The notes beneath the pieces were generated by a model, which made no database searches, was not told the origin of the DNA, and worked only from the letters and a program-made list of their open reading frames with translations. A stretch of 64,000 nucleotides of DNA, from positions 21,371,501 to 21,435,500 of the forward strand of contig NC_068556.1 in the NCBI RefSeq assembly GCF_022201045.2, in the 5' to 3' direction. Source of the DNA: Citrus sinensis. Taxonomy: Eukaryota; Streptophyta; Magnoliopsida; Sapindales; Rutaceae. Of this stretch, positions 1 through 64,000 are shown piece by piece; the stretch's first letter is position 1; each line of letters starts with the position of its first letter. A program made the position numbers and the translations under genes.

Positions 1-942
1 AACATAAACGCAAAACGTCAAAAAAATCAATTAAAAATATTCATGCAAATCAAGTACAAAATCCTAGAGAATGTTGTTGTACTCACATGGTATACAAGCT
101 TGTAATTAATTTCTGTGAATAGCTTGCTTAGAGTAATGCATGTTATTATATATGCCGCCATAGATTGCTTATAAAGATGAGTTTCTGATCAAGACAGCCA
201 AAAAAGCAGTAGACAAATCAAAGTTTCATTCCTTGAAATTTAATTACCTATGTTAAGTATTTAAATGACAGTGCACATCATATGTTCTGATTAGGGGCGA
301 CATCAATTGTGGTCCACAGCTATGTGACGTACGATCGATGAAGACTTTTTCAGGACCTCATGAGGCTGTAGTATTTAATTTGTACGATGAACAAGTTCAA
401 TTTGATTTCGACTCCAGTAAACTCAATTAGTTGAGTAATTAATTCGAAGATTGATTTTTGCTAAGTTACTTGTTCATTGATAATTTCATTAAAATATGCA
501 TTCAGAACGTTAATTGTTAAAAATCCTATAGTTACCTACATAAAGTCCGGGTCTCCGCATTTGCAGCTTTGAATTTTGACAAACGTTACGTTATTTTCAA
601 TATATCACACTCTCGGGGACAGTTAATTAGCATATGATGTGTGATCTTTTCATTCCGCTCTAGCTCTTTGCTTCAAAAATCGATATTCGCAAAATGAAGG
701 GGTCCAATAGTTTAATATAACGATACACCACCACCCCCCCTCCCCCCAAACCAACAAGTTAAAAAAGCCAATGCGTTCAAGGGACCACTCTTAAAATGGG
801 CTCGAAAGGAGGCCCATCTCAATTACAATATGCATAATATTACTTATGTTCATGAATGATCGCAAATGTATAATGCCAATCATCCATGTTTTTTCATTAT
901 AATTCATAATCAGAAACTACAGAAGCAACCCAAGTGACATAA
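1..942. other. Intergenic, no gene seen
   Basis: AT-rich noncoding DNA downstream of the minus-strand glucanase. The only open frames are short shadows. A C-rich tract lies near 730-750. The part next to 942 is presumably the 3' UTR of the glucanase. Confidence 0.6.
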
Positions 943-2055
943 TCAACGCCACAATGGGTACTTTTCAGTGAAATTAGGATAAAAAGTTCCAAAATTCTTC
1001 TCTTCTTCAGGAGTTTTAAGGTCCTCATTGAACATTGCAAAAATGTAAACCTCCAAATTGATATCAGCCTTCCGGGGAGTCCTTCCGGATACAATGGCAT
1101 GCTCCCTCAATTTGTTATTATAAGTCCGGGCATAATCGGTAATCGCGTACCCTATGCGGCCGTCAGTCGGCCAGCCCGTCTCCGACACAACAAGTTTGAC
1201 GTCCTCCCGTTGCACCACCCTCACCATTGCCGCGACAAAGGCGTCTACCATGGCATCGAAGAGGTTGTAGTATTCTAGATGTCCATCTCTAATTGGAGTT
1301 CGAGATGTAAACAGAGCATACTCAAACGGAATGTGTACGGGGTCCTCGACTAAGGCATAGTAAGGGTACACATTAATCAATAGTGGTGACCCTAAACTAT
1401 ACAAACAATGTGTGATGCTACTCATAACATCAGCAACATCCGGAGCAAACTGGCCTTGGGAAGGAGGATAAGATGTGCCTAAAACATTTGCTGCAACCGC
1501 AGTTGTGACAAAAATAAAATCATAGCCAGCCTTTCTCACTGAATTGTGAAGATTCATAATGGCTGGCTCAACACAGGTTGCAAGAATACCAGGGATCACC
1601 TCGTTGCCAACACAAAGATAACGGAACCTAACGCCTTTTCGGACGTATGTGATTATGTGATCTTGAACCCATTTATCAGCAGCATCTTGGCTTGAAGCTA
1701 CATAATTAATGGCCTCATTTGGTACGCCAATTGTGACTACAAGATTGGTTCCGCTCAATGCTTCTAAAATCTCAATATTAGCATCGTAGATACGGATTAG
1801 TCCAATTTTGTTGCTGAAATTCTTGGTTAGGAAATCGATAACCTGTTTCGGAGAAGGGAGATTGTCTCCCTCCCTTCCATAATTGATCCCGACATCGCCA
1901 CCTGCAAAGACGTTAATGAATTTTCTCCGCTAACACTGAAATTAACATGGTGAGTGTTATTAAAAAAAAAAAAAATTATTTCACTTACTGAACACCGCAG
2001 AGAGGTGAAATACAACAATTGTTAACAGCACAAACCATATTGCGGAAGCCATCAT
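943..2055 (-). CDS. Glucan endo-1,3-beta-glucosidase (GH17), two exons
   Basis: Secreted family GH17 enzyme that hydrolyses beta-1,3-glucan (callose or fungal wall glucan) in the apoplast or vacuole. Exon 1 is 2055-1989 (a double ATG, then a hydrophobic signal peptide ending near LSAVFS). Exon 2 is 1901-943. The donor reads A|GTAAGT and the acceptor TTTGCAG|GT. The join is in phase and gives 341 aa, a normal length for the compact class without an X8/CBM43 tail. The mature protein starts with the family motif DVGINYG. The acid/base region VGNEV and the nucleophile motif VSETGWPTDG are both present. The C-terminus is the usual FxMFNEDLK...NFGxFYP...YPL. I see no frame damage. It runs in the same direction as the HSP70 gene upstream but is a separate transcription unit. 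Confidence 0.9.
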
Positions 2056-2574
2056 ACACGAGTAGATTGCCTATTCCAATTTCCAAATGTGCGAAAAGCA
2101 ATCAAATTCCGTTGATTCTCTTAACTGGGTAAAAACTAGAATGACAAGAAATACTCAATTACTCACCAGCACTTTAAAGAGCACTTTCTAGCTACTCTGG
2201 AGACTCAAAGAGTACAACCGTTACACATATAGAATAGGAATAATTATGAAGCCTAGTTGGATTTTAGCATAAAATCCGGGCAACTATGCTCATTGAATAA
2301 CGTTCCAATTTTAGCCTTGCACCACACGAGAAAAGCACGTGCAACCAATGCATAACTTTGCCAAAAGTAATACGATAGCTATTCACAACTATGTTTTCAC
2401 TGACATCAGGCAAACTATGGGCACCCATAAAACCTGTGTACAAAGAACGCATCAAAACAGCCTCTATTATTTCTTTATGATGCAAACTCACAAAGTAAAT
2501 TTTTCTGAAGGATACAGACTCATATGCATACAACGCTTGAAAATATTAAAAAGCAATCAAATTTCAAGACACCA
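2056..2574. other. Spacer between glucanase and HSP70
   Basis: About 520 bases without a supported gene. It should hold the glucanase promoter and the 3' UTR of the HSP70 gene, both read on the minus strand. The short plus-strand frame starting at 2339 is a shadow. Confidence 0.5.
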
Positions 2575-4296
2575 TTACATTTTCTTCGGCTGCACTGTCT
2601 CAAGGTCTAGAGTGGATCCATAAGCCCTGTTTAGAGCTTCAGCACACCAGCCATGTCCATCATCAACCGTTGGCAGTCTCACTTCCATTACAGGAATCAC
2701 TGGATGTGGGTTGCCAGGCATAATGACCCCAACCAAAACTCTCAGCACACTCGAGGCATCAATGTCCATGCACACATTTATTTCTGGTACTCCTTTGGGA
2801 GAGGGAGGAATTCCTGTTATCTTGAAATAGCCTAGAAGATGATTCTCTTCTACCTTCTCCCCTTCACCTTCATAAACAATAATCAGCGCCTCAGACTGGT
2901 TGTCGCGAACTGTTGTGAAGACCAGATCTTTCCGTGCTGGCATCGTGGTGTTTCTAGGAATGATGGGTACAAAGTTGTTGCCATTAGCTCGTATACCAAT
3001 GCCAAGTGGTGTGACTTGGATGGTTAACAGGTCCAGGTTCCCAAATGGATCGTTAATGCCTGAAGTCACTGCTCCTTCCAGAGCTGCCCCACTAACTGCT
3101 GCTTCCAATGGGTTAATACCCTCATAGAGTTCTACTTTTTTGCATGTACTCTGGACAAGATTCCTTACTTTTGGAATATATGAGCAGCCACCCACGAGTA
3201 TTACATCATTCAGATCCTCTATCTCCACCTTCGCATCATGCAAGCACTGGGTTATAAGGCTCCCACATTTCTCAAATACCTTTTGGTTTACTTCCTCAAA
3301 CTCCTCTCGCGTTACATTTTTTGATACTTTTAATCCATTTCCCAAGTCGACATTAATCTGAACACTCGTCTCTGATGATAGTTTATGGATTGCATCCTGG
3401 GTAGCAACCCGAAGCAACGCCATTGATTTGATCTCATTCATACCATAGCTTGAGAAAAGAGACTCTGAATTTGGCATAAGATGACGCATCATATTCTGAA
3501 GTAAATCCTCTCCTCCAATAGCACTTCCTGATAAAGCTTTAATCTGTGAAACTCCTCCAGCTGTAGCACTCACAGTGACATCACAGTACCCAGCACCCAT
3601 ATTGAAAATGACCGCAATCTTCTCACTTCCACTGCCCAAATTCTCATGCACACTCTGTTGCTGCTGCTGAGCATACAATAGAGCTACAGCAGTTGGTTCA
3701 GGCATAAGTCTGAGGACATGAAGGCCAGCCATAGCACATGCTCGTTCAATGCGTGTCAGTTGGAAACGACTGAATGAAACTGGAATGGTTAGAACAACAT
3801 TTCTTATTGGGCGTTTCAACTGAGTTTCAGCCATGGCTCTTAGTTCCACCAAAAATATTGCCAGGACTTCTTCGGGAGTGGTGGATCTCCACGCATTGTT
3901 CACTAAGGCTGCAATAAATGGACGAACACCAATGTCCACGGTTTGGACCAAAAACGGTAAGCTTTTGCTTGCATGGACCACAGGATCGGTGTCAACTCTG
4001 CCGATTAAGCGTTTCATGTTGAAAATAGCAGCTCCAGATAACATTTCATGTTCATGGGAGAGTTGAGTGCTGACTCCACCTGCAGGAACTTCATCCTTGA
4101 AGGTGACATATGAACGCATCACCTTCTGGTTTCTTGTGTTCTTAATAAGCTCTACTTCAGAGCCATTCCAGAATGCAATACTGCATTGTGAAGTACCTAT
4201 GTCAATTCCAATTGCAATTTCAGGAAAAGGGGATGAGGTCTTTTCTTCTCCTGTTGTTTCAGTATCAGAAGCCACAGTGTACGCTGGTTCAGCCAT
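2575..4296 (-). CDS. HSP70-8: HSP70-8-like chaperone, no C-terminal lid (573 aa)
   Basis: A divergent cytosolic HSP70-family protein similar in plan to Arabidopsis heat shock protein 70-8. The coding region has no intron. I start at MAEPAY (4296) because the longer frame upstream reads through a probable 3' splice site two bases before it (AG at 4300-4299). The N-terminal ATPase domain has the phosphate-1 motif GIDIGTSQCSIAFW (about residues 30-43), the connect motif (PEPTAVALLY) and the adenosine motif (ILVGGCSYIPKVRNL). The phosphate-2 loop reads FNMGAGYCDV instead of the canonical FDLGGGTFDV. A shortened substrate-binding domain starts around QVTPLGIGI. The alpha-helical lid and the EEVD tail are absent, so the protein ends at PKKM. 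ATP turnover may be weak. The family call is certain; the orthology is probable. Confidence 0.9.
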   Translation of the reverse strand: MAEPAYTVASDTETTGEEKTSSPFPEIAIGIDIGTSQCSIAFWNGSEVELIKNTRNQKVMRSYVTFKDEVPAGGVSTQLSHEHEMLSGAAIFNMKRLIGRVDTDPVVHASKSLPFLVQTVDIGVRPFIAALVNNAWRSTTPEEVLAIFLVELRAMAETQLKRPIRNVVLTIPVSFSRFQLTRIERACAMAGLHVLRLMPEPTAVALLYAQQQQQSVHENLGSGSEKIAVIFNMGAGYCDVTVSATAGGVSQIKALSGSAIGGEDLLQNMMRHLMPNSESLFSSYGMNEIKSMALLRVATQDAIHKLSSETSVQINVDLGNGLKVSKNVTREEFEEVNQKVFEKCGSLITQCLHDAKVEIEDLNDVILVGGCSYIPKVRNLVQSTCKKVELYEGINPLEAAVSGAALEGAVTSGINDPFGNLDLLTIQVTPLGIGIRANGNNFVPIIPRNTTMPARKDLVFTTVRDNQSEALIIVYEGEGEKVEENHLLGYFKITGIPPSPKGVPEINVCMDIDASSVLRVLVGVIMPGNPHPVIPVMEVRLPTVDDGHGWCAEALNRAYGSTLDLETVQPKKM

Positions 4297-5990
4297 TCCT
4301 GTGTTTTTACAGATTTGCAACTGATGAAGAAATTGTTCAGAATGATATAATAAAGCAGAGGACAATCCATAAACCAACACAAGTATAGAAATGATAAAAA
4401 GCCAAGGGGGGCAGTGCCGCTGATTTCTCAGAGATGAGAAGGATAAAGTTAAGTGTACATTAAAATTTTTACCAGCCGAGCTTCCTTTAGTACTTGAACA
4501 AAGTGCTCTCTATCAAACAACATGTTATAGGAAACAAAGTTACATGGCTTTAGGACTCAACATATTTTGATTCCCAAAAGTAGATCCCAAAAGTGCATTC
4601 TACAAGGTCGGTCAACTTTACAGATTTTAAGTTTGAGAATCAGATAACATGAAGCTATAATTCTATTACTAATTTAGTTTACACCCTTTTTTTCCCCACT
4701 GTTTTTCTCTGCTGCCAAAGAAGCCTAATCTCCTTTTAGCTGTAGTGCAATATGACTCTGATGCCTCACTTTGTTAACCTGTCTTACAATCACCATCTCT
4801 GTAAATTGTGAAGCTGGACCTTCTAAAAGGCAGAAGAAGAACCGGAATAACTACTATATCCAGACAGGTGAAAACTAAAGTACTCACGGTATTGAGAGGC
4901 CCTATATACATAAGTCCTACTGTATGTTTTGGGTAGCAATGCACTTAAATCACCTTCAAAAGCCAACGCGCTAAACTATATAAAGCTTCTGGAATTTTAT
5001 GGCAACTAAATAAATGATAGTACATGCAAGTCTTTCAACAAACACCTTCAAGATATTATTGATTCACATCAAAGATTGCAAATAAAACCGAAAAACGGAC
5101 ATCCAATTCAAAAGTAGCACTTGTCTCATATGGTACATATACATAATAGCAAATGAATTAAAATGCACATTGATGTATTAAATTTCCAAGAAAATACAAA
5201 ACGAAATGATTCACTCATCGTGGCAACAAATCGACAGATCATGGACAGGCAAACATGGACTTTCCATTGCCACCACCTTTTGTGTCGCTAATTCAACTAA
5301 TCAAGAATAACATGCTACCTGTTTAGCTTCATTGACAGTAATACAAAGAGATATTCCCAGATCAATTAAACTACTTGGCGGGCGGGCGGGCGGGGTGGGG
5401 GGGCGGCAAATTCAATGAAATTCACACATTACAATCACCTCAGTTTAATAAATACCAATCATTAAAAGCAGAGCAGAACCTGAAGATCAAGATGACTAAG
5501 TACTAACTGTATCCAAATCTTTAACTTGAAAAAAAAATTTCAAGCATAATGTAGAAAGATTCACGATAACAGAAAAATAAAAGCAAGCATGATCTAACAT
5601 AGTGACACAGAGACAAGACCGTCACAGTTTCAAAAATGATGAGCAACTTCTTGCATATTAATTAACACAGAAAGGAAAAAAAAACGTAAAAAAGATTAAA
5701 GAGTCGATGCGATGTTGAAATGAAGAAACAAAAAAGAATCATGCAATTACCAGGGAGGCACGAATACAAATGAATTTGCCGTAGCAAACGCAAAACAAAA
5801 ATGTGTACAAAATAAAAAGAGACTTACTGTTAGAGATTGTTTAGAGAAAGCGAGCAGAAAGCAAAGAAAGCTGAAGAGTAGCAATCGAGCCTTGGAATGG
5901 AAACTGCCAGAGCTTTTCAGTTTTAAGCGAAACGAGAGCACTTCGTTATGTGTATTATTATCAACTAGTACTTCTACGAAAAGGCGGGTT
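4297..5990 (-). other. HSP70 leader with probable 5' UTR intron
   Basis: About 1.7 kb between the HSP70 start and the putative promoter, with no coding signal. On the minus strand there are good donors at 5828 (A|GTAAGT) and 5751 (G|GTAATT). There is an acceptor at 4300-4299 (ACACAG|GAATGG) just before the ATG, so the transcript probably carries a leader intron of 1.4-1.5 kb. Inferred from splice-site quality only. Confidence 0.45.
5377..5406 (+). other. G-quadruplex-forming tract
   Basis: On the plus strand, runs of GGG separated by single C or T (GGCGGGCGGGCGGG, then GGGG T GGGGGGG C GG). This satisfies the four-G3-run pattern. It lies in the inferred HSP70 leader intron, so the G-rich strand is the template and the RNA would be C-rich. 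Confidence 0.6.
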
Positions 5991-5993
5991 CTG

Positions 5994-6013
5994 CTTCTAG
6001 AGCTTCCTAGAGA
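5994..6013 (-). promoter_or_regulatory. Candidate heat-shock element
   Basis: Four consecutive 5-bp units alternating TTC-like and GAA-like cores (cTTCt aGAGc tTCCt aGAGa), spaced like an HSE. It lies just upstream of the inferred start of the minus-strand HSP70 transcript. Two or three units deviate by one base, so this is a plausible but imperfect site. Confidence 0.4.
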
Positions 6014-8465
6014 GAGGAGTGAGGAGACACTTCTATTTATTTATTTATATTTAATTTGTGAAGGGTGGTATTAAAAAATGTGAATTAGAATTATTGTTTT
6101 GTTTTTTTTTTTTTAACTTTATATGAGTTTACGACAGCAACTAGAACGTAAAAATATTATTTTGTACTTCTTCTTTCCTCTCATTTTCCCTTCATTCACT
6201 ATTTACAGAACAGCGTTTTACTTTTTGTCAAAAAAAAACGGGGGGGGGAAAAAAAAGGCTAACTTTACGGTAAGGATTTAATAAAATATTATTTTATAAT
6301 TTAGAATTATGGTGCGGTGCTCACAATCTCAAGAAGGGTCCAGAAGAATTGACACACGTTGCAATTTGCACAACCCGAACAGCTCAGGACTCGAGAGTAA
6401 CAAAACGTGGCGTGTTAAAAAAATTAAAATTAAACAAAGCATTTACATGTTATATGGGCCGATCCAGCCAGATTGTTCATGAACCTGTTGGGCCTTTCAT
6501 GGGCTTTCATCCAGTTACGGTTGCGTCAGGTCAGGACATGGCTATTTTCGTAACTTAGCTCTATTTCGTTTGTGGTAGTATCACTTATCTGAAAATAGGT
6601 AACACAAGTTTTAATCGCCAAAGCATTTTCTCGGGTGGCACTGGATATTAAACCAAAGCTTTCAATGGGATCAGCAACCACTCAAATCCTTTCCAAATGG
6701 GCTACCAAGTTTTATTTTGTGGTTTTGACACTTTTCAAAAGTCCTTATGTAAGGATTTTTATTATGCATTCTACACGATAAGTAATTTGTTTGAATAAAT
6801 AGCTTATATTAATGACCCATTCACTTGTTGACAGAGATATTAATAGAGTTTATTAACTATTCTCATAATAGAAGTGATAAAATGTTATTATTTTCACTTT
6901 TGAATTGTAAAGTATTTTAAGATCTTATTTGAAATTAAAGTGCTATACCTTTTAACCTATAATTACTGTAGGAAAAAATTATAATTGTGAAACAAATGTT
7001 AATAATTGATAATAAATATAAATCTTAAATGATAATTTTGACAAAATTATTAAAAATATAATAAATTTCCATAACACAAGTGAAAAATCATTTCAACATA
7101 CATTTTAAGTATTAGCATATAGTGTTTACCAAATACTTTAAACTACAGCTGTCCAACCTCAATCACAGACGCACCCTAAGTTATGAAATACTACTATAAA
7201 AAATGTCTAGCCTAGTCAAATTTATTCTTGTTAATTAAGAGCTTGTTTTCCGTCACAAGACAAAGGCTATCAAGTGGAATAGACTAATAAACACCTTATG
7301 TCAATTTGCATACATAGAGAACATTTAAAGCTTAAACAATTATTTTACACCATATTTCTAAAAATGCCCCGTTTAAATCATTAGAAATCTAACTAGACCA
7401 TAATAATTTCAAAACTGCCTTTACCTATATATTTCTTCATTTTTCTTTATTTTTCCTAATAAAACACAAACTCACTTGAGTTAATTTTAAATTCACCAAA
7501 TTTAAGGAGGAAAAAGAAAAAAAGATATAACAATTCAGCGGTAATAATTTTTAACACGAAACACGTGCATTTGGCCTTTATAGCTATCTGTGTTTCTGAA
7601 AGTGCAACTTAAATGCGAAGAATAAAGCGTTGCGGAAAATCCATGGTAACTTTCCCATTTTCCCCTCTACAGGGAGATGTGTCGCGCATTTCACTTTAAT
7701 TGAATTTCTGCGTTCAATCGGCACAGATGCAAAATGAGGGAACAGTAGGCACAAGATTTGAAGCGGCTGGGTCCCATTGTTGGGGACGCCCGACCAGCTC
7801 TTTTATTGCCCGATCGACCACACTGTCAATCATTTAACCATTTAGCGGATAGCGACCCCCCTTTGATGGAAATCATCGTGTGTTTTATAATTGCGATGGA
7901 GTTGTTCTAGTTTTAATTAAAATTAAGTTCTCGGTTTAAAATTAGAAACAAAGCTGAGTTAAATATTTATTGAAAATTTTTTATTTTTTAATAATTTTAC
8001 CAGTTTGAATTTAAATTAATGGGAGTTTAATGTAATTTTTGGATACCAAATAATTTAATATAACAGAAAAAAAAACCATGGAATCGAGCTACACAAATGA
8101 CTATTACATGCAAAACCATTTTCATCATTCTCCTTCTTCGTAATATTGGTGTTAATCAATAATATTGGTTAACTAAATAGTTCATACTAGGACAAACTTT
8201 TTATCAGTAGATGGATGCTGCAAACGCTTGGTGATAATGAAGGGCTCTGTTTTACAAATCATTATTTGTGTTTAAAATAAAAATCACTTTTAATAATTAT
8301 TTTGAATTACTTAAAAAGAAAAAAAAGGTTAAATTATTTAGCTCAGATCAAATTTTAATTTAAAATATTTTTTTTTCTGAGTGGGTGATTTAAGTTATGA
8401 ACTCGACGCAGATGAACAACGAACCACACAAAAAAATTTGCTTCTGAATGGAACAAAACAAAAAA
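6014..8465. other. Intergenic between HSP70 and CuAO1
   Basis: About 2.4 kb of AT-rich DNA separating divergent genes (HSP70 minus, CuAO1 plus). It contains homopolymer tracts and one decayed MITE. The open frame at 6349-6558 has no recognisable protein features and is not called. Confidence 0.5.
6940..7176. mobile_element. Decayed Tourist-like MITE
   Basis: The interior closely matches the better-preserved MITE at 34751-35005, for example the stretches around 'aaaattattaaa.atataataaat' and 'tagtgtttac.aaatacttt'. The right end finishes in ...ACGCACCC followed by TAA, like the relative. The left end is eroded and its border is approximate. Confidence 0.5.
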
Positions 8466-11400
8466 ATGGCTGCCGCTCCTTCCCAAACCATCCTTTTCAT
8501 TATCCTTCTTCACATCTTCTACATCTTCGTCCCCAGCCACCAATACCACCCACTGGACTCCTTAACTCCGTCCGAATTCAGTCAAATCAGAAGCATTGTG
8601 ACAAAAGCTTACCCCGAATCATCAACCCACAAATTAACCTTTCAGTACGTAGGCTTAGAAGAACCGAGCAAGCAAACAGTTATCTCATGGCTCAAAAACG
8701 AAACCACCACGAACCCACCTCGCCAAGCCTTTGTTATTGCACGCATAGACCATCAAACACACGAACTCATCGTCGACTTATCGCTGCAAGAGATCGCGTC
8801 CAAACGAATTTACAGCGGCTACGGGTACCCTATGTTCACTTTTGAAGATCAAGAAAATGCTGACAAGTTGGCGTTCACGTACCCGCCGTTCGTGGCTTCT
8901 ATTCGTAGGCGAGGGCTTAAGCTTGAAGAGGTGGTGTGCGAGAGTTTCAGCGTTGGCTGGTACGGAGCGGAGGAGGAGGAGGGGAAGAATAAGAAGAGGA
9001 TTGTTAAGGTGATGTGTTATTATATGAATGGGACCGTGAATTTGTTCATGAGACCGATTGAGGGAATTAGTATGACCGTTGATCTTGATGAGATGAAGAT
9101 CATTGGGTTTCAAGATAGAGTTACTGTCCCTGTACCCAAGGCCGATGAGACCGAGTTCAGGGAATCAAAGATAAAGCCTCCTTTTAGGCAGAGCTTAAAG
9201 GCGATTACGGTGGTTCAACCGGACGGCCCAAGTTTCACCATTGACGGACACATGATTAGGTAAGAATCTTTTAGTGAGAAGAGTGCGGCGAATTACTTCA
9301 ACATCAATCACATTCGTATATTTATAAACTAATTACTTGTACAAAAATTTGTATATAACGATCGAGGAGAGTGTAAATCGTGAATGCTGATGTATTACTT
9401 GGTTAAAATTGATCATAAAAATCTTCAATTAATTGGGTCTTAATGACAATTATAATAATTAAGGTGGGCTGATTGGGAGTTTCATCTAAGTTTCGACGTT
9501 CGAGCTGGAATGATAATATCATTGGCCTCAATATACGATCTGGAGAAGCAACAATCTCGTCGAGTATTATACAAAGGCCATGTATCGGAGATGTTTGTGC
9601 CATACATGGATCTAACAGAGGAATGGCAACGCAGAACATTCTTTGACGCGGGCGAATACGGCTACGGATTATGCTCGATGACGCTTGAACCTCTCAGGGA
9701 CTGCCCACCGAATGCTGTTTTCATGGACGCCTATTTTGCGAAGCAGGATGGGATGTCCCGGAAAATTCCTAAAGCTTTCTGCATTTTCGAACGATATGCC
9801 GGAGACATTATGTGGCGCCACACTGAAGCCACTATTCCAGGGAAAACGGTATGTGATTATGTCCTTCTTGGTTCTTCAACATCACACTCTAAGATATTGG
9901 CAGTTCAATTTCTTTTTTCCTTAATTATTATGGGATAAATGTGATTCAGGTAAGGGAGGTTAGGCAGGACGTGAGCCTAGTGGTGAGAACGGTATCGACT
10001 TTTGGTAATTACGACTATGTTAATGATTGGGAATTTAAGCAGAGTGGCTCCATCAAAGTCACGGTAAGCCTAATTGCTACAGTTTGTGTTCCTTTTATTT
10101 TCTGGGAAAATTAACACAGACTTCGACATTTGCCAGGACAGAGTTTGATCCTTGTTGGTTTATAAACGGACATCCAGAGTCCTGAATTTTTTATTTCTAT
10201 ATAATTATATTATCTCTAATGTATTGTATATAGAATTTCTCGTTATTTATGTCAGTGAATTACGTTCATTTAGATGAATTAAAAATATTATAGTACGGTA
10301 AACTTGGTGGTCTTTATACATTAATCGTAGTGAATATTATATAGTATGTCAATACCATTATCTCCATTTAGATAGAAAAAATTTACTACATGAAATTTCA
10401 ACTGTCCATTTTTATAAACAATAAGGAGTCTAACCCTGTCCTCTTAATCAAACTCAGAAACCTAAGATAGTTTGATGATTTTCAAGACAAAAATTTCAGT
10501 TTATTAATCTAAAGACCAGTCTATATATATTCAATGTAATTGTTTTTATCAAAATAGTTTCGAAAGAAATACAAACTCAAATTTTCCGGAGCTAATGTCA
10601 ATTAATTTATTAAAGAAAAAGAAAGTTTAATATATTGAAATTATGTGATGCTGCTAATTGGTTCATTTCAATGCAGGTTGGGCTAACTGGAATGGTGCAA
10701 GTGAGGGGAACAACATACACCCACAAAGACCACATGGAGGAGGATGTCTATGGTACGTTGGTAGCAGAAAATAGCATAGCAATACACCACGATCATTTCC
10801 TTACCTACCGTCTTGATCTTGACGTGGACGGTGATGCAAACTCCTTTGTCAAGTCGAAGCTACGGACCACCAGAGTCAATGATCGCAGATCATCCAGGAA
10901 GAGTTATTGGACGGTTGATAGTAAGACTGCCAAAACGGAATCTGATGCAAGAATTAAGCTTGGATCAGAACCGGCTGAATTGCTGTTTGTGAATCCGAAT
11001 AAGAAGACCAAGATGGGCAACCTCATTGGTTACCGTCTGATTCCAGAGGGAGTGACGGGTGCCCTTTTATCAAGCGATGATCACCCGCAAATCAGAGCGG
11101 CATTCACTAACTACAATGTGTGGGTCACAGCATATAACAAGTCTGAGAAATGGGCTGGTGGGCTTTATGCTGATCAGAGCCACGGGGATGACACCTTGGC
11201 TGTATGGAGCAACAGGTAAAAAGCCCACTTGAATTTAGTTTGTACACGGTTGGCTGGCTCTTGTTTTGATTATTGTTAATAACATGCAGGAACAGAAGCA
11301 TAGAGAATAAGGACATAGTGTTATGGTACACATTGGGATTCCATCATGTGCCTTATCAAGAAGATTTTCCTGTGATGCCAACATTGAATGGTGGGTTTGA

Positions 11401-11476
11401 GCTGCGGCCATCCAATTTCTTTGAGAGCAATCCTGTGCTCAAAGTTAAACAACCTAAAGAGGAGTATTCTCCATAA
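8466..11476 (+). CDS. Primary (copper) amine oxidase 1, five exons, 672 aa
   Basis: Secreted copper/topaquinone amine oxidase. It oxidises primary amines such as putrescine to the aldehyde, H2O2 and NH3, probably in the apoplast. Exons are 8466-9259, 9464-9848, 9950-10063, 10677-11215 and 11290-11476; all borders are GT-AG and phases match. I use the ATG at 8466 (MAAAPSQ) because CuAO2 and CuAO3 begin there. An in-frame ATG lies 18 bases upstream. A hydrophobic signal peptide is followed by [13 protein letters not shown] (N2 domain). The catalytic base Asp is about residue 326 ([10 protein letters not shown]). The TPQ precursor Tyr is about residue 414 in TFGNYD. Copper ligands are HDH (about 469 and 471) and one His of GFHHVP (about 629-630). 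There is no peroxisomal SKL tail. It is the first member of a tandem cluster and appears functional. Confidence 0.93.
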
Positions 11477-12256
11477 ACATCGAGTGATGTGTGTGGTGGA
11501 GTGAGTGGAGATATATTTTATAAGGGTGAGGTTATTTGAACTCCCTAAATTATTTAGTAAACTCATTTATTAAATAATCCTACACTTAAATTTTAAAATT
11601 TTAAATTTTACTTAATAAACTCATTTAAATACTCAATATACCCTTATTAAACTTAATTTTTATAATAAATAGTGTCTTTACTTATAAAACCCATTAAATT
11701 CATTTATAAACTCTTAACGAATGTTTTTCCCCCATTAAATTGAAGATTTTCTTTATTAATATAATCTTGAAAAATATAGTTACAGCACATATTCATCCTT
11801 GTTATTATTTTTTTTTCAAAAAGAAATTTATTATAGTACCCTTAGTAACTATCAGACCTTTTCATCCCATTTTACCCCATTTAACAATGTCTCAGCCTTG
11901 ATTTAAGATGTAGATTATTCAAATTCTTCATGGAGGTAACAAACAAACAATATCTATTCCTATCATTGCTTCTGCAGTAATCACCAACATAAAAAAGAAT
12001 CACTTATATCACCGTCTACAACATTTTTGTCTTTTTTTTAATTACTCTTGTTTTCATACTCTACTTTTTAGAAAATTCGGGAAAAAATCAATGTTGAAAA
12101 AATTCTTGATTGCCGACATTTGCTTAAAATGTGTAAATACAATCTCTTCAACAAAAATATCTGACATTTTATGTACTTTAAAATTTTCATTTATTCAAGA
12201 TCCTTAGGTTCTGAAAAAGGCATATCAAAAGGCAAATGATACTGGCTTCTTCAGAG
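11477..12256. other. 3' flank of CuAO1, AT-rich
   Basis: No gene seen. It is low-complexity, A/T-dominated sequence that presumably includes the CuAO1 3' UTR. Confidence 0.5.
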
Positions 12257-12466
12257 TTATGTAGGCTTTCTTCTAATTTGGTCTAACAACCAAGGGTCAT
12301 CTTTTTTTTTCAGCGTTCTTACCTTCTCAATTTTGAGACCACACAATGACTCTAGAACCTTCTTGATCTCAGTCTTTGAAGCAGAGGCCATGGTTCTGAA
12401 AGCAATTTCTTTAATATTTTCAAATGAAGACGGCATGAGAAGCTTCATAGAGAAATCGATAAGCAT
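12257..12466 (-). pseudogene. Fragment of mitochondrial ribosomal protein L23 (uL23m)
   Basis: The minus-strand frame reads MKLLMPSSFENI, AFRTMASASKTEIKK and VLESLCGLKIEKVRTL. This is the conserved body of plant mitochondrial uL23 (KLLMP..., SASKIEIKRVLES.YGF.V.KV.TL). It then diverges immediately after the point where the family continues with a lysine-rich GKKKKRGG segment. The N-terminal lead and the C-terminal third are missing or scrambled, and no introns are visible. It is most likely a truncated, possibly processed, pseudogene. Confidence 0.6.
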
Positions 12467-13309
12467 ATCTCCACGTTTCTTCGTCGATCAAATCCCTCGT
12501 TTGGTTGTCAAGAATATTATATGATTGGCAATTCCCAAACGTTTTTACCTGGGAACTTTCTAAATGCCGCAGCTTTTGATGGCGATCGGGGCTGAAGTGC
12601 GAAGAAGTAGTTTAGAGAAGTTTTTCAATAACACTACTTGTCGTTGGTTGTTGCCCACTGTCAAAGGCAAATAAAGATATAACCACCAACTTTATTATCT
12701 TGAACCTAATCGCATGTGCCTTACTAACAAAAATATCTAGTTTGAAAGAAAAATCACGCCTCTAGTTGATTAGAATTTAATAAAAATATGATTAGGGTTT
12801 AAAAAAATTATGTTGAATGTAAAGATGTGTTCAAAGAGTAAATTTTTTTAACTATATTTTAATGTCCATGATTGTAATTTAATTTAAGAGTATTTTAATC
12901 ATAAAAAATTAATTTTAAAAATAAATTTAATGAGTAGTTTTGTGGGTTCAAATAACCCATAGTATCTTTAATCATAAATTGATTTAATTGTCTACAACTA
13001 CAATTGACTTAATAACTCTAGTTGCTCTTATGTATTTAACTAGTAAATAGAATTGCGCTTGCGGCTTTGGAAAACGAATTTAGTATTATATTTTTTTTCT
13101 TACTTTGCACTTGATGAAATTGATAAAAAAAATATGAATTGATTTTTTTTTTAAGATGAGGCAGCCTTATAAAACTAATGTTGTTTATGAAAGTTAATTA
13201 TTTTTTTGTTAACTTTAAAAATATATATTAATGTGCATAGTGTAAGTGTACAAACCTTATACCTTTTGTAGTTGTTGATAAGTTCCAAATTATATTCAAC
13301 TTGCTAATC
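12467..13309. other. AT-rich spacer
   Basis: No gene seen between the L23 fragment and the RPA-like fragment. It contains T and A homopolymers. Confidence 0.45.
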
Positions 13310-14003
13310 TGTTAGAACTTTTACATCTCTTTTTTTCCAACCAGCTCCAACGATCTCAATATCACCCACATCACATAAACTTCCGACAACATCTGTAATA
13401 TTATAGAAAAATAACATAAACATATTAAAACATAAGGATCAATAATTTCTAATATACACTTAAAGTTTAACAAACATTAATAATTAAAAAAATACCTGAG
13501 AGGATTGTGTTATTATTCACATGTATATCAATCAAATTCGGAGATATAAATTGGAATCCATTGATAGGAATCTTAACAATTCTTTCTTCTAATCTCTTAA
13601 GCGAAATTATAACCAAGAAAATAATCTTATACTGATTTGAAAGTGGTCTGTACTCGCCTGTAATTGAAACAACTTCCAAATTCTTGATATTGTACAAAGA
13701 ACTCTCACTTAACATATGCCTAAACCTTGTCACTAAATTTTTCTTGACTGTTGCATGCATTAGATTTTCCTACGAAAAAAAACATGCTACATTAAGTGTA
13801 AAACAATTGAGGAAAAAAATTAGAGAAAACAATGGGAGAATGAATTTTTTATACAACATTTTCATCAATAAAAATCTTGTTCACACTAATCAATTCTCCA
13901 TTCTTCTTGGTATTAACAAACTCCCACATCATACAAAATCTAACCCTTATCATCCAACTATCTTTATCATTGTTCAAATCACGAAGAAAAAAGTACTCTA
14001 TGA
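13310..14003 (-). pseudogene. RPA70-like / DUF223 OB-fold gene fragment
   Basis: Three minus-strand pieces line up with the replication-protein-A-like DUF223 family that is abundant in plant genomes. Piece A (about 14003-13861) encodes a segment like WMIRVRFCMMWEFVNT and KKNGELISV. Piece B (13769-13496) begins at a good acceptor (CGTAG|GAAAATC) and encodes MHATVKKNLVTRFR...SLYNIKN, then YKIIF and GFQF, ending at CTCAG|GTATTT. Piece C starts at 13392 (TTACAG|ATGTTG) and reads DVVGSLCDVGDIE...WKKRDVKVLTD before a TAG stop. No later domains are found. It is either a fragment of a host RPA-like gene or cargo from a Helitron. I saw no Helitron ends. Confidence 0.55.
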
Positions 14004-14528
14004 AACACACAATACTAAAAATTCAAATAAGTAAAAAAATAAAAATATAAGAATATTTCTAAAGAGGATGTTGGTTAAATAATTAAAAAAATCCAAACAT
14101 AACAAATCTTAAATACTTAATGTTTATAGAGTTTGAAGAAGCCAAAAGATACTAAACAAAAGGTTGCATAATTAAATATGAGATTATGACATTAAAATTA
14201 GGCCCTAGTGGCATTAGTGAGGGAAGATGAATGCACATTCCTTCCTATATTAATTAGTTGATGTATTTTAAGCTACTAAAGTTTAGTTGTTGGCTTAATA
14301 AAATAAATAAATATTTCAAAACTTATAATTAATTATTATTAACGGTTACATATTATTGAATTTAAATAGAAAGAGGAAGAGACATGTAATCTTTTGTAAT
14401 CTAATAATTATTTTCTATTTTTAATATTTTGTAATGTAATTATTTTTTAATTTCAACCAATATATTAGATAATAGAGAATAGAAGAAGATGAGAAATAGT
14501 GATATCACATCGCCTCTTGTAGTCTCAG

Positions 14529-14529
<1 letters not shown>

Positions 14530-14565
<36 letters not shown>
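14530..14565. repeat. (AT)n microsatellite
   Basis: About 17 uninterrupted AT dinucleotides. Confidence 0.95.
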
Positions 14566-14567
<2 letters not shown>

Positions 14568-14820
14568 GAAATTTGTGTTTCTTCAATTAAAAAAAATTAT
14601 GAATTCTTTATATAGTCTCACAGTTAATTAGTTTTGTAAAGACGAAATTTGTCAGATAGTGATACTATTGGTACCCCTCAAAAGTTATTATAAAACTCCA
14701 CTACTATGCATTTACACATTTAACCTTGGTTGAAATTACATGATCTCTAATTCAAATCAAAATAAATTATAAGAACTCTTTACACCCCTATATTATTAAG
14801 AAACCAATTGTTTTTCCAAA

Positions 14821-14843
14821 TAATAATAATAATAATAATAAAT
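14821..14843. repeat. (AAT)n microsatellite
   Basis: About seven AAT trinucleotides followed by A-rich sequence. Confidence 0.85.
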
Positions 14844-15450
14844 AAAAATAAAAAACTGAGACATAAAACAACAAACCTAAGCAAAAGAGGCATAAATATA
14901 TTTTTCCCTTACACACGCAGAATAGTAATCAAATGGGTTTTTGATACTTTCATTAAGGAAAAGTGTAAGTTTATTAGTCATGGTGGCTTATTGCTTTTAT
15001 TGAGTGCTATATCTAACCGAATTTACTATTAGTCATGAGATTTAAAAAAAAAATATTTTAAGGTTCAATGAGAATGAAGAAGATAGGGCGATTTGAGGAA
15101 TTAAAATGAGTATTATTAGTAAAAAAGTAATTTTAGTACTTTAATTAGTGGGTGCATTCAGAATATAGGTTTTATGAGATTATTGTGGGGGGCTTGTAGC
15201 TCCATTCTTTGTCAAATTTTGAATATTTGGTGAAAGAATCCGATATCATTTTACAACACTCATGCAAAATTAACACGATAATAATATTTCATACTTTCAT
15301 TGATAAATTTTTCTCCGAACAATACATTAAAATTTTCACTGATCGATTGATGTTGAGCCTCAAATATGAGAGTTAGTGAAAATTCATTTTGCTCACATTG
15401 TCACAATTTTGTTGGAAGTATTATATGAGTATTACAGACGAGGGACATAG
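14844..15450. other. AT-rich flank left of copia-1
   Basis: No gene recognised. Ends at the copia-1 target-site duplication TCATG (15451-15455). Confidence 0.4.
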
Positions 15451-15455
15451 TCATG

Positions 15456-16081
15456 TGTTAAAGTATGAGCTTAAAACTGATTTCTAGAAGATCAACCGTC
15501 ATGTCAGTTTGTGGTCATGTTGGTATACGACATGTCAGCCGAAAAGGATACAAGCCTGTATGACAAATTTTGGTCGTCAGCCAAAGCTTTAAGAGAAGCA
15601 CGTAAATGTCACGTGCTTCCACTTACTCTGAACGGCATGAAAGAATGTCGTTTTGGGGCTTGCTGTTAGTGTGAATTCAACACGTGTCCTAGAAGCTGTT
15701 AAAGGTCAGTTACAACAGGCGGGAAAATTCTGGGTTTGTTAGCCAACAAACCCAGGTTACAGCTGGTTGACAGGGGATCTTCTTGAGAGTCTTCTAGCTA
15801 GTATAAGTAGTCTTTGAGACTCAGAAATCACGTAGCGTATCACTTGTAACTTTGTCTCTAAGCTTGTAACTTGTTCTTGGTTAATGGCAAAAGGCTGTTG
15901 CTCTGTTCTTCAGTGGATGTAGGCTCTCTCAGCCGAACCACTTATATCTGTTGTTCTTTACATATTGTTTCTGGTGATTTGTTTGAGTGATTTGATTAAA
16001 CCATTCTTAGTTCTTGATTAGAGAGTTCAGCTAATCCTGGAGATTCTTGATTGGGTATGTAAATCTGGTCTAGGTTCAACA
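15456..16081 (+). repeat. Copia-1 5' LTR
   Basis: 626 bp, TG...CA. U3 contains two ACGTG/CACGTG boxes, an E2F-like GGCGGGAAA (15718-15726), an 11-bp inverted repeat (15730-15755) and a TATA-like TATAAGTA near 15802. Confidence 0.93.
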
Positions 16082-16084
16082 AAT

Positions 16085-16096
16085 TGGTATCAGAGC
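16085..16096 (+). other. Copia-1 primer binding site
   Basis: TGGTATCAGAGC, three bases after the LTR. It is complementary to the 3' end of plant initiator tRNA-Met. Confidence 0.93.
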
Positions 16097-16111
16097 TTAT
16101 ATCTCTGATCT

Positions 16112-19100
16112 TTGATCCAAGAAATAGGAACCTCTAAATTTGAGGTAGAAAAATTCACTGGAGAAAACGACTTTCATCTATGGCGGCTCAAGATGAGAGC
16201 TCTGTTGGTTCATCAGGGGCTGGAGGAGACTTTGGGTGATCCAAGATCTGAAAAGAAACCCAACAAGCTTTATGATGAAGAAATGCGAGATGCTTTAGAT
16301 AAAGCTCATAGCACACTAATCTTGAGTCTGGGAGATGGAGTTCTCAGGGAAGTGGGAGACCAAACTACTGTTGCAGGCCTCTGGAAAAAACTTGAAGATC
16401 TATATACCAAGAAGTCTCTAACCAAAAGACTTTGTACCAAAAAGAGGCTGTATACTTTGCAAATGGAGGAAGGAAACTCCCTGGCAACTCACATTGATAA
16501 CTTTAACAGAATTATCTTGGATCTTGAAGATATCAATGTGAGTCTTGAGGATGAAGACAATGTAATAATCTTGTTATCATCTCTCCCACCATCATATGAA
16601 CACTTTGTAGATACACTGCTTTATGGAAGGCAGTCAATATCAATGGCTGATGTAAAGGATTCTCTCAGCTCTAAAGAAGTCACAAAGAAGGCAGAAACAA
16701 AAGCTGGGGAAGGTCTGATGGCAAGAGGAAGACCTGAGAAGAAAGATTACAACAAAGGGAAGAAAAGAGACAAGTCAAAGTCCAAGAATAAAAATCTGAA
16801 ATGCTTTCACTGTCACAAGGAAGGGCATTTCAAGAGGGACTGCCCAGATAGAAAGAACAAGGGAAATGAAGGGCATGGGAAGAATGGTGATGCTGCTATT
16901 GCATCAGAAGATGAAGGCTATGACTCAGCTGGTGTCCTTTTGGCTTCTGAAACTCAGACAAACAGTAAGTGGATTCTTGATTCTGGATGTTCATATCACA
17001 TGTGCCCTGATCAAAATCTTTTTACTACTTATAATGCTTTTAATGGAGGTGAGGTTCTGATGGGGAATAACACAATGTGTAAGGTTGTTGGATTAGGAAC
17101 CATTAGATTTAAGATGTTTGATGGGATGATTAGGGAGCTAAGAGATGTGAGGCATATTCCTGATCTAAAAAGGAATTTAATATCTCTAGGCACTCTAGAT
17201 CAAATTGGATGCTCCATTAAGGTTGAATCTGGAGTAATGAAGGTTGTTAGAGGGTCTATAGTAGTTATGAAAGGGAATAAGCAAAATGGCTTATATGTGC
17301 TTCAAGGCACTGCTGTAACTGGGGATGTTAGTATCTCAGCAAGTCTGGGTTTGGATAAAACTCTCATATGGCATCTAAGGTTAGGACATATCAGTGAAAA
17401 TGGGCTAAAAATTCTAGAAAAACAGGGAGTCTTAGGGGATGATAAGTTGGGGTCTTTGGAGTTCTGTGAGGTATGTGTCCTAGGCAAGTCCTCAAGAACT
17501 AGTTTCAAAACTGCAGTGCATAACACAAAAGGGACCCTAGATTACATCCATTCAGATCTGTGGGGACCATCACAGACTGTCTCTCTAGGTGGAGCAAAAT
17601 ACTTTCTCTCTTTTATAGATGATTACTCGAGGATGGTATGGGTTTATGTCTTGAAAGGTGAGGATGAAGTCTTCGACAGGTTCAAACAATGGAAAGCATT
17701 GGTGGAAACTCAGAGTGGTAGGAAGATTAAGAGACTGAGGACTGATAATGGGCTTGAATTCTGCAACAAACAGTTTGATGATTTCTGCAAACTCAATGGC
17801 ATAGCAAGACACAAAACAGTGAGTTACACTCCACAGCAGAATGGGCTAGCAGAAAGAATGAATAGGACTTTGATGGATAAAGTCAGATGTTTACTGATCC
17901 ATTCAAAGCTTCCTCAAACACTGTGGGCTGAAACTTTGATGACAGCATGTTATCTAGTGAATAGAAGTCTATCCAGTGCCCTAAACTTCAAGACACCAGT
18001 AGAGATGTGGTCAGGAAGGGCAGCAAATTATTCAAATCTTAAGATTTTTGGTTGTCCAGCTTATGCACATGTCAAGCAAGGGAAGCTGGAGCCAAGAGCA
18101 CTGAAATGTGTATTCCTGGGTTATCCTGAAGGTTTCAAAGGTTATTAACTCTGGTGCACTGAAATGAAGCCACCAAAGTGCATAGTTAGCCGAGATGTAG
18201 TCTTCAATAAGTCAGAGATGTTAATGAAAGGACACCAAAAGGATCCTGCTAAACCAAAAGGAGGACTTGACTCACAGGGACAACATTTGAAGGTGGAGTT
18301 TAAAGGAAAATCAGCTATGGACTACCATGATGAAGCTGAAGACATGGAGAGAGAAGATGCTGAAGATATCAGTGAAGCTTCTGGAACTCATACAGATATT
18401 CAAGACTATCAACTGGCAAGAGACAGACAAAAGAGAGTTATCAAAACACCTAAGAGGTTTGCATATGCAGATTTGATTTCATATGCACTAACAGCAGCCC
18501 ATGAACTAGACAATGATGAGCCCAAAACCTACAGAGAAGCTGTTTCAGGAAAGGATGCAGATAAATGGATAAAAGCTATGAAGGATGAAATGGAGTCATT
18601 ACACAAAAATAACACCTGGAAGCTTGTAAAAAGGCCAGAAAACAAAAGGGTAGTAGGCTGTAAATGGGTTTACAAGGTCAAGCAGGGTATACCAGGGGTT
18701 GAATCCATGAGATATAAAGCTAGGCTAGTTGCCAAAGGCTACACACAGAGAGAGGGGATTGATTTCACAGAAGTCTACTCACCTGTAGTTAGACATACCT
18801 CAATAAGAATGATCCTAGCTCTGGTTGCAGTTTATAGCATGCATCTTGAACAGATGGATGTTAAGACTGCATTTTTACATGGTGAGCTTGAAGAACAAAT
18901 AGTAATGTCTCAACCTGAAGGCTTTGAAGACCAGTCAAGTGGTGATTGGGTATGCCTTCTGAAGAAATCACTTTATGGCCTCAAGCAGTCCCCAAGATAG
19001 TGGTATCTCAGGTTTGACAGCTTTATGATGAAACTTTGTTTTCAAAGGTGTAATCTAGACTGCTGTGTTTATTACAAAGAAATATCAGGGGATATGGTTT

Positions 19101-20086
19101 ATCTGATTCTGTATGTGGATGACATGCTCATTGCCAGTAAAAGCATGGAACATATAAACTTTCTGAAACAACAACTCAAAGGTGAATTTAAGATGAAGGA
19201 TCTGGGATCAGCTAAAAAGATACTTGGAATGCAGCTGATCAGAGACTGGAAATCTGACACTTTGTTTCTTACACAGGAGGAATATATCAGGAAAGTACTT
19301 GATAAGTTTGACATGACTACTGCCAAACCAGTGCAAACACCATTACCAGCTCACTTCAGATTATCAGAACAGCAGTGCCCAACAGCTGATACTGACAAGT
19401 CTGAAATGATAAAGATACCTTATGCAAGTGCTGTAGGCTACTTAATGTATGCCATGGTGCTCACCAGACCTGATATAGCACATGCAGTCAGTGTGGTCAG
19501 TAGGTATATGTCCAATCCTGGAAAAGAACATTGGAAGGCTGTAAAATGGATACTCAGGTATCTAAGAGGAACTTCTGGGCATGGTCTGATATATGGGGGA
19601 CAGAGAAGAGATAACAGTTTAATTGTGGGATATGCGGATGCTGATTATACAGGGGACCTGGATAGAAGGAGGTCTTTAACTGGGTATCTGTTCACATTCA
19701 ACAACTGCACAATAAACTGGAAATCACAGCTACAGAGTGTAGTGGCTTTGTCCACAACTGAAGCCGAGTACACAGCTGCTGCTGAAGCCATAAAAGAGGC
19801 AATATGGCTGAAAGGTATGTTGAAGGAGCTTGGAGTCAATCAGAGGTCTGTGGTGGTACATTGTGATAGCCAAAGTGCTATATGTCTAAGCAAGAACCAA
19901 ACTCACCATGAAAGAACCAAACACATTGACATTAAGGTATACTTCATCAGGCTGGAAGTGTCAAAAGCAACTGTGATGCTTCAGAAAATCCATACAGATG
20001 ACAACGTTGCAGATATGTTGACTAAAGCTGTTCCAGGAGCTAAATTCAAATTCTGTTTGGATTTGGCTGGCATCTGTGATAACTAA
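16112..20086 (+). pseudogene. Copia-1 gag-pol, one frame with two stops and no clear ATG
   Basis: One reading frame runs for about 4 kb. Gag is followed by a zinc knuckle CFHCHKEGHFKRDC, then protease WILDSGCSYHMC. The integrase has GAG-pre-integrase WHLRLGHIS, then FIDDYSRMVW, TDNGLEF and QNGLAERMNR. The reverse transcriptase has QMDVKTAFLHGEL and YVDDML. The RNase H has YADADYTGDLDRRRS and LSTTEAEY. Two in-frame stops break it: TAA at 18146-18148 (end of integrase) and TAG at 18998-19000 (inside RT, before WY.RFD). The frame is not shifted at either stop, so these are point mutations. At the expected start the frame opens with TTG ATC rather than ATG; the first in-frame ATG lies inside conserved gag. 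The copy is therefore probably non-autonomous now, although LTRs and priming signals are intact. Confidence 0.9.
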
Positions 20087-20147
20087 AATACAGATGGTGG
20101 GAGAGAAGAGTAGCAGGTCATGAGAGTTTCAAGCTCAAGGTGGAGAA

Positions 20148-20773
20148 TGTTAAAGCATGAGCTTAAAACTGATTTCCAGAAGATCAATCGTCATGTCAGT
20201 TTGTGGTCATGTTGGTATACGACATGTCAGCCGAAAAGGATACAAGCCTGTATGACAAATTTTGGTCGTCAGCCAAAGCTTTAAGAGAAGCATGTAAATG
20301 TCACGTGCTTCCACTTACTCTGAACGGCATGAAAGAATGTCGTTTTGGGGCTTGCTGTTAGTGTGAATTCAACACGTGTCCTAAAAGCTGTTAAAGGTCA
20401 GTTACAACAGGCGGGAAAATTCTGGGTTTGTTAGCCAACAAACCCAGGTTACAGCTGGTTGACAGGGGATCTTCTTGAGAGTCTTCTAACTAGTATAAGT
20501 AGTCTTTGAGACTCAGAAATCACGTAGCGTATCACTTGTAACTTTGTCTCTAAGCTTGTAACTTGTTCTTGGTTAATGGCAAAAGGCTGTTGCTCTGTTC
20601 TTCAGTGGATGTAGGCTCTCTCAGCCGAACCACTTATATCTGTTGTTCTTTACATATTGTTTCTGGTGATTTGTTTGAGTGATTTGATTAAACCATTCTT
20701 AGTTCTTGATTAGAGAGTTCAGCTAATCCTGGAGATTCTTGATTGGGTATGTAAATCTGGTCTAGGTTCAACA
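20148..20773 (+). repeat. Copia-1 3' LTR
   Basis: 626 bp and nearly identical to the 5' LTR. The six differences I see all lie in the first half (U3), including loss of one arm base of the G-box hairpin (GAAGCACGT to GAAGCATGT). Confidence 0.93.
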
Positions 20774-20778
20774 TCATG

Positions 20779-22564
20779 ATTTTGATTGAGTTGAGATACA
20801 TTTAAAATTGAATTAGGTGCGCAATTGCGAGCGTGGAAAGTTCGCATTTCGGGAGCTGTGCTGTGGGCCCCACAATCTCCAAATGGGAGCTTGTTATGTG
20901 CCTTATCGTGCTTTATAAGTTGTATAACTGCATGAACATGATCAATACTCCATTTTAAATATAACACAAGTTTAAAATTTTAGATAAAAATATATAACAT
21001 TGCAACTAAAATATACTTTAATAATAAATTTACTTATTACAATTGTTTTCGTCAAAGATTCTTTAATAGTATTTAATGTGCTAAAAAAGATGTAAAATAA
21101 ATTTAATTATCAATACAATCAAAAATGTCTTTTTTATTATCACTGAATTTGTTTTTAAAATCTTTTAATAATAACAAAAATATTTATATAATGCAAAAAT
21201 ATTTAAACTCTTAAATAATAAATAAAATATATATTTCCTAATAATCGTAGAAAAACTTTTTCAAAAGCCAGCTCGGGCACGGCCCCAAGCTGATCCTATA
21301 TTGGATAATTGGATCCGTCCAGTGTTATGGACAGTGCAGCCGGCAGAAAGATTCCAACAGCCAATAACCTGCTACTCTGCTAGGCTGCTACTTTATTTTA
21401 TTACCAATTAATTTGCATTCGATCAGTCAACAGATAATTATTACTTCAATCACGCGTCCTCTTCTTCCCCACATACCACCAACCGCTGATTGGTATTAAG
21501 TGGGTAATTGCTACTCTAGCTCTTGAGGTTTGAGTTAATTATTTTTTTAGTCCACATATTGTTAAAAATTATTTAAAATATCTAAATTATACCTTTATTT
21601 TTATTTAAATTTATTTAATTATTCTGTATTTTTCATTAGTTGCATATTATATTTATTTGAATTTTTACATTATAATAGCTAGAAAAACCTTGAAACTTTA
21701 ATCCAACACCTATAAAAAGTAACAACAAAATTGTTTTGAGTAATTATTTAAAATATAAGGGCTAACCGGGTGATTGATCACAATTTTAGAAACCATAATT
21801 TTTTTTTAGCTTGGTGTTTAATCTAATAATTCAGAATGGACTCATTAAGTTATTTTCTAGAAAATATTCTTATCTAATTATTTTATTTAAAACCTATAAC
21901 ATTGATTTTACTTGTATATAAATTTTTTTTATGATTTAAATCATCAAGGATTCAATGGAAGAAATTGGATACATCCTGTCATAATTTAAAGTATCCGAGT
22001 TTTAAAGAATTTTTTGACATATATGCATTTCTATTTTGAATAGTCAATATTTATTTATTTATTTCTATTTAATAGCTACCAATCACATAATTTTATTTGC
22101 TCAAATAAAAATTCAAATTATAAGGAAACCTGTGAAAATTTTTTAAGTTAAATTTTTAGAAATTTTTTACAATGATTATTGCATATGATTATATAAGTAA
22201 TTAAATATAGGGATGGATTCACACTTATTTTCTTTTTGGTGTATTAAACTATTTGATATGCGAAGACCGTATTGGGTTTCGACTAATCCATATTCGAGTC
22301 GAGTAGAACTACTAAGATAGTAAAACTCTCCCAACAAATATTTAACGCAGCTGTATTCCTAAGTCTCGAATCGAGAATCTTGGTTAAATTAGAATAGCCA
22401 AGCTGATCTATGTGATTATCGGTGGATTCACACTTATTTTCAACCGTGAAAATCAATACATGAATGACGTGGCTTCTATCATTAAAAAATAAAATAAAAT
22501 CAGTATCCAAATTCCTTCTAAAATAGTTAGCCATGCACAAAACCATACCATTTGTTAACTAACA
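20779..22564. other. Upstream region of CuAO2
   Basis: No gene. From about 21289 onward it is homologous to the CuAO3 promoter region (31829 onward), including the pairs 'gctgatcctatattgg' and 'ttgattggtattaagtggg'. It therefore represents duplicated promoter DNA. Confidence 0.6.
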
Positions 22565-23337
22565 ATGGCTGCTACTTCCAAAACCTTCCTTTTCGCCCTT
22601 CTTCTTCACATTTCCTTCCTCATTCCCAGCCACCAGTACCACCCACTCGACTCCTTAACTCCATCGGAATTCACTCAAATCCGAAGCATTGTCACAAAGG
22701 CTTACCCCAAATCAACCCACAACTTAACCTTTCAATACGTAGGCTTAGAAGAACGAACCAAACAAACAGTTCTCTCATGGCTCAGAAACGAAACCACCAC
22801 AAACCCACCTCGCCAAGCCTTTGTTGTCGCACGTATAGACCATCAAACGCACGAGATCATCGTGGACTTATCGCTGCAAGAAATTACGTCCAGAAAGACT
22901 TACAACGGCTATGGATACCCTTTGCTTACTGAGGAAGAACAAGAGGATGCAAACAAGTTGGCGTCCACTTACCCGCTGTTCGTGGCTTCGATTAGCAAGA
23001 GAGGGCTTAAGCTCGAAGAGGTGGAGTGCGGGAGTTTTACTCTGGGGTGGTTTGGGGAGGAGAGGAAGAATAAGAGGATTGTTAAGATGATGTGTTATTA
23101 TTTGGATGGGACACTGAATGCTGACATGAGGCCGATCGAGGGAATTACTATGACCGTTGATCCCGATGAGATGAAGATCATTCAGTTTCGTGATAGAATT
23201 ACGGTCCTTGTACCAAAAGGTGACGGGACTGAATATAGAGAATCAAAGCTGAAGCCTCCTTTCAGGCCGAGCTTGAAGAGGACTACGGTGGTTCAACCGG
23301 ACCGCCCAAGTTTCAATATCGTCGGAAGTCAGATAAG
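22565..23337 (+). pseudogene. CuAO2: orphan first exon of a copper amine oxidase
   Basis: An intact 773-bp exon 1 encoding a signal peptide (MAATSKTFLFALLLHISFL) and the N2/N3 domains. It closely matches CuAO3 exon 1 and ends at a perfect donor (AAG|GTAACC). No exon 2-5 follows. After duplicated intron-1 sequence the locus switches, near 24650-24790, into unrelated sequence and then another copy of the promoter repeat. The topaquinone, base and copper-binding regions are therefore absent. It cannot make an active oxidase alone. If transcribed, it could give a truncated secreted peptide, or splice onward to CuAO3 exon 2, which is in the same phase. Confidence 0.85.
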
Positions 23338-23504
23338 GTAACCAATTATTTTCACTCATGAGCCATATTTCAGACAAAAAGTTTGATAGGATGCTGACAG
23401 AAATAAAATAAAATAAAATCGGTGTCAATTTTACTTAATTAATTTAAAAGTAATTAAAAAAATATAAATTTGTTTTATCCTATTTTTACTAGCCCCGTGA
23501 ATTC

Positions 23505-23910
23505 TAGGGGTGGTAAAAATACTCCAGTCCGGACCCGTACCTCACTCAGGTATTGTGGGTCGGGTATTAGTTTTGGCATTACTTGATAAATTTGGGACTC
23601 GGTCCGAAACTTAGATTTTATTAAAAAAAATTATAAAATATAAATTATTTTAAATATTTATATTTATGTAACTCATCTATTACACATATCTAAAGTTTTA
23701 AATACTTAAAGTTTATATTTTCATAATAAATTTTATTGAAATAAATTTGAAACTTATAAAATTACAAAAAAAAAGATACATATATAATATTAAAAAAATA
23801 CAAAATCCAGGTACCTGGATTAAAACTCGGCCTGGGTATTTAAAAATTACATCCAGGTTTGGTCCCGACATTGTTATACCCGAACCCAAACCCATGTTTT
23901 ACCAACCCTA
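23505..23910. mobile_element. hAT-like MITE in CuAO2 intron 1
   Basis: 406 bp with terminal inverted repeats: TAGGGGTGGTAAAA at the left and, reverse-complemented, TAGGGTTGGTAAAA at the right. The interior is rich in 'acccgaaccc / gggtcgggt'. The paralogous CuAO3 site (about 33886-33915) lacks it. The flanking duplication is imperfect (around CCCGTGA / CCGGTGA). Confidence 0.75.
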
Positions 23911-25550
23911 CCGGTGATTTTTTTTCTTTTACTTTTTTTTTCATTTTAATACATAAATGTGCCTAGTGAAAACTAAGGCAAAACAGAAGGAGGGTGTAAA
24001 ACCTCGATACAGTCATAATGGAGCCATAAATCAGCCCCGCGATCTTTTTAGCATAACGCTCTCTCTCTTTTCTATTTTTTTTCTTAAGATTTTTTATTTA
24101 TATAATTTGACTATTTGTACACACTTATTTATTATCCACTGTTTATAAATTAGAACAGTATATATTTTAAAATTTAAATCAAAATTAAGTGTATAATTTC
24201 TACATTTCTTATATCCTAGTCACTTTATTTATTTAATTACATGCTGATTTTCCCCCCCTCTTTTGGTCTCAACATAGATGTTCATCACAGGATAATAATT
24301 CTCTAATATACAATGAGCAATTATATGCATCAGTGATACATGAGCTAGTGTTAACCAATTCGGATTTTTCACTGTTTATTTCAGTGCTCTGTCTTATTAA
24401 CATTTTTCATATACAAACGTTCACGGTCTTACGGAATAAGTTTAACGCAATCCGTAGCGACCGATATTTTCTACTAGTTTAAGTTTCTGAGCAGCTCACG
24501 GGCGCAACCAATTTCGAGTAACAATAAAAGAAATATTTACTGAATGAGTTGGTATTTTAATCTTATTACAAATGGATAGCTGGTATACTAATTGAAACAT
24601 TAGAATTCAAAATTTTAATATACGTTAGACTCTATAATTAAATATTTTTTACTTCATTAAAAATTATTTTATATTTATTGAAAAAATTTAGGCTTTGGTT
24701 TAAGCACAGTCCAAGCTTGGCCTATCTAAATTTGGATGAACTTTTGAAAAGTCTAACTTATTATCAATAATATAGGCTTGGACCTGAACTTGAAAAAATC
24801 CGGCACAAATATTCAATCAGCCAAAAGCCTGCAACTTTATTTTATTACCAATTAATTTGCTTTCGGAAAATGATGCTCACACAACATTAATCACAACTTA
24901 TAGCACCGAACGGTGCATTTTGAGTTGAATATAAATTCAACTCAAAATCAGTTCCTCACACAAGTCTCACGCACACATTTGACCTTGCTCCTTTCCTCAC
25001 ACAAGTTTCACGCTTAGCCCTCTCATGTTGCTCCCTTTTCACCGTCGATTTGGCTATGTCTTTCTCTCTTTATCTCTTCATAGTTGTCTCACTCTCTCGG
25101 CTGCTGTAATCCTTTGCGGAGGTTAGCCGTTTTCGTCCAGAACCTAGACCCCAATTTCACTCGATATTGGCTAGCCGTTTACACACTAACGGCTAACCGT
25201 TTGCATCCAGAGAGGTTGTAATGTTGCCTCAATGCTAGCTGAATCTAAGTCATAAAGCTAAACAAATTCACAGCAAAATAATCTAACTCATAAAGCCTGT
25301 TGCAACTCATATTTTCTTGTATAATCATCTCAAAATCAGCAATTCATGAACTGTATATATATAAAAGGGTACTTTAATTTGCACTTATATATTGTTAACA
25401 AAAATTAACAAAATGCAAGCTAAATCTTCACAAATTCATAACCACCACAACCAAAATTCGAATAAATGAAGCAAATTAACTCAGCAAATTGATTACGGCA
25501 GATGACAACGAGTGAAATGAAGCCAAGAGAGTGAAGCCCAGCCGAGAGAA

Positions 25551-26306
25551 TGTAAGAGAGATTGTAACATCTTTCAAGTTTTTTGGTTTGATATTCTGGA
25601 CGAAAACGGTTTGCCGTTTATTGAGAAAACGGCTAACCGTTTAAGTTCAGAGAGCATGTTTTCTGTTCTGGGTAAAACATCGTACCGTTTATGGAGAAAA
25701 CGGCTAACCGTTTAACTCCAGAGAGCATGTTTTATGGTCTAGAGAAAACGGCTCACCGTTTATGGAGAAAACGGCTAACCGTTTAAACCCAGAGAGCATG
25801 TTTTATGGTCTAGAGAAAACGGCTCACCGGTTATTAAGAAAACGGTTAACCGTTTATGTACAGAGAGCAACGTATTTGACATTCTGGAATAAAACGGCTC
25901 ACCGTTTATTGAGAAAACGGTTAACTGTTTATTTCCAGAAAGGCGTCAACTAGAAACGGTTGACAAGCTTGAAAATTTCAAGTGTTAATCGCTGCAAATT
26001 CAAACCAAAAAAAAGGTTTTTTGAAGAAGTACCATTTCGAATGGTTGCATTCTTTTGAATTAACATCTTCTTCATAAAGGAAACATATACAATTAGATTA
26101 TCATCAGATTTTGCAGGTTTCATAAATGTTCTGGAAATACAATCTTATTTGCTAGAGATTGTATTCAGGATTTGATATATCTTGGGGGTAATTTGCCATT
26201 AATACTCTATAGCAAACCAAGATTGGAGAGGGCAAATAAAACCTTAAAGGAAGAAATTTTCTTTGTTCTTTGCCTCCATATTCTTATTATTCTCTAACAT
26301 TCTACA
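25551..26306 (+). repeat. Copia-2 5' LTR with minisatellite
   Basis: 756 bp. It contains about five tandem units (roughly 25603-25950), each with AAACGG..CACCGTTTA and AAACGG.TAACCGTTTA motifs separated by 'cagagagcatgttttatggtct'-type spacers. Confidence 0.88.
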
Positions 26307-26333
26307 ATCTTTAAGGTTTTATTGTTGTTCTAA

Positions 26334-29300
26334 ATGGAGGCTGAGAAGAGTTTAACGTCATTTCTTAATCCTAGTGTTCGTTTTAATGGAACTAATTTCA
26401 CTCGTTGGAAGGAAAAATTGTTCTTTCTTCTTACTGTTCTTAAAGTGGCATATGTTCTTGATCCGAAATTGGAGCCATTTCCAGAACCAAGAGAAGATGA
26501 TATCGAAGTTGTTAAGGCTGCAAGGAAACGTCGTGAAGATGATGAATTAATGTGCAGGGGTCACATACTCAATACGCTTTCTGACAGATTGTATGATCTC
26601 TACAATTCTATGACTTCTCCGGTGGAAATTTGGAATGCTCTTGAATACAAATACAAAACAGAGAAAGAAGGTACTGACAAATTTCTTGTATCTAAATATT
26701 TTGAATTTATTATGGTTGACACAAAATCCATTCTTGATCAAATACATGAGTTACAAATTATTGTTGCTAAGCTTCGAGAGTTAAAAGTTGAAATTTCTGA
26801 ATCATTTTAGGTTGGGGCTATTATTGCTAAATTGCCTCAAAGTTGGAATGATTATAGAAAGAAACTTCTTCATAGTAAAGAGAACACAACTTTAGAAGAA
26901 TTGCAAAAACACTTGGTAATTGAAGAAGAGACTAGGTCTCGCGAATCCAAGAATAAGTATGATTCTACTAAAGTTAATGTTGTTGAAGCTAGTAAATTCT
27001 CAAAGAATTTTAAGGTCAAGAATGACAAGAAATTCAAAAAATCCAGCACACAAAAGTTTTCTGGAAATTGTTTCTTTTGTGGTAAGAAAGGCCATCGCCA
27101 AAGTGATTGCAGATTCAAGAAGAAAAAGGAAGAAGTAAATTCCCATAAAGCTAATGTCATTGAAAACAAATCTGAAGAGATTTGTGCTATGGTTTCTGAA
27201 ATGCAAATTGGCATGATTACCGAAACCAATATGGTTGAAACTAAGTCCTATGATTGGTGGCTCGATTCGGGTGCAACAATTCATGTTTGTAATGATAAAA
27301 AAATTTTCTTATCATACAAAGTAGAAACAGAAGGACAAATGGTTCTCATGGGGAATAATAATGCAGCCATAGTAACAAGGAAAGGAGTTGTTGAGATCAA
27401 CTTCACTTCTAGAAAGAAAGTCACATTGTATAATGTCTTTCATGTACCTTCCGTTAGGAAGAATCTTATTTCTGCTAGTTGTATGTGTAAGCATGGGGCT
27501 TAAGATTGTGCTTGAGAGTAATACTTGTATTATCTCAAAGAATGGATTATTTGTTGGGAAAGGGTATTCTTGTGATGGAATGTACAAACTCAGCATTAAT
27601 AATAATAATAATATCAACTTAGCTTATATTGTTGAGTCTTGTGATGTTTGGCATGCTAGATTAGCACATTTGAACTTTAGATCTTTGAAATACATGTCTA
27701 AGCATGGTTTGATTAATTGCAATGATGTTAAAGGTCATAAGTGTGAAATCTGCATCCAAGCTAAATTAACTAAGAAACCTTTTCCTAAAGCTGAACGAAA
27801 TACTCAAATATTGGATTTAATACATATCGATATTTGTGAGTATAATGGCATGTTAACAAGAGGAGGTAAGAGGTACTTTATCACGTTTATTGATGATTGT
27901 TCTAGATACACTTATGTGTATTTACTTAGAACAAAAAATGAAGCTTTTGATAAATTTAAAATTTTCAAAGCTGAAGTTGAGAACCAAAAAGATAAGAAAA
28001 TCAAAATGGTTCGTAGTGATAGAAGTGGTGAATATTTCTCAATTGAATTTAATAATTATTGTGAAGAATTTGGAATTATTCACCAAAGAATAGCTCCATT
28101 TACTCATCAACAAAATGGTTTGGCTGAAAGGAAGAATAGGATTTTCACGGATATGATAAATTCTATGATCCTTAATGCATAACTACCTAATAATTTGTGG
28201 GGGGAAGCATTACTCACTGCATGTCATATTCATAACAGAATTACATCTTTGAAAACACATATATCTCCTTATGAAATTTGGAAAGGAAGAAAACCAAACT
28301 TGATGTATTTAAGAGTCTGGGGTTGTTTAGCTTTTTATAAAATACATGACCCTAAGTCATCAAAGTTGAGTGCTAGAGGTATAAAAAGTGTTTTCGTAGG
28401 ATATGCTGAAAATTCCAAGACTTATAGGTTGTTAGATTTAGATTCTAATGTAATTGTAGAATCTAGAGATGTTGAATTTATAGAGAATAAATTTCAACAT
28501 GATTATAATATTGAATTAGAATCAAGTATTGATCAACCATGTGTTAATACTCCTAGTACCTCCACTAATAATAATAAAAGGAAAGAGTCTATGACATCTT
28601 TCGAACCAAGGAGGAGTCAACGTGAAAAGAAAGAAAAGAGTTTAGCTCCGGATTTTATTTCATCACAAGCATTACTCTTCTTGGTTGAAGGGGATAGAAA
28701 GAATGTACTTAACAAAGTACCATTGTTGTTAAATATTGAAAAAGATCCAAAGACATTTAGCGAGGCTATGTCTTCTAGAGACGCTTCTTTTTGGAAAGAG
28801 GCGGTAAATGATGAAATGGATTCAATTATGTCGAATCAAACATGGGTCTTGGTTGATCTTCCTCCAGGATCTAAACCAATTAGCAGCAAATGGGTATTTA
28901 GAAGAAAGTACAATAGTGATGGTTCTTTGCAAACTTTTAAAGCTAGATTAGTAGCCAAAGGGTTTAAGCAAAGAAATGGTATTGATTATTTCGATACATA
29001 TGCTCCGGTAGCTAGGTTAACTTCTATAAGAGTGCTATTTGCAATTGCTTCATTGAACAATTTGTATGTGTATCAAATGGATGTTAAAACAGCTTTTCTT
29101 AATGGTGATCTTGATGAAGAAATCTATATGAAACAACCTGAGGGATTTATTTTGCCTGGAAATGAGAAAAATGTATGCAAGTTAGTCAAATCTCTTTATG
29201 GCTTAAAGCAAGCACCAAAACAATGGCATGAGAAGTTTGATTCGGTAATTTTATCACATGGTTTTAAGCATAATAATGCTGATAAATGTATATATTTTAA

Positions 29301-30318
29301 ATTTACGAATGACTTTGGTGTGATTATATGCGTGTATGTTGATGACTTGCTTATCTTTGGAATAAATATGCAAGGAGTAGATGATACAAAGAAGTATTTA
29401 ACTTCACAATTTAAGATGAAAGATCTTGGTGAAGTAGATACTATCTTAGGTGTCAAAGTGAATAAACATAGTGGGGGTTACTCGTTGTGTCAATCTCATT
29501 ATATAGAGAAAGTGCTTCTTAAATTCAATTATTTGAAATTTAAAGAAGCTAATACCCCATATGATTCTAGTATTAAATTACTAGAAAATTCAGGCCGAGT
29601 AGTAGCACAACTAGAATATGCTAGTGCTATTGGTAGCTTGATGTATGCTATGCATTGTACGAGGCCTGATATAGCATTTGCAGTTTGCAAAATGTCAAGA
29701 TTCACGAGTAACCCTAGTGTTGAACACTAGAAAGCAATTGGTAGGATACTTGGTTATCTTAAAAGGACCATTAATTTGGGTTTGTTTTATAATGATTATC
29801 CTGAAGTATTGAAAGGATATTCATATGCTAGTTGGGTAACCAATACAAAAGATAATAAATCCACTTCTGGTTGGATTTTTACAATTGCTGGAGGAGCGGT
29901 TTCTTGGGCTTCAAAGAAACAAACGTGCATAACTCATTCAACAATGGAAAGTGAGTTTATAGCACTTGCGGCTGCAGGCAAAGAAGCAGAATGGCTGAGA
30001 AATTTATTGTTTGATATAATGTTGTGGCCACAGCCGATGCCATCTATTTCTTTGTACTGCGACAGTGAAGCTACATTGTCTAGAGCTTATAATAAAGTAT
30101 ATAATGGAAAGTCTAGACATATTAGCTTGAGACATGAATATGTGAAACAATTAATAGCAAATGGTGTTATTAATATTGTTTATGTTAGGACTAATAAGAA
30201 CCTAGCAGATCCTTTAACAAAAGGTCTTTTAAAAGACTTAGTTAAGGATACATCTTTTGGAATGAGATTGAAATCTTTACACAATAAAGTCACCAACGAC
30301 GGTAACCCAACTATGTAG
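26334..30318 (+). pseudogene. Copia-2 gag-pol, three stops and one frameshift
   Basis: Starts with ATG at 26334. It has gag, zinc knuckle CFFCGKKGHRQSDC, protease WWLDSGATIHVC, integrase (FIDDCSRYTYVYLL, QQNGLAERKNR), RT (MDVKTAFLNGDLDEE, YVDDLL) and RNase H (STMESEFIALAAAGKE). Breaks are TAG at 26808-26810 in gag, a one-base frameshift near 27490-27505 between protease and integrase, TAA at 28180-28182 in integrase, and TAG at 29728-29730 between RT and RNase H. It cannot encode a functional polyprotein. It is clearly more decayed than copia-1, and low in G+C. Confidence 0.9.
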
Positions 30319-30821
30319 TAGTTATACCGCTACTCCATAGTTAAATGGGTAATAACAAGTTGTTGTTATGTGACTGGATTGGCACCGAGTAATAAATAAT
30401 CATATTCGAGATATTCGGTGCAAATAGCTACGAGGTTGAGGTTGAGTATTTATTCTTAATGAAGTTCAAGTCTTATAGTAGCTAAAGACATGATTTGAAA
30501 CTTCACCTAAGTGAACATAAGAAATGGTGTCGTTTCTAACAAGGTCCTGGTTTAATCTTGTAAATGTTCATGAATCCAAGATAGAGCACAAGGCCGGAAT
30601 AATGCTAACTATTGGAACACAACTTTGAAATCTGGGATAACTTATATGTGATGTATCTCCGGTATTTACTTAAGAGACAAAGTTTAATGCTTAGCACACT
30701 ATTGTCTTGTAAATGCTTTGAAATACACTCACTAATTAAAGGTTAAAATCGAAAGATACCTTTTTGTATGTATAAGTTTATCATTAATAAATCTGAAAAA
30801 ATATTACAATCTAGTGGGGAT

Positions 30822-31533
30822 TGTAAGAGAGATTGTAACATCTTTTAAGTTTTTTGGTTTGATATTCTGGACGAAAACGGTTTGCCGTTTATTGAGACAA
30901 CGGCTAACCGTTTAAGTCCAGAGAGCATGTTTTCTGTTCTGGGTAAAACAGCGTACCGTTTATGGAGAAAACGGCTAACCGTTTAACTCCAGAGAGCATG
31001 TTTTATGGTCTAGAGAAAACGGTTCACCGGTTATTGAGAAAACGGTTAACCGTTTATGTACAGAGAGCAACGTATTTGACATTTTGGAATAAAACGGCTC
31101 ACCGTTTATTGAGAAAACGGTTAACCGTTTATTTCCAGAAAGGCGTAAACTAGAAACGCTTGACAAGCTTGAAAATTTCAAGTGTTAATCGCTGCAAATT
31201 CAAACAAAAAAAAAGGTTTTTTGAAGAAGTACCATTTCGAATGGTTGCATTCTTTTGAATTAACATCTTCTTCATAAAGGAAACATATACAATTAGATTA
31301 TCATCAGATTTTGCAGGTTTCATAAATGTTCTGGAAATACAATCTTATTTGCTAGAGATTGTATTCAGGATTTGATATATCTTGGGGGTAATTTGCCATT
31401 AATACTTTATAGCAAACCAAGATTGGAGAGGGCAAATAAAACCTTAAAGGAAAGTGTGCAAACACGTTTCAAATCCTAAGAAATTTTCTTTGTTCTTTGC
31501 CTCCATATTCTTATTATTCTCTAACATTCTACA
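30822..31533 (+). repeat. Copia-2 3' LTR with shorter minisatellite
   Basis: 712 bp. It has four instead of five repeat units (about 30874-31150) and an extra 27-bp stretch (near 31453-31480) absent from the 5' LTR. Confidence 0.88.
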
Positions 31534-32966
31534 GAGAATGAAGTGAGAATTTGCTGGTCGGATTTAGCTTAAGTGAGCTGTGGATTTGGTGAAAATCAGG
31601 GGGAGAATGTGCATGTGTTCAGTGAGCTGTGAATTTGGTGGGAATTAGGGGAGAATGCGCGAGTTGTCTGCCTTGTTCTTGTGTTCAATAGTAACATTTT
31701 ATATGATGCCAAAAACGCACCGTTCGGTGCATAATATTGTGCTATTTGTTGTGAGAATATCGGAACCGCTTTGCTTTCAATCAGTCAACAGCTAATTACT
31801 ACTTTAATCCACACGTCATTTGGCCAACCCTAGCTGATCCTATATTGGATCCGTCCAGTGCTATGGACAATGCAGTCGGCAGAAATATTCAATTAGCCAA
31901 AAGCCTGCTACTTTATTTTATTACCAATTAATTTGCTTCCAATCAGTCAACAGATAATTACTACTTTAATCCACATGTCCTTTTCTTCCGCACAAACCAA
32001 CAACCGTTGATTGGTATTAAGTGGGTAATCCCTACTTTAGTTCTCGAGTTTTGAGTTAATTATCTTTTTAGTCCACATATTGTTCAAACGTATTTAAAAT
32101 ATCTAAATTATATCTTTATTTTTATTTAAATCTATTTAATTATTCTGTATTTTTCATTAGTTGCATATTACATTTATTTGAACTTTTACATTATAATAGC
32201 TAGAAAAACCTTGAAACTTTAATCCAACAACTATAAAAATAACAGCAAATTGTTTTGAGTAATTCTTTAAAATATAAGGGTTAACTAGGCGATTGATCAC
32301 AATTTTGGGAACCATATAAAATTAATTAAGTATACTTGTTTTTCTAACTTAAAGGAGATTTTTATGTATTTCTAACTTACATAAAGTCAATTTTTTTAAG
32401 CTCGGTGCTTAATGTAATAATTCAGAATGGACTCATTAAATTATTTTCTAAAAAATATTCTTATCTAATTATTTTATTTAAATCCTATAACATTGATTTT
32501 ACTTGTATATAATTTTTTTAATGATTTAAATCATCAAGGATTCAGTGGAAGGAATTGGATACATCCTGTCATAATTTGAAGCTACCCGAGTTTTAAATTT
32601 TTTTTTGACATGTATGCATTTCTATTTTGAATAGTCAAGATTTATTTCTTTATTTATTTTTTTTAATAAATACCAATCATATAATTGTATTTTCTCAAAT
32701 AAAAATTCAGATTATAAGGAAACCTGATTCTCAATGAAAATTTTTTAAGTTAAATTTTTAGAAAATTGTGACAATGATTATTGCATATAATTATATAGGT
32801 AATTAAATATAGGGATAGATCCACAATTCTCTAAGATTACACTTATTTTCAATGATAAAGATCAATCAATATATTAATGACATGCTTCTATCATAAAAAT
32901 AAAAAATCAGACTCCAAATTCCTTCTAAAATAGCTAGCCATACACAAAACCATTTGTTAACTAACA

Positions 32967-35900
32967 ATGGTTCCTGCTTCCAAAACCATCTTTTTCACTC
33001 TTCTTCTTCACATTTTCTTCCTCATTCCCAGCCACCAGTACCACCCACTCGACTCCTTAACTCCATCGGAATTCACTCAAATCCAAAGCATTGTCACAAA
33101 GGCTTACCCCAAATCAACCTACAACTTAACCTTTCAATACGTAGGCTTAAAAGAACCAACCAAACAAACAGTTCTCTCATGGCTCAGAAACGAAACCACC
33201 ACAAACCCACCTCGCCAAGCCTTTGTTGTCGCACGTATAGACCATCAAACGCACGAGATCATCGTGGACTTATCGCTGCAAGGAATTACGTCCAAAAAGA
33301 CTTACAACGGCTATGGCTACCCTTTGCTTACTGGGGAAGAACAAGAGGATGCAAACAAGTTGGCGTCCACTTACCCGCTGTTCGTGGCTTCGATTAGCAA
33401 GAGAGGGCTTAAGCTCGAAGAGGTGGTGTGCGGGAGTTTTACTGTGGGGTGGTTTGGGGAGGAGAGGAAGAATAAGAGGATTGTTAAGATGATGTGTTAT
33501 TATTTGGATGGGACACTGAATGCTGACATGAGGCCGATCGAGGGAATTACTATGACCGTTGATCTCGATGAGATGAAGATCATTCAGTTTCGTGATAGAA
33601 TTATTGTCCCTGTACCAAAAAGTGACGGGACTGAATATAGAGAATCTAAGCTGAAGCCTCCTTTCAGGCCGAGCTTGAAGAGGACTACGGTGGTTCAACC
33701 GGACGGCCCAAGTTTCAATATCGTCGGAAGTCAGATCAGGTAACCAATTATTTTCACTCATGAGCCATATTTTATACAAAAAGTTTTGATAGGATGCTGA
33801 CAGAAATAAAATAAAATCGGTGTCATTTTTACTTATTTAATTTAAAAGTAATTAAAAAAAGATGAATTTGTTTTATCCTAATTTTACTAGCCCCGTGATC
33901 TTTCTTTTTTTTTTTTTTTCCCCCTTTTGATACATAAATGTGCCTGGTGAAAACTAAGGCAAAACAGAAGGAGGGTGTAAAACCTCGATACAGTCATGAA
34001 GGAACCATAAATCAGCCCCATGATCTTTTTAGCATAACACTTTCTCTCTTTTCTATTTTTTTTCTTAAGATTTTGTACTTATATAATTTGACTGTTTGTA
34101 TATTCTTATTTACTAGCCACTCTTTATGAATTAGAATAATATATATTTTAATTTAAATCAAATTTAAGTATATAATTACTACATTTCTTATATCCTAGTC
34201 ACTTCATTTATTTAATTACATGCATGTTTTTTCCCCCCCCCCCCCCCCCACTCATTTGGTCTCAACATAGATATTCATCATTGGATAATAATTCTCTAAT
34301 ATACAAAGAGCAATTATATGCATTACCAATATATAAGGTGTGTTTGAGATTGATGTTGGACAGCTGTAACTTAAAAGTTACATTAGTAAAATGTTTAGTA
34401 AGCACTAACTGCTGTATTTTGGAAGTTATGTTGAAAAGATTTTTCACTTGTATAATAGAAAATTTATTATATTTTTAATAATTTTATCAAAATTATTATT
34501 TAAAATTTATATTTACTACATATTATTATTTTTTGTTTCATAGGTACAAATTTTTTTCTATAACAACTATAATTTAAAAGTTACAGTACCTCAATCTCAA
34601 ACATGACCATAAGCTAGTGTTAACCAATTCGAATTTGTCACTGTTTATTTCAGTGCCTCGTCTTATTAACATTTTTCATATGCAAAGGTTAACGTCTTAT
34701 GCAATAAGTTTAACGCAATTAGTAGTGACCAATATTTTCTACTAGTTTAAGGGTATGTTTGGGATTGAGGTATTGTAACTTTTAAGCTACAGTTGCTTTG
34801 AAAAAAAATCTGTAATTATGAAATAAAAGTTAATAATATATAATAAATATAAATTTAAAGTAATAATTTTGAAAAAATTATTAAAGATATAATAAATCTT
34901 TCATCATACAAGTGAAAATTTTTATTAATATAGATTCCAAATTACAACAGTTAGTGTTTACTAAACACTTTAGTGTTGTACCCAGCGTCTATCCCAAACG
35001 CACCCTAAATTTATGAGCAGCTCATGGGCGCAGTCGATTTCGAGTAATAATACAAGAAATATTTTCTGAATGGGTGGGTATTTTAATCTTATTGCAAATG
35101 GATAACTGGTAGACTAATTGAAACATCAGAATTCACAATTTTAATATACGTCAGACTCTATAATTAATTCAATATTAAATATGTTCATTTGGTACTTACA
35201 ATTAATTATAAATAAGGTGGGCCGACTGGGAGTTTCATCTAAGTTTCGATGCTAGAGCAGGGATGATAATATCAGTGGCATCAATATACGACCCAGAGAA
35301 GCAACAATCTCGTCAAGTGCTATACAAAGGGCATGTATCGGAGCTGTTCGTGCCATACATGGATCTAACAGAGGAATGGTACTACCGAAGCTTCTTTGAT
35401 GTGGGCGAATACGGCTACGGTTTAAGCTCGCTGCCGCTTGAGCCTCTCAGAGACTGCCCACCGAATGCTGTCTTCATGGACGCGTATTTTGCTAAGAATG
35501 ATGGGATGCCCCTGAAAATGCCTAACGTTTTTTGCATCTTCGAACGTTATGCCGGAGACGTCATGTGGCGCCACACTGAAGCTACCGATCCGGAGAAACT
35601 GGTACGTGAATACATATATACTTTTGTTTCTTGAAAATATATGGTTCTACTTCTAGACTCTAGTTTTAACGATTATTTTTGAAAAAATAAAAATAAAAAT
35701 GTAGATAAGAGAGGTTAGGCCAGAGGTCAGCTTGGTGGTGCGAACGGTATCGACGGTGGGCAACTATGATTATATCAATGACTGGGAATTTAAGCAGAGT
35801 GGCTCCATCAAAGTCACGGTATATAAAAATTCAATTTGCTGCAGATATTTGTAAGATTGTACAATAGGTATATACGTTATATTTCTTGAAAACTAATGTT

Positions 35901-36825
35901 ATTTAGTTTTTAAAATAATAAATTAATTAATGAAATGAAATTATGCGATTATGTTTTATTATTGGATGTTCATGCAGGTTGGGCTAACTGGGATGCTGGA
36001 AGTGAGGGGAACAAACTACACCCACAAAGATCAAATAGAGGAGGATGTTTACGGCACATTGATCGCAGAAAATACAATTGGTGTACGCCATGATCACTTC
36101 CTAACCTACCGTCTTGATCTTGACGTGGACGGTGATGCTAACTCCTTTGTCAAGTCTAAATTGCGGACAGTCAGAGTCAATGATCATGGATCACCGAGAA
36201 AGAGTTATTGGACGGTTGATAGAGAGACTGCCAGAACAGAATCTGCTGCAAGGATTAAGCTTGGATCAGAACCAGTTGATTTGCTATTTGTTAATCCTAA
36301 TAAGAAGACCAAGATGGGGAACCTCATTGGTTACCGTCTGGTTCCATACGGGGTGGTCGGTCCCCTCTTATCAGACGATGATTACCCACAAATCAGAGCG
36401 GCGTTCACTAACTACAATGCGTGGGTCACCGCATATAACATTTCTGAGAAATGGGCTGGTGGGCTTTATGCTGATCAAAGCCGTGGGGATGACACCTTAT
36501 CTGTATGGAGCAAAAGGTAAAAGCCCACTTAATGCAAATGTAAACACAATGCATCATTTGCCTCGTCAAAAAGACTAATGCATCATGCACCTTTAATTGA
36601 TCGTGGTCAGATTAATTTATTACAAGGTTGATATTTTTTCAATGTTAATGCAGGAACAGAAGCATAGAGAATAAGGACATAGTGCTATGGTACACATTGG
36701 GATTCCATCATGTGCCTTGTCAAGAAGATTTTCCTGTGATGCCTACATTCAATGGTGGGTTTGAGCTGCGGCCATCCAATTTCTTTGAGAGCAATCCAGT
36801 GCTCAAAGTTGTACCACCTAGCTAG
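32967..36825 (+). CDS. Primary (copper) amine oxidase 3, five exons, 660 aa
   Basis: Exons are 32967-33739, 35217-35601, 35705-35818, 35978-36516 and 36654-36825. Exons 2, 3 and 4 match CuAO1 in length (385, 114 and 539 bp), and all phases agree. Signal peptide [19 protein letters not shown], then [13 protein letters not shown]. Catalytic base Asp is about 319 ([10 protein letters not shown]), TPQ Tyr about 407 (TVGNYDY), copper ligands are HDH (about 462 and 464) and a His of GFHHVP (about 622-623). There is no SKL tail, so apoplastic location is likely. Intron 1 is 1.5 kb and holds two MITEs. Expected reaction: oxidative deamination of diamines or aliphatic monoamines, giving H2O2. It appears functional. 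Confidence 0.93.
34337..34609. mobile_element. Tourist-like MITE in CuAO3 intron 1 (a)
   Basis: 273 bp bounded by TAA duplications (34334-34336 and 34610-34612). The inverted ends are GGTGTGTTTGAGATTGA and, reverse-complemented, TGGTCATGTTTGAGATTGA. The matching CuAO2 intron lacks it. Confidence 0.8.
34751..35005. mobile_element. Tourist-like MITE in CuAO3 intron 1 (b)
   Basis: 255 bp flanked by TAA (34748-34750 and 35006-35008). The inverted ends are GGGTATGTTTGGGATTGA and, reverse-complemented, GGGTGCGTTTGGGATAGA. The orthologous point in CuAO2 intron 1 (ACTAGTTTAAGTTTCTGAG) is empty. Confidence 0.85.
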
Positions 36826-37539
36826 ACAGGGCCATTCCTACTAAGTTCGAACCTGCTGCGTGCACATTGGTTCATGTAATGATGAAGTAGCTGGCTTCAG
36901 AGTTGAGGTACTGTCATCTTAAGAATCAAGTGAGATCAGTCAACAGGATACCATGAGGTGGTTGAGCTGTGGCTGCCCAATGCTCAAAGTCAAAACAACC
37001 TCAACGTGTAAAGTGGCCTAATTGCTCTATATTAGTAATAGTTTAAAGTTGAATAAGGTGGCTTGTGCTTGAAGAACACTAAAGATAATTGATAATTGCC
37101 TTTTTTTTCATCTCCCTTACTCTTCCCTTTATCATGGGACCCGATAAATTTATATTTTTAAATACTGTTTCTATTGAAATGACTTGTTGTCGATAGGATT
37201 AACATAACGGGGTTGTTTTTAATTCAACTATTGCTTTAGGCATGGCAAATGATGTGGAAGCTCTGTAACCTTAGTTTAAAGAGGGGCCAAAATCAATCAG
37301 AGCTAATTCAATTAATGTTGCTCCCATTGCAAGGCAAGGACTTAAAAATATGAAAAGAAACAAATTCCTGCTTAGAATGAAAGGCTTACAGATTGTAAAA
37401 TGACCCATTTAAAGACATGACAGCCATTTATATTATAGAATGCTAAGTATAGCTACCATGTGAGAAGTCAGAGATGTGGTACCATTATTTATTATATGTC
37501 TCCTGTACTACGACTCCAACCCCTCTGAAAGTAGTGTCC
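36826..37539. other. Spacer between CuAO3 and CuAO4
   Basis: About 0.7 kb holding the CuAO3 3' UTR and the CuAO4 promoter; no other gene. Residues of a duplicated CuAO last exon ('gcccaatgctcaaagtcaaaacaacct' near 36975-37002) suggest an old partial 3' duplication. Confidence 0.5.
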
Positions 37540-40500
37540 ATGACCATGACTATTCCATTGCTAGTTCTTGCTTTTCTCCTACAATGTTGCTGTGCAAATA
37601 GCCTTTACCACCCTCTAGATCCTCTAAATCCCTCAGAAATCAACCAAGCAAAGCTCATAGTTCAAAAGTCTAAACTCGGTACCCTTCCTAACTTAACCTT
37701 TCATTCTGTTGATCTCGAAGAACCAGACAAAGTTCATGTCCTCGAGTGGTTATCCAAACAAAAACGAGGAAAACTTAATCTTCATCGTCAGGCAAAGGTG
37801 GTTCTTCGAGCTGGGGCCGAGACGCATGAACTCATTGTAGACTTGGCCATTGGCTCAATTACATCACATAACATCTACAAAGGTCACGGCTATCCTCCAT
37901 TCGCCTTTATTGAGTTCTTTCGAGCTAGCAAATTACCTTTGACATATCCCAAATTCCGGGAGTCAATACGCCATAGGGGCTTGAATTTGTCAGAAGTTTC
38001 TTGCTTACCATTCACAGTGGGTTGGTATGGCGAACATGTCACAAACAGAGCTCTTAAAGTCGTATGCTTCTATAGAGGGGGATCGCCTAATATATTTGCA
38101 AGGCCTATTGAAGGAATTAGTATGTTGGTTGATGTTGATAAAATGCAAATTATTAAATACACAGATAGGCTTAGACTCCCTTTGCCTAGAGCTGAGGGTA
38201 CAGATTATACATCAGCAAAGACTAATCCAGATTCTGTCATTTGCAATGTGACCAAAGGTGGCTTCACCATTGAAGGCCACAAGGTTAAATGGGCTAATTG
38301 GGATTTTCATGTAAGTTTTGATGCTCGTGCAGGCATCGTCATATCAACAGCTTCAATATTTGATGACAAAATCAATAAGTTTCGACGTGTACTATACAAA
38401 GGTCATGTGTCCGAAACATTTGTCCCATATATGGATCCCACAAATGAATGGTACTTCAAAACATTCATGGACCTAGGTGAATTCGGATTTGGCAGAGCAG
38501 CCGGTAGCCTACAGCCAGTGATCGACTGTCCGAGTAACGCTGAGTATTTAGATGGGTATGTGGCTGGAGCAGATGGGCAGCCACAACAATTCTCTAGAGT
38601 AATTTGCATTTTTGAGAGGTTTTCTGGGAATGTAGCATGGCGACATACTGAAATCAATGTTCCAGGAAAAGTGGTAAGGATGTTTAAATTTTAACTATAT
38701 ATCATATGGATTTGATTTTGGAGATTTCTTGATGATACTAATATAAATTGGCTGGTCATTTGCAGATAAGAAGTGGGGAGCCAGAAGTAAGTTTGGTGGT
38801 TAGGATGGTGACCACTGTTGGAAATTACGATTATGTTCTTGATTGGGAGTTTGACAAGAGTGGCACCATTAAAATCGGGGTAAGAAAAGATTTTGTATTG
38901 TTAAATTTGTGCTCCATTTTCTCTGTTTCACATAATAATCAATTGGAATCTCGATAAATTGCACAATTTTCATCTCTGCTGTTGGTTATTAATTTCATCA
39001 GAATTCTGCTAATAATCTTTAAATGCATCACCGTCAAAAAATTACTGTGAAATTGTGAAATTTCTTTGTAAATAGTCAAGATGAACTGGTCATTAGTCCC
39101 TAGCAAAATAGTCAAAATGAATAATTTGTAATTCGTCAAAATGACCATTTTCTTTGTAAATAGTCAAAATTGTGTGTTCATAGATGACCACACGAACATT
39201 CACACAATTTGAAGTGAAAGATAATTTTTGATAATCAGTCGCTCTCTGTTAGGGGTGTTCAAAATCTAATCCGCTCAATCTATTTAATTCGTAGAAATCT
39301 TATTTGTGGATTGATGGATTAGATTGGACTAAAAATTTAAAAATTCGCAGTCGGTGGATTGGATATGAATTTACTTCTGTAAATCTGTAAAATTTCACAA
39401 ATCTGCAAAAAAATAAAAATATTTATTTAATAAAAAAATTAGACTTATAAATATGACATTATACTTACTAATAAATAAATAAGTTAAAATATAATTACAT
39501 TAATACTCTATTATATTTTATCCGATAATAATATTAAAAAAATAATTAAGTAAAAAAAATACCTTCCTAAGCAATTAATTTTAATGTACTAATCTAAATA
39601 AATGAGATTTTTTTTTCTTTTTGGTATATTATATTTTGAAACTTTGAATGTATTTTCTAACTTTATTTAAACAATTAATTTATTTAAATCTTATTTAATT
39701 TTAAATTTGATCGGTAGTAAAATTATTTTTATGTTAATTTTTTTATTTAATTAGTTTGTAGATAGGACATAATTAAAAAATTTTAGTTTGCAAACCAATC
39801 CGCAAAATGGTGGATTGAGTTAAATCCGCTTTCGATCTGCAGATATATAAATTGGATTTGGATTGAATTTTACCAATTTGTGGATTGGATTTAATTAAAA
39901 ATTTATAATCCATAAATTCATTGATCGGATATTAATTGATGTCTAATCTGTAAAATCCGACCCGCGAACACCTCTACTCTCTACTATGAATATACACATT
40001 ATTTTAACAATTTGAAATTGACTAATGACAAATTCACGTGGACTATTAATAACTAATTCGCTTAGATTGTTTGATAATAAAAAAAGAATTTATATTATTT
40101 TATAAAATACTTATTTTGCTCTTGATTATGCTCTTCCCCCATATTCTAAGAGACTCTTAAAATACTGATCGTGGAGCAAGTGGGGAGCTGCCCCAAACGG
40201 ACCATCATTTATTTGTTAACATTTTGTTGATCTGTTCTATAAAATTTCTTAATCTTTCGTTATTATTTTTTTCCTCTTGCCAGGTGGCTCTAACAGGTAT
40301 TTTGGAGATGAAAGCCACGTCATACACGAATAACGACCAAATAACAGAAAACGTCTACGGTACCTTAGTGGCAGAAAACGCCGTTGCCGTTAATCACGAC
40401 CATTTCGTTACGTACTACCTAGATCTCGACGTTGACGGTAACGGCAATTCCTTCGTCAAATCCAAACTGAAAACCGCGAGGGTATCGAACGTTCGCGCCT

Positions 40501-41364
40501 CTCCAAGGAAAAGTTACTGGACGGTCGTTAAAGAAACTGCCAAAACAGAGGCGGAAGCTAGGATTCGTCTGGGCGTAGAGCCAGCCGAGCTGTTAGTTGT
40601 AAACGCCAATCAAAAGACAAAGCTGGGAAACCATGTGGGTTACCGGCTGATTACCGGGCAGCCGGTCACTTCCCTCTTGTCTGATGACGATTACCCACAG
40701 ATCAGGGCTTCTTATACTAAGTATCAAGTGTGGGTAACCGCCTATAACAAGTCAGAGAGGTGGGCCGGAGGATTTTACACCGACCAGAGCCGTGGGGATG
40801 ATGGCTTAGCTGTTTGGAGCAGCAGGTACTATATGAGCGATTCAATTTTATCAATAAATATTTGTTGTTATTATTATTATTATTATTATTGTTATTATTA
40901 TTATTATTATTATTAATTTTTTTTTTGGTTACTTTTTGTGATTTGCAGTTGGATTTTTGTTTTTAGTTTAAGGGAATCTGTTCATATTTAAATGTGCAAA
41001 CAACTAACGGCATCTTCTAGGGGATTTTCTTCTAAATATTTATAACTTTAGCCTCATGCCTTATATTTTTTATGATTCTATTTAGTCCATGGTATTTCAA
41101 TTTTCAAACATAGCTGTGGTAGGATTTAAAAGTTTTTGAGTTGTTTGTTATATTATCTAAAAGGAGATGATTTTATGTATGTGCAGGAACAGGGAGATTG
41201 AAAACAAAGATATAGTTCTATGGTACACTGTAGGGTTCCACCACATTCCATACCAAGAAGATTTCCCATTGATGCCAACTATTCACGGTGGCTTCGAGCT
41301 TCGGCCCTCAAATTTTTTCGAGAGTAACCCATTATTGCTACGGCAAGAGAATGCCGAAAAATGA
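37540..41364 (+). CDS. Primary (copper) amine oxidase 4, four exons (intron 1 lost), 655 aa
   Basis: Exons are 37540-38673, 38766-38879, 40284-40825 and 41187-41364. The first exon corresponds to fused exons 1 and 2 of CuAO1/CuAO3: the point where they have intron 1 reads straight through ([20 protein letters not shown]). The start at [16 protein letters not shown] gives a clean signal peptide; an in-frame ATG lies 66 bases upstream. Catalytic base Asp is about 311 ([10 protein letters not shown]), TPQ Tyr about 399 (TVGNYDY), copper ligands are HDH (about 454 and 456) and a His of GFHHIP. It is more diverged from CuAO1 and CuAO3 than they are from each other. Intron 2 is 1.4 kb because of a hAT-like MITE. 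It appears functional. Confidence 0.92.
39250..39976. mobile_element. hAT-like non-autonomous element in CuAO4 intron 2
   Basis: About 727 bp. Left end TAGGGGTGTTCAAAATCTAATCC; right end reverse-complemented is TAGAGGTGTTCGCGGGTCGG. It is flanked by near-identical 8-mers CTCTCTGT and CTCTCTAC. It contains many 'aaatccgc/gcggat'-type subterminal motifs and no coding sequence. Confidence 0.75.
40863..40914. repeat. (TTA/TTG)n microsatellite in CuAO4 intron 3
   Basis: About 17 trinucleotides of TTA with occasional TTG. Confidence 0.9.
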
Positions 41365-42131
41365 CAGCGAAGACAAAGCACAAGGAATGTGCTACGGCAG
41401 TGGAATTATGTCACCAGGACATGGTCTCGCAGAGATTAACTTCATCAGAAAAATGGGATATTGTCATAATTCGAAGAAAAATGACTCGAACGGTCGAACT
41501 GCTTGGTTACTTTACAATGCAGGTAGCTTTCAAGAATTTTCTTTGAAGAGAATTCTTTTTCTTACGTCTCTCTTAATTTGTAGTAATATGTAATTTTCGG
41601 CTATTTTGTTGATTGATAGTTTTGAGATTTTGTTATAGAAAGGAACTCTTGTAATCACGTTTTGTAATAACGTCTTATTAATATTGTTAAGTTGAATCTT
41701 GTTTCTCTTGGTTATTATTGATTTTTATTTTTTAATTCTTTTAATGAATAATAGGAGTTTTCCACTGTAAATCACACTAGAGCCTCGAGTTGAAATTTCT
41801 AACCTGCAAAAATTTTAACATAAGTTTGGGTAATTTGCCTCTTCTGTAGGCATCAACTATTTAGTCAAGTGTTGATATTTTTCTCCATGTTCAATTACCA
41901 AGAGGAGAAAAACAGTTTGTTCTTTCGTATCAAACTCATTAAGTTGTCCAAGTTAGGATTACAATCACTTTCTCAGTTCCGTCCTGCAATTGAAGTTGAT
42001 TTTTTCTTTCTTTAGTTTTGTCCCTTATTCATATGGTTTCGTGTAACCTTACTCTTTTTGTGGATATTTGGTTGCATTCTGATTTAACTCTTTTGTCTTG
42101 ACAGCAATAGTCAAGCTTGAGAAGTCCTAAC
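41365..42131. other. 3' flank of CuAO4
   Basis: No further gene. Contains the CuAO4 3' UTR and ends with the hAT target duplication GTCCTAAC (42124-42131). Confidence 0.5.
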
Positions 42132-42434
42132 TAGGGATGGCAATTTTCGAGTCCGGGTCCGGGTTTGGTTGTTCCGGATCCGGACCCGGACACAAAATTC
42201 TCATAACCGGACCCGCATTAAACCCGGATTTTTTAAATCCGGGTCCGGTCTGGGTTCAACCCGGAAAATCCGGATTTCCGGATTCCGGGTTTTGAACCCG
42301 GATTGCTTAATTTTTTTTTTTTAGAGACATATATGGCTTACTTTAACAAGACACAGGGGATGGTTAATGTTTTCCCCAACAACACATTACAGAATTCTTC
42401 CTAAAATTTGTTCAATAAAATTTGATGGATAAAA

Positions 42435-42655
42435 GGCAAAAAAAAAAGAACATATAACACATCACCATTCACCAGACCATTAGAACCAAATTGTTTAACT
42501 TTGGTTCATCAAAATTTGCCGGACACAAGGCAAAAAAACAGAACATATAAACACATCCAGAACCACTAGACCACTAGAACCAAATTGTTTAGCTTTGGTT
42601 CATCAAAATTTGCTGGACACAAGGCCAAAAAACAGAACATATAACACATCCAGGT
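42435..42655. repeat. About 95-bp direct repeats in hAT left arm
   Basis: Two full and one partial copies of a unit containing 'accaaattgttta.ctttggttcatcaaaatttg' and 'acacaaggc.aaaaaacagaacatata'. Confidence 0.8.
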
Positions 42656-42800
42656 TCTAAAACAAATACACAATATAAAATCTAAAATTCAAAGTTTTAA
42701 ATAATAAACATCCACAAATACAAATCCATAACATAATTCTACAATTTAAAGCTCAAATTTCCAACCATTGTCCACTAGTGCTAAAGACTAAACTGGATAT

Positions 42801-42916
42801 GCTGAAATTTCCAGTCACTGCCCACCAGTGCTGAAATTTCCAGCCACTGCCCACCAGTGCTGAAATTTCCAGCCACTGCCCACCAGTGCTGAAATTTCCA
42901 GCCACTGCCCACCAGT
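42801..42916. repeat. 29-bp tandem repeat, four copies
   Basis: Four exact-length units of the type gctgaaatttccagccactg followed by cccaccagt; the first differs by one base. They lie immediately beyond the transposase stop codon. Confidence 0.95.
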
Positions 42917-42917
42917 A

Positions 42918-45290
42918 CTAAAGACTAAACTCTGAATCGTGCACTTCATTGGACTGTTGTTCACTTATCAAACTTTCATCGATCAAATGCTCTGCAGAAA
43001 GTATTGCTTCCTCTGGAATTCCATCTACAAAAAATGTGTAAATCATAAACATAATGAACAAGAAAACCAATTAGTGATAAATTTATAATAAGAACAATAC
43101 AACAAATAATTTGATTCTAATAAATAAAATTTTCATACCTTTTAAGTTTTGTTCAAGCCAAAACCAATTTTAAGTGCACACCAATGCCTCTACTGTGGAT
43201 GGGTGAAGTCTACTACGATGAGGGCTCAAATGTCTACCTCTAGTGCTAAAAGCGGACTCCGAAGCAACTGTTGATACAGGAATGACCAAAAAGTCCCTTG
43301 CAATCTTTGCAAGTATATGATATTTGCCTTGATTATTCTTCCACCACGATAAAATGTCAAATTGACTAGTTGAAGGCAAAGTACACTTCTCAAGATAAAA
43401 CTCTAATTCTGATTTGGAATGAGTATTTTGTGTGTTTTCATTTCTAAATAATGCCCACTCATCAGTCATTTCATCCAAATCTAAATCTAACATATTAAAG
43501 TCCCCTCCTGCAACAGCTTGAGAATTGGCACCATTAACCCCCCCACTTGAATTTGATAGATGATTTACTTCATACTCATGTACTAAATCAACAAATAACT
43601 TACGCACTCTTTCAATTTCAGATTCAGCTCTTTCCCCATATATTTTAGGAAATAAAAAGTTAATCAGTAACATTTTACGCCTAGGATCTAACATAGTCCC
43701 CACTGCAAGAACTCCATGAATAACATCCCAATACTTTTCATACTTTGCAATCATCCTAGTAGCCATATTTTTTATCCCCTCAATTGGTGATTGCAACCAA
43801 GCATTCATTGACAATCTAATTTCACAAATCTTGGCAAAAAATAAATTAGATGTCGGATATCGTGTCCCCGAAAAAAGTTCTGTCAACTTATAAAAGCTTT
43901 TTAAATACTCACACATAAGCTTTGACAAATTCCACTCTGACTCACTAGGTAAAGATGTATAATTTCTCTCACGTTCCTTTAAACAATCAAATACATTTTT
44001 ATACAGCAATGCAGTACTAAGCATCAAGTAAGTAGAGTTCCATCTAGTTTTACAATCAAGTACTAAGTTTTTGGTTTCCTTAATACCTAATTGTTTTTTT
44101 GCATTCTCAAATTTTTCAACTCTAGCTGGTGTTGCTGTCCAATAATGAACACTATCTCTAATTTTCTCAACTCCCTTTTGTATCACTGACAAACCATCTC
44201 TAACTATCAAGTTCAATATATGAGCACAACAACGCATGTGAAAGAATTTGCCACCCATAATCATTGAACTAGTAGAAAATTTCCCCAACAAGGCAATCAT
44301 AGAATCATTTGCAGCACAATTATCAGCAGTTACAGAAGACAATTTTCTATCTATATTCCAATCCATCAAACAATCATATAACTCATTACACATTACCTCA
44401 GCACTATGTGGAGCTGGCACATATATAAACCTAACAATGTGAAAAAATAATTAAAATATTAGACAGGACATTAATTTATGCTTAAACCAGAAAAAAAAGT
44501 TTCAAGAATATTACCTCATAATACGACTTCGCAACACCCATGAACTATCAATGTAATGTGCCGTAATAACCATGTATCCTTTTTTTTGGTTACTAACAGT
44601 CCACATATCAGTAGTAATTGCAATTCTACTCTCACAAGCTTCCAAAATACCCATTGTCTTTTTCTTTTCAACATCATAAAGTCTCAAAATTTCAGCTTTG
44701 ATGGTGTTTCTACTAATAGTCTCAATAGAAGGTTGGAGTAGCTTTAACAAGTCATAAAACCCAACATACTCAACAAATGCCAAGGGGAGCTCATGTAGTA
44801 CAATCATTCTAGCTACAAAAAGCTTTACTGTAGCCATATCCCATTTTGACTCAGAGCTACAATTACTAAGTGAAGTGCTTCCATCAACTTTAGAAGAAAA
44901 AGATAGGTGCATTTGCTGTACATTCTTAAATGACCTTCTAGGACAACGTTTAGCATGGTTTATTAAGTGATTAATACCCCTGGAATAATGCCCTTGCATA
45001 ACTAACCCATAGTAATTGCAAATTGCCTGAACTTCCTCACCCAACTTAACTTTTTTGAAATGATTTCAAGCATCAGAGACTACTCTACCACCACCATATT
45101 GTTTTTGTGAAGTGACAGGATTAGTATTACCCCTACGGCCACGACTACTCCCCTGAACTGCTGCTGTTGAATTTGGTTCTAATTCAACAGCTGTATCGTT
45201 ATTTTTTTCTGATTCTGTCCTAACTCTCACACAAACACTTTCATCACTTTTTTCAGAGGCATCCAAGTCGATTCTTTGTTCATTTTCCAT
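42918..45290 (-). pseudogene. hAT transposase (BED-type, RICESLEEPER-like), broken
   Basis: Three exons on the minus strand: 45290-44515, 44430-43138 and 43024-42918, with consensus splice sites and matching phases. The N-terminal BED finger region (NHFKKVKLG, then CNYYG) is damaged. A TGA at 45068-45066 replaces the Trp expected before NHF, and the second zinc Cys is Tyr. The catalytic RNase-H-like core is present (ITTDMWTVSNQKKGYMVIT, then TADNCAAND). The hAT dimerisation region (LSWWKNNQGKYHILAKIARDFL...VASESAFSTRGR) is intact. A second stop (TAA, 43172-43170) cuts the frame soon after EALVC; without it the frame would run on through exon 3 to TAG at 42918. It would bind TIR and subterminal repeats if functional. 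This copy is inactive. Confidence 0.88.
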
Positions 45291-45301
45291 ATCAATTTTT
45301 C

Positions 45302-46586
45302 ACTCTACAAAAATTATGTCAAGATATAATTAATTCCAGCAACTTCTTCCAATTTATATGTTATGTTTAACCGTAAAAGTTATAAATAATATTTTAGAGA
45401 TACCATTTCTATTCTATTAACAGCAGCAATAAAAATAATTCAAAAAATAAACTATAAATAATAAAATTGAAGCATAACAAAGTATAGATACGAAAAATCA
45501 CAGAGTTTAGCTATTAAAGTCACAAAGTATAGATATTAAAGTTACAAAGAGAGCAAAACAGAACACAGAACACAGTCAATAGGACACATCTAGCATGGTT
45601 TATTATTATTTTTTATTTTTTTCACCCCACTCCCATAATTACACATATAATATCTGTAAAATATTAAATATTTTCTCCTGAAGCAAAGTTTATTGAGGGT
45701 TTAATTGTCTTTTCGCATTTGGGTATGTAATCCTAGGGTTATGTGATATGTCATCACCCTCCAAAAATAACAAAAACAATACACCATATTTTTTTTTAAT
45801 AACAGTGTTTAGCCATAAGCTTCAAATTCATGGTTAATGTCCTTTCATTTTCCATGCTCAATCCTCCTTCTCACTGGTGGTAAGTTATTATTTTTATTAT
45901 TATTATATATGCTTACTTTAGGGTTATTTTGTTTGTTGGTTCTTCTTTATCTGGGTTTCTATATCATAATAATACCAATACTTTTTTTTAAAGGGAATAA
46001 TACCATTACTTATAATAATAATATCACCAACAAAACAAACTTTATAAGTAAAAATATATAATGAATAGTATTTGTATATTATTTTATTATATCTACTGCG
46101 GATAATTGTTATTTCATTATTCATAATCTTTTAAATATAATTTTCTATCTTGGCCTCCATGAAAGAGGAAGGACAAACAACAAGTGCTTCTTTTTCATTA
46201 TTTGATTTGAAAACTCAATGTTAATGGTCTTTTAAGCAAAGGTATGTTATCAAGTTTTTATACAACCTTAGAGATAGCTAGTATATTTAATCTGTCTCTA
46301 CAGAATTCTGATACAGATTAGTATGATTTAGTGTGTTAACCGATATTAGACTTCTTTTGTAGACTCAAAAAAGTGCCTGCGACAAATTTGATCCTACATT
46401 TCGAACAAGACCTGCTTGTAGCTTGGACAATATTATATTACTATGTCTGTATTTACAATGGTGCCTACCAGGAAGGAGTCTTAATTATTCTTAAATTTGA
46501 CGTTATATCTCCTAAACAATTCTTAGACCGGGAGTGAAGATATTTGCACATATTTGCATATATCCTAAACAATTCTTACTGCATTG
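45302..46586. other. hAT 5' flank of transposase, left of the gypsy insertion
   Basis: Noncoding. A likely acceptor (TTTTTGTAG) sits about 15 bases before the transposase ATG on the minus strand, so a leader intron interrupted by the gypsy insertion is plausible. Ends with CATTG (46582-46586). Confidence 0.5.
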
Positions 46587-46845
46587 TGTTGAGTGTTAGA
46601 AAATGCATATTTATAAAGGAGAAAACCGTCATTTTACATTTCAAGTCTTACTAACAACCCTTACTTTTATGTATTTAACCTTCTTGTGATTTAATTGCAT
46701 GTGTTTTATTTTAATTGAGTATTTTATGTATTTTAGGGGCATTATAGTCATTTCACAATAAAGGAGAAATCAGACGGCAAAACGGACATCACTTTTGAAC
46801 TCAGGACGGTCAAAAACCTTAGGAGGAGCATAAAAGGAAAAATGA

Positions 46846-47158
46846 CACTATTCACATGTACGGTACTATTCACGTGTACGGTACTGTATACGTTACTGTT
46901 CACGACACTGTTCACATTGACCGATGATGTGGCATTGACTGATGAGGTGTCACGATCCTGTTGGACTAAAATTCTTATGTACTGTTGATGGTGACGTGGC
47001 AGCATATCAGTGGACGAAAAATCTCGTGTACGGTGCATGCATCACACAGGATTATTTTCAACCAAACCGCGTTACTGTTCATCCGGGTCAAACCGCGTTA
47101 CTGTTCAAAGTCGGGTCAAACCGTGTTACTGTTCATCCGCGTGGTCAAACCGTGGACT
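46846..47158. repeat. Tandem TACTGTTCA motifs in the gypsy U3
   Basis: The first cluster has 'acggtactattcac', 'gttactgttcac' and 'gacactgttcac'. The second has three 'gttactgttca' copies alternating with '(g)ggtcaaaccg(c/t)g'. The short ORFs seen here are translations of this repeat. The same block recurs in the 3' LTR at 58049-58361. Confidence 0.85.
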
Positions 47159-47230
47159 GTTGACTGATGACGTGGCGCAATCCTGAGCGTCCAAACTGTT
47201 TTTAATCCGATGGCCATGATTTACTCTATG

Positions 47231-47245
47231 TATCTATAAAAAGGG
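47231..47245 (+). promoter_or_regulatory. TATA box in gypsy LTR
   Basis: CTATAAAAAGG upstream of a C-rich leader; an identical copy is in the 3' LTR near 58437. Confidence 0.7.
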
Positions 47246-47924
47246 GGCCTCTCCCCCCTAATTTGATATCTCTGAATCCATTTTTGGGATCCATTTTCTG
47301 TAATTCCCTCTCCATCTTGTATTTTCTTCGTATTTTAATAAATTCTCATTTTGCCCCTAATTCAACTATGAGTGGCTAATTTTCTTTCAAGCTTGGGTTG
47401 AAGGTGAAGTCTCAACATGTGTCATGGGCTTAATTTGGTAAATTTATTTTCTCTTCCCCTCTAATTTTTGTGGATGTTTTGACTTCTCGTCGACAAATAA
47501 TAATAGTCTTGTCTAGATACCGCCTTGGTTACACCGGCTCTCTAGTATAAGGTTATTATTATTTGGCACGATAAGCCCTTAGCACCATATTGATTAGAGC
47601 GTGGTTCATGAGGTGTGGATTCCCCCCTCATGATTTAATTGGCATTAATACGGATTATTTAGCCCATGATGCATGTTGATACGGATCCGAATACCCAAGT
47701 ACGTCATTTCAATAGAATTATCTTCAATTTATTCTCGCCATTTTAATTTAAGTTTTAGCATATTCCAAACCATTTCCACCATAAATCCAACCACCCATTT
47801 ACAAAATTAATTCTACACATAATTAAAATTCACCTCCTCGTGGGATCGACACTCGTCACCATTGATCTATACTATAATAGATTCGTGCGCTTGCGAGTAC
47901 ATTAAAATTTGCACAACAAGTTTT

Positions 47925-47942
47925 TGGCGCCGTTGCCGGGGA
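47925..47942 (+). other. Gypsy primer binding site (tRNA-Asp type)
   Basis: TGGCGCCGTTGCCGGGGA starts six bases after the LTR and is complementary to the 3' end of plant tRNA-Asp. Confidence 0.92.
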
Positions 47943-47950
47943 GGTAAGTA
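47941..47950 (+). promoter_or_regulatory. Consensus 5' splice donor in the gypsy leader
   Basis: GAG|GTAAGTA directly overlaps the end of the primer site, the position of the major splice donor in retroviruses. It could supply a common leader for spliced mRNAs of the downstream ORFs. Inference from consensus only. Confidence 0.5.
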
Positions 47951-48328
47951 ATTTCAATTCATAGAATTAATTTTTTTGAATAATTTCTTTTATTTGTTTT
48001 CTTGTATTTTTTTTATTAAATTAAAAAAAAGAAAAAAAAAGTGAATCTACATTTAAAGGTTGGTATTTCTTTTCTTTTTCTCTTCTTTAAAATTCTGTAA
48101 TTTAATTTTCCATTTATTTTTCTTCGTAATTTTTTTTTTGTTTATCTTATTAATTTAATTTTTAGTTAATTTCTTTCACGTATTTATTTTTGTATTTTTA
48201 TAGAAAGGTTGTAATAGCGCAATAAGGTTAGTATCGTAATTTCTCCCTCTTCTTTATTTTTATTTGTTTTGTTCCCATCTTTATTTTTTGTTTTGTTTGC
48301 ATCTTTATTTTTATTTTATTTATTTTGC

Positions 48329-51300
48329 ATGCATGGTCGTAGGTCATTATTACCTAATCTTGAACCTATAGACCTTGAATTAGAAAAAACACTTCGCACA
48401 CACAAACACGTTAAAAATAAAATGGATTTACAAGCACCACAGGAGAGGCCATTTAAGGACTATTTTAGTCCCTTAGCTAATTTGAGCACGTCATGCATAA
48501 GATACCCAAATGTAGCTGCTAGGAGTTTTGAATTAAAACCTAGTGTGTTAAATTGTCTCCCTACATTTTATGGCCTAGAAAATGAGGATCCATATAATCA
48601 TTTGAATGATTTTCATGCCATTTGTCAAACATTCAAATATGAGAATTTTTCAGATGATGATGTTAAACTTAGACTATTCCCATTTTCTTTAAAAGATAGA
48701 GCTCGTTCATGGTTAAATACTTTACCTGCTAATAGCATTTCATCATGGGAACAAATGGTAACGAAATTTTTGAATAAATATTTCCCAGTGCATAAAACCA
48801 ATGCTATTCGCAGGGAAATCTCAGAGTTTACCCAGAGAGAGGACGAGCAATTTTTCGAAACATGGGAGCGATTCAATGGGCTACTCTTGAAGTGTCCACA
48901 TCATGGGTACGAGAAATGGCACCAATGTCAATACTTTTTGGAGGGATTACTACCAAATGTGCAAGAATGGCTAATGGCAACAAGTGGAGGAGAGCTAATG
49001 TCAAAAAGTGCATCAGAAATTTGGGAATTCTTCCAGCGACAAGCAGATAATTCCCAACAACGGAGTCGATCACTCAGGAATACTAGAAGAATTAAAGGAG
49101 TGAATGAGGTTCAAATTGGCGAATCAACTTCGGGAATCAAAGAAGTCAAGGAGATGGTTGAAGGTCTTGCTCGACAAATAGCATCGTTATCAACTGCGAA
49201 ATCAACAGAACCACATGACCATGACTCATACTCAGATCAAGCCAATGCCATAGGTGTAATGAGAAAGCCATCAAATTACAACCCATACTCCAACACATAT
49301 AACCCTGGATGGAGAGACCACCCCAATTTTTCATGGTCTCAAGGATTCCAACAGAATGGACCAGTAGCTCCAGCTCCACCAATGCAACAAATTTCTCAAA
49401 ATCCTCAAGCCTCTCAGCCCCCATTTAGACCATACAATCAAAACCAGAACCACTCTCAACCTAGACCATGGGAGGATGCATTCCAGAATTTCAGGAATGT
49501 TACTCACTCCACGATTGAGCAACAGAACCGCACCATTGATGGACTACGAAATGAGTTGAGAGCAGGCTTCAACTCACAAGCTCAATCGGTTTCAAGCCTC
49601 GAGAAGATGGTGGGACAACTTGCTTCTTCAGTTCAGACCTTGGCAATGACTGTTGAGAAAGGCAAGTTTCCAAGTCAACCAGTACCTAACCCTAAAGGAG
49701 TGCATGAAGCAAGTACCAGTTCACCACAGCAGCATGGAGAGGTCAAAGCAGTCATGACCTTACGAAAAGGAAAAGAAGTCGACAACAAAGTGGAAATGCC
49801 GGTGACAAAAGAAAATCAAATTGTACCTGTGAATGTTGAGGACTCACCACCGGAGGAAAAAGAAGAAACCAACCCACGGGAATATGTTCCCAAAGCTCCA
49901 TTTCCTCAGAGGTTAGCTAAAGGAAAAAAGGGAAAATCCACAGGTGAGATTCTTGAAATCTTCAAACAGGTAAGTGTTAACATCCCTTTGCTTGATGCTA
50001 TTAAACAAGTTCCATCTTATGCCAAGTTTCTTAAAGACCTTTGTACTAAAAAGAGAAATATGCATGTTCAAAAGAAGGCATTTTTAACAGAAAACGTTAG
50101 TTCTATACTCCAACATAAAATTCCTTTAAAATGCAAAGACCCAGGCTCCCCCACTATCTCATGTAGTATAGGGAACCACACAATTGAGAATGCTTTGTTG
50201 GATTTAGGAGCTAGTGTAAATCTGTTACCTTATTCAGTGTTTGTGAAACTTGGACTTGGAGAATTACACCCAACTCCAGTGGTGTTACAGCTTGCAGATC
50301 GGTCCACGAAAATACCTCGTGGTATTGTGGAGGACGTGCTTATCCAGGTAGACAAGTTTTATTTTCCTGTTGATTTCATTGTAATTGACACTCAACCAAT
50401 ACAGGATTCAAGGAAGCACATCCCCATTATTCTAGGCCGACCTTTCTTGGCAACTGCGGATGCTCACATTCAATGCAGAACTGGAAATATGCAGTTGTCC
50501 TTCGGCAACATGACTATGGAACTGAACATCTTCAACATTGCCAAACAACCTCACAGTGCAGATGATGGAATTGTTGATGTGGATTTAATAGAAACAATAG
50601 TTGATAATACTTTTCTTTCAAACCTTAGTGATGATCCTTTACAGACATGCTTAACTCACTTTGGTTTGGATTTTGATATTGACAGATCGGTTGATGAGGT
50701 CAACGCCCTGCTTGACTCAGCACCATCTATGGACACTAATAAATGGAAGTCAAGAGTTGAACAACTAGCACCATCAGAGAAGCAACTCATTCCATCATCA
50801 GAATCACCACCGAAACTCGAGCTCAAACCATTGCCCAACACTTTGGAATATGCGTTTTTGGGAGAAGAAAGCACTCTGCCGGTAATCATCTCATCATCCC
50901 TCAATGACGAACAAAAAGGTAAGTTGTTGGATGTTTTAAAAGAGCATAAAGGGGCATTAGGATGGACCATAGCAGACATCAAAGGTATAAACCCAGTAGA
51001 CTGCATGCATTACATTCACCTTGATGAAAATGCTAAATCTACTAGGGAAATGCAACGTCGGTTAAATCCTAATATGAAAGAAGTTGTTAGAACAGAAGTC
51101 CTTAAGCTATTAGACGCAGGTATCATTTACCCAATTTCTGATAGTTCATGGGTCAGTCCTGTACAAGTTGTCCCCAAAAAGTCAGGAGTCACAGTAGTTA
51201 CGAATGCAGATAATGAATTGATACCCACTAGAGTAACTACAGGATGGCGTGTATGCATTGATTATAGAAAATTGAATTCTGTCACACGTAAAGACCATTT

Positions 51301-53719
51301 TCCTTTACCATTTATTGATCAAATGCTTGATAGATTAGCAGGCCATGAATTTTATTGCTTTCTAGATGGTTACTCAGGATATAATCAGATTCCCATAGCA
51401 CCAAAAGATCAAGAGAAAACTACTTTCACTTGCCCTTTTGGCACATTTGCATATAGGAGAATGCCATTTGGATTATGTAATGCACCTGCTACATTTCAAC
51501 GATGCATGTTGAGCATTTTTTCTGATATGGTGGAACGATTCCTTGAAGTCTTTATGGATGATTTTTCTGTCTTTGGTGACTCGTTTGATCAATGTTTACA
51601 TTATCTAACACTAGTTCTGCAGAGATGTATCGAGAAGAACTTGGTCTTAAATTGGGAGAAATGTCATTTTATGGTAAAACAAGGTATTGTTCTCGGTCAC
51701 ATCATTTCGAGCAAAGGTATTGAGGTTGACAAAGCCAAGGTGGATCTCATTTCTAATCTTCCTCCACCTAAAACAGTCAGAGAAGTAAGATCTTTCCTTG
51801 GGCATGCTGGTTTCTATAGACGTTTCATTAAAGATTTTAGCAAAGTTTCTAGACCCTTATGCAATTTACTTGCTAAGGATGTACCTTTTATCTTTAATGA
51901 TTCATGTCTTATGGCTTTTGAAAAATTAAAGCAATTGTTGACATCATCACCCATCATTCAGGCCCCAAACTGGAACTTACCATTTGAGCTTATGTGTGAT
52001 GCATCTGATTATGCAGTAGGAGCAGTATTAGGACAAAGAGTTGATCGAATTCCCCATGTTATTTACTATGCTAGTATGACATTAAATGATGCACAGTTGA
52101 ACTATTCAACTACTGAAAAAGAAATGCTAGCAGTAGTGTTTGCATTAGAAAAATTTCGATCTTATCTCATTGGTTGTAAAATAATTGTGTTCACAGATCA
52201 TGCTGCTCTTAAATATCTTCTCACAAAGAAAGATGCAAAAGCTAGACTAATTCGTTGGGTGTTACTTTTGCAGGAATTTGACTTGGAATTCAAAGATAAG
52301 AAAGGGACAGAAAATGTTGTGGCGGACCACCTCTCTCGTCTCCATTTTGACACAATTACAGAATCATTACCATTGAATGAGTCATTTCCAGATGAACAAT
52401 TAATGAATGTGGAAGTATTACCTTGGTATGCTGATATAGTTAATTATCTTGTTACAGGTAAACTTCCAGAGCATTGGACCAAGCAAGACAAGGCTAAATT
52501 CTTTGCAGAGATAAAAAATTTCTTTTGGGATGACCCGTATTTGTTCAAGTATTGTGCAGACCAAATTGTTAGACGATGTGTCCCAGAAAGTGAAATTCAG
52601 AATATCCTTTCATTCTGCCATGAACAAGCTTGTGGAGGCCATTTCAGTGCTAAGAAAACAGCGACTAAAGTTTTACAATGTGGTTTCTATTGGCCATCTA
52701 TATTTCGAGACGCTTACACTTTCTGTTCTTCATGTGATAGGTGTCAACGAATGGGAAGCATTACACGAAGGAACATGATGCCACTAAATCCAATTTTAGT
52801 GGTTGAGATTTTTGATGTATGGGGTATCGACTTCATGGGACCCTTTCCCCCGTCTTTTGGCCATCAATACATATTGGTTGCTGTTGACTACGTATCAAAA
52901 TGGGTAGAAGCAATTCCATGTAGGACCAATGATCACAAGGTGGTGATAGCATTTTTGAAAAGCAACATTGTTTCACGCTTTGGATTCCCTCGAGCGATAA
53001 TCAGTGATGGTGGTGCCCACTTTTGTAACAAAGCATTCAAAGCTCTTTTGACAAAGTATTCAATCACACACAAAGTGGCGACTCCGTATCATCCGCAAAC
53101 CAGTGGCCAAGTTGAGATCTCCAATCGAGAAATAAAGCACATATTAGAAAAGACGGTGAGGCCAGACAGAAAAGATTGGTCATTAAGACTTGATGATGCC
53201 TTATGGGCATATAGAACGGCTTTCAAGACCCCGATTGGGATGTCACCCTACAGGCTAGTGTATGGAAAAGCTTGCCACCTACCTGTGGAACTTGAGCATC
53301 GTGCGTATTGGGCTATCAAGAAATTCAATTTTGACATGCAGCAAGCCAGCTCAGAAAGAAGATTACAGCTGGCAGAACTTGAAGAAATTCGCAATGATGC
53401 ATACGAAAATGCCAAGATTTACAAGCAACGAATGAAAGTCTTCCATGATAAGCAAATTATGAGAAAATCGTTCACTCCAGGTCAGAAAGTGCTTTTGTTC
53501 AATTCTCGCTTGCACCTATTCCCAGGTAAGTTACGCTCTCGTTGGTCTGGTCCCTTTATTGTTCATACTGTTTTTCCACATGGGGCAATTGAAATTAAGG
53601 ACCCAAAGAACGGTGTCACGTTTAAAGTTAATGGTCAAAGATTAAAGCCATATCTAGAATACCAACCACGTGGAGAAGACACCGAAATAAATTTGAGTGA
53701 CCCACCAGATTTGAATTGA
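48329..53719 (+). CDS. Gypsy gag-pol polyprotein, intact, 1796 aa
   Basis: I start at the first ATG of the frame (MHGRRSLLP). Order: gag (retrotransposon gag domain, about residues 45-270), then a Gln/Pro-rich linker. Protease with [12 protein letters not shown] lies near 624; it has DLG in place of D(S/T)G. Reverse transcriptase has [11 protein letters not shown] near 972, [13 protein letters not shown], and the FMDD catalytic site near 1075. RNase H has [12 protein letters not shown] near 1220 and [11 protein letters not shown]. Integrase has an HHCC finger (about 1430-1468), Asp in GIDFMG near 1499, SDGGAHF near 1558, and Glu in [11 protein letters not shown] near 1595. No stop or frameshift is present and the catalytic residues I can see are all there. 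It would make the particle proteins and replicate and integrate the element. Since the LTRs look identical, this copy may still be able to move. Confidence 0.95.
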
Positions 53720-53848
53720 TTTTTTTTCTTTCTTTTCGTTGATTTGATTTTGTTTTCTTTTTTTTTATATTATTCTTTTGCTAATTGAAATTGTTTTTGC
53801 ATAAGTGTATTTATTTTACCATTAAGTTTTCTCTTATCATTGTTAATC

Positions 53849-54082
53849 ATGAGTCTCATACTTAGACCGTTCCTCCTGAACATTCTTAAACCACTTCAAC
53901 GTGTCAAAACTCATCTCAAAAGGCAGATTCAATTTTGTAAAACACAACGCATTTGGGCTCTACAACCACCAGAGTTAGTAGCCTATGTTGAGGGTTTAGA
54001 AAGCCAACTCAGAGACATTGAGAGAAGTGTTTACGACATCCAGTTGGAGCTTGAGGTAAATTCAATAAGAGGACGATTTTAA
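53849..54082 (+). CDS. Accessory ORF A, 77 aa, unknown
   Basis: Lies 129 bp after the pol stop, inside the gypsy element. MSLILRPFLLNILKPLQ is hydrophobic and basic. It is followed by a basic stretch (KTHLKRQIQF) and an acidic, helix-prone, possibly coiled-coil second half (ELVAYVEGLESQLRDIERSV). No transmembrane-length segment and no family recognised. It is short enough to be chance, but it is uninterrupted and its composition is protein-like. Confidence 0.45.
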   Translation: MSLILRPFLLNILKPLQRVKTHLKRQIQFCKTQRIWALQPPELVAYVEGLESQLRDIERSVYDIQLELEVNSIRGRF

Positions 54083-54120
54083 TTTTCTTTGTGTGTTTTA
54101 ATTTGTTTTTCTGTTTGTGT

Positions 54121-54127
54121 GCTTTAG
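54121..54127 (+). promoter_or_regulatory. Candidate 3' splice acceptor before the cysteine-rich ORF
   Basis: A long T-rich tract (ttttaatttgtttttctgtt) leads to GTGCTTTAG at 54119-54127, about 95 bases before the ATG of ORF B. It pairs plausibly with the leader donor at 47943/47944. Confidence 0.4.
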
Positions 54128-54223
54128 TTTGTTACCCCGGTGAAGTGGCGGATAACGGTACTCCGTGACAATCAAGTCGGTTACTTCAGTTTCCCATAAT
54201 AACTGATATTCTGAGGCGAAGGT

Positions 54224-54781
54224 ATGGACAGAAACGAGATTCTAGCGAAGCTTCACAAGCGATTCCCTTCACTTCCTCAGAATGCCCTCCTTACGATCTA
54301 TAAAGCTCGGTCCGAACGCATGCGATTACTCATGAGGAATAACATACCTGCTGACATCCGTTGGTTAATCGAGGCTAAAGTACGATCGGCAGGTGAGTTA
54401 CCTCCAAAATTTATTGCATACATGCCTGGTTGTGGTAAAGGAAATTATGCAAGAAAACGACGAGCTCGAAGAATTTCTGTTGCTTGTCATAAGTGTGCCA
54501 GAATGAGTTGCAATAAAAACCCATGTTCTTTAGGAATGGTGTCTGATAACAGGGAAGATAAGATTCAATTCATTAGGGATGGCTTGAATAAGGAGTCATT
54601 GGATGATATCCTTTTGTCTCTTGAAACGCATCCCAGTGGATATGTGCAAGGAGCGATTCTCCAGTTATGGCCATTATTCCAGAAAGAGCATGCACGATAT
54701 AGTCTTGGGAATCTGACTATAAACGACCCTGTTTGCCAGTTTATAAGAAAACTGGATAGGAAGCCTATCCTCGACCCATAG
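54224..54781 (+). CDS. Accessory ORF B: basic cysteine-rich protein, 185 aa
   Basis: An uninterrupted ORF in the post-pol region of the gypsy element. The N-terminal half is helical and charged (ILAKLHKRFPSL, then ERMRLLMRNNIP). A glycine-containing lead (GCGKGNYARKRRARR, residues 69-83) carries a strong basic patch that could be a nuclear-localisation or nucleic-acid-binding segment. Directly after it comes a potential zinc-binding set C88-x2-C91-x4-C96-x4-C101 (ACHKCARMSCNKNPC). The layout (basic arginine run, then CHxC, further cysteines, then a hydrophobic/acidic tail) resembles the small nucleic-acid-binding proteins of carlaviruses and relatives (Pfam Carla_C4 or Viral_NABP). This is pattern recall without a search. 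Those viral proteins act in RNA silencing and gene regulation. After the TAG stop the frame stays open for 22 more codons to a TAA at 54848-54850. Confidence 0.75.
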   Translation: MDRNEILAKLHKRFPSLPQNALLTIYKARSERMRLLMRNNIPADIRWLIEAKVRSAGELPPKFIAYMPGCGKGNYARKRRARRISVACHKCARMSCNKNPCSLGMVSDNREDKIQFIRDGLNKESLDDILLSLETHPSGYVQGAILQLWPLFQKEHARYSLGNLTINDPVCQFIRKLDRKPILDP

Positions 54782-55113
54782 AGGGCGTTCAAGCCGTTTC
54801 TGGACGTAAAACCAGAGGAAGATGTGAGCCACAGTCGCAACTACCTGTAAATATCCTTTTACTTTACTGTTATTTTTGTTTTATTGTGTGCATTATTGTC
54901 TTTAATAATTTTATTACTGTTTGTTTTTTTTTTCTTATTACTGTTTACTTTTTCCTTTTTACTGTTTCCTTTTTGACTCGCGAGCCACGTGCTTTACGCG
55001 TTATTTGACACTGACATATTACCTCATACACAACCATGACCCACTGTCACCAAGACTCTTAAATGTGATTTTTTTTGTCAAGCACTCACAAATTGTTTTT
55101 GAGAAATATCACA

Positions 55114-55782
55114 ATGGCAGCTACTCCCAATAGACAATTCAAGAACATTTGTGTGCTTTCCGGATTTACATATGGCAAACATAAAGAGTTCGTTGAGGCA
55201 GCCATAGATCTTGGTCGAAGCATAGCAGCGAGAAAATTACACTTGGTGTATGGCGGAGGTAACCGAGGGTTATCAAAAATGGTCTCAGAAGCAGCTTTTA
55301 TTAGAGGCAGCCAAGTGATAGGCATCATCCCAAGAGCCCTAAAACCTTTGGGCAGTTCGTCTGACTCATCAACTGGAGAAGAGTTAGTCGTCTCAGGTAT
55401 GCAAGAAAGAATAACTGAAATGCTTAATCATGCTGATGCTTTTATTTTCCTTCCAGGAGATCTTGCAACACTAGAGGCACTTATCACGCTAGCATCTTGG
55501 GCCCATCTGCACATCCACCAGAAACCCATCGGTTTGTTAAATGTCAATAACTTTTATGATGGCTTTATCGCATTTCTTAACCATGCAATAAAAAACTATT
55601 TCATTCCCTCTAATGCGAAAAAACTCTTTATTTGTGCTCACACTGCTAATGAGCTACTTGATATGTTACAAGCTTATCGACCGGAGCCAGACCCCTGGAC
55701 CTTTGTGTTGGAGCGTCCAAATAATGATGGTAACAGTAGCCGCAGTAAAAAGTACAAATTAGATTTAACTCTCCGCCTGTAA
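55114..55782 (+). CDS. Accessory ORF C: LONELY GUY-like phosphoribohydrolase, 222 aa, inside gypsy
   Basis: Resembles plant LOG enzymes, which release active cytokinin from its riboside 5'-monophosphate in the cytosol. Visible family landmarks, in order: ICVLSGFTYGKHKEF (LOG N-terminus, CVFCGS.xG), AAIDLGRSIAARKLHLVYGGGNRGLS (GGGS.GLM motif), MQERITEM (conserved Arg), then ADAFIFLPGDLATLEAL, WAHLHIHQKPIGLLNV and GFIA. The length is typical (LOGs are about 210-220 aa). The signature loop PGGxGTxxE reads PGDLATLEA: the final Glu is kept but two glycines are lost, so activity may be altered. The ATG context ACAATGGC is the plant optimum. There are no introns, whereas host LOG genes have several; together with its place between pol and LTR this implies capture from an mRNA. 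It is open throughout and so probably under selection or recently acquired. Confidence 0.85.
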   Translation: MAATPNRQFKNICVLSGFTYGKHKEFVEAAIDLGRSIAARKLHLVYGGGNRGLSKMVSEAAFIRGSQVIGIIPRALKPLGSSSDSSTGEELVVSGMQERITEMLNHADAFIFLPGDLATLEALITLASWAHLHIHQKPIGLLNVNNFYDGFIAFLNHAIKNYFIPSNAKKLFICAHTANELLDMLQAYRPEPDPWTFVLERPNNDGNSSRSKKYKLDLTLRL

Positions 55783-57106
55783 ATATTTTATTCTGTGTTG
55801 CACCACCCAGGTGATGTCTTCTAAACTCTACTTCTTTCATTTCAAACATTGAGGACAATGTTTCGTTCTGGTTGGGGGGAGGGAATAGACGACAATTGTG
55901 GAATTTTGGTTAAGTTTTTACTAATTTTTTGTTGTAGAAACTAACTGTTGCTAACTTTTTGTGTTGAAGATGGCTGAATATGGAGTGTAGTGACTCTAGA
56001 AACGCATCTTCATCGTTTAAAAAAAAAAATTAAAAAAAAAAAAAAAAAAAAACTTAAAAAAAAAAAAATTCAGACATTTTCTTTTCCTTTATTATGTGTT
56101 TATGTTTATTTTTCTTCTTTTTAATTTCTCCTCTATAAATATACATTTTCTAACTTTTGAGTCGAAGATGGCTGAATATGGAGTGTAGTTCCTCTAGAAA
56201 CGCATCTTCTTTAAAAAAAAAAAAAAAAAAATCATTTTCGTTTTCTATCATTTTACGTGTAACTTTTCTAATTAGTTTGTATGCATCATTTTCACATTTC
56301 TGCATGCATATTTTCCTTTCATGCTTAGAATAGATTGGGGGGTAGAATGTTGTTTGAAAAAAAAAAAAAAATTGTTTGATTTATTTTAACATTGGATGAC
56401 ATGATTAATTTCAAATTTTAGTATTTGTATTATCTTTGGTCTTAAGTGATGTTACATTATGTTTGCTACTCTACATGTTGATGTTGGAGACAAATATGAG
56501 TTGCTTGAAGGAATGAACATGTCATAATAAATACCAAGTGAGTTTTTGAGCCTATCATTTTTCTTGGAGAGTAACCCTTTTGCCCATTCTCTATACAGCT
56601 TAGCAGTTTATTATTTTATACACGATCTCTAGATTTCTTTTGAGTTAACCCTTAAAAAAAAAATGGTAAAATAAAAAAAAAAAAAAAGTGTGTTGCTACA
56701 TTATTGGGAGGCCCATCTAACTAGTAGATATGGATGATTATTTAGAGCCCTAAAAGACGATGGAAAGGCCATCTTTGATCCGTTTGAGCCTTTCTAGCCA
56801 TCCCTTTTGTGATATATCCATAGTTAACCCTTTTGAGCCTTTAAAAATAAAAAATAAAAAAAAATGAAAACCTTTTCTTTGTCAACTTATCATCTTGACC
56901 CACTCCGATTTGGAGTATTACCCGATGTCTTATAAGGTCCATCACCTATTTATGTTTGAGAAAAATGTAAATAATTATTTTGTTCAGTGAAGTTGTGCCA
57001 AATAAAAGCAAAAAAAAAAAAAAAAAAACAAAACAAAACAAAACAAAAGTTGTTGTTTCAAAAGAATAAAAATAACAATAATAGGTGAAATCCACCTTGC
57101 AACTTC

Positions 57107-57144
<38 letters not shown>

Positions 57145-57789
57145 CTCTGCATTTTTCTCAAACATACACTTTGTTTTCCTTATTTCCCTTCTTTGTTAAC
57201 CATGTCCCTAGCCTACGTTACATCCTAAAAAAAAAGTCCTTCTTGATTTTAGGGAACTATAGTCCGAAGTAGAAGCTAGTTATATGGGCTAAAAAGATGT
57301 AGTGATGCATAATTAAAAAAAAAAAAAAAAAAAAAGATAAATAAAGTGGGTTGACTAACATTTTATTTGACTTGAGATCGTATTATTTCTAAGCTAAGGG
57401 CATATTTATTTAATCTTGGTGAGAGCATGTGATATCACTTCTTTATTATTTTCTCTCTCAATTACCATTCTTTGGAGTGACTATTTTTATTGGGTTTAAT
57501 TTATTTGTGAGAATGTCACTACTTCCAGTGAGATTTTGGGGTTGACATGTCATTCTTGAAAGTAGCTATAACAAAGTCTACTGGGCTAATTCATGTGGAT
57601 GGTTGATGTGGGTGTGATGTTGCTTTAGACTGGAGATAATGCTTATACTTTTATTTGATTGCTATCATTAATCTGATGGAATAAATACGAGTGTTTCTAT
57701 TTAAAAAAAAAAAAAAAAATTTTATTTTGAATTTGAATTTTGTTTTCGCTTTATTTGCTAGAGACTAGCAATAAGCTGGTTGGGGGGTG
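55783..57789 (+). other. Gypsy 3' noncoding region with poly-A tracts and repeated hairpins
   Basis: 2 kb without coding potential. It has at least eight A-tracts of 13-38 bases, three GGTTGGGGGG/GATTGGGGGG polypurine-like stretches (55870-55880, 56332-56342 and 57778-57789), and two copies of a stem-loop-capable repeat (55966-56011 and 56164-56209). The last purine tract abuts the 3' LTR and is the likely true PPT. Confidence 0.8.
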
Positions 57790-59121
57790 TGTTGAGTGTT
57801 AGAAAATGCATATTTATAAAGGAGAAAACCGTCATTTTACATTTCAAGTCTTACTAACAACCCTTACTTTTATGTATTTAACCTTCTTGTGATTTAATTG
57901 CATGTGTTTTATTTTAATTGAGTATTTTATGTATTTTAGGGGCATTATAGTCATTTCACAATAAAGGAGAAATCAGACGGCAAAACGGACATCACTTTTG
58001 AACTCAGGACGGTCAAAAACCTTAGGAGGAGCATAAAAGGAAAAATGACACTATTCACATGTACGGTACTATTCACGTGTACGGTACTGTATACGTTACT
58101 GTTCACGACACTGTTCACATTGACCGATGATGTGGCATTGACTGATGAGGTGTCACGATCCTGTTGGACTAAAATTCTTATGTACTGTTGATGGTGACGT
58201 GGCAGCATATCAGTGGACGAAAAATCTCGTGTACGGTGCATGCATCACACAGGATTATTTTCAACCAAACCGCGTTACTGTTCATCCGGGTCAAACCGCG
58301 TTACTGTTCAAAGTCGGGTCAAACCGTGTTACTGTTCATCCGCGTGGTCAAACCGTGGACTGTTGACTGATGACGTGGCGCAATCCTGAGCGTCCAAACT
58401 GTTTTTAATCCGATGGCCATGATTTACTCTATGTATCTATAAAAAGGGGGCCTCTCCCCCCTAATTTGATATCTCTGAATCCATTTTTGGGATCCATTTT
58501 CTGTAATTCCCTCTCCATCTTGTATTTTCTTCGTATTTTAATAAATTCTCATTTTGCCCCTAATTCAACTATGAGTGGCTAATTTTCTTTCAAGCTTGGG
58601 TTGAAGGTGAAGTCTCAACATGTGTCATGGGCTTAATTTGGTAAATTTATTTTCTCTTCCCCTCTAATTTTTGTGGATGTTTTGACTTCTCGTCGACAAA
58701 TAATAATAGTCTTGTCTAGATACCGCCTTGGTTACACCGGCTCTCTAGTATAAGGTTATTATTATTTGGCACGATAAGCCCTTAGCACCATATTGATTAG
58801 AGCGTGGTTCATGAGGTGTGGATTCCCCCCTCATGATTTAATTGGCATTAATACGGATTATTTAGCCCATGATGCATGTTGATACGGATCCGAATACCCA
58901 AGTACGTCATTTCAATAGAATTATCTTCAATTTATTCTCGCCATTTTAATTTAAGTTTTAGCATATTCCAAACCATTTCCACCATAAATCCAACCACCCA
59001 TTTACAAAATTAATTCTACACATAATTAAAATTCACCTCCTCGTGGGATCGACACTCGTCACCATTGATCTATACTATAATAGATTCGTGCGCTTGCGAG
59101 TACATTAAAATTTGCACAACA
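57790..59121 (+). repeat. Gypsy 3' LTR
   Basis: 1332 bp; at every stretch I compared it is identical to the 5' LTR. The repeat offset is a constant 11203 bases from end to end, so there is no indel. Confidence 0.95.
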
Positions 59122-60407
59122 CATTGTCAGATTATTCTAAATTTCTAATTGAGGAAAAGGATCAAGAGTGTACAATACTAACTGGAAAGAGTCATTACAT
59201 TTCAAGCAACTCAATATACATAAATAGTAGAAGCACAGGACAGGGTCGAACCCGATTTCAGTGAGAGAAAGCAGAAGCAAGCCAAATAGAGTATTAATGC
59301 TAGTCAAGCTCAGAACTACCATTCATGCAGCTAGCCACAGGCAGCAGCCCTTTGGCTAGTTATACTTCAAATTCAATTCTAAGCTTACTCACTAACCAAC
59401 TCTTAATACACAAAACCAACAATACGATTTAGAAGAAAAATGGCAACTGATCTGTTTTAGACAACAGTTCTCCTTGTGCCAGAAAAACAAAGAACAAAAA
59501 GAGGCAAATAATTCAGAAAAACAAAAAGCTTATAATTAGTCAAGTGCTCTCATATGTCATATACAAAGAAAACCATGTCTGAGGGAAAATCACATTGTGC
59601 CAGAAGCAATACAAGCTCAAAGCATAACAGCACAAAAATTGCAAAGAGGGAAAATCAAAGTGTAATAGAGCATAAATTGTAAAGAGAAAAGCCGAGACTC
59701 ACAAATATTCACAGCGGCAGCCGAAGTATACGCTGATGAACACAGAAGACAGCCGCGAGCTGAGGTGGATTTCAACCCCTTTTGCTGGCCGCGACAGAGC
59801 GAGAGATCAGACGAGTGATGAAACGAACAAAGCCTCGCCGTGAAGGTGATGACAAGCCACGCCGCGAAGGATCGGATCTGATCTGAAGAAGAGATTACAG
59901 GAGAGTTGCAGAGAGAGTGAGAGAGATTAAGTGACGAGTGACGACGGAGGACTGAGGTGAGGAATGAGTCACGGCTCACGGCGACGGGTGAGAGGGATTG
60001 AGAGAGGAACGGATTACGGTTTATGGATGAGACTTGAGAGATTGAATGGAGAAATTACAGATTTACAGTAATTTTTTTAGGTTGAAGGAGAAATTTCGAG
60101 AGAGGATCAGACTTCAGAGGAACGAGACGAGAGAGATCTAGATTATAGGGTTCACTTTTGTTTTTATTTTTTTTATTTTTTCTATTTATATTTACGGATA
60201 AAAATTAATATTAAAATAAATAACATCCGGGTCCGGGTTCTGGGTTTGCAGGTTCACCTGAAACTGGATCCGGACCGGGAAAATGCGGGTTGTCAAAAAT
60301 TGATCTGGATTCCGGATAAAAACTATGCCGGTGCGGGTTGAACCAGGACCGGATTTTCTGGGTTCAATCCGGGTCTGATCTGGGTCCGGGTTTAGTTGCC
60401 TTCCCTA
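59122..60407 (-). other. hAT right arm: promoter/leader side of the transposase
   Basis: Separated from the transposase by the gypsy insertion. On the minus strand it probably holds the transposase promoter and a noncoding first exon. The 120-codon minus-strand open frame (59979-59617) has no protein family features. The terminal 180 bases contain dense CCGGGT/ATCCGG subterminal repeats and the inverted end. Confidence 0.6.
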
Positions 60408-60415
60408 GTCCTAAC

Positions 60416-62749
60416 TACATTGCTGTCAACTATTCGAGCAAGGTCACTGTTAGGGTGGGCTTGACAGTTGACTTGCCATTACTGTTCCTAAGTCTCTCAT
60501 GACAAAAATGGCATGCAGGCACCACCCTTCAAAAAGGCGGGTCTACCCATTTTGAAGAAGGATGCGTTGCTTCCTTCTTTGATCAGAACAAAAGAAAAAA
60601 AAAGAGGAAAAGAATAAAATATTGGGATTATGTGTTCTTTTAAAGCATATTAATTTATTTTCTGATTAATAAAATATTTACGATGTTTTTAATTACATAA
60701 ATATTTTGAATAAGGTCCGTTGAATCATATTATATGTATTTATGTGATCATTATATGGATTCACAGAAGACATAAATAGAGTTGGGCACTCAATTTATGT
60801 TTAGATTATAGTAAATTCATTGAATGATTTGTCTTGATCACGTATGAATTTACTGATGTAGTTTGACTACATTGAGTTAGATCACATATGAAATTTAATT
60901 AACCTTGAAATGGCTGTCAGACTTATTAAATCTCATAGGCATTGATTTCATTGTAATCTTAATCTTGAGTTAATTATTATTTCATGATTGTAATTGTTAT
61001 TTCATTTGAGTTACCAATGAGCACGACACACAATTGTGGTTTAGATTACCCGGTATCTTAGTGAGAGCAATTATGAGTATTGAAGTTATAGATTAACAAT
61101 ATAGAATTTGTACAACACATCTCTTGATGAGTTTTCTGCACTTGATCATAGAATTCTTTGGCCAAAGTATGTCAACATATTTAGTATATTGAAAATGATT
61201 ATTAGAGAAAACTAGTAAGTATTAAGGAATAATATGTAATTAAATTGATTGGACAGTTGAGATATCGATTTAATTAACGATATGGTACAAATGATTATAC
61301 AGTAAAGAAATCGATGTGGCTTAGGACGAATTATTATTCTAGCATACAATTATGGAGGCCAGTTCCAATCTTTTAGTAGAGTAGATTTAGAATTAAATAA
61401 TTTGGCTAGTTTAATTACAGGCCTAATTATTATAGCCACTATTATATGTTCCCAAATGATCCATGGGTTAACTCATTTAATTGACTGCACCACTACTGGA
61501 TTAATAAGTAAGATAACTAGCTATTTGAGTTAAAAGTCTAAATATATTATTTAGTGGGAGACTTCATGTAATATACTTGTGTTTAAGGGGCGTTGTGTGA
61601 TTTTACAAGGTGAGCCCCTATGATAAGAAAGAAGTAGCGTTACTTTTAGTTTATTATTTTTAATTTAAATCAAACTTGATTTAATAAAATTAAATAATAT
61701 AAAAAAATGGAACTTAGAGTTTCCACTAGATAGATATATAAAAGGACTTATTTTCTCCCAAAAAAAGCAAGAGCAGCCACTTTATACAAATCAGAGAAAA
61801 AAAAAATTTCTCTCTAATTTTGAGAGAAAAATTTTGAATTAGAGAGAAAATTTTTCTCGTGCTAGTTGCTTATAGTGGTGATAAAGGCGCTCACACGTTA
61901 AGTTCAGATCAAACCTGAGTTATAACCTAGAAGATCATTGGTGACGGATCGTGATCTAACAAGCGTGGTGGTGACAGTTCGTGATCTGAGAGCTTAAATC
62001 ACTTCAACGAAAAAAGTAAAGATTGTTCATCTTCTCAAAATTTTAAGGTACGATTTTTAGATTACGAATTCTTATATATTGTATGAGATTGGTCCTAAAA
62101 GGTTTTATTAAAATTTTAAAAACTAATTTTTCTCCAACATAAAAAGAGGTACTGCACCGCTCAGGGGGAAGGAAAAAAATAATTATTTTAATTAAAAAGA
62201 GGGGAGGGGTTTCATTTCCGTCGTCAGCATCAAGTTTTTTCTCTTCCACTTCAAATCAATTTTAAGAAGAGTTTAGTGATTTGAGAGTTTGGGTGTATTA
62301 GAATTTTAGAAAATGAGCTAAAATACTACAATATTTGTAACTCTTTTTCATTAGTAAAATATTTTTCTTCTGTCTTCGTCTATGGAAGTAGGCTAAAAGT
62401 CGAACCACGTAATTTTTGGTATACCTGTATGATTTTGTTATCTCATTATTTCTCAATTTCACTTTAGTTGCGTGTCTATTTCACCTATCAATTTCCTAAC
62501 ATCTCACTGATAATAAAAATGCATAGAAATTTTTTTTTTTGACTTATTTAGTATAGTGTTATTAGATCTCTATCCAGAGCCGAGCCAAGCCAATCCATTG
62601 ACTTTGATGTAACTCCATGATTGTTCAAATAGGATGACGGTTCCGGACATTGTTTGATAATGCAAATGCTTGTGCAATAATAGTGTTTTCAAGATCTTTT
62701 TCAGTCTCGGAATTATCTTGTTCTGACTGATAACTTTCTCTTAGTGCAT
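60416..62749. other. Intergenic; possible retroelement remnant
   Basis: No ORF. The stretch 60640-62100 has retroelement-like traits: 'agtgggagacttcatg' near 61554, a TATA-like GATATATAAAAGGAC at about 61733, and a purine-rich leader. I found no paired LTR or target duplication, so the identity is uncertain. The last few hundred bases are the receptor kinase promoter. Confidence 0.3.
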
Positions 62750-64000
62750 ATGGCTCCAAGCATCCTCCTTATTTGGTCTCTTGTATTTTTTCTCTCATTC
62801 TGTTCTCTTCCCCAAATGACCACTAACAATATTGAGTTGGGCTCCAATATCATTGCTGGCACTAATTCTACATGGCCATCAACTTCTGGTGATTTTGCTT
62901 TTGGATTCTACCCCCTTGTTTCTGGTCTATTTCTTGTTGGAATTTGGTTTGATAAGATCTCAGAGAGAACACTTGTTTGGTCAGCAAATCGAGATGACCC
63001 AGCTCAAGTTGGATCGTCCATCAATCTGACAGTCACCGGCCAACTTGTTCTCACACATTCAAATGGTACACAATTCAAAATCTACAATGGGACATTAACT
63101 GTTTCAGCTTTAATGCAAGACAGTGGCAATTTTGTTTTGCTCGACTCTTCCTCCAACTTCATCTGGCAAAGCTTCAATTTTCCTTCCGATACTATTTTGT
63201 TAGGCTAAGAGCTGGTTATGGGCCAAAAGCTATACTCCAATGCTAATGGATCAGTTGACTACTCAACAGGACGGTTTGTTTTGGAGATTCAAATGGATGG
63301 TAATGTTGTTCTCTCTGCCTTCAGATTTGCTGATCCCGCTTATTGGTATACGAGTACCAGAGGGGACCAAAATGTCAGCCTTATATTCAACCAAAGTACA
63401 TCTTTCTTGTACGTTCGTAACAAAACTACTATCAGATACCCTATGACAACACAAGTGCCGACTCCAACTGAAGATTACTACCACCGAGCAACAATCAGTG
63501 ACCATGGAAATTTCCAACAATGGGTTCATAATAAACGAGATGGCAATGGATGGGCTGTTGTGTGGGAGGCCATCACAGAACCTTGTACAGTGAATACTAT
63601 ATGTGGGGTGTTTGGATTTTGCACTTCAGATAATAATAAAGAAGTCACCTGCGAGTGCTTGAGAGGATATTCACCAGTTGATCCAAACAGTCCCTCCAAA
63701 GGATGCTACCCAGACGTTTTAGTGGATTTTTGTGACACAAAATCTTCACCTGCAGATTTCACAGTTGAAGCAATTGATGATGCTGATATCCCTAATGGTG
63801 ATTTAAGAGATATGGCCAGAATCACAACAACAGATGTAAATGAATGCAGGAAGGCAGTGATGGATGATTGTTTCTGTGCTGCTGGTGTTTGGAGGGAAGT
63901 AGTTTGTCTTAAGAAGAAGATGCCCTTGTTGAATGCTAGAAGAAGCAATCCATCTACTAATAAAATGGCGGCATTTATCAAAGTTCCCAAGATTAATAAC
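62750..64000 (+). pseudogene. G-type lectin S-receptor-like kinase, 5' part, one premature stop, runs off window
   Basis: Starts at ATG 62750 (MAPSILLIWSLVFFLSFC, signal peptide). A GTG six bases upstream is not the start. The bulb-type lectin domain is recognisable: IELGSNIIAGTNSTWPS, GDFAFGFYPL, GIWFDK, TLVWSANRDDPA, LLDSSSNFIWQSFNFPSDTILLG. The next codon is TAA (63206-63208), where the family usually has Gln (CAA), so one C-to-T change explains it. Translation in the same frame then continues intact for about 264 codons to the window edge: a second lectin half, an EGF/PAN-type cysteine segment (CTVNTICGVFGFC, CECLRGYSPVDP, CRKAVMDDCFCAAGVW). The transmembrane and kinase parts lie beyond. 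It could be a recent pseudogene, a null allele or a base-call error. Confidence 0.85.

Follow-up and report, generated by a model that had tools for sequence, protein, structure and literature searches.

A LOG-like protein carried by Athila-type retrotransposons of citrus is probably a repurposed host-manipulation protein rather than a cytokinin-producing enzyme

We analyzed a 64-kb stretch of Citrus sinensis DNA, referred to here as the window, which contains a full LTR retrotransposon of 12,535 bp (approximately 12.5 kb) at positions 46587-59121. The element has a 5' LTR (46587..47918) and a 3' LTR (57790..59121), both of 1332 bp, on the + strand, and with TG...CA ends, and it is flanked on the left (46582..46586) and on the right (59122..59126) by the target-site duplication CATTG, for which no strand is assigned. 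The two LTRs are identical over all 1332 bp, indicating that the insertion is recent. A primer-binding site, TGGCGCCGTTGCCGGGGA, is read just 3' of the 5' LTR (47925..47942, + strand) and is, we presume, the complement to a tRNA of the Asp type; a polypurine-like tract, GGTTGGGGGG, lies just 5' of the 3' LTR (57778..57787, + strand). Exact borders had been claimed for this element in an earlier, sequence-only reading of the window, and the identical LTRs, the CATTG on both sides, and the primer site following the 5' LTR agree with that claim.

The gag-pol region occupies one frame of 1816 codons on the + strand (48269..53719), counted from a TTG that represents a putative start. A Pfam scan of gag-pol identified Retrotrans_gag, protease, RVT_1, RNase H, and integrase domains; its list of 10 families with E values up to 1 includes no chromodomain. 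The LTRs, the 5-bp target-site duplication, the gag-pol with its RT-RNase H-integrase order, and the absence of a chromodomain are all Athila-type features. We take the element to be a probable Athila on the basis of its resemblance to Athila sequences and of the primer site. Elsewhere in the window, four related + strand frames (8448-9263, 22565-23341, 32967-33743, and 37474-38694) contain the motif ...YHPLD.L.PSE... and presumably represent a tandem array of partial copper amine oxidase genes, interspersed with Copia-like frames (16112-20086 and 27388-29730); frames at 43170-45044 on the - strand resemble what we take to be a hAT-type transposase.

Between pol and the 3' LTR, three open frames of 77, 185, and 222 aa are found on the + strand. 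The 77-aa frame (53849..54082), which is also present in a second subfamily of the element (subfamily C, below), had no significant match in Pfam, the best being SKA1 with an E value of 0.094. The 185-aa frame (ORF1; 54224..54781) is considered further below. The 222-aa frame (55114..55782) runs from ATG to TAA without introns and is related to the LONELY GUY (LOG) proteins: it matches Pfam Lysine_decarbox (E 1.9e-28) and TIGR00730 (E 7.6e-37), in each case above the cut-off. Its score of 93.5 against the NCBIfam LOG equivalog NF058542 lies under the cut-off of 300, as does that of an AtLOG3-like protein (132.4). The closest solved structure is AtLOG3 (2a33; E 3.9e-46), and identity to the AtLOG3-like protein is 43% over 183 residues. 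AlphaFold models made from shallow alignments had mean pLDDT values of 44 and 40, too poor for use. The sequence-only reading had described a 222-aa LOG homologue carried as cargo of the element and had proposed the comparison with Lysine_decarbox; the open frame, the significant profile matches, and the position between pol and the 3' LTR all bear out that description. It had missed the 77-aa frame and ORF1, as well as the changed loop and the EAR-like end of the protein described below.

Copies of the LOG-like ORF were sought in the C. sinensis genome itself (299.7 Mb in 11 contigs). The 150 best scored among 2110 candidates were 96-100% identical to the query, and 148 of these 150 lacked an in-frame stop. 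Loci were also selected by their integrase, the 30 used being those that ranked highest among 150 matches listed from 4622 candidates, with the window's own copy among them. ORF1 and the start of LOG were present in all 30, the first 29-37 residues of LOG being found at the expected place up to the end of each locus. Because these loci are the best integrase matches, they sample the youngest subfamily. The loci selected by their LOG sequence comprise at least three subfamilies: A, to which the window's copy belongs; B, 75-78% identical; and C, 72-74% identical. Subfamilies B and C share the order of A, with LOG downstream of ORF1. A long LOG match was found in 45 loci. The frame is intact in 25 of them (22 distinct), and the remaining 20 were excluded as broken or truncated; among these 20, L076 duplicates L009 and is interrupted merely by the end of its locus. 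The search for further ORF-bearing copies that the sequence-only reading had proposed thus returned many, and as far as sampled the LOG ORF is typical of these elements.

All species-labelled close homologues, among the best 120 of 586, are from Citrus. In UniRef, citrus copies of this retrotransposon-borne protein (hereafter retro-LOG) are labelled cytokinin riboside 5'-monophosphate phosphoribohydrolase, one cluster (P0003) having 705 member sequences; the NCBI label is hypothetical protein. Counts of LOG genes in citrus may be inflated by such copies. When we searched the genome with part of AtLOG3 for exons of host LOG genes, the matches were swamped by retro copies.

The LOG domain is under purifying selection between subfamilies. 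For codons 1-190, dN/dS was 0.14 for A-B, 0.20 for A-C, and 0.19 for B-C, compared with 0.57-1.93 for the other two frames of the same DNA, which served as a control. These values are based on 6 A, 9 B, and 5 C sequences, with the truncated L030 and the A-like L075 dropped. Within subfamilies, dN/dS was 0.32 for B (with L030 and L075 included) and 0.44 for C, and the value of 0.04 for A comes from copies picked by protein match and is hence biased. Three outcomes had been named at the outset as speaking against a retained LOG cargo, these being no match to LOG, a one-off passenger, or dN/dS near 1 with stops in sister copies; none of them was seen, though stops occur commonly among the older copies of subfamily B. 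In one A-C pair, dN/dS was 0.24 for ORF1, 0.34 for the 77-aa frame, and 0.08 for the integrase end. For this pair (53000-55782 compared with L069), dS was 2.78 at the integrase end, near saturation, but 0.93 for ORF1 and 0.82 for LOG; these unequal values, from a single pair, might reflect an exchange of the 3' accessory module between Athila lineages.

The features that characterize LOG catalysis can be compared with CgLOG. According to excerpts of PMC4979012, CgLOG is a dimer with an active-site pocket built by both chains. Phosphate contacts come from main-chain atoms of Gly116, Ala117, and Gly118 and from the side chains of Thr119 and Ser19, adenine is contacted by Met96, Lys100, and Glu121, and the proposed catalytic residues are Arg99 and Glu122; Ala substitutions in the active site, Ser19 excepted, almost abolished activity (PMC4979012, in part). 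The aligned parts of PDB chains 5zbj and 5zbk differ solely at this Glu/Ala position, presumably a deliberate catalytic mutant.

In the window's ORF, the LOG catalytic loop PGGxGTxxE is replaced by PGDLATLEA (codons 114-122; 55453..55479, + strand). We examined the query together with the best 120 of its 586 homologues, 119 of these rows covering the loop and 110 covering Arg99/Lys100. PGGxGT was found in none of the 121 proteins. The Gly116 equivalent is Asp in 117 of the 119 rows, the Gly118 equivalent is Ala in 109, and neither position has Gly in any row; at the Glu122 equivalent, Ala is found in 108, Thr in 7, and other residues in 4, with Glu in none. The residue after the Arg, equivalent to Lys100, is Lys in only 1 of 110. 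Retained for the most part are the equivalents of Arg99 (101 of 110), Thr119 (117 of 119), and Glu121 (116 of 119). The altered loop is itself conserved, and synonymous changes are seen at the Asp, Thr, and Ala. By comparison, among the 120 LOG1/LOG3-type plant proteins nearest AtLOG3 that made up our control set, PGGxGTxxE is present in 111 and M..RK..M in all 120; in the remaining 9 the sequence is interrupted after ALP, apparently through an error in the gene model. In the genome, a degenerate GD-L-AT-L-EA pattern (Leu or Phe permitted) occurs at 938 sites, with none for the reversed control. A strict pattern for the canonical loop occurs at a single site, a host LOG with introns, and a loose one at 8 sites compared with 9 in the control; both canonical patterns miss host genes in which the motif holds an intron.

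Retro-LOG thus has LOG homology but neither the PGGxGTxxE loop with its catalytic Glu nor the RK pair, and the enzyme is probably dead. Since the catalytic Glu and two loop Gly are replaced while the protein is still under purifying selection, a non-catalytic LOG-fold protein is most likely, and these substitutions argue strongly for it. What stands of the sequence-only reading is LOG homology, an intronless cargo gene, and its retention under purifying selection; its proposal that the product releases active cytokinin is not supported, given the loss of the Gly116, Gly118, and Glu122 equivalents in all 119 rows. A point against reading loop loss in this way is that the Gly116 and Gly118 phosphate contacts of CgLOG are made by the main chain (PMC4979012, in part), and some nucleotide binding is possible given that the Arg99, Thr119, and Glu121 equivalents are mostly kept.

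EAR motifs of plant proteins bind TOPLESS co-repressors. Retro-LOG ends in LDLTLRL (codons 216-222; 55759..55779, + strand), an EAR-type motif; of the two EAR forms considered, LxLxL or DLNxxP, it is LxLxL that is present at the C-terminus. LxLxL is usually C-terminal, as in LDLELRL of AtZP1 (PMC9956375, in part). The last 7 codons gave dN/dS values of 0.02 (A-B), 0.00 (A-C), and 0.04 (B-C), with 0.8-1.8 synonymous changes per pair, and follow a variable stretch (codons 191-218; A-B 0.51, A-C 0.27, B-C 0.38). A degenerate pattern for LDLTLRL and its stop, permitting Leu or Phe, Arg or Ser, and stop or TGG, was found at 1032 genomic sites and at 10 in the control. LxLxL lies within the last 12 residues of 87 of the 121 listed retro-LOG homologues, many of the others being gene models with different ends, and none of the 120 plant LOGs nearest AtLOG3 has it within the last 40 residues. 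The tail is the strongest pointer to a binding partner, and by analogy it may bind TOPLESS. In the oomycete effector HaRxL21, TPL binding needs the C-terminal LMLTL, but LxLxL is short and not sufficient, for ten other Hyaloperonospora effectors with LxLxL showed no TPL binding by Y2H (PMC7446885, in part).

Two of the sites found with the loose pattern, C5:21026442 and C1:8962762, are intronless LOG relics that keep PGGLGTLEE. They are 68% identical over 115 residues, with two stops in this region of C1:8962762, and both have the order pol, ORF1, and remains of LOG seen in A-C, with about 54 codons of ORF1 left at C5:21026442. A near-exact search of the genome yielded no third relic. In the tree, the relics group with A-C with support of 98.8/100 and are separate from plant and bacterial LOGs. 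All sampled retro-LOGs form one clade, which has a long branch and does not nest within the plant LOGs sampled, in trees with two bacterial outgroup sequences. As the relics keep the canonical loop and join A-C, an older branch had that loop, and the loss of catalysis probably followed capture. The relic sequences that align to LDLTLRL are MD*NLHL (with a stop) and MDLNLHM, in a frame that differs from the LOG body, and neither has a complete LxLxL tail, one having the stop and the other ending in Met. Tail-related sequence probably predates the loop change, to judge from these two decayed copies, with the age of the tail resting on degraded sequence that is incomplete and out of the LOG frame. 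A pattern scan of IMG/VR for a virus donor found no relative of LOG, ORF1, or the ORF1 homologue P0165.

ORF1 contains a basic patch followed by C-x2-C-x4-C-x4-C. The window copy matches Carla_C4 (E 0.0095) and Viral_NABP (E 0.047) below both cut-offs, as do the B and C copies (best E 0.00039). A search with four ORF1 sequences identified homologues labelled Xanthoceras, Acer, Populus, and Rhamnella, and 6 of the 7 full-length homologues scanned score above at least one of the two cut-offs (best 2.1e-07), the exception being P0228; a 58-aa relic fragment of ORF1 matched neither family. By sequence comparison, ORF1 is probably related to the cysteine-rich proteins of carlaviruses and the Viral_NABP family. 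Such proteins of carlaviruses and of a mandarivirus are RNA silencing suppressors, and CVB p12 is also a transcription factor that causes hyperplasia (PMC12172455, in part). By analogy, ORF1 could have a role like that of a silencing suppressor or transcription factor. The segment 54719-54853, made up of the final 20 codons of ORF1 and the 75 nt starting at its stop, is approximately 3 times less variable than its flanks, with mean minor-allele frequencies of 0.053 and 0.049 compared with 0.163 and 0.173 among 44 distinct copies. Its variation peaks at third positions of another frame, and it contains a conserved GTAAAT followed by a U-rich stretch that resembles a splice donor. An overlapping exon or an RNA element might account for this constraint. 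Rfam gave two matches in 54500-55200, with E values of 0.31 and 0.56, far below the gathering scores. A fusion of ORF1 to LOG by read-through or splicing is improbable, as the extension frame is not the one with third-position variation.

Several explanations can be offered for what retro-LOG does. That it is an active LOG, releasing cytokinin to create dividing, meristem-like cells, finds some support in the homology, the Arg kept in 101 of 110 rows, and the canonical loop of the relics. This explanation is very improbable when set against the replacement of Glu and both Gly in 119 of 119 rows, Lys kept in only 1 of 110, the near loss of activity that Ala causes at active-site residues of CgLOG (PMC4979012, in part), and the 5zbj/5zbk difference at the same position. 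The broken or truncated frames in 20 of 45 loci (one by locus end) and the within-subfamily dN/dS of B and C would suit a functionless passenger copied merely through its place inside the element; we consider this most improbable given the between-subfamily values of 0.14-0.20, well below the control frames, and ORF1 with the LOG start in 30 of 30 integrase-selected copies.

Two further explanations accept a changed active site. A catalytically dead subunit would be a simple poison for a dimer, and with both chains of CgLOG forming the pocket (PMC4979012, in part), retro-LOG could pair with host LOG subunits and lower cytokinin. At 43% identity to the AtLOG3-like protein, however, mixed dimers are uncertain, and the tail is left unexplained, making such interference unlikely. 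A somewhat stronger contender, though still doubtful, is a LOG-fold protein with a changed ligand, serving as a sensor or scavenger that binds or slowly hydrolyses another nucleotide, with the tail secondary. The retained Arg99, Thr119, and Glu121 equivalents and the conservation of the altered loop itself are consistent with it; with an Asp in its phosphate-binding loop, however, the protein would be expected to repel phosphate, and the tail, the most constrained part of the protein, is not accounted for.

The explanation we tentatively prefer, and to which we give slightly less than even weight, is that retro-LOG descends from a captured LOG, is no longer catalytic, and has been retained for binding. 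An Athila lineage would have taken up an intronless LOG gene long ago, and the early protein was perhaps an active enzyme, to judge from the canonical loop in the two decayed relatives. On the way to the abundant citrus subfamilies A, B, and C, replacement of the catalytic Glu and of the two phosphate-loop Gly went along with continued purifying selection, most likely leaving a non-catalytic LOG-fold protein. Its near-invariant LDLTLRL end would contact TOPLESS-type complexes, so that the protein may act as an adaptor or decoy in the host nucleus, beside an ORF1 that is probably related to the cysteine-rich silencing suppressors of plant viruses and with which it may cooperate. The within-subfamily dN/dS of B and C, higher than the between-subfamily values, counts against this explanation. 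In our view, retro-LOG probably serves a new role in host manipulation instead of making cytokinin. The broader proposal of a retrovirus-like plant lineage with a host-manipulation module, pairing a virus-type cysteine-rich protein with an ex-enzyme LOG as TOPLESS-recruiting adaptor, is speculative, and we think it on the whole unlikely.

These findings make a catalogued curiosity into a testable case of an accessory protein that a retrotransposon has retained past the probable loss of its enzymatic function. Should the tail prove to bind TOPLESS, plant transposons would share a host hub with some oomycete, bacterial, and fungal effectors; if the module exists as proposed, effector-like proteins such as pathogens use would be encoded by a transposon. 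There is also a warning for annotation, in that many citrus proteins named phosphoribohydrolase in UniRef are retrotransposon copies lacking the catalytic loop. The finding of the YgdH/LOG domain in citrus Gypsy elements is credited in PMC9289625 to Steinbauerova et al. 2011. In the open PMC literature, YgdH together with a retrotransposon was found in PMC9289625 only. Term counts were zero in PMC7264820 for YgdH, lysine decarbox, lonely guy, and citrus and in PMC6317226 for citrus and decarboxylase. Judged by listings from the same literature, no paper reports an LDLTLRL/EAR motif or TOPLESS/EAR in a retrotransposon, or a carlavirus-like protein in an Athila-type retrotransposon.

Capture of LOG by citrus Gypsy elements is not new: excerpts of PMC9289625 describe YgdH, a LONELY GUY protein domain, in consensus LTR elements from C. 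sinensis and C. clementina and, when the n5 filter is omitted, from P. trichocarpa. The domain, genus, and Gypsy type are the same, and the elements are probably identical to ours; these excerpts give the presence of the domain only and do not go into its active site, selection, or tail, the subfamilies, or the partner ORF. Orchid Gypsy elements have likewise captured and kept an enzyme-type ORF, with an RNA demethylase domain, but the orchid protein keeps its cofactor-binding residues and is active in vitro, whereas the catalytic residues of citrus retro-LOG are gone (PMC9289625, in part). Retro-LOG is homologous over approximately 183 residues to the plant LOGs AtLOG3 (2a33) and AtLOG8 (1ydh), from which it differs in its lost loop, its LxLxL tail, its lack of introns, and its carriage by a retrotransposon. 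Like carlavirus and mandarivirus cysteine-rich proteins, ORF1 has a basic patch and then a Cys cluster, with its function predicted only; the window, B, and C copies are unlike members of Carla_C4 and Viral_NABP in scoring below both cut-offs. HaRxL21 resembles retro-LOG in placing a C-terminal LxLxL on a foreign protein in the plant cell (PMC7446885, in part); retro-LOG differs in being a retrotransposon protein with a LOG-type domain, for which contact with TPL is putative only.
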